Below, in pieces: positions 1 through 64,000 of a stretch of DNA of 64,000 bases. The position numbers were made by a program, and so were the translations under genes. The stretch is from Carallia brachiata (taxonomy: Eukaryota; Streptophyta; Magnoliopsida; Malpighiales; Rhizophoraceae), in the NCBI GenBank assembly GCA_021464245.1, contig JADCRB010000037.1, forward strand, positions 7,296,861-7,360,860, given 5' to 3'. The notes beneath the pieces are model-generated. The model was not told the DNA's origin. It searched no databases and saw only the letters and a program-made list of their open reading frames with translations. Numbering within the stretch: position 1 is the stretch's first letter; each line of letters begins with the position of its first letter.

Positions 1-2680
1 GCTCATGCTCAATTAGCCTCCATCCCTGTTTGCCAACCATTGCTAAATTAAAGTCAGCAAAATCTCTAAATCCCAATCCACCGGAGGATTTTGAGAATGA
101 CAATTTATCCTAAGACGCCCAATGGATTTTTCTCCCAGTCTCTGAACTGCCCCACTAGAATCTATTAACCATAAAAGCCAGCTCATGACATAGGGATTTT
201 GGTAGTAAGAAACAACTCATGATGTAAGTTGGGATTGCTTGAACTACAGCCTTAATAAGGACCTCTTTACCAGCTTTTGAAAGACTCTTTTCCTTCCAGC
301 CATTAATTTTCTTTCGTACTCTGTCAAAAATCAGGTTGGAGATTTGCCTCTTGGAGTAGCTAACCATCATGGGTAGACCAAGATACTTTTGGGGCTTTCT
401 TATTACCGTTACTCCCTTACATGTCTTAATGGCAATAATAACATCCTCTGACACCTTATGGCTAAAAAAAAACTCCATTTTATCCAAATTGATTTGTTGC
501 CCAGAAGCCCTTTTATACTGGAAGAGAAGCGACCTCAAGTGCTGGCATTCTGAGACGGTTGCCTTTGTGAATATCAAGCTGTCATCTGCAAAAAATAAGT
601 GAGAAACTTTTGGTGCATTTTTGCAAATACTCACTCTATGAATTTATCCTTGCACAGCTGCTGAATTTAGTAAGGAAGAGAGTCCCTCAGCACACAGAAG
701 AAATAAATAAGGGGATAATGGATCCCCATGTCTAATGCCCCTTGAAGGCTTGAAGCAGTTTCGAGGTTTGGAGTTAACAAGCAAGGAATAAGAGACTGTA
801 GTTACACATCGCATAACAGACTGCACCCATTCTGCATTGAATCCCATTTTGAGCATCATTTTTTCTAGAAATATCCATTCAACACGATCATAAGCTTTAC
901 TCATATCAAGCTTCAGAGCCATGCTCCCTTGCTTCCCATAATACTTGTGTCTCATGAAATTGAAAGTTTCATATGCAATGAGGGCATTATCTGTAATAAG
1001 TCTTCCAGGAACAAAGGCACTCTGCTCATCTGAGATTATCTGCGACAGGATTAGCTTCAATCGGTTGGCTATTGCTTTTGTAACAATCTTGAAGAGGACA
1101 TTACAGAGACTAATTGGCCTAAAATCCTTGCATGTTTTTGGCGTTGCTACCTTTGGAATGAGGCACACATATGTATGATTCAACTGGCTCGGGTCCTCTT
1201 GATGATTTAAAATTTTCAGCACCTTTGTAACAACATCTTCACCCACTATATGCCAAAAATTTTGGTAGAATAGAGCTGGCATGCCTCTTCTTTTGTAACA
1301 ATCTTGAGCTTTGGTTGGGTGCATTTGATGCAAGGCTTCATGGACCTCTTCTTTTGTAAAAGCTAGGTTTAGATGGATATTCATTTGATCTGTCACACAA
1401 GCTTGAATGCTATTCAAAACCAGCAGCAAATTACAATCATCTTGGGTTCGAAAAAGCGTCTTGAAGTATGTTGTCAAAGAAGTAGCAATTGCCGAGTCCG
1501 AGAAGTGAATTGTTCCATTAGAATCTTCCAGGCACCTAATATAATTTTTCTTGGCTCTTTGAGAGGCCACAGAGTGAAAATATTTTGTGTTTTGATCACC
1601 CTCTTTGAGCCAATTGGTTCTAGCCTGTTGTGCCCAGATGGCTTCTCCTCTTTTCAATAATTCATCAATCTCCATTTGTACAGATCGAATTGCATTAAGA
1701 TTTGCAATCGTAGAAGGCAACTTTTCCATAAATAAGAGCCGCTGTTGAAGGGATCAAAGTTTGCTGTTCACATGGCCAAAGGTGTTGCGCTCCCATTCCT
1801 TCAGAGCCTTGCTGCAACTTGAAATAATATCCAGCAAATCACATGCCGGCAATTGAGCTCATGCCATAGTCCAAGCATTCTCCACAATATGTTCACAAGA
1901 GGAGTCCTTCAACCACATGCTCTCAAAGCGAAAAGATCGTTGTTTTGAACTCGTAGAATTGGGAGGTGGTTCCAAACATATCTCCAAACAGTTGTGATCT
2001 GAACCAAAGCGTGGGAGATGATTGACCAGAGCTTGCGGATAGAATTCAAAAAAATCAGTGGTAGCAAAAAAACGATCAAGTCGCTCTTGGATATTATCAT
2101 AATCGCCTCTTCCATTTGTCCATGTGAATGGGTGTCCCTGAAAGTTCAATTCAGAAAGTTTACAAGTCTCAATAGCTTGTGCATACCTGTCCATAAATTC
2201 AGTTGGTCTTGGTTGGCCCCCTTTCTGTTCAAAAGAAAATAAAATCTCGTTCATATCTCCACAGCAGAGCCATGGCCGTTGCATTTGGATATGGAGACTG
2301 TAGAGTAACTCCCAAGTTTGAGACTTATTAATAGCATCTGGCCACCCGTAAATTCCTGTGAAATGCCAGTCAAGCAAGGGTTTTTCATCAGATATAAGAA
2401 CATCAATATGATGTTTCGATGAAGACTGTAAAGTGACTGAAATATTCGAATTCCAGAAGAGACCCAAACCACCACCACCAACTCGCTCTGTTCCTCTGCA
2501 GTCAACAAAAATACCATGCGATGTATGTAGCTGTTGCTTAATTTTATTCATCTCATGAGTTTTAAGTCTAGTTTCCATTAAGAAAATTAGATTGGTGACT
2601 TGAAGCTCCACAAGCTTCCAGAGACGACTAACTGCGCAAGGGGTCCCCAGCCCCCGACAGTTCCAACTTAAGATTTTCAT
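1..2680 (-). pseudogene. LINE-A ORF2 (endonuclease-reverse transcriptase), decayed and cut by window edge
   Basis: ORF2 would nick target DNA and copy the LINE RNA into it. From ATG 2680 an apurinic-type endonuclease runs to about 1860 (LSWNCRGLG start, METR, CCGDMNEI, GHPFTWTNGR, GSDH near the end). The reverse transcriptase follows at 1729-155 (FRPISLCNV, FVPGRLITDN, LDMSKAYDRVEW, HGDPLSPYLF, FADDSLIF), then an NRFWW-like and GGLGFRDF region reaching base 1. The catalytic FADD is intact. The blocks 2680-1859, 1729-644 and 634-155 share one frame and are separated only by in-frame stops, so this is a relatively young copy killed by point nonsense mutations. The zf-RVT and RNase H parts should lie left of the window. 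Confidence 0.9.
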
Positions 2681-4148
2681 GGCTCCTAGCAGGGCTTCTC
2701 TGCAGCCTCTGCCGATACAGACATAGAGAGAGGAGTGTCCAAAACCATATCCATGGACTTGCTCTTTTTCGAAACCGGAGAATCATGATCCAGAGAAGCA
2801 TCTTCAAAGAGACTTGTATTTTTCCGCTTGCCAGTAATTAGAGGTGTCAAAATCTGACCCGACTCGATGGGTTAACCCGAATCCGACCGAAAAAATACGA
2901 CCCGAACCCGACCCGAAGGATGGCCTAACCCGAAATGACCCGAACCCGAATGACCCGAAAATCTTTGGGTCAAACCCGACCCAACCCTAATCCGACCCGT
3001 TTGACCCGAACTTTTTTTTTTCTTAAGGGAACAAAAAATAAAATGAAAAAATTTAACATATTTTATATTATAAAAAGTATAGATTATACTATTTTCAATA
3101 TAAATCTTAATTATAAATTTTTTAGAATATTTTGAGATTTTTTTACAGTTTTAAATTTTATTTTAATTTTTAAAAATATTTTAAAAGAAAAATTTTCAAT
3201 TATTTTTCAATCATATAATTTTCTTTAATTTTTAAGAATTTTTAGTAAAATTTTTGAAATTTTTAAATTTTTAAAATTTTTAATAAAAAATGTCACGTCA
3301 ACATTTTTGATAACGTGGCCAACCCGTGGGTTGACTCGAACCCGACCCGAACCCGAAGTGACCCAACCCAAAATGACCCGAAGATAACTTGACCCGTAAG
3401 TAACCCGACCTGAAGTAACCCGAACCCAAAGTGATCCAACCCGAACCCAACCCGATGATCCGTTTTGACACCTATACCAGCAATCCGTGCGTATTGACTA
3501 GGATGGGAGTTGCCTGAGCCTCGGGTTTGTCTTTGCATAATTTTCATAGGATACTTTGGTGGGCGTCCAGCTCCTTGCCTTGGTTCGGCTTTAGTTATTT
3601 TTGGGCTCTTCTTGTTGTGGGCTTGTGGAACTTTTGGTGGACCTTGACAGCATCTGCCTCTTTTGCACGTTCTGCTTCAGTAGGTTCCGCATAATTTGCC
3701 GCCTCCTTAAAATTTGCAATATGTGGGGTCACATCGACCATCTTATCATGTTGAGATTAGTTAGCTTTCTCGGAGGATAAGGGAACTTCTCTTTGGGTAG
3801 TTTTTGACAACTCACCTCTTTCCAACCGCCCACAATCACGATCCTTGAGCCTTAACTTCTCCACATGTCTGGCAACCGTTTCCGTGGAAGTCGCTTCCAA
3901 ATCCTGAATGACAATCGGGCTATGTGCTTCATTCACACCAGCACCATCTGCAGGATTTTGAGCCGAAATCTGACGAGAAGATATTGCATCAGAAGCCGTC
4001 GGACCACGACTACCATTTGAACGATAAGGAAACTTGAGATCTATACATGGATAACTCCTCGTCGATTTATAAGATGGCACCATGAGACTGGCCCTTCTAA
4101 TTGGTGGGGCCCTTAAGACATCCCCATAATTTTATGGAAGATCAAGTT
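2681..4148 (-). pseudogene. LINE-A ORF1, C-terminal half (interrupted by MITE)
   Basis: This is the tail of the LINE gag-like RNA-binding protein. Just inside the copia junction the minus strand reads YGDVLRAPPIRRASL then MVPSYKSTRS, the post-zinc-knuckle motif of plant LINE ORF1. The basic, low-complexity tail continues to SQYARIAG at 3485, is broken by the MITE at 2839-3476, and resumes as KRKNTSLFEDA to the stop at 2686-2688. An in-frame stop also lies just upstream of YGDV. The protein is therefore not expressible. Confidence 0.8.
2839..3476. mobile_element. hAT-type MITE with ACCCGAA-rich subterminal arrays
   Basis: Ends are TAGAGGTGTCAAAA and its near-perfect inverse TTTTGACACCTATA. 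It is flanked by the 8-bp duplication CCAGTAAT (2831-2838) and CCAGCAAT (3477-3484), one mismatch; 8 bp is the hAT signature. Both subterminal regions carry many ACCCGAA/GACCCGA repeats and the centre is A/T-rich. No transposase is encoded. It shares end type and subterminal repeats with the 2-kb element at 17850-19865. Confidence 0.85.
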
Positions 4149-4727
4149 TGTTGTGAATGGACCCACTATATTACGGATCTAACTTGATTAATTTCGCGGA
4201 ATAAATTTAGCAAAAATAATAACACGACACGACACAAGAATTTACGTGGTTCGGCGTAAAGTCTACGTTCACGGCAAAGACGATCAGAGAATATTCCACT
4301 ATCAAAAAAACATGAGATTTTACAAACTGCACACAATATACCTCACTGTCCAAATCCCACATACACCCAATGTCACTCAAGTATTTCTCTCTAAATACTT
4401 TCTCTCTCTTGATTCTCTCCCACTCTTGGATACCACTCTTTCAAAAACATGGACATATATATAGGCATTGGAGTCATCTACATGCATTCAAAGTCATCCA
4501 TGTGAAAAGGATCATTCAAAGTCCAATTTGACAACTTCAACACTAGTAGGCTGGTCAAGTTTGGCAACCTTCAACTTTGTTATGGTTTGATCAATAACAA
4601 ACACATGGTAATTAACTTGTCACAGCAAATTGTGATTTTGCTACCCATGTCATCTTCAAAGCCATCAAGTTTGACTAATATTTAGGCATGTGTTTCTTAC
4701 TCCAATTGCAAGACATCAACTTCAACA
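4149..4727 (-). repeat. copia 3' LTR
   Basis: About 579 bp, left-hand LTR. By eye it matches the right-hand LTR with scattered substitutions, roughly one per 15-25 bases in the parts I compared. On the minus strand it starts TGTTGAAGTTGATG and ends CCATTCACAACA. Confidence 0.9.
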
Positions 4728-4780
4728 AATCTACACCTTGACTTGAATTAGGACAAGGTCATCATAATTCCCTAATCGTC

Positions 4781-5610
4781 TTTCTTCATACCTCAATTGT
4801 TACGAACACCAATCAAATCCAAACATTGTTTGAATTTGACTACAGGAATAGGCTTCGTCATCATATCTGCGGGATTGTCAACTGTACTGATCTTTTCCAC
4901 CACGATTTCTCCTTTTGACATAATTTCACGGACGAAATGATACCTGATATCAATGTGCTTAGTTCTCTCGTGATACATTTGATTTTTGGTCAAATGTATA
5001 GCACTTTGGCTGTCACAATACACAATACACAACAGTAGAACTCTCGTGTCACAATACACAACAGTAGCACTTTCTTCATACCTCAATTGTTACGAACACC
5101 AATCAAATCCAAACATTGTTTGAATTTGACTGCAGGAATAGGCTTCGTCATCATATCTGCGGGATTGTCAACTGTACTGATCTTTTCCACCACGTCTTCT
5201 CCTTTTGATATAATTTCACGGACGAAATGATACCTGATATCAATGTGTTTAGTTCTCTCGTGATACATTTGATTTTTGGTTAAATGTATAGCACTTTGGC
5301 TGTCACAATACACAATACACAACAGTAGAACTCTCGTGTCACAATACACAACAGTAGTACTTTCTTCATACCTCAATTGTTACGAACACCAATCAAATCC
5401 AAACATTGTTTGAATTTGACTACAGGAATAGGCTTCGTCATCATATCTGCGGGATTGTCAACTGTACTGCTCTTTTCCACCACGATTTCTCCTTTTGACA
5501 TAATTTCACGGACGAAATGATACCTGATATCAATGTGCTTAGTTCTCTCGTGATACATTTGATTTTTGGTCAAATGTATAGCACTTTGGCTGTCACAATA
5601 CACAACAGTA
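4781..5610 (-). repeat. 290-bp tandem triplication of copia RNase H end
   Basis: The block from the RNase H region ([29 protein letters not shown]) through its stop and a few bases of 3' UTR is present three times with a period of exactly 290 bp. The phrase CCTCAATTGTTACG starts at 4791, 5081 and 5371. The right-hand copy continues in frame from RNase H; the two left-hand copies lie beyond the stop. Copies differ by only a few bases. The junction lies in ACAATACACAACAGTAG microrepeats, pointing to slippage or unequal exchange. Confidence 0.9.
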
Positions 5611-8600
5611 GAACTCTGTTGTAAGCTTAGATCGCCAACGAGAACTCGCAACCATAATGTTTCTTTCACTGCTTCTGTAACTGCCATTTATTCAGCTTCA
5701 GTTGTAGACAAAGCAATTGTAGACTGTAAAATTGCCTTCCAGCTAATGGCACAATTAGAGAGAGTGAAAACATAACCTGTTAGGGATCTCCTTTTGTCCA
5801 AATCACCAGCATAGTCGGAATCGACGTATCCCACTATATTTCCACCGGTGTTCCTATTCCTTATGTACATCAAACAAATGTCTGTGGTTCCTCTGAGATA
5901 TCGTAAAATCCACTTCACAGCTTCCCAGTGAACTTTACCAAGATTTCCCATAAATCTGGAAACGACGCTAACAGCATGTGAAATGTCTGGACGAGTACAG
6001 ACCATAGCATACATAATGCTACCAACTGCACTGTTGTATGGTACTCGAACCATTTGCTCCATTTCCTCATTTGTTTGAGGTGATTGTGCTGCAGAGAGTT
6101 TGAAGTGACCTGCTAATGGAGTGCACACGGGTTTGCACTCTTGCATTCCGAAACGTTCCAAAACCTTTTCAATGTACTTTTTCTGTGACAAGTACAAGGT
6201 TCCAACGCCACGATCTCTGCGAATCTCCATTCCAAGTATCGTTTTGGCCGCGCCTAAGTCTTTCATTTCAAACTCACCACTCAGTTGAATCTTCAACTGA
6301 TTAATTTTCGACATGTTCTTTGCAGCTATCAACATGTCATCAACATAAAGCAATAGATAAATAAATGAATCATCTGGCAGCCTTTTGTAATATACACAAC
6401 TATCATAGTTACTTCTAGAGTAACCATTGTTGATCATAAAACTGTCAAACCTCTTGTACCACTACCTAGGCGACTACTTGAGACCATAAAGTGACTTTTT
6501 CAGCAGGCACACATGATCCTCCTTTGTTGGATCTTCAAAACCTTCTGGCTGACGCATGTAAATCTTCTCATCAAGATTTCCATGCAAGAATGCTATTTTT
6601 ACATCGAGTTGCTCCAACTCCAGATCAAATAAGGCAACTATCGCAAGTAACATTCGAATAGAACTATGCTTTACAATAGGAGAAAAAACTTCATGAAAGT
6701 CAATACCTTCTCGTTGTGTAAAGCCTTTTGCAACGAGACGTGCCTTATACCACGCATCCTCAGCTCCTGGGATTCCTTCCTTCCGTTTGTAGATCCATTT
6801 GCACTCAACGATCTTCTGACGCTTCGGTGGCATCACCAGCTCCCAAGTTTGATTCTTATGAAGAGACTCAATTTCCTCTGTCATGGCAGTGACCCATCTA
6901 GAGGATTCTGGACTAGATACAGCCTCCTTATAAGAATTGGGTTCAGAATCATCCATCTTCTCAGCTACAGATAATGCAAATGCAGCTGATCCTGATCTAT
7001 ATCGTACAGGTGGTCGGATTTCTCTTTTACCTCTGCGTTTTGCAATACTGTAAGAGTCCTCCTCTGGTTCTGTAGCTTTCAACATTTGCTGCGTAGATTC
7101 TGCAGGTTCTGAGTGAACCTCGTGCTCTTCGTTCTCATCTACCTGTTCAGCTATACTGTCTTCCTGCACCAATTCTAAAGCCTTCTCCTCTGGCTCCACC
7201 TGCTTGCTAACTTCCTCGTCATCATCAACCATGATAGACCCCTTCTTCTCTGGGAGCATTGCAAACTCATCAAATGTCACATCTCTGCTGATAATAAATT
7301 TAGGTGAATTTGGGTCAACACACCACAGCCTGTATCCTTTGACCCCTTCTGCATAGCCTAGGAATATGCACTTCTTCGCTCTGGGTCCAAGCTTGTCTTC
7401 CTTCACATGAGCATAAGCTGGACAACCAAACACTTTAAGATTAGAGTAATCAACAAGAGAACCGGACCATACCTCCTCGGCAGTCTTCAACTCGATAGCT
7501 GTTGACGGTAACCGGTTGACTAAGTAGCAAGTCATATTGACAGCTTCAGCCCAAAAAACTTTTGGCAGCTTTGCCTGTGAGAGCATACATCGAGCTCTCT
7601 CCAAGAATGTTCTGTTCATTCGTTCTGCAACTCCATTTTGCTGTGGAGTATGTCTGACTGTGCGATGTCGGACGATACCTTCATTCCTGCAGAACTTTTC
7701 AAATTTACCAGAACAATATTCAAGACCGTTATCGGTCCTCAAGCATTTGATCTTCTTACCAGTCTGTTTCTCGATCAAAGTCTTCCATTCTTTGAATTTG
7801 TTGAACACTTCACTCTTCTGTTTAAGAAAATACACCCACACTTTCCGTGAAAAATCATCAATGAAAGTTAACAGATATCGTTTACTGCCTTTGGATGGGA
7901 CAGAGGCAGGTCCCCACAAGTCAGAGTGAATGTAGTCCACCGTTTGTTTGGTTTTGTGAACAGCAGTACTGAACTTGACTCTATTTTGTTTTCCGTAGAC
8001 GCAGTGTTCGCAGAACTCCAACTTGCTTATCTTCTGACCTCCAAGAAAACCTCGTTTGCTTAATTCAGTCATGCCTCGCTCGCTCATGTGGCCAAGTCGC
8101 ATGTGCCACAATTGAGTTGTTCTGGAACTTGAATCTGTTATTGAAACATTAACACCACCAATAATTGTATTACCTTGAAGATAATAGAGGCCATTTGACA
8201 ACTTTCCCTTCATCACGATTAGTGCCCATTTGCAAACTCTAAGTACTCAACCTTCAGCTGAGTACCTATAGCCATTATAATCAAGAATACTCAATGATAT
8301 AAGATTCTTTTTAAGCTCTGGAACATGACGAACTTCCAATGTTCTGAAAATGCCATCGTGCATCTTGATTCGAACAATACCAACTCCAACAATAGATAGT
8401 GCCTTGTTGTTCCCCAATAAGAATGTTCCTGCATTAATTGATTTGTACGTTAAGAACCAGTGCTTATTAGGACTCATGTGGAATGTACAACCTGAATCAA
8501 GGATCCATTCGTCAATCGAGCTGCTAGTTGAAACTGTTAAAACAATCTCTCCATCAGATCTTTCAACTTCACTGGCTATGTTTGCGGTGTTTCGAAAATT

Positions 8601-9368
8601 ATCAACTTTCTGTTTCCCCTTCTCTTTGCGCTTGGGACAATTTCGCCTGATATGTCCCCTTTCGTGACAATGATAGCACGTTACTTTACTGTGTCTAGAT
8701 TTGGATCTAGACTTGCCTCTGCTATTGGACCCCTTCTGTGTTGATCTACCCCTAACAATCAAGCCGTCTGCTTGATTCTCTACGACCTCTTCTGTCATCC
8801 ACTTCTTGAGCTCCCTTGAGTTTAATGATGCCTTCACATCATCCAGGGAAAGACTCTCCCTCGCGTATAACATTGTATCAACGAAATTGTCATAAGATGG
8901 AGGTAATTTGCACAACAACATAATAGCTTGGTCCTCATCTTCAATTTTGACATCGATATTTTTCAAATCTAAAATTACCTTGTTGAATTCGGCCAGGTAA
9001 TCTTGAATGGGTGTTCCTTCCTTCATCCGGAGAGCGTAGAGACGATGTTTCAAATACACCCGGTTGGTCAGGGAATTGGTAATGTATCGGGACTCCAATT
9101 TGGACCACAAACCATCAGGACTAGTTTGATCTGCAACTTCACGTAAAACCTCATCAGATAAACACAATAAAATTGTACTATGTGCCTTTTCCATGAGCTC
9201 CTCCTTTTTCTCCTTTGACAACGATTCTGGCAATTCTCCTTCGCCTTTAAGCGCTTTAGCTAGTCCTTGCTGGACTAATAAGGCCCTTACCTTGATACGC
9301 CACATGTTGAAATCATTCTTACCATCGAATCTCTCCACATCATATTTCGTTGATGATCTTTCTACCAT
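5373..9368 (-). pseudogene. copia Gag-Pol polyprotein with four nonsense codons
   Basis: One reading frame (about 1331 codons) encodes the polyprotein. In order: UBN2-type Gag (from ATG 9368), zinc knuckle CYHCHERGHIRRNC, protease WILDSGCTFHMSP, GAG-pre-integrase LWHMRLGHMSERG, integrase core (HSDLWGP, TDNGLEY, NGVAERMNRTF, so D-D-E is kept), reverse transcriptase (LLKKSLYGLK, YVDDMLIAA) and RNase H ([16 protein letters not shown]). All interruptions are in-frame stops: one after SAEG (8247-8249), two near SLYGLK (about 6450-6476), both where relatives have Gln, and one after STTEAE (5688-5690), where relatives have Tyr. No frameshift was seen and the RT, PR and IN catalytic residues look intact. 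This copy cannot make full-length protein but is only a few substitutions from doing so. Confidence 0.93.
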
Positions 9369-9396
9369 CTTGAAATACCTGCAACCAATCAGTTGG

Positions 9397-9408
9397 GCTC
9401 TGATACCA
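9397..9408 (-). other. copia primer-binding site (tRNA-iMet)
   Basis: On the minus strand the sequence is TGGTATCAGAGC, the standard 12-base match to the 3' end of plant initiator tRNA-Met, three bases downstream of the 5' LTR end. Confidence 0.92.
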
Positions 9409-9411
9409 GTT

Positions 9412-9991
9412 TGTTGTGAATGGACCCACTAGATCACGGATCTAACCTGATTAATTTCGCGGAATAAATTTGGCAAAAATAATAACACGACACGACACAA
9501 GAATTTACGTGGTTCGCCCTAAAACCTACGTCTACGGCAAAGACGATCAGAGAATATTACACTATAAAAAAAAACAGGAGATTTTACAAACTGCACACAA
9601 TATACCTTACTGCCCAAATCTCACATACACCCAATGTCACTCAAGTATTTCTCTCTAAATACTTTTTCTCTCTTGATTCTCTCCCACTCTTGGATACCAC
9701 TCTTCCAAAAACATGGACATATATATAGGCATTGGAGTCATCTACATGCATTCAAAGTTATCCATGTGAAAAGGATCATTCAAAGTCCAATTTGGTAACT
9801 TCAACATTAGTAGGTTAGTCAAGTTTGGCAACCTTCAACTTTGTTATGGTTTGACCAATAACAAACACATGGTAATTAACTTGTCATAGCAAATTGTGAT
9901 TTTGCTACCCATGTCATCTTCAAAGCCATCAAGTTTGACTAATATTTAGGCATGTGTTTCTTACTCCAATTGCAAGACATCAACTTCAACA
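9412..9991 (-). repeat. copia 5' LTR
   Basis: About 580 bp, right-hand LTR, holding the promoter of the minus-strand element. Same TGTTG/CAACA ends as the 4149-4727 copy. A TATATATA stretch near 9720 could serve as a TATA box. Differences from the other LTR show that insertion was not very recent. Confidence 0.9.
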
Positions 9992-10783
9992 AATATGGAT
10001 AGAACTAGGACTAGAATCCTCTATGAGAAGGTCACAATCCTTCTGCATATGGCCTAAACACCCACAGAAATAACAAAAGTTGGGTAATCTTTCGTATTTG
10101 AATTGAATCCATACCTTTTCACCTTCTGCGTTTCGGACATGAACTCCCTTCAAAAGAGGATTGCGGACATCAAAAGAGATACGAGAACGCAAAAAACGAC
10201 CCCATTTTCCTATGCCATCTTCATCAACAGATATAAACTGTCCAACACAATTACCTAGGGTCATAGCAATGTGCTTTGTCATAGCATTCAGAGGCAGACT
10301 GTATGCTCGAACCTAGAATGGAGTCCCAAAAAGGTTTACTTTAGAGGGTTGTTCATCCCCACGAACCTCTTTGAGGATAACTATATTCTTGTCGAAGGCC
10401 CATGGGGAGTTTTCAAGAACTGTTTGCACATCTTTAGAACTAGCAAAATGAAAACTGAAGAGATCGTTATCCAGCTCCAATGCCTCCAAAGCTTTTTTGG
10501 GCTTCCATGATAATCTCATTGTTGTAAGGAAAACTTTTGCGTTGAATGGCTTTTCAGTCCGGAGAGTACCCAAAAGATGACATCCTGTAAATGTTTTCCT
10601 TTCTGTATCATTGCCCTCCGGAAAGAGATCCGCAACATCTTCCTCTTCAATAGTAGCGGCCACAAGAAAACAAAGGAAATAGAATTTTGAATGATTTGGA
10701 GAAAAGTTTAGGGAAGGAATGCTGGTAAAAGTCAGCAAGAGAACAAAGGAAAAAGACTTTAAACGTAGAGAAACATGTCTCAA
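9992..10783 (-). pseudogene. LINE-A ORF1, N-terminal half (DUF4283 and zinc knuckle)
   Basis: This is the RNA-binding part of LINE ORF1. The DUF4283 domain spans about 10650-10313 (EEEDVADLFP, LRTEKPFNAKVF, SPWAFDKNIVIL) and continues through VRAYSLPL, VGQFISVDEDG and WIQFKYERLPNFC to the knuckle CYFCGCLGHMQKDC near 10050. A TAG at 10313-10315 replaces the Trp expected in the PFW-VRAY motif, in frame, so this is a nonsense mutation. The reading frame then meets the copia insertion. The true start is uncertain; Met codons at 10783 and 10838 are candidates but the leader between them and DUF4283 is not ORF1-like. Confidence 0.85.
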
Positions 10784-10838
10784 AATTGAGAAAAGGCCTA
10801 GTATAAAACCAGGAATAAGCGACTCTCACCAGCGACAA

Positions 10839-11451
10839 GCACTGGGAGAGAGAATAGAATCACCGATCATAGCAGGCAGGACATACTTAATAAATGAATG
10901 TTACCTCATCCCCCTGTGGTATGAGCATCAGAAACTCACAGCTTGCTACTTTAAAAAAATAAAGATTGATAAAAAGTTAGACACAATTTAGAGCGTGAAA
11001 TTCAAAATTGCAAAAAAATAAAAATGAAAGAAATAACCATTAAAATCAAATTTTGTCTCTCCTTTGCCCTGGTAGCCAAAACTCCACAGTTCTTTAGAAA
11101 AGAAAGATCATCGAAAGAAGAAGGCCTTCAGAGGGCAGATTAATGACAGAGAAGTGAGATGATTGGGAGGTTTGGAGAAGGCGAGAGGTGGGAAAAGGAT
11201 AATAAGTAAGAAGTTTATGAAACCGATCATAGAAATTCCTATCAATACTAATCAAATTAAGAAATTTGTCAAATAAGTCAATTACCATTGAGAAAATTAA
11301 TTAATTCTAATTGGAGCGGGATATAACTGATGGGAATTTATTGCCAAGTATAAATAACTGTTGCCAAAAGTCTTTTGAGTTTGATTTGGAACTTATTCTC
11401 TTATTAGAAAACGTTGATTGATCAAAAAGTTGCATCCTTTCTGAAGACCTC
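10839..11451. other. Intergenic segment, possible LINE-A 5' UTR and LTP promoter
   Basis: No gene recognised. The left part may be LINE-A 5' UTR. The right part is the upstream region of the lipid-transfer-type gene. Short reading frames here have no recognisable motifs. Confidence 0.4.
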
Positions 11452-11458
11452 TATATAA
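11452..11458 (+). promoter_or_regulatory. TATA box of the LTP-like gene
   Basis: TATATAA lies 54 bp before the start codon at 11513, inside CTCTATATAACC. This spacing fits a short plant 5' UTR. Confidence 0.65.
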
Positions 11459-11512
11459 CCCGCACTTCCTTTACATCCAAAATCAGTAAACTGTTGCAGA
11501 AAGTCTTTTAAA

Positions 11513-11959
11513 ATGCCTTCCTCTCTCTCTGTATTCTCTATCTACGTGCTGTTTTTTTCATCTGCAAGTGCTATCTTTCTTGACTGCCGAGACATGAATT
11601 CGGCCCTGTTACCCTGCAGGACCTATGTAAACAGGGAAGCTCACGGCCATCCTGGAAAACAATGTTGCACATCAATTACCAACTGGGCAAAGAACATGTC
11701 AAGCGATATAAGACTTTGCGATTGTTTATTGGATATTTTCGCCTCTGATCCTGACAATCGTATCCGATCGACGCTTGTTTCTCTGCCTAAAATTTGCCCA
11801 GCTAACAGCATCAACTGCGTGTATGTGTTTATGTCTAATTTATTTCCTAATTCAACTTTTTTTTTTTAATTGTTGATATCTGTAATGTCTAACTTGCCAT
11901 CTAACTAGTCTTAATTTTTTTTTTACTCCACCTTCCCAAACAATTTGGACAGTGTTTGA
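11513..11959 (+). CDS. Non-specific lipid-transfer-like secreted protein (8-cysteine motif), two exons
   Basis: Predicted 104-residue secreted protein of the LTP/protease-inhibitor/2S-albumin fold, which binds lipids in the cell wall or apoplast. Residues 1-20 form a signal peptide (hydrophobic core VFSIYVLFFSSASA). The mature part has eight cysteines in LTP order: C25, C35, C51-C52, C69, C71, C95, C102 (spacing C9C15CC16C1C23C6C). I place exon 1 at 11513-11820, a 132-bp intron at 11821-11952 (GTATGT...ACAG), and exon 2 at 11953-11959, ending Val-Val-stop. A short last exon just before the stop is typical of nsLTP genes. Without splicing the frame runs into the intron. The spacing does not match a standard type exactly, so substrate and tissue cannot be given. 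No damage is seen. It is the only host gene here that looks intact. Confidence 0.8.
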
Positions 11960-13681
11960 TTGTTCTGAGGACGAAGGTCCGGTGATTTAAAGGATGAAAT
12001 GAAGTGTTCAAAAGTAACCTAGCCGCTACTTGTCCTTTCGTTGCGTGTTGAGTGGTAACACCGTGTTGTTTAATATCATGAATCTGAGTTTGTTTTCAAT
12101 AAGGAATTTTGTGACACGAGTGCTTGTTTATTGAGTCCATGAACTACTATAAATATTTTTTCCTTCATGCTCGTTTTATACTTTATTAGAATAAAACCTG
12201 TGCATACCTTGAGTATATCATATTTGTCAAAAATGTATTTTTTATTTAAAAAGGAAAAAAAGATATCAATTTAAAACTTTTTCTACAGTACATAAGTTTA
12301 AACGTCTGTACGGGTACTGAACGCCTTAAATTAAGACACGTGTAACTAACTTGGAAGGACAGGTTAAGAGCGAAAGATAATTGAGAATTAATTTTTTTAA
12401 TATTTATTTATAATAATTGATATTCAAATAATCTTTTGTTTGTTCCTTTGGAACCCAACGTCTCCTCCCTTAAGAGTTAAGATGCTGCACTCTTGTGCGG
12501 CTTTGCTTTTCTCCTCGACAATCTGTCGCCGTAATTCTCTCTCCAACCGGGCAAATAATTTCTCACTGTAATTGATATTTTCTATGTTATTTCGCGCGGT
12601 ACTGTACTAATTGCAGTGGTGCATGCTAGCAGAAGCTCAGCATTCTGCTAGCAGTCAGTTTACATTTTGAAAACAGTTACTTTTCCTTTCGATTTTTTTT
12701 TCTTAATTAATGTTGTGATTATGCTAATTCAGGACCCAAGGAATTCATTCAAGTTTTCTATAGTCTTAGGAATTGGAGGGTCATTTTTCTTTTTTCCATA
12801 TGATTTTGGGTTATTTTATTAGCACAAAAAAGTTTTGTTTGTAATTGATAATAATAGTCGAATTGTTGTTGAACTTCTGCTATTAAACCTTGATTCAAGG
12901 TATTTTCAAGAGATTTTACAGCATTAAATTGTTAAAGAGGAGACCTATTATATGTTCCCTGCAGATCCTAAACGCACCCAACACGCGCAACTGCACCACT
13001 GTCAGATAAATTGATGGATTCTGATCGGACTAAGTGAGAAAATGTTAAAATATACTCAATTAGTATTCTTGGAATAGATCTAAAAAAATACGTACGTGAA
13101 GAAATATTCACAATATGGCTTGATTAATAAGAAAATAATTAATTAAGTAAACTAATATCAACCGCAATATTAGTGGATATACTAAATTAGGTCTAAACTT
13201 GTATAAATATCACCGGTCCTCTTTCTTCTTAACACACACGAAAACTTCATCTAAAGACGTGTGATTGAGATAAAGGTAAGAAGAGAGAAATCAGTTAAGG
13301 TGAACTCTGTAGATGCATCAACGATTTCAAGAATTAGTTTTTGCTAATTTCATGTATATTACCTAATGTTTTATTTACATGATTATATTCAGTTTCAAGA
13401 TCCGAAAGACTTACATTTATGATGATAGATTTATAATTAAATCTAACATAAGATAAATAACTTGCAACTTTTTGGATTTTAAAGTTAACAGCAGAATGAG
13501 CTCTCTTGTAATGCTATTGGCAAATCTTTTTTAGGTGTTCCAGATTTTTTTTTTTTTTTTTGAGATTGGCATATCTGGGGTTATCTTTGTTTTGTTCTAA
13601 CATTCTCATGTCATCTGATGGGCATGGGCACGAAGTTAATATCTAAAATGGAATAGAATTTTGAGCACCATTACATGACTA
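11960..13681. other. 3' flank of LTP gene and AT-rich intergenic DNA
   Basis: Begins with the LTP 3' UTR; AATAAG near 12100 may act as a poly(A) signal. No coding region recognised. A palindrome near 12627-12655 (GCTAGCAGAA, short loop, TTCTGCTAGC) and the inverted pair CAGTGGTGC / GCACCACTG (about 12616 and 12991) may mark an old DNA-transposon remnant. A T16 tract lies near 13545. Confidence 0.4.
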
Positions 13682-13928
13682 TTTTTTAAGTAGTTGTTTC
13701 ATAGTTGTTATATACAATATAACAGACAAATTATACGATGTAGTAGAAAAATTATACAATATGTTAAAAGAAATTATACAACACATATAATTAGTCATTA
13801 ATTTTTTTTTAATGATTAGTTACACGTGTAATGTAATTTACTTTGACATATCATATAATTTTTTCAGCACGTCAAATAATTTGTCTGTTATATTGTATAT
13901 TACAGCTACGATATAACCACCTAAAAAA
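13682..13928. mobile_element. MITE with about 55-bp terminal inverted repeats
   Basis: The left arm TTTTTTAAGTAGTTG... and the right arm are inverse copies, including the perfect core TATACAATATAACAGACAAA. The whole folds into a hairpin of about 250 bp. No coding capacity. No clear target duplication, so the superfamily is not assigned. Confidence 0.75.
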
Positions 13929-14277
13929 CAGCAAAAAAATATTTTTCGTAGAATTTTTAGGTAGTCACTGTCTCATCATAACACGACAGGAGGTGAATTC
14001 ACAGTTGAAGAATCTTTCTTATTTTTTGTGATTATGTGTTCAAACCTCGGGATAGGCACTATTAGAGATATAAATTTTTATATTTTTTTAATTTAAAGTC
14101 TAAATCATTTCAATTTTTTACTTAACACTTAAATTTTTATTTTTTATTTTATTTGATTGTTATAGTCGTATCGTTAGTTTTTCTGATTAATCAAACAAAT
14201 ACGGTATTAAACATTGAAATACATTTTGCTCGTCAAACGTAAAAAATTAACAACTTTACTACAAAATGACTTAATTT

Positions 14278-15422
14278 ACTACAACAATTTTGGGAATAGG
14301 CAACAATTTATTTGCGACTAACTTCAAAATAATAGCTAAAAGTGGGACCTTTGACGACTACTTTTGAAAGTAGTTGCCTATGCCCCTAACACAATCCCGC
14401 CCATATTTTCGCTAGTTGCATGTCATGTGTCATTTGCATGTGACGAACTGTTCCATATTGGTCATTGGATCATGACAATTTCTGGATTCTTTTATAGGAC
14501 CTGCATAGGTATGAATCTTTAGATGATGTTGCATGAGTTTTCTGAGATTTAAGATTCGTGTTTTCTTTCATTCTTTGCCTTTATGCCTTTTTGGTAAGAA
14601 CTTAAGTATGTGTTGCCTTGTTGTCGGTTAGATTGTCTAACATAAAGTTTTTTTGACACCTAATGGGAACTTCAATGATTACAGCTCTGGAAGCATTGGA
14701 AGAAGTTATAAAGGTGGCAACTCTGTCATAAAATTTGCGAAAATCAAACTTTCTCAATGAGTGTGAATAGTGTATCATATATAAGACTTCCTCAACTTTG
14801 GAGTGGAGCATTTCAATGTTCAAACATTATTAGGTTTTTTTTTTTTTTTTTTATTTGAAGGACATGTATGTATTGATTGAATTTATGATCAATATGATCG
14901 TTTACGCCAATGTAGTTTTTCTTGAAATTTTATGGTTATCTCTAATTTTTTTTCCACGAGTCTAATTTATTCTAAAATTCCATATAAAATAAATGCAATT
15001 CAATGGAGAAATGGGAACCTCATGTGTGAGGAAAGGCGACTATTTTAAAACAATAACTGGTGTCGCCAATAGTATTACTATTTGCTACTATTTAGACAGT
15101 TAGTCACAAATGGTACGGGATTTAGGGACTATTTAGACAATTAGTTGCAAATAGTATGGGATTTAGCTACTATTTAGTCAATTGAATAGAAATAAAATCA
15201 TATTATTGGCGACCATTTTAGAAATGTTAGTCGCAAAATGTATCCAGTCTATAGCGACTATTATGAATAATAGTCGTTAATTGTTTCAATTATTTGAGAG
15301 TATTCAGTTTCGTTAGTCACGAAAACCAATCCAAGATCGAGTTTAGGTAACCAACTTGGTGACTATTTTGAGACTTTCAGCGATAAATTTGTTTGGTCGC
15401 CTATTCCCTAAATTGTTGTAGT
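14278..15422. mobile_element. Non-autonomous TIR element with ACTACAACAATTT ends
   Basis: The left end ACTACAACAATTTTGGGAAT and the right end (inverse ACTACAACAATTTAGGGAAT) form terminal inverted repeats of about 27 bp, extending through TAGGC(A/G)AC. The interior has many copies of a GCGACTATT-like word in both orientations, especially 15035-15290. No transposase. The ends resemble CACTA elements (CACTACAA) but start with A and a 3-bp duplication is not clear, so CACTA-like is tentative. A short minus-strand reading frame at 14602-14823 has no recognisable domain. Confidence 0.7.
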
Positions 15423-15869
15423 AATAAAAAGTAAAGGTTTTACCCTTAAAAAGAAATTTTAAAAAGTTAGACTTGAAGTAGAAAAAAAAAAAGAAAAAAA
15501 ACATAACAGTTTAAGTCTCCAATAGTGGATATCCCTTCAAATATCCATATTCTTCCTTGCAATTGCAGGCCAGACTGGCGGAAGCCTTGCTAATTGAAAA
15601 CTTAAGCCTTGCAGCCAGAATCTTTCCTGTTACCCTTTTTTCTTTTCCCTTTCGATTGTTTGTTTCTATTAGTAAAATGAATTTTATTATTTCAGTTTCA
15701 CTCAACGCTCTCCTTCAAATGCTGATTGTTGGTTCCTCTATTCCTTATTACCCCACAGACAAGAAAATGCTTGACTGCAGTCACCAAACGAGCCAAACTA
15801 CTTTCAAAGTTTAGGGAAAGAACTATTTCAGGTGAGACATATTTCAAAAATATATTTTTCTTTAAGAGC

Positions 15870-16045
15870 AAATATACATGTCCCGAGTAAATTTGTCCCG
15901 GTTAAGACTGTGACTGATATTTTTGAAATACTTGTTATTTTTACATTTCAAAATATCAGTTTTCATTTAAAAAATATCAGTTGCAGTTTTAATCGGGACA
16001 AAAATGGGGACAAATTCACTGGGATGCCAATTTTTTTTCTTTCTT
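15870..16045. mobile_element. Short MITE-like inverted repeat
   Basis: Two inverse arms share AATTTGTCCC, CGGTTAAGACTG/CGATTAAAACTG and TGATAT, around a short A/T-rich loop. It folds as a hairpin. No recognisable protein. The outer ends are fuzzy. Confidence 0.55.
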
Positions 16046-17600
16046 TAAAAGGGGACAACCATTTCTTCATTTGCATATAAAGAAACTTCTTTTGTTTTTA
16101 AAAGTTTGCTTGTGTTACTTCATTTGTTAATGATTTAATCTCCTTAGGTTGATTTAAGGGGGACTTAGAATTATTCTGTTTTGTTTAGCTCTTGGACTTC
16201 CCAGAGCTGAAAAATTCTTTATTTACTTGTGCTGTTTGGAATATGCGGTGCTAACAAATTTTTATATTTTCTCCAATAAAATTATTCGGTCAATGGACGA
16301 GTAACAAACTAATTCTATCATTCAGTCCCAACTACTCCATTCCCTTGTTATGTCTCATCAATTGCTGCATGTGGTATGCCTGTTATGTCCTTTTTTTTCA
16401 GTACATCGGGATAAAAGGTCCATACTTCCTTAGTGCGATGCCTGTCGTTTAATGAAATGAGAACTTAAAACCAAAAAAAAAAAAAGAAATTCAGAACTAA
16501 TGGTCCGATTTATCCTAACTTGAATTAGTTCGGAGTTATATGCAAATTTATAATATTTATTAGAAAGTCTACTTATTTTATTTAATAAGAAAAAAGAGAC
16601 TTCAATTTTAAATATTATTTTTCTTTTTAAGAAGGAAAAAATTTAGAAATTTTTTTAATAAATGTATATGATCAATGGTTAATATGAATTAAGTAGATAT
16701 TTGATAGATCTTGAATAAATTTGACTTCTAACTACAATTGTGAGAATCTTCTAAGAAAATCATATATGGATATCTATAAAATTTAAATTCTAACTTTATA
16801 AAATTTAGAAATAAATAATAACAATAATAACAATAATCGATAATGTCAAATTCTTTAATACTTATTTTATATACAAAATTTTGAATAAGTATTGATTGGT
16901 TAAATAAAATTTTACATGACAAAAGTTTTCTTTTCCAAATTCTAATTCTATTTAAATACTTAAAAAACCAAAAGACTTCAAATACAGGAGAAGAATAAAC
17001 TCTTCTGGGCTAATTTCCTCGAATTTAATATAGAAAACACCCTAGTGTCACGATAGTGCAATAGATGACTTTTTATCGGAGGATGCTATGAAATTGTCAC
17101 AGCCAAATTAAAAATCAAACAATGGTAAGAAAAATATTTCATGCAATAAATAAATATCGGTTTCGATGGGTTGAAAGTCAAGTAATTACTAATAAGACCT
17201 TACTTTGTGAAAAGAAAGAGAATAACGGACTTCTTAATGCCAATAGATTTTTTTACATAATTATATATAAGAAAAACTAAGAAGAAAATATAATCAAAAG
17301 TACTAACTTTGATAAGAAATTGAGAAATCTAGTTTAAAAAAAAGAACGAGAATGATAATGCAATTTCAAACGATACTTGTTTTTTTATAACATCAAAAAG
17401 ATTATCGTATGCATATGAGTACTCCTAAATCTATTGAAATTAAAATTTTAATTCTATTAGAATACTAAGATAGAATATAACTGTTGAAAGTTTACTAAAA
17501 AAATCTTTAAAATTCTAAAATTAGGCTTAAAAAATAGAAAACTAGAGAACGCCACAATAAAATGTATATTTTCTCTCACCTTTTGTAATTATAATATATA
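16046..17600. other. AT-rich intergenic DNA
   Basis: No gene, tRNA or clear repeat recognised. Short reading frames on either strand show no domain and are broken by A/T-rich tracts. Confidence 0.4.
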
Positions 17601-17605
17601 TACAT

Positions 17606-17664
17606 ATAGATTTCCTTGTAATGTTTTTTTTTTTTTTTTTGAGATAGATTTCCTTGTAATGTTT
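17606..17664 (-). mobile_element. Tail-only retroposition scar (poly-A between 21-bp direct repeats)
   Basis: A perfect 21-bp direct repeat (ATAGATTTCCTTGTAATGTT plus T) occurs at 17606-17626 and 17644-17664. Between them lie only a T tract and GAG. On the minus strand this is CTC followed by poly-A between target-site duplications, the footprint of an extremely 5'-truncated LINE or SINE insertion. Confidence 0.7.
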
Positions 17665-17849
17665 AGATAACTAATCATTTGTCGTGAGCTTGCGCCTTTT
17701 GAGATAACTTCACTCATTTCAAACTAATATCTCATTTGGAAGAGATTGAGGATTTTTAATTTAATTTATCTAAAATTATATCTGTGTTATACTTACGTCA
17801 CATAAAAATGAGATTATTTTTATGAATTATAGTAATTACAAAGATTCTT

Positions 17850-19865
17850 TAGAGGTAGCAAAAGTAGATCCGACATGAATCATCTGATTTAATCTGCTTG
17901 AAACTCAACTCAATCTAACTTATTTTGACTATAAAAGTCAATGACCCGTAACCCGAGGAACCCAAAAGTAAAACAATCTGAAACCCGATTAACCTGAAAC
18001 TCAAGTACCTCAAAACCTGAATAACCCAAACCCATAAAACTTAAAATCTGCAATAACCCGAACAAAATCTTAACTTAACCCGACCCGAAATTTTAATTAA
18101 TATTTTATTTGATTTACTTTTATTTCAATGAATAATTATTTTTAATTATTCTCTAAATATTTGGATTATTATATAATTACATGATTTGTTTGTTTACATA
18201 TATCAAATATCAATTATTCAATTTTAATTTTTCTAATTGATTAAATTTAATATAGCTTATATATTCTTTGTATAGCCAACTTTAAATATAACATTGTACT
18301 AAATAGAATAAATGAAAATAAAGATAAAGACAAATACAAAAAAGTCCTAATTTCAATGAATGTTGTTAGATTGTCAAACAAATTAATGACAATAAAATTA
18401 ATTAAAATAAAAATAATGTTTACTGTAGAGAAACCTTAACAAAAAGGGAAAGAAAAATTTTCACAACAAAAAATAAATAAATAAACATATAATCTTTTAA
18501 TCTACACAATTTTCTAAAATAATTATCTATGTTTCTAAACGTAAAAGAAAATGTTTTTCAACTCGGTTTCCATGAACGAAAAACCGTTTTAGATAGGTGG
18601 TGTGTTGCCATGTAGGGACTAGGGCGTATATACATGCAAATTGCAAAATCGTTATTGTTTCAAAGCCGTTTTGATGGGCGTCGTGCTGTCGTTTTGTTGC
18701 AACATCGTCTTAATGAGAGCTAGTTTTTGGGTAAATAAGTGTAAATTGTGGTTAACTTAAAAAGTAAAAATAGTTTAATAACTTTGTTTCTATTGTTATT
18801 ATTAAGTCAAACTCAAAAATAATTGTATGGTAACTTACGTAGAGGTGAATTCTAAATGTTATTACATATGGATCTCACTTTTTTAATTAAAGATTTTTTT
18901 AATGTAATTCATTAATTTTTAAGTTATTTAAATATTTAATTCCTATTAAATGATTGTTCAATAAACTATTTTTTTTGTAAATAATTAACCAATTATTTAT
19001 AAGTTCAAAATCCAAATCAAATTTCAATTTGATTGATTTATTAATTGAGGTTTTTCTTTGTTTTTACAAAAATTATCCTATAACTAACATGAAATGAATA
19101 TTTTTGAGTAATAAAGCGAATGAACTATAAATAAATTGAAATTTACTCAATTCTTATGAAATTTTCAGATAGTACAATTTTTAGAAAATAATTGCATATG
19201 TTTTTAATGACTATAAAATCTAGTCATTTTGTAATTACTAAAAATAACCTAACTTTATAAATGAAAGAAAATGAGAAAATAGAAAACACATCTTTATTTC
19301 ATTATTAGTGTGTGTGTGTGTGTTATTTTTTTTAAAATATGCAACTTTGAAATTGAATTATTTTATCCTAATTTTAATTAATATTTTTGTCAATACACCT
19401 AAATAGACATATTGTGTATAATTACTACACCATACTTATAACATTTAATGCAAATATAATGATATAATATACACCTAATTATAGTGTGTTTACTACTAAT
19501 TACTTGTATATTATATCAATTATAAATATTATTAAGTGGATTATATCATTTAATATTTTAAATAATTAAAATTTATATTATTCACATTTCGATTAATTAT
19601 TTTAAATACTATAGTAAAATATGCCAACCTAATTTTTGAGTTATGGAAAAAAACTGAAAATGTTGCAGTGGAGTAACTTGAGACCTGCCGAAATCAAACT
19701 CGAAACTCGAAATAACTCAAAATTCAAAATACCTTAGAGCCAAAATACCCTGAGAGCTAAATGACCCGAGACCCAAATAAATCGAAACCTGAATAACTCG
19801 AAATCTAAATGACCCAAAACTCAAACAACCTGAAATGGATCTAACACTCCTGTTTGCCACGTCTA
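17850..19865. mobile_element. 2.0-kb non-autonomous hAT-type element
   Basis: The left end TAGAGGTAGCAAAA and inverse right end TAGACGTGGCAAA are flanked by AGATTCTT (17842-17849) and ATATTCTT (19866-19873), an 8-bp duplication with one mismatch. Both subterminal regions are arrays of decayed ACCCGAAA/AACCTGAAA words (17930-18100 and 19680-19850). The centre is A/T-rich with a short GT repeat near 19310. No transposase found. Likely a longer relative of the MITE at 2839-3476. Confidence 0.75.
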
Positions 19866-19873
19866 ATATTCTT

Positions 19874-20430
19874 CCTCTCTTCATTTCTTTCTTTCCCTCT
19901 CTTTCGGTATGGGAGTGCGACGCAATTTCAATTTGTGTTTCAATGCATGGACACAAGGATTTCAACGTACTTATAGAAACGAACAATAATAACTTGCATT
20001 TGTTTCATCATTTTATGAATCATAATCAATGGTAATTAATTGTCACCTGTTAGCGTGGAAAATCATCATTGAAAAGTATTGACTTTAGCTCAAGTCAAGA
20101 TATTGGATTGAGGATGGTCAGTCGGAATCCAAAATTTTCTTCTTTCCTTAAGGAATTTTACATAACTAGGCAATTGAGTTGAAGCATCTATAAAAGGAAT
20201 ATCAATATGTAATTTTTTAAAACATTAAAAAATTTAGAAAATTACTTATTTGTTTGATGTTGCTTTAGTATCTGAAGAAAATTAAGTAGTGGAAGGGACT
20301 TATAGTTTGACATTTAAATCATGAAAAAGCCCTCTTGGTTGTTCCTCATCACCGCCATCATCTCTTCCTTTATCTATAGCTTGTCCGATAGACCAATGTG
20401 ACTAGTCTGGTTGACCGTTAAAATTTTTTT
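19874..20430. other. Intergenic DNA and possible 3' part of the Athila-like relic
   Basis: Nothing firmly recognised. The right part may still belong to the minus-strand gypsy relic that follows. Confidence 0.3.
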
Positions 20431-20439
20431 GTTCTTTTG

Positions 20440-22159
20440 AATGCTCATGGCCTTGGAGTGCCTTCTCTTCTTAGTTACAACCTTGCTCTTTTAAAACTTC
20501 TTCAAGCTTCTTTTCACTTCGTAAAGTAATTGCTTTTGCTTGCTCTATTGGATTCTTCTCAGTACCAATAAGACCCTCGTGTTCGTTTAGAAAGCATATC
20601 AACTAATTGCCCTATATGTAATTCCAAACTTCTAATAGTAGCTTCTTTATTTTTTATAAAAGCTTCTTGGTTTTGGAACTTAGTTTCAACAGTAGATATA
20701 AATCTGACCAGTATCTCCTCCAAATTGGTCTTCTTTCTCTTGAGGTGGGGATTCAAGAGGTAGTGGCTTCACTTAATTGTTATTGCTCCATAAAACGTTT
20801 GGATGATTCCTCCAACTGGGACTCTAAATATTAAAGTAGGGATTGCCCACCTGCTTCTTGTTAATATTGCCAACAAAATTAGCATGCTCATATGATTGTG
20901 AAAATATATCACCTATCTAACAATCAGTTCTAGCATATCCTCCTCCACATAAATCATAGTTTATAGTTTGCTCATGCAGAGCAGATGCACTCATGTTTGT
21001 TAATCTTTCTATTTATGCTGTGTTTGGGAGGGGGGAAAGTGGGGAGAGGGAGAGGAAAGTGAGAGAATTAAGGTAAATTATTGTGTTTGGAAAATATTTG
21101 AAAAGTGGGGGAGAGGAAAGTTTCTAATTCCTCTAATCCTCCCTACCCCACCAAAACCAATCCTCCCAAAAATGGGAGGAAAGTTGTTAGTTTTCATACT
21201 AAATTTATTAAATGACTCAATTACCCTTACATAATTTAAAAATTACAATTTTACCTAAACAAAATATCTTAATAGAATTTATTATGAAGGATAAAATTGT
21301 TATTTTAACATATTTTATATTCTTCTCCCTCACTTTTCACCATTTCCCAAACAAAAGAATTTATAATTTTCCTCCCTCTTATCACCTCTTTCCAAACACA
21401 AGAGAGGATAGAAAATATTCTTTTCCTCTAATGATCCTCTCCTCCACTTTCCTCTCCTTCACTTTCCTCTCCCTCAAGAATTTTATCCAAACACAGTGTT
21501 AGAGTTTTAATATGAGTAGATAGAGCATTAAAGCCATCTATCTAACTATCATTGATAATTGTTAGAGGCTGTATCCTCCAAATTAGCATGCTACTACTGC
21601 ATCAATCATAGAACGATTAACATGAGATAAACCATTATAAAAAATTTGTACCCACTACCAAGTAGTAAGCCATGATGTACACACTTTCTAAGTAAATATT
21701 TGAATATCTCCTATGCTTTATATAAAGACTCCATCTTTACCGAAAAAAAAAATTAGCGACATTATTATACATTTTAGCAGTTTTAGAAGGTGGGGAAAAT
21801 TTTTGTTAGAAAACATTAAGTCATTGCGTCCCAATAGTAATAGATCTTGTAGGTAAAGAGTTGAGCCAACTTTTCACTTTGTCTTGCAAGGAAAAGAGAA
21901 ACAACCACAACTTAATACCATCATGTGAAGCACTATTATGCTTAAAAGAATCACAAATCTCCAAGAAATTAGCAATATGGGCATTCAGATCATCACTATG
22001 TAAACTAATAAATTGAATTGAGGTCTAAATCATCTGAATGATATCTGAATTAATTTTATTTGCTATTGGCCTTCTACACCTTGTTGCTGTCCATGTGACT
22101 AAAGGCTTGACATACTCTAACAAGGAAATGTTAGCCTCATCTCTTTCTTCATTTGCCAT
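20440..22159 (-). pseudogene. Athila-like Ty3/gypsy gag relic, minus strand
   Basis: A decayed gag starts MANEERDEANIS at 22159 and reads LVTWTATRCRRPIANK, then SDDLNAHIANFLEICDSF and LWLFLFSLQDKVKSWLNSLP with stops and shifts, the conserved capsid core of Athila/Tat-type gag. After an inserted MITE it resumes with SPSWRNHPN (the YNPGWRNHPNFSW-like motif), the coiled LEEILVRF...SLELHIGQL segment (20756-20559) and KAITLRSEKKLEE near 20500. Protease and pol are not visible, so this is a 5' fragment. Sequence up to about 23.3 kb may be its 5' UTR and LTR, but I could not find paired LTRs. Confidence 0.75.
21016..21498. mobile_element. PIF/Harbinger-like MITE inside the gag relic
   Basis: Ends TGCTGTGTTTGG and inverse CACTGTGTTTGG, flanked by TTA on both sides (21013-21015, 21499-21501). 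483 bp. The subterminal regions are G-rich on the left (GGGGAGAGGGAGAGGAAAG) and the inverse on the right. It interrupts the gypsy gag relic. Confidence 0.8.
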
Positions 22160-23700
22160 CTCTATTCTTTTGTTTTCTTTAACTCGTGAGCTATTCCTTC
22201 AATTTCAGGCAAAATTTTCACCACTCAGTTGTATCACGTACTAGCAAGAATCCTACAAAATAAAAATATAAACAAAATTAAAAGTGTAAATTAAAATCAA
22301 GATCAAAAGGAGTCAATATTGTTTAGATTTACAATCTCTGACAATGATGTTAAAAACTTGATACGTGTGAGCAAAAACAAACAAGTACCAAAACACTAAT
22401 TAATCTTAACTTTATTTAATAGACTGAATTTAAAGATAAAAAAACTATTAAAAATAATTAAATCATAAATAGACAACTGATCACTAACAACAAAGAGTTA
22501 TAACCAAGCAAAAACATTCTAGGGATTTCAATTGACCACATCAAAGTTAAATAAAATTCTCAACTAACATACTATCAAGAAGGAAATTTATTCATGCTAT
22601 CAAGAAGGAAATCTATTCATGGGACAGTGAAATTTCCTACATTATTCAATAATTTCTCTCAAGTTATATTGAAGCTACCTTTACATATTAACCTATCATA
22701 TCAATATGTAAATTTAAATAGATTAAAAAGCATCAATTTTTGTAAAAAATATTTTAGCTAGATCATTCTGCAATCCAATCATAACCACTGTATGAATTAT
22801 GTTTGTACATCTCTATATTTCATTCAATTCATAGTATACATTATTTAATCTAATGCAAGTAATCTCCTCTCGGTCTCAATCATGCATATCAAATCAATTT
22901 AAAAGATGGTCAGACTTTCAAAAGCACTAAGCCTAATAACATATACTAACCACTAATAAAGAATCCTTAAATAACACAAAAGCAAAAAAAGAAAAAAAAA
23001 TTGTATAACTTAGGCTACATTCTAACCCTAACTAAAAAAATTAGTTCATAATAGAAGCAATAAAAATCAACGTAAACATCGAAAACATAAAGAGGTTTGG
23101 GAGAATAAACAAATGAAACAGCTGTAAGGTTTGTTTCAGTCAAGATGTCGTCACTCTTCTTCTCTTTCTTTCCTCGTGTTCTTCTTTCTTTGATGGACAA
23201 CTTCTCTTATTTTCTGTCTTGGTTCTCTGTCTCACTCTCTTTCAATATCTTTTGTGCCTCTTAAATAGTAAAGTGGTCCCCCATCTGTAAATAAGGGCTT
23301 TCTCTATCCAAATCAAATTCTCGAAAGATTTTAAGTTCTAACTTTTAGCTCAAAATCTCCCTTTTAGAAGCCGAGTCAGATTTGGCCAAAATACAAAAGT
23401 TGTAGCTTTATTTGTTAAATTTCTTTGGGTGCAAGAATATCTCGATTTGAATGTATGTAGCAAAAGTTATACTCAAAATACTGAATAGTGCTCAGCAAAA
23501 ATTATATAGCGAAGAATCTTAATTAAGATTCATTTCAAGATAAAATTTTTCTGTAAAAAAGTCTATCAATCAAATCAAAACTCTTCCCTAGACTTCCCTT
23601 ATTTTCTCTTCACTTCTTCATCAATATTTCTTCCAGTTTGTGTTCTAAATTACAATAACTATTGAGTCTATTCAGTTTAGTTTAGTGAGTTGTCATTTAG
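22160..23700. other. AT-rich DNA, possible 5' UTR/LTR of the gypsy relic
   Basis: No gene. The minus strand reads like the leader of an Athila/Tat-type element (for example CCAAACCTCTTTATG near 23090), but no LTR pair was found. A 26-27-bp tandem duplication (CTATCAAGAAGGAAAT...TTCATG) lies at 22568-22620. Confidence 0.35.
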
Positions 23701-24654
23701 TTTTTGCTGTATTAAACAATTCTTTCTTACTCCAAATCCTCTCTAATTCTTATAAAGTATCACATAGTCACCCAATCCCCTCAACTGTTGCAGCTCTTGT
23801 CAGACTAATCCCTCAATCACTCTCTAATTCCAATTCTCTTCCAAATTCAGCGGGCAAAGCGGCCCAGTTTGCTTTCAATTGCATTCAAAATCTAGGGGCA
23901 TATCCTCCCCATTTTATTCCACTTGCAGAGATCAAAGTCTCTCAACTTTCTTCGGATCCTCTTTCGCTTTCAAAGAACATATCCTCTCAACCCCATTGTG
24001 GTTTCAAGGAGCATAGTCTCCCCTTGCCATTCCCATTTTAAGGAGCAATGGTCTCCCAACTCCTATTCTCATCTCAAAGGAGCAACGGTCTCTTAATCTG
24101 TATAATCATTTCAGTGAGCTAACACCCCACATATTCTTCTTCATATTTTGGAGTGAGTGGACTCCTGCTTTCAGTTGTCCAAAATCTATTTTCTGTGCGC
24201 AGATTTTCAAAGCAAATGTCTTCAAGGTTCCAATTCCAATTTTAGAGCAATTGCCTTCTATTCCCTTGTTCAAAATTTTCATTTCCTCTTTTAATTTCGA
24301 TGAGTGATAGTCTCACAACTCCCTATTCCATTCCCAATTAAGAGCGAACATCTCTTTGCTTCCTTTTCCAAATTCAAATTTAATGTCCCTCTGTTCTCCG
24401 TTCCAATTTGGAACCGAGTTCCTTCCGTTTCCCAAACTCAATTTTGATGAGTGACTACCTGTTTCACTTCCAGTTTTAGAGTGATTGCCCCACGATTTCC
24501 TTATTCCACTTTCAGAGCAATCGTCTCCCTTTCTAACTCAAATTTTGGTGTGAATACCTCATATTTCCAGTCCCAATTTTGGATCGAGTGCCTCCTATTT
24601 CGAATTCTAATTGCAGAGCGAACACTTCTTGGTTCTTCCTACCAATTTTCACGG

Positions 24655-25035
24655 CATAATAATCATTTTAATCTTAAATCTTTATAAATTTTTTTAACTG
24701 AATCCTAAATTTTTTGATTTTTTCAATTGAGTTTTATACCTTTTAAATCTTTTTGTTTTCTGCCAACAATTGTCAATCAAACCAATTAAACATACTTTTT
24801 GATCAAACAACAGTGAATTAAAAAAAATTTTAAATACATTAGTTTAATTATTTTTTTAAAATACTAAAACAAAAAAATGTAAAAGAAGCGACATTTATAT
24901 ATATATTTTTAATATCTATTTAATTAAAGTATGTTCTTTCTTTGACAAAAAAGATCTATTGTAAATGATTTAAAAGGTATAAAATTCAATTGAAAAAATA
25001 TATAAAAATTTAAGATTAAAATAGTTATTATCCCC
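24655..25035. mobile_element. MITE with long imperfect inverted arms
   Basis: The left arm (AATCATTTTAATCTTAAATC, continuing to TTTTATACCTTTTAAATC) and the right arm are inverse copies of each other, about 95 bp each. Inserted in the decayed tandem array. Resembles the Mutator-like MITE at 28306 in style. Target duplication not resolved. Confidence 0.65.
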
Positions 25036-25537
25036 AACTTCCACTAAACGAATGTCTCCCAGATCCCTATTCCAATTTCATAATTTTCGATTTTCGATTT
25101 AGGCAAACACATTGTCTGTGCCTTATCCAAATTCCAATTTTTGACAAATATGCCGCCCACTCTTAATTCCAATTCTCCAATCTCAATTTCGGCGAGCACA
25201 CTGCCCATTTCTTATTACAACTTCCCAATTCTAATTTCAACAAAACACGTCACGCACTCCTTGTTTCAACTTCATGCTTCCAATTCAACCATAGATGCCA
25301 CTCGTTCGTCGATCTAATTTTCCGATTCCAATTTTAGCGAACACACTGTCTATTCCTGATTCAAATCTTCCAAACTCAGATTTAGGTAAACACACAGCCT
25401 GTTCCTCATTCCAATTTCAGCAAGAATGGTCTCCGATTCTCGATTCTAAATTCCATCCTAATTTCGGCAAAAGACAATCCCCATTACCTTTCAAAATTTT
25501 TCATTCCAACTTCGGCAACAGTGATTCTCATAACTTA

Positions 25538-26280
25538 GGGTTTGTTTGAACTATATATTCAATATTGTTGTTGCTGGTTGCTGTTGCTAATTGTTGCTGC
25601 TGATTGTTGATTGTTGTTACTTATTGCTTGATTACTAAAAAAAACTATTGAAGTGTTTTATTAATTTTATACTTGTTGTTTCAGTTAAATAATTAAATGA
25701 CTAATTTGGACATTTAATTTATATTAATATATTATATTAACAAAATTATCTTTATATTTTATAATGTTTATTTTTAGAATAAATATTTTATAAATAATAT
25801 TAAAAATTTTCTCACTTAATTTTTATTTTTTTAAAAAAATATTAATGTTTACTAGATAATAAAAAATATAATTTTTGAAATATTTTTTAAATATCAATAT
25901 TAATAAAAATTTGAAGTAAAAAAATATTTACGAATTATAAAAAAATAAAAGTGTTACGTTTATATAAATATTGATGAAATTTAATAACTACTAACAAATT
26001 ATATTCAAGCAGTAATTAAAAAATTTATGAATTTATATAAATATTATTTGAAAGTATTTTAGTCTATATAAATTATTATTAATATTAAAAACTGAAAAGC
26101 AATTAAAAGGCAGTAAAAAGTAACCTTGAACTACTTTTCAATCAGCTGTTTTTAGGATGTTATCTAAGAAAATAAACAGAATTAAACAACAATTCAAAAA
26201 AATTAACCAAATACTCATCTCCCTATTTTTTGAAAAATAAATGTAAATATACTCTCCTAAAAGCCAACCCAAACACCCCC
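25538..26280. mobile_element. 743-bp PIF/Harbinger-like non-autonomous element, copy 1
   Basis: Starts GGGTTTGTTTGAAC, ends CCAACCCAAACACCCCC, and is flanked by TTA on both sides (25535-25537, 26281-26283). A TTGTTGCTG-rich segment lies near the left end. No coding capacity. A second copy of the same length lies at 51879-52621. Confidence 0.75.
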
Positions 26281-26589
26281 TTATTCCAACTTCTCAATCC
26301 CAATTTTGGCAATAATAGTACCTTCTCCTCATTCTATTTTCTCGTTCTAATTTTGGTAAAAATGGCCCTTGTTCCTTTTTTGACTTCATAATTTTGGAGT
26401 ATGGCTCTCTCCCCTCTCCCACCTTTACAACCTCCTACTTCATTTTCGAGAAGTGTGACTCCCGGTCTCTTTTCTAATTTCTCGAATTCGCCAAACTATT
26501 CCAATTACATTTCCCTTATAGGCAAGTATGATCTCTTGACCCATTCTAATTTCAACCCTATTCCAATTTCGACCAGAATGGTCCCTGAT

Positions 26590-27238
26590 GGGCGTCTTTG
26601 GTAGGGGGCTCAGCTTTCGTGGGGCCTTGTGCATGCACCTCCAAAAAGTAAGGTTTGGTCCAAGGGTTATCCCGGCATAAGCATTTTGACGCTCAAATCA
26701 GTTTGAGATCAAGCAGAACCGAGAGAGCCAATAAGGTCCTTGTGGGTGGCCTGTAGTGGTAAGGCACCAGAGGTGGGTTCCCTGTTAGTCTATTTGTGAA
26801 GGTGTTTACGAGGGTGTGTGTGTGTGTGTTGCGGAGGAGGCTAAAGTTAGAGAGATTGCCTTTAGGGTGTCCAGGCTAAATCAGTAGTTTGAGATTGGAT
26901 CAAGATTGGAGCGGATCAGCCCTTTGCTAAGGCGTGAGTCACTTATATATATATATATCGGCCTACGGCAGTCTAATCATTGAAAATATGTAAGCTCCAT
27001 GTGTGATGGATGCGACAAGTGTCTGTCAGAGGATAGCTTTGGGTGGTCTATTCGCAGTCTGCTGGGCGAGCTCCACTATCAAGCTCTACGCGAACTATCG
27101 CGGGAGCTGCCGAGACGACCTGCTTGACCTACCATTGGACCTATGGGGGCCGCTTGGCGAGGCCTGGACCCGAGTTTGTGGCTCATACGCTTTGCCTTAA
27201 GCTCACACGGGCCGATATCAAGTCCCCACAGTTTATGA
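26590..27238. other. GC-richer inserted block of unknown type
   Basis: A block clearly richer in G and C than its surroundings interrupts the decayed array, which resumes at about 27240. It holds GGTTATCCCGGCATAAGC, GACGCTCAAATCAGTTTGAG, a (GT)n tract near 26817 and a (TA)n tract near 26945. It resembles LTR or leader sequence of an unassigned retroelement. No conserved protein was recognised. A further block at 27340-27700 (TATAAATATG near 27498) is similar in character. Confidence 0.35.
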
Positions 27239-27879
27239 CCCCTAATTCCTTATTACAACTTCCCCATTCCAATTTTGGTAAGAATGGACTCTTATTCCTC
27301 ATATTAACTTTCTCACTCCAATTTGGGTAAAAATATTTTCCTATAGTCCCGGACATAGAGACAAAGATAGTGTTTTGTCTGTTAGAGATAGAATGGGAGA
27401 TAGTCAGGGGCGTACCCGACGTGTCAGTCATTTTTTGGAGGGGGATTGCCTTCGGAAGGACCTCCGACCACATGAGCTTTCTTGACTAGTAGTTCTATAA
27501 ATATGCACAGGAGCAGGGTGGGAGTAAGATTTGTACAATGAGAAAATTGTTTTAAGCCATTAGGGCTAGGCGACATAATGTATATTGGAGTGTGTGGTGT
27601 GTGAGCCCTTAAGTCCTCTAGTCAGACTTAACTTGTATAGTTTAAGGACATCTAACCCCCGTTTTTCCCCAGTTTGTAGCTACTAATGTGACAGTGTTTA
27701 ATAAATAAAATAGTGTTCGGTTCATTACTGTTTCTCAAGATTTGACCAATCGGATAGATTAATTTAAAATAATAAATTTAAAAAAAAAAACTTTGTATAC
27801 GTGTGATATGAGATCTGGGCACCGACAATACTTACTTTTTATTCAATTGACGCACTAGCCTACCCAACTAAAGCCAAGC

Positions 27880-28785
27880 AACAGTAAGGTCACAATATCT
27901 CTTGACTAAGGCCATAGGAGTTGGAAGTTATTCGGGAATTAGGTCTAGAGATATACTTGCGGCTGCAGTCTTCGGTGATGGGGTGCCAAAGCACTACAAC
28001 TGCGCTTCAAAATTGCAGTTAGCAGACATCTTGACCAAAAGTTTGCCAAAGTCAATTTTGAATCCTTGGGAAGAAGGCTTGGAATGCACTACATCTACGC
28101 CAAGGAGGAGTGATACTGCAAGAAGTCTTTGAAGTGGTGGTGTCGTTACATTGGGTTTCAAACTAATATATCAATTTCAAAAACAAAAGTTGTACCAGTT
28201 GAAGTTTGAAGTTTGAAGGAGTCATTCTCATCTTATCTTAGACTTAAGTTGTTATGTTATCTAAATTGTAACAGCTTCAATTTTACAGTTCAAAAGTTAG
28301 TTTCCGTCTGGGATAAATGCAAAATCATTCTTAGACTTTTATGAATTTTTACAATTGAATATTAAATCTTTTCATTGTTTCATTTCAATCTTAAATTTAT
28401 AGAATATATTGCAATCAAGTCCTTCCGTCAATAAAATTGGGATTATTTTTGTTAGGTCAACAAATATTATTAAACAGCTTGAACCAATTTCATGCTATAA
28501 AGACTAGATTGCAACGGATCTTAAGAGTTTATGATTGAAGTGAAAAAAAAAGAAAAAATTTAGAACTCAATTATAAATATTCATTAAAGTTTAGGACTAA
28601 TTTTTTCTCTATTTAGTTTCCTTCAGCTAACTTTAGAAGATCAGCTGCACTATAAATTTTCATTTTTTAATTTAATATCTTCTTGTAAGTTTCTTATAAA
28701 GACGCTAGTTCTGTTAATAAAAAATAAAAAGTTTTTCTTGCTCAAGCTCTCTTTCCAATTTCGTTGTAATCGTAAACTTCTATCA
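27880..28785 (+). mobile_element. Truncated Ty1/copia relic: RNase H end plus 3' LTR
   Basis: A plus-strand remnant reads SKLQLADILTKSLPKS, then LGRRLGMHYIYAKEE and a stop, the usual end of copia RNase H, followed by a purine-rich tract (AAGGAGGAG). The 3' LTR begins TGATACTGC at 28111 and ends TATCA at 28785, with matching TGATA/TATCA termini. A Mutator-like MITE sits inside the LTR. The upstream element and 5' LTR are missing. Unrelated in LTR sequence to the 4149-9991 copia element. Confidence 0.75.
28306..28612. mobile_element. Mutator-like MITE in the copia LTR
   Basis: About 100-bp inverse arms (AATCATTCTTAGACTTTTAT... against the right arm) and a perfect 9-bp duplication TTAGTTTCC at 28297-28305 and 28613-28621. 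A 9-bp duplication is characteristic of Mutator-like elements. 307 bp, non-coding. Confidence 0.85.
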
Positions 28786-29590
28786 AATTCTGTTTCTAAA
28801 ACTAACAGTTCCTTGTTGAAAACGAATTCGAAAAACCAGTTTATAATTACTAAGTTAAGGATGCAACGTTTCATTTATTTTACTGTAATTAGCAATCTAT
28901 ACTGTATTTCGACATTTACTCCACATATTGTAATCATCCGACAAGCTCATCCTAAGTTGTTTGCTTTGTTGCAACAATTACAATTACAAGTATAATGTCA
29001 AGTTCGCCGGGTTGGGAAGAGGGATGTATATAATAAATCATGGTTAAGCAAGATGTAAGCACTTTATGATGGAAAAAAAAAAGAACAGATTTTGTACAGT
29101 CTTAGGGAGGCATACACTTGTTTAAAAGGGAACTGAAGACCCAGTAAGCATTTTTGAGGACGAAGACCTAGTTAGTTAGTCCTTTGTGTTTTTTTCTAGA
29201 CCTTTTGTTTTTCTTTTTTTTTTGGTTCTAGTGAGGAGTGAAGTTGTGCTGTTATTTGCCCACTAATTTAAATAAAAAAAATGAACAGATGTTTTGCAGT
29301 TTCAGGGTGGCAGTACACGTGTTTAAAAGGCAAATGAAGAGAAAGTAAGTGCGTTGTTTGTAAATTAGAACAACATTTTTTACCTGTAAGTATTACTGTG
29401 TGTACAGAATTTTAGTATTTTTATTAATATTTTAAAATATAATAAAATTGATAATTTTTATAATAAAAAGTAAAAATTATTATTTTTTATTATAAATATT
29501 AATATTTATATTCTATAAATTATCAGTTTTTATAAAAATTATTTATTTTATTTTATTTAAGATGTTAATTTTTTTATTAAAGAAAAATAT
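28786..29590. other. Intergenic DNA with a 200-bp-spaced imperfect duplication
   Basis: No gene. The stretch at 29080-29160 (AACAGATTTTGTACAGTCTT...TTTAAAAGGG) recurs imperfectly at 29281-29355. The segment 29400-29590 is almost pure A/T with many internal palindromes and may be a MITE or the LINE-B 3' flank. Confidence 0.45.
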
Positions 29591-29594
29591 TAAT

Positions 29595-32500
29595 TTATTG
29601 CAAATCAAAAGATTGAGTACACAGATCAGAAACCAGTAAACTAGAAAGCTGGGGAGGGGGCTTCGTTAGTCGATCAAAAGAACATTGTTGGTCGCGGACA
29701 GTCTTGGCCTCCCAATCTACTACATAATTCGCCTCTCTTCTGACCAAACTCAGCTTTGCCCCTGGATGACGCCTTAACCACTCTTTGATCTTCAGTAAGC
29801 CATCATCTTTCTTTGTTGTCACCACCATGAAGAGAGTTTCACAATCTGTCCCCAAAATCAATTTGCACCATCGGGCTTCAGTTGCAATCCTTGTGGCCAA
29901 ATGTAAGGCAAGAGCTTCGCCAACTAACGCTAAACCGACTCTCCTTCTTATGATTTGTCCCTCTAGAACTTTCCCTTGACTATCCCCCCAAACCAACGCC
30001 ACTCCAGAAGACTACTCCTTTCTTGTGAAAGCAGTATCTTCACTACACCTTTCGGGGACCTAACTGGTGAGATGGGACACTCAGGCCTAGGCACCCGAAT
30101 CATCACAAGCAGATTAAGCCACGAAGTCTCACCCTAGTCTCGGTATGCCTTTCCAGTGTTTGTGCTGGTTGAATTTCACTTCCATTCCTGCAATAGGAAT
30201 TCCTAGTCTTCCAGATATTCTAGCAAAGTAAAGCTAAAAAATTTAGCAATTCCTGGCTCTTTTGTGCACACAACTCCTGGCCAATGGCAATCCACCATGA
30301 ACAAACGACTCTAAAGAATCTGTGCTTGGACAATATCCAAGCCCATTAGCAAACCACGTGGCCCTAGCATGCTCACAACCCAACAGCACATGCAATGTAG
30401 TCTCTGCCTCTCTGTCACAAACCTGGAAAAGTGCATTCTCCCCCACTCTTCTTTCAAGAGGTTTTTCTGAGTAGGGAGGGCATCCCTTAACTCTCTTCGT
30501 AGGAATTGTTTGACTTTTGGATGAACCTCTAAAGCCCAGACCTGTCCGCATAAACTAGAGACCTCTGATTACCTCTGTTCTGTGTTAGTTGATTGGCCAT
30601 GTATAATCTCCAAAGCCTTATAGTATCTTTGCCTCATAGAATATTCACTAGAATTGTCAAAGCTCCAAGCCAGCTTATCTTGACCACGTTCATAGCTCAA
30701 CTGAATTTTCTCAATTGCATCCACCTCCGTCGGATCGAAGAGTCGTTTAATTTTCCCCAAGTTCGACTCTCGAAGCTCACCATGAATAAGATCACCACCA
30801 CTAGAACGTCTATTTTCGGAGGCCTTCTAGGTTGGCCTCGAACATTTGGCGCGCTTGGAAGCGAAGGGTCTTCCCATACACTAATTTGCTAACCATGCCC
30901 TGCCTCCCATCGTAATCCATTTATCAAGAGCGTCCTTCCCTGTATTAGACTATTCCAATACCATGAACGATTATACCCGAGGCTCGCAGTGAGAAAATTT
31001 CCAGAAGGGAAATAGATCCCTCACAGTATGTGCCAACTCGGCTTTGCCAGCAACACCAAGTTGAACACTGGGAGATTTTTAAAACCCAACCCACCCTGTC
31101 TCTTTGATAAGAATAAGGTTTTTCCAGCTCTCCTGGCGTAATGTGAACTCCTTTCCCGGCTTTCCCCACCAAAAGTTGGCTATCCATTGATTGATTCTTT
31201 GAGAAATACATAGGGGTAGTTTAAATACCATCATAGCATATGAAGGGATCGCCTGCACCACCGATTTGATTAAAATTTCTCTTCTTGCTAGAGATAATGT
31301 TTGCTGCTTCTAGGATTGAATTTTTCGATCGATCCTTTTAGAGATAAATCTAAGTGCCTCACTTTTAGACCTCCCCAAGGATGAAGGAAGGCCCAAGTAC
31401 CTGTCCCCTCCAACGAGGGTCTTCATGCCTGTAAGCTGCAGTCTTTGTCACTTAATTTTCGGTAGGAATATCGCGACCAAACTCTATGCCTGATTTTTGC
31501 AGATTGAATGTTTGACCCAAGGCTCGATAATAAACATTAAGAATTTCCATTAGCATTTCAGCTTCCTCTGGCGTGGCCTTCCCAAGTAATAAAGTGCCAT
31601 CAACAAACAAGACATGCAAAACAACAGGACATCTCGGATTGATTTTGTAGCCACACAACCTCCCATCCACCACTGCGTTTTCTATTAGCCGCGCTTGTAC
31701 GTCAGACACTAGGATGAATAAATAGGGAGATAATGGGTTACCTTGCCTTGGCCCGCATGTTAGAGAAAAAGGAACAGTGGCCTGGCCATTAATTAGAATC
31801 TAGTAACTCACGGTAGATACACACTGCATAATTCGAGTAATCCACCAGCCATTAAACCCCAATTTCACAAGAACTCTCTACAGAAAGGACCTTTTGAGCT
31901 TGTCATATGCCTTATGAATATCCAAATTTACTGCCATATACCCCGATTTTCTTCAGATTCGCTTCAACCCATGAAAGGCCTCATGTACAATCAAGATATC
32001 GTCTTGAATGTTTCTGCTTGGGACAAAGGCAGTTTGGCAGGGAAAGACAATAGATGGAAGCCAAGGCTTCAATCTATTAACCAAGATGATTGATATTATT
32101 TTGTAGGTAGAGTTACATAAGCTAATGGACTGTAATTGTTGACCTCTATTGGATTATGCACTTTTGGAATCAAAACAATGTGAGTGCAGTTGAGTTCTCT
32201 GAGAAGATGCCCCGAAGAGAAAAAAGCTTTCACCTTCTTTAGCACATCTAGGCCTATTATGGCCAAATATTTTTTATAAAACAAGCCGCGAAACCCATCT
32301 GGCCTAGGTGCCTTTAAAGAACCCATCTCAAACACTGCACTGATAATTTCTGCGTCAGTTACTTCAGCACAAAGGCTGGCGTTCATCTCATCCATAACCA
32401 GGCGTGGCACCACCGCTAAATTAGCCTCCATATCCCCGGTTTCACCTCCCATGTATATCTCCTTGAAAACATTTAACACCTCATCTGCCGCCATCTCACC

Positions 32501-34245
32501 ATCTTCAATCCATCCACGGTCAGTTCTAAGCCACACAACATTATTTCTTTGTCGGCGTCGTACTTATGTGGCATGAAAAAACCACATATTTTTGTCACCC
32601 GCCAAGAGCCAATTGATTTTAGCTCTTTGTTGCGAATACATCTCCTCCATCTTCCAAGCCTCATCTAACTCTTGTATCTATATGTAAATATAAAAAACAG
32701 AAACTGAAAGAAAAATCCCTATCTTTGTCTTTTTAATATGTAACTTCTTATTATAAATTTGTAAATTAAAAATAATATTAAAATATATTATAATTATAAA
32801 AATTTTATTACAATCAAAATTAAGATTATATAAATCAATTAATATAAATCTAATAATAATCAAATAAAAATTTTATTAATTTATATATTACTTTGACTAT
32901 AACTAAATTTTAATAACTATAAAATTTTCTAATAAAATAAAATAAAATAACAAAAAACTTATTCTCAAATCCTTTTTTAAAGAAAGAAAAAAATTAAAAA
33001 AAAATCTCAAATTTACCTATCTTTTCTTAATAAAGAAGAATTATGAAATTTCCTCAAAAGAAAATAAAAGAAGCATTGCTTCCAAATCTATCTTTTTTAT
33101 TCATTAAAAAAAAATCATTTTATTTTTTTAAAATTTTGTAAAAAAATAATATTTAATATTAAAATGTCTTTTTATTTTATTCTTTCCCATAAAATAAACT
33201 AAAAATAAATTTATTAATAAATATAATTAAATTAACGTATCGCACAGTCTATTGCTAGTAATATATAATTCCTGGTCCTTTGTGTGCTCCGACGAACGCT
33301 GTAATTGAATTGCCAAAAGAGCATGCTTGAAGCCCTCAATTTTATGTTTTGAATTACCTACTCTGTTGGCACTCCATTTTTTAAGAGATATACTACAGTT
33401 GCTTAGTTTTCTGGCAAGCTTGAAGCTATCTGCACCAAACATTGCTCCCTGCCATGCCTCTTGAATAACTGATGCACAAATGGTCAATTCTATCCAACGA
33501 GATTCAAAACGAAATCTTCACCTAGCTCTTTGAGCCTTGTATTCCGAATAGAGAATCAAAGGACGATGATCTGATCCAATTCTTTGCTCATGGAACAAAA
33601 GGGCTCGTTGACATTTAAGACGCCATTCTACATTCGAGACCACCCTGTTCAACCTTTCTTCCACAAAGCCTTGCCCAGCTTGCCCATTCACCCAAGTAAA
33701 CGAATGCCCTTTAAATTCTAGCCCCACCAAATTGCAGTCTTGTAAGAAATCCTGGAAGTGCCTCTGTTTGCATTTGTCTACCAGCCTTTTTCCCCTTTTA
33801 TCAACACTAGAGAGAACAGCATTGAAATCTCCAATACAGATCCGAAAGACCCCTGCTGGTGGTTGATGATTCATGAGATCATGCCATACACTACCCAGCC
33901 AGTACTTATATGGATTTCCATAGACACACGAAATATCTCAAGGTTGGCTGCCTTCAGCATTGTTCCACACAATATGAAAGAAATTTTTTTAATTTACCTA
34001 GTATTTGAATACTCACCGGATCCTTCCACCAGATAGACAAGCCTCTAGCTCTATACTAAGGCTCAACGAAATCAGCATGGTCAAAACCCAAGCTTCTCTG
34101 ACATTTTTGCACAGACTTCCTCCTCTATTCGTCTCCATAAGAAAGACGACATGTGGGCGATGCAGTCGGATGAGCTCCTTAAGAGCTCTAACTGTTAAGG
34201 GTTGCCTAAACTCTTGACAGTTCTAAATCAAGATAAATATCGGTG
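29595..34245 (-). pseudogene. LINE-B ORF2, heavily decayed
   Basis: Order on the minus strand: endonuclease from about 34245 (NC..., RALKELIRLHRPHVVFLMET, CIGDFNAVL, GHSFTWVNG, IGSDHRPLIL at 33874-33518), linker, an AT-rich insertion, then QQRAKINWL, RT start (SLKAPRPDGF, LNCTHIVLIPKVHNP at 32536-32096), RT centre where FADD is replaced by FVDG (31709-31452), AIPSYAMMVFKLP (31261), zf-RVT zinc region (CDREAETTLHVLLGCEHARATWF, 30551-30243) and RNase H (29595-30002, LILGTDCETL, SLVRREANYVVD). Many stops and shifts. Older than LINE-A and LINE-C. Confidence 0.85.
32679..33236. mobile_element. AT-rich insertion in LINE-B ORF2 with 5-bp duplication
   Basis: A block of about 558 bp, almost all A and T, separates QELDEAWKMEE from the end of the endonuclease linker. 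GTATC flanks it on both sides (32674-32678, 33237-33241). No clear inverted termini and no protein, so the type is unknown. Confidence 0.55.
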
Positions 34246-34249
34246 CTCG

Positions 34250-34764
34250 TGTGGCTGTAGGCTAGCCATTGCCGATCTTTAGAGAGATCAGTTGCATTCT
34301 TTGGTTGGTCCAAGAAATTATGTTGCTCGACTTCCATATCACAAGCATCTGTAGCAGCAGAAGGAGAAAACACAGGGGGGAAGGAAAGGGTAGAATTACG
34401 GCCAAGGGTCTTCACACGTGCACCCTTCTTTCTGAAATGGGTCTTTTTTTTTTTAACAAGTAAGCTAGTGGGGTTGGATTGGTTTTGAGAGTCGTCTATG
34501 GGTTTGAGTAGAGATTCGGAGTTCATTTGGGCATATATGGCGGTGGGTGGGGGGAAAAATGTGTCTACCATTGGGGGTGTATTGTCTGGTGTAACATTTA
34601 GGAAACTTGGGCCTCATGCTTTTTCACTTGGGTTAGGCTCAACGGGCACATAAGGAGGTCCCTTTTCCTACTTGAAGTATACTCCATTCTTCGATTACAT
34701 TGGGTCACAAAAGAGTCCACACTTAGTGAGACCAACGATAGATTTGTAGCATTAAAAATTTGAT
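34250..34764 (-). pseudogene. LINE-B ORF1, C-terminal part
   Basis: Continuation of ORF1 beyond LINE-C. It reads LSLVSLSVDSFVTQCNRRM, later TPDNTPPMVDTFFPPP and a basic tail (KKKKTHFRKKGARVK), to LDLELSRV and a stop at about 34206. The end overlaps the start of ORF2, where a Trp of the SWNC motif is a TAG. No domain other than the low-complexity tail. Confidence 0.65.
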
Positions 34765-34814
34765 TCATATATGATCAAAAAAAAAAAAAAAATTGATTCA
34801 TAAACAAATTAGGG

Positions 34815-36310
34815 ATGGAAGACTCCAGAAGAACAATGAAGCCGAGTGGTGCCCCTGTGATGCTTGACGAGTTGGATCAACTGGCGCAGAGCACAAAGAA
34901 GGTAAAGCGGACTTTTGTTGGTCTTGTGGTGGAGCAATTGCAGCTAGGTACATTTGTGGCTATGCTGTATGGTGGAGTCATTGGAATGGGGAGGCCGCAC
35001 CCAACCTATTGCGATGTTTTTTTGGCAACAACTCAAGTTACCTCATGGAAGTCGGTATCGAATGATTGTCTGATGGCCGGTGAAGAGGAGCTTAGGTATC
35101 CGGATGATGAGGGAAATGAAGGTCCATGTGATTGCCCGAATTTCCCACTTTGTATTGAGGAGAAGGCGGAACTGAGAAATCTGTGGAAACGTACGTACAT
35201 TGTGAAGATACTGGGCAAGACGGTTGGGTATAGCTTTTTGTACCATCGCCTTGAGCAAATTTGGAGTCTCACTGGTAAAATGATGCTCATTGACTTAGGT
35301 AATGACTTTTCCTGGTCAAGCTCGAGGTTGTGGCTGATTATGAGTTGGTCATGACTAGAGGCCCATGGATCGTTGTGGATCATTATCTCACCTTGAGGCA
35401 TTGGCAACCGGATTTTGACCTTAATGTTACTGGTATTGATAGGGTCGCGGTTTGGATCTGCCTACCGTAATTGCCTATAGAATACTATAATCCAAAGTTT
35501 TTGTGGAGAGTAGGGAACTGGGTGGGTCGTACGGTGAAAATTGATCGTACTACAGCCGAAGTTTCATGGGGTAATTACACCAGACTCTGTGTTGAGATTG
35601 ATCTTGCCCAACCACTAGTGACACGATATTAGGTTGGGGGTAGAGTCAGGAGGATTGAATATGAGGGCCTTAATTTGGTGTGCTTCCAGTGTGGTATATA
35701 TGGTCATCAAACTGGTGCGTGCAAGACAGATGGTTTTGAAGTAGAGGCCACGAAGGCTAAGAGTGGCAGAGAAACAGGCCAAAAACCAGAGGAACAAAGT
35801 GCTTATGGGCCTTGGATGTTAGTGAAACGGACGGGGCGCAGGGGTAATGGTGGGAAGGAAGTGTTAGCCCCAAGTGTCTCCGGTGGAGGTGTTGATGGTG
35901 GTAAGGGTTCTCGTTTCATCGCTCTGGAACTTGATGTTAAAGAGGCCCGTGGTGTGCAGAAGTGATTTTGACTGCTGATGCAAGCTTTCCCCAAGAGGTT
36001 GGAGAGAAGGAGAAACGAATTGCTCGTGGGCATGGGGCTAAGGCTGGCCAAGGGCCACGTAGAAGTTGTGGAAGAGCTTCTGAGTTACAAACTAAGGGTT
36101 CTGTTCACAATGACCAACCAGGTGCTACCAAAGACAACGCAATGTTGGAGTCAGATGTTGTTTTTGTCGTTGGAGGCAATAGGGTGCAGTCCCCTGCAAG
36201 GGAGGGACTTATGACCAAGAACAGTTCTCCAAAGTTAGCCACTGATGGCCATGCTTGTAGCAATAAAGGGGCTTTGGCCATGGACTGTGGTGTCCCTGGC
36301 CACTGATGGC
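34815..36310 (+). pseudogene. LINE-C ORF1 (DUF4283 and zinc knuckle)
   Basis: The N-terminal half (ATG 34815; CNFPLCIEEKAELRNLWKRT-like region) is the leader and DUF4283 start. DUF4283 proper continues near 35210-35460 in another frame (LGKTVGYSFLYHRL, MTRGPWIVVDHYL). Next come VGNWVGRTVKID, the knuckle CFQCGIYGHQTGAC near 35683, the motif YGPWMLVKRTGR near 35806, and a Gly/Lys-rich tail. At least one frameshift after 35300 and further stops (for example 35470 and 35631) break it. RNA-binding role inferred from the family. Confidence 0.8.
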
Positions 36311-36610
36311 CATGTTTATCAGGTATGGAGGTCGATAATTCTAGGCCTTCTGCATCCGGTCTCTCTCCATGTGCTAATGCTCTTCAGTTTGGAAATTAAT
36401 CCGGGCCCCGGGACTAGGGTAGCTGCTGCCATGTTGGGCGCCTCACCTACCATACAACTCGAAGCTAGGTTGAGTTTGGAGCTAGGTTTGGTGTCACAAG
36501 TGGAGGATACTCCCATGCATCTAGACCCAGTACACGGGCTGGTGGATAAGCCGGCAAGTGGACCTGCTGCTTGAACAGGTATTGTTTTCTTACCCCCTCC
36601 CTTTTTTGTT

Positions 36611-39600
36611 ATGGATTGCCTTATTTGGAATTGCTATGGTGTGGCTAGCACCAATTTCTTATGCACGATTAAGTTGTTGGTTAAGGTGCATAGGCCTCGC
36701 ATTGTGGGTATTTTGGAACCCAGAATTAGTGGGCTTCAAGCTGAAAAGGTTTGCAAAGCCATAGGTTTTTCAGAAGTCCTCTGAGAAGAGGCTTGTGGTT
36801 TTGGTGGGGGTGTGTGGATATTATGGAACAGAGCCAACATGCAGTTGACTTTGGTTGAGCGCGACGAACAATTCCTTCATGTTTTAGTACAAGAGTCAAA
36901 CAGTGCTCCTTGGCTCTTGACTGTTGGCTATGTGAATACCTATGATGACCGTCGGCATATGCTTTAGGAAAGGTTAAGGGATTTGAAAGTTCGTGTTGCT
37001 CTCCCCTGGTTAGTGGTCAGGAGATTTAATGATATCAAATCTCCTGAGGAAAAGCGGGGTGGCAGAGCAGCTCAGCGGTATTGTTGGGAAATGTTTTCCA
37101 AATGGATCGATGACATGGATTTTGTGGATTTAGGCTTTTTGGGTTACCATTCACTTGGGTGCGAGTATCGATGCCCAAAACTCGCATCTACTACTATCTT
37201 GATCGTGCTCTCTATAAACATTGATTGGAGACTTCAATGGCCTAAGGCAGTGGTTAGGCATCTCCCTCATGTTGGGTCAGATCATTGTCCTTTGTTAATG
37301 AAGCTTGTAGGGATCCCTCTTCAACCCTCCTCGGTCAAATCCTTTTGAATTCAAGCCGCATGGATGCTTCATGGGGAGTTTCAGAATTTTATTCAAGAGA
37401 AGTGGGAGCCTGAGGCGGCATTACCAAATGCCCTTCGGTCTTTGTCAGTTGAGCTTTCTACTTGGAACCGTCAGGTTTTCGGTAACATCTTCTATAGGAA
37501 AAAAAAGGCTCTTGAATTGGATCTAGGGGTGCCAACTCGCGCTAGCTCGTTGTTTTAATTATGGCTTGCTTGAGTTGGAATGGAAACTATAGTGTGAACT
37601 CTAAGATTTGCTAAAATAAGAGGAAGGTTTTTGGTTTCAAAAGTCAAGGCACTAGTGGATTCATGACGGTGATTGTAACACACGTTTTTTTCATGCTACT
37701 ACTACGGTTAGACGTCGACACAACAAATTGAAGCGGTCAAGGATGAGACGAATAGATGGGTTTGGGAGAGTCAACAATTGTAGGATTTTGCTTGTGACTA
37801 TTTTTCGACTCTGTATACCGAGGACACCCCGGGAGCTGATAAGGGCTTTGGTTTTCTAACTAGTTGTTTTTCTTCTTTATCACTGGTGAATGTGCGCAGC
37901 CTCTCTTTGCCTTTTAGGGCAAATAAAGCTAAGAAAGCTGTGTTCAGTATGAATCTATTTAAAGCGCCTAGCATCAATGGATTTCAAGTCGTCTTCTTCC
38001 AAAGGCTGTGGAATATAGTTGGTGGGTCCATGTCTTCCCTTTTACTCCATATCCTAAATGGTGGTACAGTTCCCGCTGATCTCTGTGAAACACTTTTGGT
38101 CCTCACTCCAAAGTGTGAGAGGCCTCAACGAATTAGTGAGTTTCGGCCCATTAGTCTCTGTGATGTAACTTACAAAACACTCACTAAGGTTCTGGTTAAT
38201 CGTTTGAAGCCCTTGCTACCGAAATGGGTCACTCCAAACCAAACGAGCGTTGTACCGGGACGTCAAATCACTTATAATATTGTTATCTTACAGGAAGTGT
38301 TGCACACTTTGAGGGGATTGCGAGGCAGGAAAGGCTTTATGGTCTTTAAACTTGATTTAGGGAAAGCCTATGATAGGCTTAGGTGGGCATTCATTCATAG
38401 CACAATAGAGGAGTTGGGATTGCCTTTAAATTGGATACGGTTGATTATGGAGTGTGTGTCGTCTACAAGGATGAGTTTTTGTGGAACGGTGCCCTAACAA
38501 AACCTTTTTCACCAACTGAGGGACTTAGGTAAGGGTTCCCCTTGTCCCCATATTTATTTGTCCTCTGTATGGAACATTTGGGGCATTTTATAGACGGGAC
38601 AGTGGCCGCAGGTATTTGGAAGCCTTTGTTCAAATCCAAGAAGGGGCTGGGTTATCCCATTTGTTGTTTGCCAATGATGTGGTTTTATTTGTTGAAGCTT
38701 TAGTCTCACAAGTATTGATTGTCAAAAAGTGCCTGGATGCCTTTTGTGAGGTTTCAAGGTAGAAGTTCAGTCTAGCAAAGTCTAGGATTCTTGTATCTCA
38801 AAATGTGGAAAAGCACATTGCCAGATCTTTGAGTGTGGCTTGTGGATTTAAGTTGACTGAGGACCTTGGTAAATATTTGGGGATGCCCACTTTTAATGGA
38901 AGGCTCACGTTCTCTGCTTATAAAGGCATCATTGAGAAGGTTCAGAATAGTTTGGTAGGGTGGAAGGCCCAACAACTCTCTTTTGCGGGTTGTTTGATTT
39001 TGATTAAGTCGGTAACTTCCTCTATTCCGGCCTTTGCTACGCAAACAGTTCCCTTGCCTACGACAGTGATTGAAAGATTGGATAGGTTGAATAGAAGTTT
39101 TTTTATGGGGGGAATACAAATCAGTGCAGAAGGGTTCATCTTGTCAATTGGCATGAAGTGTGCAAACCGAAACATAAAGGGGGATTGGGCATTAGAATGG
39201 CCAAAAATGCTAATCTTGCATTTCTTGCAAAATTGGGGTAGAGGTTCATCATTGAACCTGGTAGCCCTTGGGTGCAATTGTTGAAAGGTAAGTATTGCAG
39301 AACGGAGGAGAGCTCCATTCATTTTTAAAAAGTAGCATTAGCTACCTAGAGGGGGATGGTTCGGGGTAAGGGCTTGTTGGAAGAAAATTGTAAGTGACGT
39401 TTAAGGAATGGGCCCACCATTAGATTCTGGACTGATTTGTGGCTACTAGATGTGCCTTTGCAGTCCCTTGCACTACGGCCTCTTAGTTAGTAGGAGCTGT
39501 TTTACCCAGTAGCGTATTATTGGAAGCACGACATTGGTTGGAATTGGATTGACTTGGAAAACTTGTTGCCCTCGACTGTCTGCCGTTCTTTGGCAACTTA

Positions 39601-40630
39601 TTTGGTATCTAATAATCGTCACAATAGGGATAGGTTATGTTGGGGCCGGTCCTCTGATGGCCACTTTTAAGTGAAAGAGGCTTACATGGCCTCAAATAGG
39701 CAGGATGCACTCCCACGTTGGAATCCACATCTGAACATGATTTGGAAACTAAAGGAGGCTGAAAGGGTACGGTGCTTTATGTGGTGAGTTGCTAGAGGAC
39801 GTATCTTATTGAACCAAGAGCGATGGTGTAGAGGTATCTCTAATTCACCCACTTGTTATTTATGTGGTTTATATGATGAATCTATTATACATTTGCTGAG
39901 GGATTGCCATTTGGCTGCGCGTTTATGGGGTTCCTTAGTGCCTTCGGCAAAGAAAGCACAATTCTTTCATGATCCTCCCGACATTTGGCTCTTGACCAAC
40001 CTTACTCCTACGCGCTTGAATGCTTGACCGAGGGATGAATGGCCAATGATCTTTGTAGTAGCATGTTGGTACCTGTGGAAGTGGAGAAATGAATTTTACT
40101 TTGGGGGAGTTCGATACCTCAATTATGCCAAGGAGCCCATTCTTGATATGGTCAACACTAGCCTCGATGACAAGCTAAATGTACTAGTCGTGGGAAGGGA
40201 CCAACCTGTTTCAAGGCCCTTAATTGGATGGGAACCACCAAGCGAGGCATGGACTAAAGCCAATACTGACGGCGCTTGGAAGCATGGATATGCGTGCGCC
40301 GAGGGAGTCTTCCAAGACTCTCGGGGTTGCTGGGTTGGGGGCTTTGTACATAATGTTGGATCTTGTTCAATTGTTGTAGCAGAAATTTGGGGTATCTACC
40401 ATGGGCTAGACTTGGCGTGGCAATGGGGCATTCAAAAGCTTTGGCTTGAATCTAACTCATTAGTGGTTGTAGCCAGTTTGACTAAAGATGTTCCTTCTAC
40501 CCATTCGGGGGCCAATTTTATTCTTGCTTGCCATAATATGTTGAAGAGGGACTGGCATGTTCACATTACTCATGTGCTAAGAGAAGGGAATTAAGCAGTC
40601 GATTGGATGGCAAATTTTGTTGGCACTTTA
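36611..40630 (+). pseudogene. LINE-C ORF2 (endonuclease, RT, zf-RVT, RNase H)
   Basis: ATG 36611 starts MDCLIWNCYGVAS, the endonuclease N-terminus; it continues with GILEPRISG, VVRRFNDIKSPEEKRGG and VGSDHCPLLM (about 37290). RT: LVLTPKCERPQRISEFRPIS, VPGRQITYNI, LDLGKAYDRLRW (37886-38497), then FPLSPYLF, LLFANDVVLF (Asp to Asn in FADD) and KYLGMPTFNG (38805-39284). zf-RVT: CYLCGLYDESIIHLLRDC (about 39860). RNase H: ANTDGAWKHGYA, AEIWGIYHGLDLA, HITHVLREGN (40046-40594). Several in-frame stops and shifts inactivate it. Confidence 0.88.
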
Positions 40631-40734
40631 AACTAGGGTCTTCTTCTAATGGTAGTGCCTCTCAATGACATTTTGTCCTTGCTACAGTAGGATATTATTG
40701 GGGTCCAATGGCCTCATGGTTTGATGTTGTAAGC

Positions 40735-40890
40735 CTTTTTTATGTTGGCCTCTGGGCCTCCTTCTGTAACTAAAAAAAAATTGATTCTAATAAACTGAAT
40801 ACTGAGCATTTTTTATCCTGGCCTTCGGGCCTCCGGGCCTCCTTTTGTAATTAAAAAAAAATTTGATTCTAATAAACTGAATACTGAGCG
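40735..40890 (+). repeat. Duplicated LINE-C 3' tail
   Basis: The module GGGCCTCCTT(C/T)TGTAA(C/T)T, poly-A, TTGATTCTAATAAACTGAAT, ACTGAGC occurs twice about 82 bp apart. This is either tandem duplication of the tail with its flank or repeated retroposition into the same site. Confidence 0.8.
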
Positions 40891-40915
40891 ATTTTAGATT
40901 ATAAAAAAAAAAAAG

Positions 40916-42349
40916 AATTTGATCCCCAAAAAGAGACAGAACCACATCAACCAATTCTTTAGTACTCTCTTTCCTCTTGCCGCCACTTTGCACTTTTGAC
41001 CTAGGGGCTTTTTGAGGGGATGAGATTTGACCTAGGGAACACTTACACCTTCGTTGTCTTGGGCACCAGCCAACGCGTGCATTGTTCCATACTAAAAAGT
41101 CAATTCTGTAGCCCCATTTGAGGTTTCAAGGCATTTAATATGCTCCAGATTATTGGCAGCTATGTTATCCTCTCTTGCCATCGGAGTTACTCTCAGATCT
41201 GGCCTACCCTCTCCCTACTCAGATGAGACCCCTGCTTGGACTTCTCTGTGCGCCGTCTACAACAATCCCTACTCCTAGTCTTATCCTTGGTACTAGCCGT
41301 TCTGCTCGAAGCGAATTCCCTTATTGCCCTTGTCTCTCTCCTTCCAATTGATGTAAGAGACATTTTTTTTTTTAATCTGTATGACCTATTCTACCACACA
41401 GGAAACAAAAATCTGGAAGCTTCTCGTAATGAAAATGGATCCAGCATTTGTTTCCTTCTGGTTCTGTGGTGTAGAAACCTATCCACAGATGATCCTTTAC
41501 TCAAACTCGAGCAAGTAGTCGCATATAACTATGCCAATTTAAAGAATTATCTAGATTATAATCAACCTACATCAAGCCATTAAACAAATTCCCATTCTTT
41601 CTTGCATTTTCATGAGTCATTTGCTCTAGAAAGAGCCTATGAACTTGAAGCCACATTGGTGAAGATGAGAAATCCAACTCATCAAGAGCTAGATGTGCAG
41701 GCCATTCTTTAAGTATAAAGAGCTGGTTGGAAAAGTTCCAAGGCATGGCATTTAAAACTCATCGTCTCTCGGTTTCCTTGCTAAACGCAATTGGAAATAA
41801 ATTCACTTTCAATAACGGGATAATCAACTTTTTAGGTCTAAACCTTTATGATTTTTTCTATTTTGAGGTCTAAACCTTTATTTTATTTTATTTTTTCTAT
41901 TCAAGTCATTTTGTTTAATTTACCGTCAACTTTTTCGTTACATCTAACGGAAACAGGCGGAAATAGGATTAAAGTTAATGGAAAAGTTAACGATTTCATT
42001 GTAAAAGGACTTGAATAGAACAAAAAATAAAGGTTTAGACCTTAAATAGAAAACTTAAAAGGTTTAGGTCTCAAATAAAAAAAAAATACAAAGGTTTAGG
42101 CCTAAAAAGTTGGTTATCCCCTTTCAGAAACTAAACCTCAAGTTCTCCCAAAATATTCCCAATTCGTTTGAGAATGGACCATACCACATTGGGGCCGAAC
42201 TACCTTTTGGAAAAAATCTTACCCTCCAAGATAGATTTAGCCACTTTTTGTGCTACTGTGGGTTTAGTTTCCAACTCTAAAACTGGTTCTTGCCAACCAA
42301 ATGCATTAGTCAATTGAACTGGCTCATTTATATTAGGTTCAGTAGCCAT
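40916..42349 (-). pseudogene. LINE-B ORF1, N-terminal part (DUF4283 and zinc knuckle)
   Basis: Starts MATEPNINEPVQLTNAFGW at 42349. DUF4283 continues (KSILEGKIFSKR, ILGELEV), is cut by the MITE at 41815-42120, and resumes as SLFILKEWPAHLALDELDF, WLQVHRLFLEQMTHEN and WHSYMRLLARV. The knuckle region KCWIHFHYEKLPDFC then CFLCGRIGHTD follows near 41450-41382; its last Cys is lost. The C-terminal tail reads SKVQSGGKRKESTKEL to the LINE-C junction. Several stops. Confidence 0.8.
41815..42120. mobile_element. Mutator-like MITE in LINE-B ORF1
   Basis: Ends GGGATAATCAACTTTTTAGG and inverse GGGATAACCAACTTTTTAGG with long arms. Flanked by CTTTCAATA (41806-41814) and CTTTCAGAA (42121-42129), a 9-bp duplication with two mismatches. 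306 bp, non-coding. Confidence 0.8.
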
Positions 42350-42445
42350 AATTAAGAAGCCCTGGACTTGGGTTCACTAATTGTAGAATAAACAACGTAA
42401 GCAAGTTGGAGTAAAGGTGGCTGAGTAGGGGAAACTTCGTTGAGT

Positions 42446-42835
42446 GTTATGAAAATGAGAAGTAACAGGTAAGGGGGACAAAGGTGGTTAAATGAGGAGA
42501 CAGATCAGGGGAACATTTGGACACCATGTGGTGAAGGCCAGATGACACCTGTTGGAGAATAAAGCTTGACAAAAGCTAAAAAGAGCCATGAGTGGGAAGA
42601 GGATAATTCTAGCAAGGTTTGGTCGGGTACTATGAAAGTGAGATGTAGCAAGTAATGGGGCCAAAAAGGGTTAAAGAAGGGGTGAGAAAAAGGGAACACT
42701 CGGACACATTGAAATTAAGGGACTAGACGACACTTTTAGGAGACTGAGTTTTGGCAAGAACTAAAGAGAAAAACAAGTGGGAAGAAAAGAGATCTAGGAA
42801 GGAACATAGCAGGGTACCATGGGCCTAGAACACTG
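42446..42835 (-). repeat. Tandem units in LINE-B 5' UTR
   Basis: Two imperfect units of about 182 bp (starting near 42446 and 42628) plus the start of a third (near 42813) share (A)TATGAAA(A/G)TGAGA, GGGGAACA/GGGAACAC, GACGACAC/GATGACAC, AAGCTAAAAAGA-like and AAGTGGGAAGA words. They lie just upstream of ORF1, where an LINE promoter would be. Confidence 0.65.
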
Positions 42836-42990
42836 CCACCTTGAGGGAGTAGAAAAGCCTCATCTAGTAGGAGAGGACCTTCCTCAAGAAACCATTTGGA
42901 GTACAACAATTCAACACGTGCATGCTATTTGTACTTACATAAGATGTGAGTATAATAAACTTATCTACAAATATCTGGGCAATCGGGTTT

Positions 42991-43535
42991 AGAGTTTAAA
43001 TGAAAAAAAAATGTGCCCCAAAAAATTGGAAATTGGTAGACAAAAAATCCCAAAAAAAAAAGTCGTACGTTTTCCTCTTCAATTCTGAATTGCCGAACCC
43101 CTCAAACCAGAGTCCTCCAAATTGGCATCCTCTGACCAAGCGACAATCCTAGCACAATCGCGTGCTAGTAAGGCCTGTGAAATTCAGGTTCTGTAGTGGG
43201 AGTTCTGTCAAATTCATATTCTTGTCGGTCGTTATTTTAATTAGCTTTTCCAGGTTTGGAAATTTCTCTTCTTTTGTTTGATTTATTTTTTTTCTTTTTT
43301 TCCCTACCATTTTTTGGAGCCCGACCTAGTAATCCAGAGAATTTTCCCTCGTTTTTCTCTTTTTTTTCTTTTTTTTGTTTTCTCGACTAGCAAACTAATT
43401 AGGGTTTTCATGTTTGATAATAACATTAAAAATTTTCAATTTTAATAAAATACATGGATTCAATTTTGTTAGGTGATAAGAATACTGTTATTTTCTCGTT
43501 GCAATGGTGGCTAAAGGTTGAACATTTCCACTAAT
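42991..43535. other. Intergenic DNA left of the chromovirus element
   Basis: No gene recognised. Pyrimidine-rich stretches occur near 43270-43380. This is the original neighbour of the H-protein pseudogene now lying right of the gypsy element. Confidence 0.35.
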
Positions 43536-43915
43536 TGATGCAATTGCTGATAAGGATTTCTTTTTCCAAAAGAAATTTCGAAAGTTTTGGCCCTCTTAGG
43601 AGTTATTATTCAATTAATAAATTTTTATCTTAATTAGGACGTGTTTATTTATGTGTTTTTCATTTAGTTATTTTAGTATTTATCTTTCACAGTTATCCTG
43701 TCTTTATTGGGATTTATTCTTATCATTATCTATTAGTTTACTCTATAAATAAAACTTTAGACTCTCATTGTTAGGCGGACTTGTTATGATATTGAATATT
43801 AAATTCAAAGTATTTTTCAAGTGAATTCTCATTTTTTTATGTGGATTTTCGAGTGTTTTTAGTTGTCAGGTGGATTCTTCACTTAGAATTTTTTTTCGTT
43901 ATTTGTCCAACATCA
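43536..43915 (+). repeat. Chromovirus 5' LTR
   Basis: 380 bp, TGATG to CATCA. Contains TATAAAT at 43744-43750. By eye clearly related to, but well diverged from, the 3' LTR. Confidence 0.85.
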
Positions 43916-43917
43916 AT

Positions 43918-43929
43918 TTGGTATCAAAT
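43918..43929 (+). other. Chromovirus primer-binding site
   Basis: TGGTATCAAATC, two mismatches from the tRNA-iMet complement TGGTATCAGAGC, two bases after the LTR. The leader that follows (43930-45060) is unusually C-rich near 44040-44540 and ends in A-rich tracts. Confidence 0.75.
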
Positions 43930-45062
43930 CAAACCTACAATCCAAACCCCTTTGTCGATCCTAAACTACACAAAACAAGCCTTCCAAATCTGTTCCTAAA
44001 CTTGTTTTTCCCCAAAAGCACTCAAAACACCTCGAAAATCAAAAACACATTTTAAAACGATTTGTTTGTCCGCTGTTACTCCTGCTCGCTAGAGAACCAG
44101 CTCCACCGCTACGAGCTATTGCCTCCTATCACTAGCGACACCTAAAGACCCCTTCACTAGAATTGTGGAGCACTGATACACACATCCTCTGTATTCACGC
44201 CCCGAAAATCGGCCAGTAATTGTCCAAACGACTGCTCAACTCTTGTTGTCGTCTCTTGCTCGGGTACCTTTCTGTCGCCTATCCTGTACATCGTTGAAGC
44301 TCCAAATTAGTCTATAACAAATTACATACATTCGATCGACCCTTCCCCGCCACCAGCGACCCCAGATAGGGCCTACACGATGCCGTCCAAGAGCTTCTCC
44401 TCTGCGTACCGCCGCTTGCCCTCGAGTTCCTTCGTGGCACACTACCAGACGTGCGATGCCAGTACCCTTAACCTAAAAACGGCCTCCACTTGGGTCCTCT
44501 ACCCTCGTTGGAGCCTGAGTTTCATCGCTGGAGAACTTCCATTACAGCAAGCAAAAGGTATACTGTCGTGTGAGGTATATTCCTTCTTTTGAGAATTTGA
44601 TTAATATTGCTGAGTTTGTTATTTTAAGTAAATTTGTATTTGGTTTTAAAAAAAAAAAAAAAAAAAACCACCCATTGTTACCTACACTATATCAAACAAA
44701 TTACAGCCTCCATATTTCCTTTTTCTTTTTGTTCACATCCACTTCCATATCTTACTGTCCATTTATTTACCAGCCTTTTATTTTACCATAGTCTATTTTT
44801 GTTTTACTTGCACCTTTTATTTTTTGTCCATAGCACTATCATTCACATTTTAATTTACTTATGGTTTTGTTCATCATAGTATTTTATAATTTTTATTACT
44901 TTTTGTGATTAGTGTTTATCTCAGCATAAAATTCTTTGTTCACAAAAAAAAAAAAAAAGGTTAACAACAAAAAAAACCACCAAATTTTCCAATAAACCCT
45001 CCTCTGAAATAGATGACCTCTGTGAAGAAATTTTAGCCACACAACTAGCCCATCATTCCAAC

Positions 45063-46215
45063 ATGAACAGTCTTAAAAATAATTTTGCAAATTTGTCCAC
45101 CCAGCTAAATGCTATTTTAAAACATTTGGACAAACAACTAGTGGTTATGTTTGTTGGACAACCAACTGAGGCAACCCATGCTGAGAGTTCTGTCAATGCC
45201 AAATTTCCTGCGCTTTACCCTCGAGACCCTAAGAATTTATTCATCCCAAGTCCAACTGTTAGGTTTTCTCCTGATGGAAACCTACACGATCAAATTGATG
45301 ATGGTGATTTTTATTGTGATGCTAGAGTTGTACGTAAGCATCCTATTCATGATTTATGTGATGATATGCATAATCAAGTTTATGATAGGCATCATAGGCC
45401 ACAACACATGCATGCACGTTTAGATCATAATGACAACACCAGAAAGATTAAGTTAAATGCTTTTGAGTATAATAGTGAATTAAATGCTGAAATGTTTATG
45501 GATTGACTTGATAGTTTAGAGAATTATTTTGATTGGTATGGAGTAAGTGATCTTGAGCATGTCCAATTTACAAAAATGAAATTGGTTAGGCTTGTTAAGA
45601 AATTTTGGCAAAATGAGTTTCGTAAATTTACACGTTTAGGTGAGCTTCCCATTATTCTATGGGATGTCATGAAAATGAAGCTGAAAGCAAAATAAAATCC
45701 CACCTTTCATGGGAATGAGCGTTATACTCAACTCCTAACTCTTAGGCAATCAACTTCTACTGTCATTGCCTACATGTCTAAATTCAAAGAGTTTCTTCTT
45801 AGATGTGAGTTATATAAAGACCCTCTCCTTACTATTAACCATTTTGCTAATGGCCTCAAAACCGAGATCCCAAAAAAGGTTGTTTTGTTAGGTCCTAATT
45901 CTTTGGAAGAGGTCTATCATAAGGCCTTAGAGGTCAAAAAGTACGCTAAGACCTTTTCCTTCTCGTGCTCGTCCCTCTTTGTTGGAGCGCGTGCAACCAA
46001 AACCTTCTTTTCTTATGGTCCAACTGTTTAGTCTAAACCCGTCAATCTATCCACCCTGTTTCATTCCACTCCTGCCGCTTCTCGTCTGGTAGGATCTTTT
46101 TTTTAATCTCATGTTAGTAACTCTCCCATTAAGTGTTACCATTGCTATAAAAAGGATCACATTGCCTCTCATTCTCCTAATTGTACTCTCGTTATGGAAA
46201 AAAAAGTGTGATGAT
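45063..46215 (+). pseudogene. Chromovirus gag relic
   Basis: Starts MNSLKNNFANLSTQLN; capsid-like region LDSLENYFDWYGVSDLEHV, VIAYMSKFKEFLLRCELY, INHFANGLKTEI, EVYHKALEVKKYA; then the zinc knuckle CYHCYKKDHIASHSPNC near 46140. Stops after FMD (45504) and KLKAK (about 45692) break the frame. Confidence 0.8.
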
Positions 46216-46366
46216 CTCTTAGAGAGTGAAAATTAAGTTGTTGATTCATTAGAGTACTCTAGTAAAGACGATGAATTCATAGAGGATTTCAAGGAAGATG
46301 ACAAGCACTGTGTTGTTTTTAGGTGTTTTTTTCTCTACTATTGTGGACAATAACATGTGAAAACAT

Positions 46367-47610
46367 ATGAGTATATTGCACAGCTACATTAGATCTGAAG
46401 ATCGTAGTTATAAGCTGGTTATTAATGGAGAGAGTATTATGAATGTTGTTGTGAAGTCTGCCCTTTTGAGATTGAATCTTAAGGTAGAACCCCACCCGCA
46501 ACCATTTCGAGTAGCTTGGGTGAATAAAAACACTTTACCAGTTACCAGTGGCAGATTCAGAAAAAAATTTTAGGAGAGGCAAACCTTATATGTAAAGAAT
46601 GCCAAAACAAAAACTAATTATATATATATATAAATATTAATGAAAACAAAAATTCTATTAATTATTTTGAATAATAAACATTAGAATTATATTATGTTAA
46701 AATAAAATATTTTTAATTTTTTTTGTTTTTTAGACAATCAAATACAGTTTTTTAATAACGTAATCATTTAATTGTTTAATAATTTATCTTTCGTGTGATT
46801 GTATAATAGATTCTAATAATTTGTTTCTAATAATGTTTTTTTATTTAATATTTTTTTAATAAATAAGATGTTTTTGAAAAAGAGTGGTAATATGAATATA
46901 AGCAAAAATTATTAAAAAAAAAACGTTAAAAGTAAATAAAAATAATTTTAGTATATTCATCGCAAATGGTTACCAAGAAAATTTTAAAAAAAAATAAAAG
47001 AAAAGAAAAGAAAAGAAAAAAAATGTAAATTAAAAAAAAATCGATTTTTAGTGGGAAAAAAACACAGAACGTGAATGGAATAGAAAAAAAAAAAACAAAA
47101 CACCGAAAATGGGTAAAGAAGCCTCGAACTTTGGACTAGAGGGTGGGCAAGGTACACATTTAGAGGGGGCAAAGCAGGCTTTCCACAAGGCTAATCTTCT
47201 GTGCCCTGCAATGCTTCCCCTCAAATGATATATAACATAAAAGTTGAGGGTGCGCAATTGCCCACCCTCATTTACAGGTGGATTCGCCAATGCTAGTTAC
47301 TGAGCGATACTTAGTTCCCATTCAACTAGGTGACTATAAGGATAAGATTTACTGTAATGTTTTGCTTATGAATGTAGGTCATATTCTTTTGGGTTGCCTT
47401 TAGCTCTACAACCTTCATGTGATCAATTATGGTCGGGAGAATACCTATGTCTTTAAGCATGAAGGCAAGAACACCATTTTGAACCCAACTAAGCCCTCTG
47501 TTAAGGAAGTAAAGCCGAAATCCAAATCTCTTCCCCCTTGTTTTACCAAAAAAGGCCTTCACATTCTGGACCACAAGGCCTTTGAAAAGAAGTTAGGAGA
47601 TAATGACTAA
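46367..47610 (+). pseudogene. Chromovirus protease region, split by a hAT element
   Basis: The left half reads SILHSYIRSEDRSYKLVING and LRLNLKVEPHPQPFRVAWV (the family's HPxPYxVxW motif). After the insertion (46546-47292) it resumes RYLVPIQLGDYKDKIYCNVL, then HILLGCL and VINYGRENTYVFKHEGK, matching HLLLGRPW and GRxNTYxF. The catalytic Asp-Ser-Gly is not recognisable (NGES in its place). Confidence 0.75.
46546..47292. mobile_element. hAT-like non-autonomous element
   Basis: Ends CAGTGGCAGATTCAG and inverse CATTGGCGAATCCAC, with 8-bp flanks CCAGTTAC (46538-46545) and CTAGTTAC (47293-47300), one mismatch. A/T-rich centre and a GC-richer right third. No transposase. Confidence 0.8.
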
Positions 47611-47823
47611 TTGGTAGTTGTTTCCAAAGAGGTCAGTCCACAGTCGAGCACACTTCGAGTTAACCTTCCTCATGCTTTTGGTACTTGCTTTTGGTAAATT
47701 GCTAGAGGAATTTGTGGATATTATGCCTGATGACCTTCCAGTAAGCTCCCACCCACGTGGAACATACAACATGTCGTTAACTTAGTTTTTGGTTCACAGT
47801 TACATAATCTTTCACACTATAGG

Positions 47824-50312
47824 ATGAACCCTAAAGAATGTGAAGAATTAAATAGGCAAGTGAAAGCACTATTATCTAATGGCTTTGTACGATATAGCCT
47901 AAGCCCTTGTATTATCCTTGCTTTCTTGACCCCTAAGAAAGATGGGTCATGGAGGATGTGTATTGATATTCGTGCTATCAACATGATCACTGTCAAGTAC
48001 CGATTTCTCATTCCTAAATTAGAGGACATGTTGGATATGTTAGCAGGTTATAGTTGGTATTCTAAGATAGACTTCGTAATGGGTATCATCAGATACGCAT
48101 TTGACCTGGAGATGAATGGAAGACTACGTTTAAAAACGTAAGATGGGTTGTATGAGTGGCTAGTCATGCCCTTTGAGTTGTCAAATGCTCCTAGTACATT
48201 TATGAGGGTTATGACTCATGTTTTGAAGGCATTTATAAACGGTTTCTAGTGGTCTACTTTGATGACAGCTTGATCTAGAGTAACTAAGAAAAAGAACATT
48301 TGGCACACTTGTGGTTAGTTTTCCTTATTCTTAGGGAAGCAAAATTGTATGTTAATCTTAAAAAATGTACATTTCTATAGCTTGAAGTATTGTTCTTATG
48401 ATTTATTGTTTCTTCCCATGACATAGCTGCAAATCCTAAAAATGTTGGGGCTATTCGAGAGTGGCCTGAGCTCAAGACTCTTACCAAACCCCATTGCTTT
48501 TATGGTTTAGCCTCCTTCTATTGGAGGTTTATTAGGGGGATTCAGTACCATTATAGCCCCTATCATTGATTGCTTGAAAAAAGGAAATTTACAGTGGTCT
48601 AGTAAAGCTTTCACAACGTTTACTGAAATCAAGAAGCAAATCAGTGAAGCTCCTGTTATGAGCTATCCCGACTTCAACAAGGTGTTTGAAGTTGCTTGTG
48701 ATGCATTGGAGTTAGCATTGAAAGAGTCCTAAGTCAGCTAGGACACCCCATTGCCTTTTTCAGCAAAAAACTCAATGAAGCAAGGTAGAAGTATTCTATT
48801 TATGATGAGGAGTTTCATGTTGTTGTTCAGTCTCTTCATCATTAAAGGTACTATCTGTTGGCCAAAGAATGTGTTTTGTTTTCTAATCATTAGCATTATG
48901 TTATTTGAATTCTCAGAAGAAATTGAATGCTAAGTATGCTAAATGGGTTGATTTTCTTAATGAGTATTCTTTTGCACTTGAACATCATAGTAGGAGTCAA
49001 GTTACTAATACTCGGAGTCAAGTTGTGTGTGTCCTTCAAGAGCTACATGCTTATGTTATTGGTTTTGATAGATTTCATGATGAGTATCTTGCTTGTCCTG
49101 ATTTTGATCTTATATCTCAGTCTATTGATAATGGACATCATAGGGACTTTGTTGATTTTGTTGTGCATAATGGGCATTTGTTTAGAGACAACAAGTTGTG
49201 CATTCCACGTAATTTACTTCATGACTTTTTGGTTTGGAAGATGTATGCTGGTAGGTCAGTTGGTTACTTAGGAAGGGATAAGACAATTACACTTGTGGAT
49301 GATAGGTTCTACTGGCCTTCCTTGAAGAAATATGTCTCTAGGATTATTTCACAGTGTCACACTTGTTAAGTTGCCAAAGTAAAAAAGCATAACACTGGTT
49401 TGTAAACTCCACTTCTTGTTCCATATGCATCTTGGCGTGATGTTAGCATCGATTTTGTGCTTACTTTGCTCAGGACAGCTTGTGGTAATGATTGCATTTT
49501 TCTTGTTGCGGATAGATTTTTTAAAATGGCTTATTTTATTCTATGTAATTAGTCTATTGATGCATCTCACATTGCAAAGCTATTTTTCAAGGAAGTGATT
49601 AGATTGCATGATTTGCTTACTTTTATTGTGTCTGATAGAGATGTTAAGTTTGTGAGTTACTTTTGGAAGAAACTTTGGAAATTGTTTGGGACTTACTTGA
49701 AATTTTCATCTACATTTCATCCTCAAACAAATGGTCAAACTAAGGTAGTTAACCAAAGTTTAGGAGATTTACTTAAATGTCTGGTGGGTAAAAAACAAGG
49801 AAAATGGAACTTGATTTTACCAACAGTTGAATTTACTTACAATAATTCTATTAATCGGTTCACCGGTAAAAGTCCTTTTGAGATTGTTCATGGTTATATC
49901 ATTCGCACACTTGTTGACCTTGTTCCCTTTTTCCCTGGTCTTCAGTTTTCTAAGCCTGTTGAAAACTTTGCTGTACACATTCATAATCTGCATGCTGAGA
50001 TTAGGCGCAAGATTGCTCTAAGTAATACTGATTATAAGCTTGCTGCTAATGTGCATTGTTGAGATAGACATTTTAATGTGGGTGATTTTGTCATAGTCTG
50101 CATTTGACTTGAGTGTTTCCCTAAAAACAAGCCCAATAAATTACAAGCCCAAGTCATTGGCCCATACTTCATTATTGAAAAAAATTGGACCTAATGTATA
50201 TTTACTTGATTTACCAGAAAACTTGAATATTAGTACTATTTTCAATGTCAAGGATTTGTCACCTCATCAGGGCACTTTCGAGCCTCCTTCTTTGTCGTAT
50301 AGTCTCTTGTAG
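47824..50312 (+). pseudogene. Chromovirus pol: RT, RNase H and integrase
   Basis: RT: MNPKECEELNRQVKALL, CIDIRAINMITVKYRF, YSWYSKIDFVMG, then [20 protein letters not shown] and VYFDDSLI (catalytic YFDD kept). RNase H: VFEVACDALELAL, KYSIYDEEFHVVVQSL. Integrase: H2C2 zinc part (HNGHLFRDNKLCIP, FYWPSLKKYV, CHTC, 48905-49369), core (SIDFVLTL, VSDRDVKF, HPQTNGQTKVVNQSLGD; the Glu position reads V-V rather than E-V-V-N), and C-terminal IGPNVYLLDLPENLNIST ending near 50312. Many stops and shifts. Confidence 0.85.
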
Positions 50313-50559
50313 GTACTACTGTGCCTAAGGCGCCCTCTTTTGCTCCACGTGCTGAGGATGTTGAGGCTATCCTAGATGATGAATATGTTGCTTCTTCTTA
50401 TGGAGGATTTTGACGTTTCCTTTTTTAGTGAAAAGGTCGTCTTGGTTCTAATGCTACTTCGATTACTGAGGATGATCTTCATTTGATAGATCTTGTTTGT
50501 TTTGATGCTTATTTGGCAGTATCCTGGATAGAGTTGAGTTCGTTTCAATTGGAGGAGAA

Positions 50560-50903
50560 TGATGCAATTACTAATAAGGATTTCTTCTTTTGGAAGAAAT
50601 TCCAGAAGTTTCGGTCCACTTAGGAGTTGTTGTTATTAGATTTTTATCTTAATTAGGACATGTTTACACGTGTTTATCTTTTAGTTATTTTAGTATTTAT
50701 CTTTTACGGTTATCCCGTCTTTATTAAGATTTGTTCTATCATGATCTATTAGTTTACTCTATAAATAGAGCTTCAGACTCTCATCGTTAGGCAGACTTGT
50801 GCTGACATTGAATATTGAATTCCAAGTATTTTTTGAGTAGATTTTCGTATTTTTCGGGTGGATTGCTGACTTAAGGTTTTCTTTTGTCGTTCGTCCTACA
50901 TTA
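50560..50903 (+). repeat. Chromovirus 3' LTR
   Basis: 344 bp, TGATGCAATTAC to CATTA. TATAAATA at 50760-50767. Preceded by the purine tract AATTGGAGGAGAA. Confidence 0.85.
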
Positions 50904-50943
50904 TTAATTTTTCCATAAACTGGAATTTCTATTTGGTTCTCCT

Positions 50944-51340
50944 ATGGATAATGCTACTTTATATGGTTTTCACTTTTGGTGTTTAAGAGTTTCATTACAG
51001 CTTTTGCTACCACCTGAGTTGCTTGCTTGGAATTTATCTGTAGTTGGCAACGGTTTCAAGCATGTTGACTCTCATGAGTGGGTGAAGGTAGAAGACAATT
51101 CTGCTACCAATGAGATAACTAATCATGCTCAGCATCACCTTGTTGATGTTGTGTACATTGTGTTATAAGAAGTGGGTGCTATCGTTAAATAGGGTGTTTA
51201 TTTTGGCATTGTTGAAAATGTCAAAGCTACCAGTGATGTTAATTCTCCTGTTTTAGGGACAGTGATTGAAGTTAATGAAGGCTAAAACATTCACTTGGCT
51301 TGGTTAGTCCTCTTCCTAATGGCCATAATATTCTTTCAAA
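50944..51340 (+). pseudogene. Glycine decarboxylase H-protein pseudogene
   Basis: H-protein carries the lipoyl arm of the mitochondrial glycine cleavage complex. The plus strand reads GFKHVDSHEWVKVEDNSAT, EITNHAQHHLVDVVYIVL, stop, EVGAIVK, stop, GVYFGIVENVKATSDVNSP, VLGTVIEVNEG. This follows the family's SHEWV, [21 protein letters not shown], QGxSFGAVESVKATSDINSP and GKVVEVNE blocks, including the lipoyl-lysine in VKATSD. A frameshifted SLGLVSPLPNGHNI matches the SPGLVNSSPYExGW block. Sequence before SHEW may be a decayed transit peptide. Two in-frame stops and a shift make it non-functional. No intron is evident within the matched part, but I cannot say whether it is processed. Confidence 0.82.
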
Positions 51341-51875
51341 ATTTCATTCTTGTCAAGTTTGATTTTAATTTCTATATCCATGCCATTATCAATTTGCTTA
51401 TTATGTGTCAAAAACCTTCTTGTCTTTGTAAATTCATGGACTTAAAAGCAAAATGAAAAAGAAATAAATGATTAAGTTGCTTGATTTCAATACAACTTTT
51501 TTGGTGTAGAGAAACTGAATGAAACTAAGTTCTAGTAGAAAATTGAATTGGAATAAGATAATTAGGGTTAAAGTTTAGTGAAAACCACCAAACTCTTAGA
51601 AACGTCAGCAATACATTTATTTATATTAGGGTTATAACTAGAGAGAATCTTAACACTTAACGAAATAAAACTCTAACTAATCCTAGTCATTCATATGATT
51701 AAATATTCAAATGACATATTAAGTTAAACTAGTAAGGAATAAAAATAAAATAGCAAACTAAAAGGAACAACAAAATAAAGACAATCCTGCGTCATTTTTC
51801 TTATACGACATGAATGTAACTTAGGATCTGATTGTACGGATTAGTTATGGATAAGAAAGAGTGAATAAAAATTAT
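51341..51875. other. Intergenic DNA right of H-protein pseudogene
   Basis: No gene recognised; may include the pseudogene 3' UTR. Confidence 0.35.
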
Positions 51876-51878
51876 TAA

Positions 51879-52621
51879 AAGCTTATTTGGATTTCTTATT
51901 CGATATTACTATTGCTAATTATTGTTATTGATTGCTATTGATGATTGCTGTTTGTTGATTATTATTTCCTGTTACTTATTATTAAAAAGACTGATAAAGT
52001 ATTTAGTTAATTTTCTATTTGTTGTTGCTGTTGAATAACTAAATGACTAATCTATATATTTAATTTATATTGATGTATCATATTAAAAAAGTTATTTTTA
52101 TATTTGTATACTTTTTATTTTTAGAATAAATATTCTATCATAAATATTAAGAATTTTCCCATTTAATTTTTAACTTTTTCAAAAAAATTATTAGTATTCA
52201 CGAGAAAGTAAAAAAATTAATGTTTCAGATAGTTTTTAAAGTGTCAATATTAATGAAAATTTGAAGTAAAAAAAATGTTATTTAAGAATTGTTGAAAAAT
52301 AAAAATATTGTGTTTATATAAATGTTCATGAAATAGAGTAATAACTAACAAATCTAATTTATGCGGTAAGTAAAAAAGTAATATAATTTTATAAATATTC
52401 TTTGAGGTAATTTAGTCTATATAAATTATTATTATTAAAAAATAAAAAGTAACTCAAAAAGTAACATTAACCTACTTTTCAATCAATTGTTTTTTGGTAG
52501 TCATATAAAAAAATAAGTATAATCAAACAGCAACATGACAAAATTTATTAAATGCCTATCCGCCTACTTTTTGAAAATAAAATGCAAATATTCCTTCTAA
52601 AAAACTAACCCAAACACCCCC
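51879..52621. mobile_element. 743-bp PIF/Harbinger-like non-autonomous element, copy 2
   Basis: Starts AAGCTTATTTGGAT, ends ACTAACCCAAACACCCCC, flanked by TAA on both sides (51876-51878, 52622-52624). Interior words match copy 1 at 25538-26280 (TAAATGACTAAT, ATTTAATTTATATT), and both copies span 743 bp by my count. Confidence 0.75.
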
Positions 52622-52897
52622 TAAGATATTCTATTTTTAGTACGGTTTTTACTTCTTTAAAACCAAATGCAAAGATTATTAGTTCTATTTTATGAAGGTC
52701 CTAACAGTTTTTAACCCATCAAAGGCTTGACAAAGTATGTTAAGTTATTTTCAACCTTAAATGTTTTGTGAATTTTTATTGGAGCGATAAAGCAGGCCAA
52801 TTTAAATTCAAATTCTTTTTATGGGTTTTATCAAGTTGAGATACTTGTCATCTTTGTTGCAAGGCATGGGTCTTGCAGGATTCTTTAGTTACAATGA

Positions 52898-52902
52898 TGA
52901 AG

Positions 52903-52932
<30 letters not shown>
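52898..52932 (+). repeat. (CT)n microsatellite
   Basis: Uninterrupted TC/CT dinucleotide run of about 34 bases. The surrounding stretch 52625-53735 has no recognisable gene. Confidence 0.9.
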
Positions 52933-52934
<2 letters not shown>

Positions 52935-53735
52935 CACAGCTATATAAAATTGATTTTTTGTTCTACATGAGGAGTGATTGGCTTAAAGAAATTCTTGTTT
53001 TCTGCATAAAAATAAAAAAGTTGTATATTGCTTTTTTTTGGGGGGGTCTCATGAAGGAAAAAATTATGGTTTAGAATTCACACGATTGAGCTATATAAAT
53101 TTAATTTTTTGTTGTTTTTCTCTTTATCCTACTAATTTCTAGTTTTTGTTTCCCTTATCCTTATTGTTATATCGCTGGCACTTCTACCCCTCTCTCTGTT
53201 TCTTTTTTTTTTGAAGATTATTGTATCGTTTATGAATGGATTGAATACAGTTCAAATGCGGATTAAATTAATTAACGTTGTAGGTAGTTTGCATTGTCCC
53301 CATCCAGCCACTTTCAAAGAATCTGTACAAGACCAACCAATAACTCGTTGAACTGCTTTGGTTGGAACTAGTACGTATTATCTACTGGTGGGCAATTATT
53401 GAGGTCTTCTACACCTTCTTGTTACTTTTCATATGCTAAATACAAGTTTTATATTTGCCAAAAAAATAAATACTTTTCCTCAACTTTGGCATTGTTGTTT
53501 GACATTGTTGTTTTGTACGCATTGCATATGAGATTAAATTAAACTGTAATTGAATTTTAATTAACCTTACAAGCAAATAGCTTGTGGTTGACACAAGCTG
53601 CTGTTAACTAGAAAATGAAATATAAAAATTTGACTGATTTTATTTATGCACAAGTACCTAGAACTTGGTCAATTTTTTTTTATTCTTAGTTCACATGATG
53701 TTGAGACACAATTAGGACTGGAGGATGGATCTTCT

Positions 53736-54444
53736 AGGTGGATTTGTTTCATGGGATAAGATAAGATAATATAGATTAGAAATTAACTATTCCACCTTAA
53801 CTTAGTTTTAGTTGTTTAATAACATGTGTTAGTGTGGGCTAACTATCCCATAAATCTAGGATAGTACTATCCTTTTTATCCCCATGGACTAATCTATCCC
53901 ATCATATAGGCTAGTGTTGATAAATTATATATTTACTAAAATATTTTTTAAAAATTAATATAATATTGAAAAACCCATTTCTCTCTTTTTCATCCTCTCT
54001 CTCTCTCTCTCTCTCTCCAACTTTCTCTCTTTAGTCCCTCCTACTCTCTCTTTCACTCCTTAGCTCTCTTCTTTTCTCTGTCCTTCCTCCTCTCTCTCTC
54101 TCACTCCTCCTCTCTCTCTTTCCTTTCTCTCTCTTCCCTTCTCGCTCTCTCCTCTTTCCTCTGTCCTCCCTCCTAATAACTATTGTTTAATTTTAACTAT
54201 TTTTAATAAAAATTGTTAAAATTAATAGTAAATATCAGTCAATTATTTTTAAATATAAAAAAGTTATTTTCATATACTATATTATTCTATCTCGTATTAT
54301 CCAAAACATTGGATATGATAACTATTTTGTATTATTTAATGTTATCCAAATGTAGTATAGGATGGTAGTTTAACCTATCATAGACTATGTTGGCTTATAC
54401 TATCTTATATCATACTATTCAATCTGCATACCAGACACACCCTC
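53736..54444. mobile_element. Probable MITE with internal CT-rich block
   Basis: The left end (GGTGGATTTGTTTCATGG, GGATAAGATAAGATAATATA) and the inverse right end (GGGTGTGTCTGGTATGC, GATATAAGATAGTATAAG) look like decayed inverted repeats, and related TATCCCAT/ATAGGATAG words recur inside in both orientations. A CT/TC-rich tract fills 53985-54175. Target duplication not resolved. Confidence 0.45.
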
Positions 54445-55092
54445 AATCTTTATAATGTAAGGTCTTTAGCATTTTGAAGCAGCAGTCTTGGTAAGGAACT
54501 AACATTTAGTGAAGAAAAAACAAACAAATGGGAAACAAAAAAAATTTAATTATGCTTATCCTCCCATACACTCGATCCTAATTAGTGTAAGTAGGATCAA
54601 AATTAATGATTGTTTTCCTTTAAACGTGGGTAATAATGGCTTTTCATTAGAGAATTTGGCTCCGATGAAAAATCATTTAGAGATCCCAATAAATGATTCT
54701 TTCAACATTCCAGTCCATAACTTTGTCTTCCCCATGTGTATTAATCAACCAATATAGACATATATTTCCTACTTTTATTTGCTAGAAGTTTTCACAATTT
54801 TACAATTTGTTTTGTTCTTCTTTTTTGATTAGCTTATTAATTGGTATCAGGTTGGACGCAACCTATGTCGAACTCACTAACAAAGGGAGAGTAAGAGTTT
54901 CGGGACGCATCAAGTGCGTAACTGGCGAAAGCTACTATGGATTTCAGTGACTCTCTGCATCTTGTATATTTGTTGTCTTGTTATCTTAAGATTGCCTCAA
55001 CTGCAAAATCAAGTATGAGAATTATAACTTTCTGCCACCGTAATTTGTCGGAGTATCTCTTTCAAGTTGTGGCGATGGTACAACAATGCGAC
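54445..55092. other. Intergenic DNA left of the Tat-type element
   Basis: A reading frame at 54509-54757 has no recognisable domain. No gene assigned. Confidence 0.35.
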
Positions 55093-55876
55093 TGTAAATG
55101 TAAAAAAAAAAAAAAAAAATTGGTCAGCAATTGCCGACCTAACTAAGGTTAGTAATTGTTGACCGCAATCAGCGGGCCACCAACCCAAAGGGTTGGTGGC
55201 ACAGTCCTCCCTGAAGGGCCTATAAATAGGTCATCCCCCCCCCCCCCAGTTCAATCGATCATTTTAGAAAATTTATAAATAGAAAAATAGAGAAAACTTG
55301 AGAGAAAAAGAAAATTTTGAAAATCTTTCAAGAAAATTTCTCCTTTTTTTACGTGTTTTTACTTTACGGTATACTCTCCTAACTCCTTTTTGAGAGATAT
55401 CTCAGGTGTAAGCCCAAAAAAAAATTTTCTGTATCCATTTTCAAGTGTATTTTGGGTTTATACTCTCCGATCGTACCAAATATGGATCTGTGAAAGTATA
55501 GATCTAAAATATCAAAATATTACAAATCCGGCTGAGATCAAGCCTTATACGGCCCTCAACAAAGTTCAGGCAGCCCATCTGAGAACAAGTCCCTTCAACC
55601 CTTGGTGAAATCAAACCAGATCGAGTCATATTAGATCTCTGCGGCTCTTAAATGTAGTCTAAACGTCTACATCAGATCTAATTTCAGTACTACATATAGT
55701 TCAAGATAATGCTGTGGAATTTGTTTCCGTCAAAATCAAGCTCGTGCAGCCCTTGACAGAGTCACGCAGGAACATTAATCAGAGGATCCATGAAGATTGA
55801 CCCTACGTAAATTTTCTTTTATTTTAAAATTTTTATTTGCAATTTGTAATTTGTATTTTCGAATCTAACTGTTACA
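55093..55876 (+). repeat. Tat element 5' LTR
   Basis: 784 bp. It opens with poly-A, has a TATA box (TATAAATA, 55221-55228) and a C14 tract about ten bases after it. It ends CTGTTACA, where TACAAG is shared with the RT codons Tyr-Lys at the deletion junction. Confidence 0.88.
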
Positions 55877-58800
55877 AGGACGTGTGCGCATTGAATTACA
55901 AAGAGATGCCCAGACTTGATCCAAAGACCACGGTGCACCGCCTAACAGTGAAGAAAGGTGTTTGTCCTGTCAAGCAACCACAACGACGGTTCCCCCCGGA
56001 ACTCATTCCACAAATCGAGGAGGAGGTCAACAAGCTGATCAATGCTGGCTTCATCCGAGAGGTCACTTACCCAATGTGGATTGCCAACATAGTCCAGTAA
56101 GAAAAAAGAATGGACAGCTAAGGGTATGTGTTGACTTTCGAGATCTTAATAAGGTCTGTCTGAAAGATGACTTTCCATTGCCCATAACAGAGATCACGGT
56201 TGATGCAACAACGGGCCACAAAGCATTGTCCTTCATGGATGGTTCTTCAGGATATAACCAGATCAGAATGGCACCAGAGGATGAGGAGTTGACAGCATTC
56301 TGCACCCCAAAAGGTATATACTGTTACAAAGTTATGCCGTTTGGATTAAAAAATGCTAGCGCCACTTATCAGCGTGTCATGCCAAAAAATTTTGATGACA
56401 TGCTGCATAAGATTGTAGAATGCTATATCGATAACTTAGTGGTAAAGACTAAGGAGCACAAAGACCACCTCGAGGATCTCAAGACAGCGTTTAAAAGACT
56501 TCACAGGCATTAGCTCAAAATGAACACCTTCTCAAGTGTGCATTCGGTGTCACATCATGAAAGTTTCTTGGGTTTGTGGTGCACCATCGTGGAATCAAAA
56601 TTCATCAATCAAAGGTTGAGGCAATTCAAAAGATGCCTGAACCTAAAAACCAGTACAGCTGCGAAGTTTATAAGGAAAGCTGGCTTACATTCGCCGTTTT
56701 ATCTCCAACTTAGTTAGGAAATATCAACCTTTCCATCAGTTGATGAAGAAGGATGTTGACTTCGAGTAGGACGAAACTTGCAGCAAAGCTTTCAAGAGCA
56801 TAAAGAAGTACATTTCCAATCCACCAGTCCTAAGTGCTCCAATTTAAGGAAAATCGTTGATTCTCTATATTGCAGCGCAGAAAAGGTCTTTAGGAACCCT
56901 GCTTACGCAGGAAAATTGAGCAGGGAAAGGAAGTTGCTCTATATTATTTGAGCAGAACACTAAACGGTTCAGAGCTGAACTACTCGCCTATCGAGAAGAC
57001 ATGTCTAGCACTATTCTTTACTATTGATAAGCTAAAGTACTACATGCAGGCTCACACGGTACGTCTCATTGCTAGAGCTGATCCTATCAAATATATCTTA
57101 TCTAAACCAGTCTTGTCAGGACAACTTGCCAAGTAGGCAGTAATTCTACAGAGCTACGACATTGTCTGCGTGCCCCAGAAAGCAGTCAAAGGACAAACTC
57201 TAGTGGACTTCCTTGCAGATCACCCTGTCCCATCCGATTGGAAATTCACAGATGATATTCCGGATGAAGAGGTCTTTTACACCGAGACACTGCCACTATG
57301 GACCATGTTCTTTGATGGTGCAGCAAGGCGTGATGGTGCTGGTACCGGCATAGTGTTTGTCCTTCATCAATGACAAAACACTACCATATGTTATCATTCT
57401 CGGTGAGTTATGTTCAACTAATGTTGATAAATACCATGTTTTAATCATTGGTCTTCAAATGACTGTCAATATGAAAATTCCAACTATAAAAGCCCATGAA
57501 GATTCACAGCTCGTTATCAACCAACTTACAGGGTTGTATGATGTGAAGAAAGAAAACCTTGCGCCTTACTATCAGCGTGCTCGACAGCTAATGGATGAAT
57601 TTGAAAGCATCACCTTGGAGCATGTGCCTCGACGAGAAAACACTCAAGCAGACGCGTTAGCTAACATGGCCACTTCTCTTGCAATGTCAGAAATCCAGTC
57701 TACAGTTGTTGTCGTACGCCAGAAGTGGATCATGCTGCAGACGGATGATGAAGAAACTACAACAGATAACACTGTATCTGTACATCTCGCGTAGGGTGAG
57801 GATTGGCGCCAACCAATCATTGACTACCCACAACACGGGAAACTACGCGAAAATCGCCGTCATAAGATAGAAATTCAACGACAAACTCCGCGCTTCATAT
57901 ATCTCAAAAATGCTCTATATCGAAGGTCTTTTGATGCAGTTTTATTTCGTTGCCTTGGCAATGAAGAGGCAAAACAAGCTCTTACTGAAGAACATTTCGA
58001 CGTTTGTGGTGGACATCAATTAAGGCCGAAATTGCACTTTCAGCTCAGAAGAATGGGATACTACTGGCCAACAATGGTACATGATTCCATTGAGTTTGCT
58101 AAAACCTGTCAAGCTTGTCAATTTCATGCCAATTACATACATCAACCACCGGAGCCACTGCATCCAACTGTCTCGCCCTGACCCTTTGAAGTTTAGGATC
58201 TCGACTTAGTGGGGCCCTTGCCAAAGTCGTTCATAGGCCACCTGTACATCCTCACAACAACAGATTATTTTTCAAAAAGAGCTAAAGCTATTCTACTTAG
58301 AGAGGTAAAGAAGGAACATGTTATCAACTTCATCCGGACTCATATACATAGATGAGATTTTCACCTCATACGGCTCCTCGTTCAATTCTTTCAAAGTCAT
58401 TGGATCCTTTTCCTCGTTCGAGAAGCTCCTCCCTTCCTCCACTCCGTCCCGAAGAGTAACTAGGACAAATTCAGTCACGTTTTCATGTTCCAATTGAACA
58501 CTTTGGAATTCCTCGGTTCATCATCACTAATAACGGCAAGCAGTTCTACAACAACTTGATGGACAAGCTCTACGAGAAGTTCAAATTCAAACAGTACAAA
58601 TCATCCATATACAATGCCCAGGCTAACGGTTTGGCTAAAGCATTCAACAAGATCCTGTGCAACCTATTGCGAAAGGTAGTCTCTAAATCCAAAAGAGATT
58701 TGCATGATAGAATTATGGAGGCATTATGGGCATATCGCACAACTTACTGGATCCCAACACAAGCGATGTCGTACTCACTTGTCTACGGTGTCGAAGCAAT

Positions 58801-59193
58801 ATTGCCGTTGAAAACACAAATTTCATCTCTGCATATGGCTGTTCTAGAAGGACTCACACAGGAAGAGAATGCTCGCCTACGTCTAGATGAATTAGAAGCC
58901 CTCGATGAAAGGAGACTCAAAACACAACAGCAACTCGAGTGCTACCAAACCTGGCTCACTAATACATTCAACCGCAGAGTTCGCCCTTGATCATTTCAAG
59001 TTGGAGAACTTGTTCTAGCAGTACAACAACCCATCAACCTGAAGCAGCGACATGGGGACAAACTTACTTCTAAATGGGACGGGTCATACCTAGTGTATAA
59101 GGCCTACACCCACAACGCTTACATGTTGTTAGATCAAGAAGGCGTCTGGATTAACCCGATCAATGGAGAATTTTTGAAGCATTATTATGTATA
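55876..59193 (+). pseudogene. Tat element pol (RT, RNase H, aRNase H, integrase)
   Basis: RT begins at the LTR edge: YKDVCALNYKEMP, PQIEEEVNKLINAGFIREV, NGQLRVCVDFRDLNKVC, SFMDGSSGYNQIRMAPEDEE, YIDNLVV (catalytic YVDD has become YIDN). A decayed RNase H lies at 56700-57130. A second one follows: LWTMFFDGAARRDGAGTGI, HEDSQLVINQLTG, HVPRRENTQADALANMA (57170-57794). Integrase: CGGHQLRPK..CQACQFHAN, DLVGPLPKSFIGHLY, IITNNGKQF (Asp to Asn), ANGLAKAFNKIL (catalytic Glu to Lys), and a C-terminal part ending GEFLKHYYV. Stops, shifts and one antisense insertion break it. Confidence 0.88.
58346..58497 (-). other. Foreign antisense segment inside integrase
   Basis: Integrase reads INFIRTHI, then about 150 bp that do not fit, then FGIPRFIITNNG. 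The extra piece carries an open minus-strand frame (part of 58293-58493): MEHENVTEFVLVTLRDGV, SFSNEEKDPMTLKELNEE. Acidic, no family recognised. It may be an inverted piece of another or the same retroelement. Confidence 0.6.
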
Positions 59194-59299
59194 AATATAT
59201 GTGTTCCTGAAAAAAAATCAAAAAAAAATGAAAATGAATCAAAAAAGAGAAAAGAAAAAAAAATCAAAAAAATCAAAAAATCAAAAAAAAGTAAAAAAA

Positions 59300-59692
59300 A
59301 AAAGTTTGGAAGTCCCAATCTGAAAGTCCAAACCTGAAAGTCCAAACCCGAAAGTCCAAGCCCAAACACTTGAGCCCAAATCAGAAAACTCAAGCCCGAC
59401 TCCAAAGCCTAAAAACCAAGTTCAGATCCAAAACTCAAACACTTGACCTCAAATCCAAAAGCCCAAGTCCAAAAACCCAAACACTCGAACCCAAATCCAA
59501 AAGCCCAAAGCCTAAAAATCAAGTACAGAAAACCAAAGACTCGAGCCCAAAACCAAAAAACCAAGTCCAATCCAGAACCCAAACACTCGAGTCGAAATCC
59601 AGAAGTTCAAGCACAAATCCAAAGCCTAAAAGCTTAAATCCAAATCCAAAATCCAAACACTTAACATCCAGTCCAACTCTTGGCTCACATGA
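59300..59692 (+). repeat. Decayed minisatellite in the pol-3' LTR spacer
   Basis: Variants of AATCCAAAAGCCCAAGTCC and CCCAAACACTCGAG(C/T)C recur about every 20-45 bp. The frame at 59370-59705 reads as a Lys/Pro/Ser/Gln low-complexity chain (PKTQTLEPKSKSPKPKNQ). Such 3' tandem repeats are known in Tat/Ogre-type elements. Confidence 0.75.
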
Positions 59693-59717
59693 GTATAAAC
59701 TATGAACGGCCCAACAA

Positions 59718-59725
59718 TATAAAAG
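59718..59725 (+). promoter_or_regulatory. TATA-like box before the WUS-like cargo gene
   Basis: TATAAAAG, 88 bp before the ATG at 59813, followed by a pyrimidine-rich leader. It suggests the cargo had its own core promoter, not only the LTR. Confidence 0.5.
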
Positions 59726-59812
59726 CAATCGTGAGTTTGAGTCTGAGTCTCTGCTTCAGTCTCGCTTCAGTCTTCCCTGTATATCAAACCTTTGCTCCTC
59801 TGCAGCAAAAAA

Positions 59813-60438
59813 ATGGAACCATCTACAGAACAAGAAGTTAAGGAAGAAGAAAGGTCACCCAAAAAAAGATGACACCCAACTATGGCGCAACTGCAAATTT
59901 TAGAGGAGTTCTTCTATAACAATGGAGGTATTGTCCCTAACTCATCACAGATTCTCCAACTTGTCTCACGACTGCGCCCGCTAGGGGTAGTCGAAGGAAA
60001 AAATGTAAATTTTTGGTTCCAGAATCGGAGAAATAGGAGAGAGCGGTGCTGAGAGATGTTATTTTTAAAGCACAGTCTGTCGTTCCTATAGTATATCTCA
60101 CTGGTACAGCTTCACCCTCAAATGAAGTAGGCCTGAGTTCTACCACTGCAATAGTCTCTCCATGGTATGTTGATCAGAGCCATAACCTATAGGAGTATAC
60201 GTACTGGTCCTGGTGGTCTTACGGAGTCAACCAAGGGTTTATCCCTCCCAAGTACTTAAGTTCAGGAGGAACTTTTCTAGCAAAAAGAAGACATTCTAGC
60301 AAAACTTTGCCTCTCTTTCCAAAATATTCTGACAGCATCAACCAGCCAGAAGGCTCCAGCGATATCAACATCATCGGCCCACCGGACGATGCCAGACTTA
60401 ATTTGGAGCTACGCCTCAGGCCCTGCCAGGACGGTTAG
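59813..60438 (+). pseudogene. WUSCHEL-like (WOX, WUS clade) homeobox gene carried by the retrotransposon
   Basis: WUS-clade WOX proteins are nuclear transcription factors keeping stem-cell niches. The frame opens MEPSTEQEVKEEERSPKKR, then a TGA (59870-59872) where WOX homeodomains have the Trp of RWxPT. It continues HPTMAQLQILEEFFYNNGG, IVPNSSQILQLVSRLRPLG, VVEGKNVNFWFQNRRNRRER: all three helices and the WOX signature EGKNV-WFQN. One frameshift near 60040-60050 leads to the tail, with a TAG at 60190-60192. The tail holds SKTLPLFP (the WUS-box TLxLFP, 60304-60321) and ARLNLELRL (EAR-like LxLxL repression motif, 60397-60417), ending QDG-stop. About 208 codons, close to WOX5-size proteins. No intron is evident, favouring capture of a spliced transcript. 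Same strand as the element, between pol and 3' LTR. Confidence 0.87.
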
Positions 60439-60698
60439 CAAGATAAGGTGCAACGACTTTAGCATTACATGGTAACGACTTCTATAGTAAACGGTAACAA
60501 CTTTCGTGACGTGAGTCAGTCGTATCCTCTTTTGTCTCTTATGCGGGAAAGGGACGTGGAGGACCCTATTAGATTTTGCGTACCTTCTTTTGACTTTTTT
60601 TTTTTTTTAAAAAAAAACTCTTTGGTGTATGTATATATATCCTGCATGCCTGAGTCATAACACTCACCCCCTCAGCTACTCTTTTTCTTAGAAAGAAA

Positions 60699-61001
60699 AT
60701 GGCTAGTCTCTACACTTGTCGTAGAAAGTTCTTTGATTAAGAAGTTGGAGGCGTACGAACTAAGAAGAGAAAGAGTAGTCCTCCTCGAGAGATCCCTAAA
60801 AACCCTTGAGACTCAGTCTCCAATGTCATCGGTGTAATGGAGTTTCAACCATTCTCCTTAGTTCACATCTATCGCAGCGAGCTAAGAAGTTGTGATCGTC
60901 CTCTTGGATTTACAGATGTAACGACGGATGGGGAAGTTCCAACTACTCTACTTACGTCAAAACAGACTCGAAAATTATCACTACAGTCTGTCTCTCTGTG
61001 A
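60699..61001 (+). pseudogene. Second accessory reading frame of the Tat element, unknown function
   Basis: From ATG 60699 a 100-codon frame runs to TGA 60999-61001 with only two internal stops (60738-60740, 60807-60809). It begins MASLYTCRRKFFD and has a nuclear-localisation-like cluster (RTKKRKSSPPR), then VIGVMEFQPFSLVHIYRSEL and TSKQTRKLSLQ. No family recognised. It lies 260 bp after the WUS-like gene in the same orientation, so may be a second cargo or its continuation. Another short frame at 61057-61239 is less convincing. Confidence 0.4.
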
Positions 61002-61361
61002 GTTTGCCTTGAAGTTCCGTAGTCATAGGCCTTCCTCATGAGAAGGTTCAAGTTCTTTGTCTACCAGATCATCCTCACCAGAGCTGTGGAACTTTAAGAC
61101 ACATAAAATAACCTTTGCAAGTTATGGAAGCTCCATATCAGCTGGAGCCAAAGCTTCAATTTCTATATTGGCTGGACTGCTGACTTCCTCAAAGTCGTAT
61201 CGGTTTCCTATTACGGACCAACAACAGTTGGCTAGCTAGAGATAGAAGACTTCAAGGTTCAACATTCATCAAGACGTCTAAAGCTTCAAACTAGACTTCA
61301 AGACTCAGTTCGGATCACGTCCGCAAAGTTCTTTTTTACCGACCCTTAAAGTGGGAGCATT

Positions 61362-62231
61362 TGCAAATGTAAAAAAAAAAATAAATAAATAAGTCTAAGT
61401 TTCTAAAAAAAAAAAACAGAGATTGGTCAGCAATTGTCGACCTAATCAAGGTCAGCAATTGCTAACCGCAATCAGCGGCCACTAACCCTTTGGGTTGGTG
61501 GTACAGTCCTCCCTAGAGGGTCTATTTATAGGCCTTCTCCCCCCCCCCCCGGCTCTCCCCAGTTAAATCGATTATTTTAGAAAATTTATAAATAGAAAAA
61601 TAAAGAGAACTTGAGAGAAAAAGAAAATTTTGAAAATTTCTGAAGAAAATTTTGAAAATTTCTAAAGAAAAATTTGAAAATGTCTGAAAAAAATTTCTTC
61701 TTTTCTTACGTACTTTTACTTTGCGGTATACTCTCCTAATTCCTTTTTTAGGGATATCTCAGGTGTAAGCCCAAAAAAAATCTTATGTATCCATTTTCAA
61801 GTGTATTTTGGGTTTATACTCTCTGATCGTACGAGATCTAGATCTGTGAGAGTATAGATCTAAAATATCAAAATATTACAAATTCGGCTGAGATCAAGTC
61901 TCATACGGTCCTCAGCAAAATTCAGGCAACTCATCTGAGAACAAGTCCCTTCAACCCTCGGTGAAATCAAACCAGATCGAGTCAAATCAGATCTCTACAA
62001 TTTTTAACCGTTGTTCAAACGTCTACATTAGATCCAGTTTCAATACTACCAGTTCAAGATAAAGCTGTAGAATTTATTTCCGTCAAAATCAAGCTCGTGC
62101 AACCCTTAACAGAGTTATACAGGAGAACACTAATTGGAAGATGCACAAAGATTGACCCCACGTAAATTTCCTTTTATTTTAAAATTTTTATTTGCAATTT
62201 GTAATTTGTATTTTCGAGTTTAACTGTTACA
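61362..62231 (+). repeat. Tat element 3' LTR
   Basis: 870 bp, TGCAAATG to TGTTACA. By eye similar to the 5' LTR through most of its length, with an extra A-rich block after the start and an extra TGAAAATTTCT-type repeat near 61630-61690. TATA equivalent is mutated to TCTATTTATAGG; the C-tract (61540) is kept. Confidence 0.88.
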
Positions 62232-62265
62232 AGTTCGAGATTTTCATCGCTTAAAGTGACGTTTT

Positions 62266-63090
62266 GATTTTTTAGTTTTGTTTTTTCAATTTTTTTTATA
62301 TTTATCAAAATTAAATAAATAAAATCTATATTGGGAGAAAATATATATAAACAGATTAATTTTTAAGCTTTATTTCAAAAATAATTTTATACTGTGAGAA
62401 GAAAATTTGAAAGCATTTCTCTATTTTTACTTCATCTCTATAAAAAAAAAATTTAAAAAAAATAGTTTTTCACAAAATAATACTAAGCTATTAAATTATC
62501 TTTTATGAATGTTTCTAAATTTTTTTTGTAAAAATCATAATACTATGATAATACAATTTCTTTGTTTATACTAAGATTAAACTCACACAATACTTGCATT
62601 TATGATTTCAATACTCATAAAAATTAAGATTAACTTAACGGTTTAATCAAATCGATTTATAATTTGACTTGCGATTCGCTTAAGAACTTGTATTTTAATA
62701 TACATACGTTTTGATTTTGTTTTGCTTTTCCAACTTTTTTTATAATTTCTTATCATAATTTAATAAACATCTATATCCGGAAGCAAGTATACAAATATAT
62801 TAATTTTTAGTCCTTAAGCTAGCCTCAAGAATCTAAAGTGATTTTATAACATAAAAAGTAAAATTGGAAAGCATTTTTCATCTTCGGTTAAGTAAAAAAG
62901 GATAGTTTTCATAAAATAATACCAAGTTACTAAAATATATTTGATGAATATTTTTTAAAATTATTTTTTTGCAAAATCACAATATAATGACAACACTACT
63001 CTTTCTTTATTTATATTAAGATTGGATCTACACGAAGGTTTATGATATCAGTATTCAATATTCATAGAAATTAAAACTTACTTAACGGTT
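62266..63090. repeat. Imperfect tandem duplication, about 440-bp unit
   Basis: Two diverged copies, starting CGTTTTGATTTT (about 62266 and 62708) and ending CTTAACGGTT (about 62635 and 63083), share many words in order (TATTAATTTTTA, GAAAGCATTT, CACAAAATAATACTAAG/CATAAAATAATACCAAG). A/T-rich, non-coding. Confidence 0.7.
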
Positions 63091-64000
63091 CGGTAACCCC
63101 AGATTAAAGCACAAGGTTGTCTCTAAACTTTAGTTTCGCAATCTTTTAGTATTTTTTACATATATAGTGATTAGCAATGAAAAACGTGCGTTAAAAGGCC
63201 ACCTAAAATATTATTTAGCATTGGAATTGAAAAAAAAAAAAAAAATTTCTAATTTGACATTTCTTGCCTCAACTTGTAATCAAATAATTTTAAAGCAGGC
63301 TTACCTAGTTTAATGGCGACTACTAAGATTCAATTTCTTTTGACTAATACAGGAAGATAGGTATTCGCAAATCATTGAATTGTATTTTTTTAATTTTTTT
63401 ACTTATTAAAATTTCAACGGCATATTTAAGTCTACTCAACCTGAATTCACGACAAGCAAACAAAGAAGAGAGAAGCCTTTCGGTTTTCAATCGTTGAATC
63501 CTTCTCCCTTCTACACAATTTCACCATCACAAACAACAAAAAGGCAAAAGACACGGAGAAAAAGTGAGAAAAAGCGAGAAAAAGCCCCCAAGAGATCATA
63601 TTTCTTCTGCGTAAATCCCAATTAAAAACGACTCTGAAAACTTAATTCCGCAATTAAAATTTGTTAACACAACGTCACAAGTATATAACGACTAACGAAC
63701 CCGACGACAGCGGTCCCACTTTTCTCCCGAGTTTCTCTTTTCGTTCGATATACCGTTGCAGGACCGAGAAACCTTATACCCTTGCAGAAAGAATTTTGGC
63801 TTTTGCCACTGCAGGGTTTGACTGGACCATCATCTGAAAAATAAACGAAGAGACATCATTCTTTATGGCATTTTTTCATTTGACTACTTTTTGTGGGAAA
63901 TTAGCCTGGTTCCATTGGACATTGTTATTTCATTAAGAGTTTCACTCTTTATCAAAAAAAATTTCAATCTAATAACACTTTTTTTTTTGTGCATAAAAAT
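63091..64000. other. Intergenic DNA at right edge
   Basis: No gene recognised. The stretch 63440-63840 is less A/T-rich and holds GA-rich and CT-rich leader-like sequence, which could be the promoter or 5' UTR of a gene outside the window; this is a guess. Confidence 0.3.

Follow-up and report, generated by a model that had tools for sequence, protein, structure and literature searches.

A WUSCHEL-like homeobox gene as a regular part of a Tat-type Ty3/gypsy retrotransposon family in Carallia brachiata

We analysed a window of 64,000 nucleotides, that is, the whole stretch of Carallia brachiata contig JADCRB010000037.1 presented above. The element at 55093-62255 is, as judged from its sequence, an old, gag-deleted Tat-type Ty3/gypsy LTR retrotransposon, and its LTRs and internal parts all lie on the plus strand. 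It is flanked by a probable target-site duplication, with GCGAC on the 5' side (55088..55092) and its decayed partner GTGAC on the 3' side (62256..62260), four of the five bases being equal. The 5' LTR (55093..55878) has lost its final ~20 bases by deletion; this end was judged by comparison with a young copy of the family, to whose LTR the window 5' LTR corresponds at 81% over 659 columns. It abuts directly on a decayed reverse transcriptase and RNase H (55879..57353; Pfam RVT_1, E = 2.3e-23), with the PBS, gag and protease missing, whereas in most siblings the gap between the 5' LTR and the reverse transcriptase is about 2.4-3.6 kb. In a young copy, a stretch of 61 aa resembles gag by eye but gave no Pfam match.

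The order RT-RH-aRNH-INT is a feature of the Tat lineage. In the window the second, archaeal-type RNase H (aRNH) lies at 57354..57794 (RVT_3/PF13456, E = 1e-16) and is followed by a decayed integrase region (57795..59195), which matches siblings in two pieces by blastn and contains about 150 bases that the siblings lack. The Pfam scan of the window integrase ORF gave no integrase match, and a sibling integrase ORF matched H2C2 and rve slightly below the Pfam cut-offs. This gypsy order, with aRNH between RNase H and integrase, was confirmed in the siblings by blastn.

Downstream of the integrase there is a spacer with degenerate tandem repeats (59196..59812), which includes TATAAAAG at 59718 and the acceptor-like CTCCTCTGCAG at 59795-59805. 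Between this spacer and the 3' LTR lie a decayed, intronless homeobox gene (59813..60439) and a further 0.9 kb, in which we found a decayed second accessory ORF (60699..61000) and, by eye, a polypurine-tract-like stretch (61348..61361). The 3' LTR occupies 61362..62255, its ends being placed by eye. Over 773 sites the two window LTRs show 88.2% identity, with 73 transitions and 18 transversions (K2P 0.131). No match to TRP28, the domain of the Retand antisense ORF, was obtained with Pfam in the pieces scanned, which were all from the sense strand, and Rfam and tRNA scans of the window gave no matches.

The homeodomain frame starts with an ATG at 59813 (frame 1) and meets an in-frame TGA at 59870. 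The frame changes near 60048-60052 (about 60050), and the second frame contains a TAG at 60190 and the terminal TAG at 60437-60439; the W of the RW motif is a stop in the window homeodomain. Helix 3 is marked by WFQN (60014..60025), followed by the WUS-box TLPLFP (60304..60321) and the EAR-like LNLELRL (60397..60417). The last two motifs were recognised by eye, and Pfam gave no match on the portion beyond the homeodomain. The homeodomain piece itself matched Pfam Homeodomain (E = 1.2e-8), and its top match among sequences of solved structures was Protein WUSCHEL (E = 8.6e-14), one TGA having been translated as Cys in the query. The AlphaFold2 model of the 59-residue piece had a mean pLDDT of 91.8, and its top Foldseek match was WUS-HD (TM 0.93). 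In a first protein search, six relatives were found among 98 candidates, all of them WOX-like.

The same parts were found in other copies. The WOX-type homeodomain signature (RW.PT, NVxxWFQN) occurs in the retro-WOX copies, as we call them here, and open copies also show, by eye, the TLPLFP WUS-box and then the C-terminal EAR-like motif, in this order. Two young copies passed Pfam Homeodomain clearly (E = 2.3e-12 and 1.1e-9). One of the old copies, although its frame is open throughout, scored under the cut-off (E = 0.0028), and the EAR-like motif reached only E = 0.7 against Pfam EAR. The first-pass annotation had described a decayed gene with a WOX homeodomain, a WUS-box and an EAR-like motif in order, and the Pfam, WUSCHEL and fold matches agree with this description. 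The gene is almost certainly a WUS gene captured by a Tat-type gypsy element.

We compared the retro-WOX homeodomain with those of other WOX proteins. Our alignments showed that it is one residue longer than in WOX1-5 and that the extra residue is common to WUS. In a tree of 27 rows, the retro copies, WUS, P0001 and P0122 were placed on one side and the other WOX proteins on the other (support 85/76; long branches). Capture from WUS rather than from WOX1-5 is moderately supported by these sequence comparisons; homeodomain length and tree both speak, with moderate support only, against WOX1, WOX2, WOX3, WOX4 and WOX5 as the source. The same tree, together with the WUS-box and EAR-like tail, is in line with the earlier assignment of the part outside the homeodomain to the WUS clade. 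P0001 (lgn) and P0122 are short WUS-like proteins on small contigs. P0122 (ENA, a contig of 1094 bases) is 33-37% identical along the whole retro-WOX, has a WUS-box and DLELRLG and sits on a long branch; by its sequence it may represent the element gene elsewhere or a relative of it, or else be a WUS that has diverged.

Among the 133 scored matches listed for a Cucurbita WUS protein query, 124 were of the retro type and 9 were exons of host WOX genes. The host exons are two WUS-like, two WOX1-like, one WOX2-like, one WOX3-like, two WOX4-like and one WOX5-like, names given by resemblance. There are two host WUS genes (L063, L064), and among the proteins compared the nearest to host WUS was that of Erythroxylum. 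The frame of L064 is broken after the homeodomain exon and resumes further on (by eye, in a stretch without the WUS-box exon), whereas retro-WOX, of about 207 aa, is one continuous frame; this difference fits the loss of introns proposed at first. The retro genes share the longer homeodomain with host WUS, but the end of helix 3 is altered: in open copies WFQN mostly precedes RR, and position 54, an A in WUS, is then S, N or H. Thus, the DNA preference of the protein may have changed. Q50 and N51 are kept in young copies. The long branch of the retro genes points to an old capture or to fast change, and not to a recent copy of a present-day host WUS.

A captured gene in one copy could also be explained by a single chance insertion of a WOX retrocopy, or by an element landing beside a host gene. 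Nothing beyond the decay of the window copy favours this. We therefore consider here the siblings of the element, which stand against it, in the 337.5 Mb of the genome (164 contigs). The window gene gave 1156 first-look candidates; the best 40 of these were scored and yielded 42 match rows, nearly all spanning the gene and, besides the window copy, 84-88% identical to it. Twenty stretches of 9.9 kb each (L021-L040) were taken around homeobox matches, and the presence of the gene in 20/20 is therefore by construction. The integrase of the same element lay upstream in the same sense in 19 of them, and a homologous 3' LTR lay inside 18, being absent from L030 and L033; in L030 what is present is limited to the homeobox, the post region and a portion of the spacer.

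The search was also made from the integrase. Of 150 integrase matches listed, 145 were without a stop. A listed homeobox was located 0.7-0.95 kb downstream of 33 of these 150, and a listed integrase upstream of 31 of the 124 listed homeobox matches, both lists being confined to the best-scored matches. For 117 integrase matches no homeobox was listed; 8 were picked randomly among the first 40 of these, and all 8 turned out to have the homeobox. A helix-3 pattern of 22 specified bases, with at most two mismatches, had 895 matches in the genome and none for the reversed control; these were counted as sequence matches rather than as elements checked one by one for context.

The homeobox gene is thus confirmed by sequence as a regular part of the element family, and sibling elements carrying it across the genome have already refuted the single-insertion reading, whose probability is now close to nil. 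The lone chance insertion of a WOX retrocopy is ruled out by these siblings. The first-pass annotation had placed the gene in sense between pol and the 3' LTR and had favoured transduction over insertion into a host gene. Both points hold: the gene sits between the integrase and the 3' LTR, with the integrase upstream in 19/20 sibling stretches and the homeobox in 8/8 copies picked by integrase.

Some integrases of similar score are accompanied by different homeobox subtypes (L065, L066, L068 and L071 versus L059; helix-3 ends RRSRKK and RRHRET). This suggests that the homeobox module may change faster than the rest, or be exchanged between elements. Two further places, G000 C111:273622-294095 and C17:78812-91499, show serial LTR and homeobox matches, by appearance tandem elements with a common LTR.

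We next consider age. The siblings are old: the LTR pairs of 13 of the 20 gave K2P distances of 0.107-0.190 (146-533 sites); the remaining seven had no LTR pair within the stretch. A tree of 39 old homeobox copies, a set from which the C141 copy was excluded since it was split in the list, is star-like, with a median end branch of 0.064. Other copies form a young subfamily. Among the 124 best-scoring retro matches 121 had no stop in the matched stretch, a ranking that favours intact copies. An open frame of 229 codons was found in at least 30 match rows, and an identical 207-aa protein is encoded by two copies on different contigs. With an LTR query, the best 40 of 2043 candidates were all 99-100% identical, and a homeobox lay 1-2.5 kb upstream of 26 of these 40 places, as judged against 28 hand-picked homeobox positions. 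Nine same-strand LTR pairs were spaced 8.8-10.2 kb apart, seven of them enclosing a listed homeobox. The LTRs of young copy C88 differ by K2P 0.022 (509 and 187 sites); no target duplication was recognised by eye at this copy. Taken by their sequences, the elements belong to a family that has moved recently.

Has the gene been kept because it is of use? We calculated pN/pS for open copies of four subfamilies, Y1, Y2 and Y3 (young) and L057 (older). In frame, the values were 0.33-0.53 in 10/10 pairs (Fisher p 0.0003-0.018), these being 10 chosen pairs of the 28 possible among 8 sequences, which share branches and are not independent. In both other frames the same pairs gave 0.69-1.72, with no p < 0.05. 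In a separate run, dN/dS was 0.31-0.44 for young-young pairs that differ, 0.42-0.66 for young-old pairs and 0.49-1.19 for old-old open copies. Within the 39 old copies, however, no codon-position bias was found, neither in private nor in shared variants; in the non-redundant counts, 5 near-identical copies were left out. The selection test suggested at first therefore came out positive between subfamilies and negative within the old burst. The lack of a third-position excess in the old burst is expected if most changes came after insertion; that set neither supports nor excludes selection.

At codon 68 (homeodomain Trp48) the 39 copies have W in 19, L in 14, a stop in 5 and S in 1. W and L are scattered over the tree, with 11 changes, equal to shuffles, and are not clustered. 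Judging from the sequences, this scatter possibly reflects recurrent change, recombination between elements or a relaxed need for DNA binding. Either a broken homeodomain did not visibly halt the old copies, or the break followed insertion.

The captured gene could instead be useless to the element and have spread as a passenger inside a successful master element, the young copies being open through youth alone. The absence of codon-position bias in the old burst and the frequent loss of Trp48 there are what such a passenger would show. However, the gene is found in every subfamily sampled, and replacement changes between the open copies of the four subfamilies are held down in the coding frame only, so we regard a mere passenger as unlikely. 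Some function of the homeobox gene for the element is quite probable.

A second ORF follows in sense about 260 bases after the homeobox gene; in a young copy (L082:242-541) it is open for about 100 aa and has a basic AKKRR stretch. Open pieces of at least 55 aa were found in 15 of 18 other copies examined, that of the window among them. Pfam gave nothing significant on this ORF. Its pN/pS ranged from 0.45 to 0.98, and 1 of 15 comparisons had p < 0.05, uncorrected; any constraint would thus be weak. A TATA-like stretch is present upstream of it. Neither this ORF nor the direct junction of the 5' LTR with the reverse transcriptase figured in the first-pass annotation.

We aligned the region before the homeobox gene in 18 of the 20 siblings and the window copy. 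A TATA box lies 95 bp before the homeobox ATG, and TATAAAA is kept in 18/19 copies, a conservation that among star-like copies may be mere descent. Immediately before the ATG there is a pyrimidine-rich CTGCAG, whose AG is kept in 16/19 copies and lost in 3/19. From its sequence, either the TATA box or the acceptor-like site could serve the expression of the homeobox gene.

WUS recruits TOPLESS-type co-repressors through its WUS-box and EAR-like motif. We propose that a Tat-type Ty3/gypsy family captured a WUS gene. The introns and a large part of the linker would then have been lost, and the gene would have stayed between pol and the 3' LTR in an accessory role, both through the old burst, to which the window copy belongs, and through the recent amplification. 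Its expression would depend either on the TATA box of its own or on a subgenomic RNA produced by splicing. Its product would bind DNA via the WUS-type homeodomain, and the WUS-box and EAR-like motif would recruit TOPLESS-type co-repressors. As a regulatory accessory protein of the retroviral type, it may alter transcription in dividing cells, probably meristem or germ-line-forming ones, and new element copies would thereby be made where they are inherited. To this whole explanation, a captured WUS gene retained as an accessory gene and expressed as a regulator acting in dividing cells, we assign a probability of about 0.6. Plants set aside no germ line early; hence, new insertions of a mobile element are inherited only if transposition takes place in meristem lineages. 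That the WUS-derived protein targets the element to the meristem or germ line is conceivable at somewhat less than even odds.

The targets of the protein may be host genes or the element itself. WUS-type sites were counted in three LTRs, a spacer and a post region, with 300 shuffles of each stretch for comparison, and showed no excess in these five stretches. Retroviral accessory proteins often regulate the promoter of their own element. The homeobox protein could do likewise at the LTR or an internal promoter, for which the retention of Q50 and N51 in young copies would be suitable; for plant elements, the main text of PMC7264820 argues that antisense extra ORFs have a comparable role. The missing site excess stands against such self-regulation, although residue 54 differs and the protein's own sites may differ with it; we consider this role quite improbable. 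Alternatively, the protein might dampen host silencing or defence, or displace host WUS, rather than steer cell fate. The repression motifs (EAR-like and WUS-box) in open copies and the diverged residue 54 would fit this, but no result of our analysis points to a silencing target, and we think it improbable. Because of the absent site excess in the LTRs, spacer and post region and the changed position 54, an accessory transcriptional regulator acting on host genes appears the most likely from sequence, with benefit in the meristem or germ line as the leading idea.

A v-onc is a host-derived gene transduced by a retrovirus. Like retroviral transduced genes and accessory regulators (HTLV HBZ is treated in the main text of PMC11963269), the present gene is a host-derived or nuclear regulator in a reverse-transcribing element; unlike them, it belongs to a plant LTR retrotransposon and is a regular part of a family. 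Viral contigs scanned with the homeodomain gave 22 pattern stretches, none of them confirmed.

Extra ORFs between pol and the 3' LTR are described for Tat/Ogre/Retand Ty3/gypsy elements in the main texts of PMC11963269 and PMC7264820. Our family resembles these elements in its long region between pol and the 3' LTR, with tandem repeats and extra ORFs. However, their extra ORFs are, according to these texts, antisense (TRP28, Smc and others) or sense and env-like, and the words "homeobox", "homeodomain" and "WOX" have no occurrence in the two main texts. The main text of PMC9289625 reports Phalaenopsis gypsy elements with an AlkB-type 2-ODD ORF, and a screen of 121 angiosperm genomes with 15 filtered non-canonical domains in gypsy consensuses, including YgdH/LOG, B3 and AlkB-type. 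The Phalaenopsis elements are similar in that a captured host regulatory gene is present in many copies and was kept over several rounds (PMC9289625), but it encodes an RNA demethylase and not a transcription factor; "homeobox" and "homeodomain" do not occur in that main text.

Searches of open PubMed Central papers turned up no LTR retrotransposon described as containing a WUS/WOX or homeobox gene. That plant gypsy elements can capture host genes is already known, and a WUS-derived gene regular in a large, recently active family appears to be new. Developmental regulators may have been captured repeatedly by gypsy elements, with LOG-like and B3 genes elsewhere and WUS here. A bolder and rather doubtful extension is that the element brings along a stem-cell regulator of its own, much as some viruses carry an oncogene: the WUS-derived protein would alter the state of meristem cells, and cells in which the element transposes would thereby stay in, or enter, the gamete-forming lineage. 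The second basic ORF, with LOG-like and B3 elsewhere, would then be a further case of a broader tendency of plant retrotransposons to take up developmental regulators.

Because this amplifying family has retained a WUS-derived gene in both its old and its recent wave, and shows signs of selection on it, one can now test whether stem-cell state is steered or read by plant retrotransposons. In addition, the WUS-like open frames that belong to mobile elements in this genome number well above one hundred, which affects WOX gene counts based on annotation.

Other elements were also observed in the window. A younger copia-like element lies on the minus strand at 4145-9867, with LTR pieces 93-96% alike and three 290-base tandem copies near one end. 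At 43536-50854 there is a decayed gypsy-like element with repeats 80-88% alike and reverse transcriptase and integrase-like ORFs at 47734-50062. On both strands at 155-2782 and 29595-40594 we recognised, by eye, frames of LINE type for an endonuclease, a reverse transcriptase and an RNase H.
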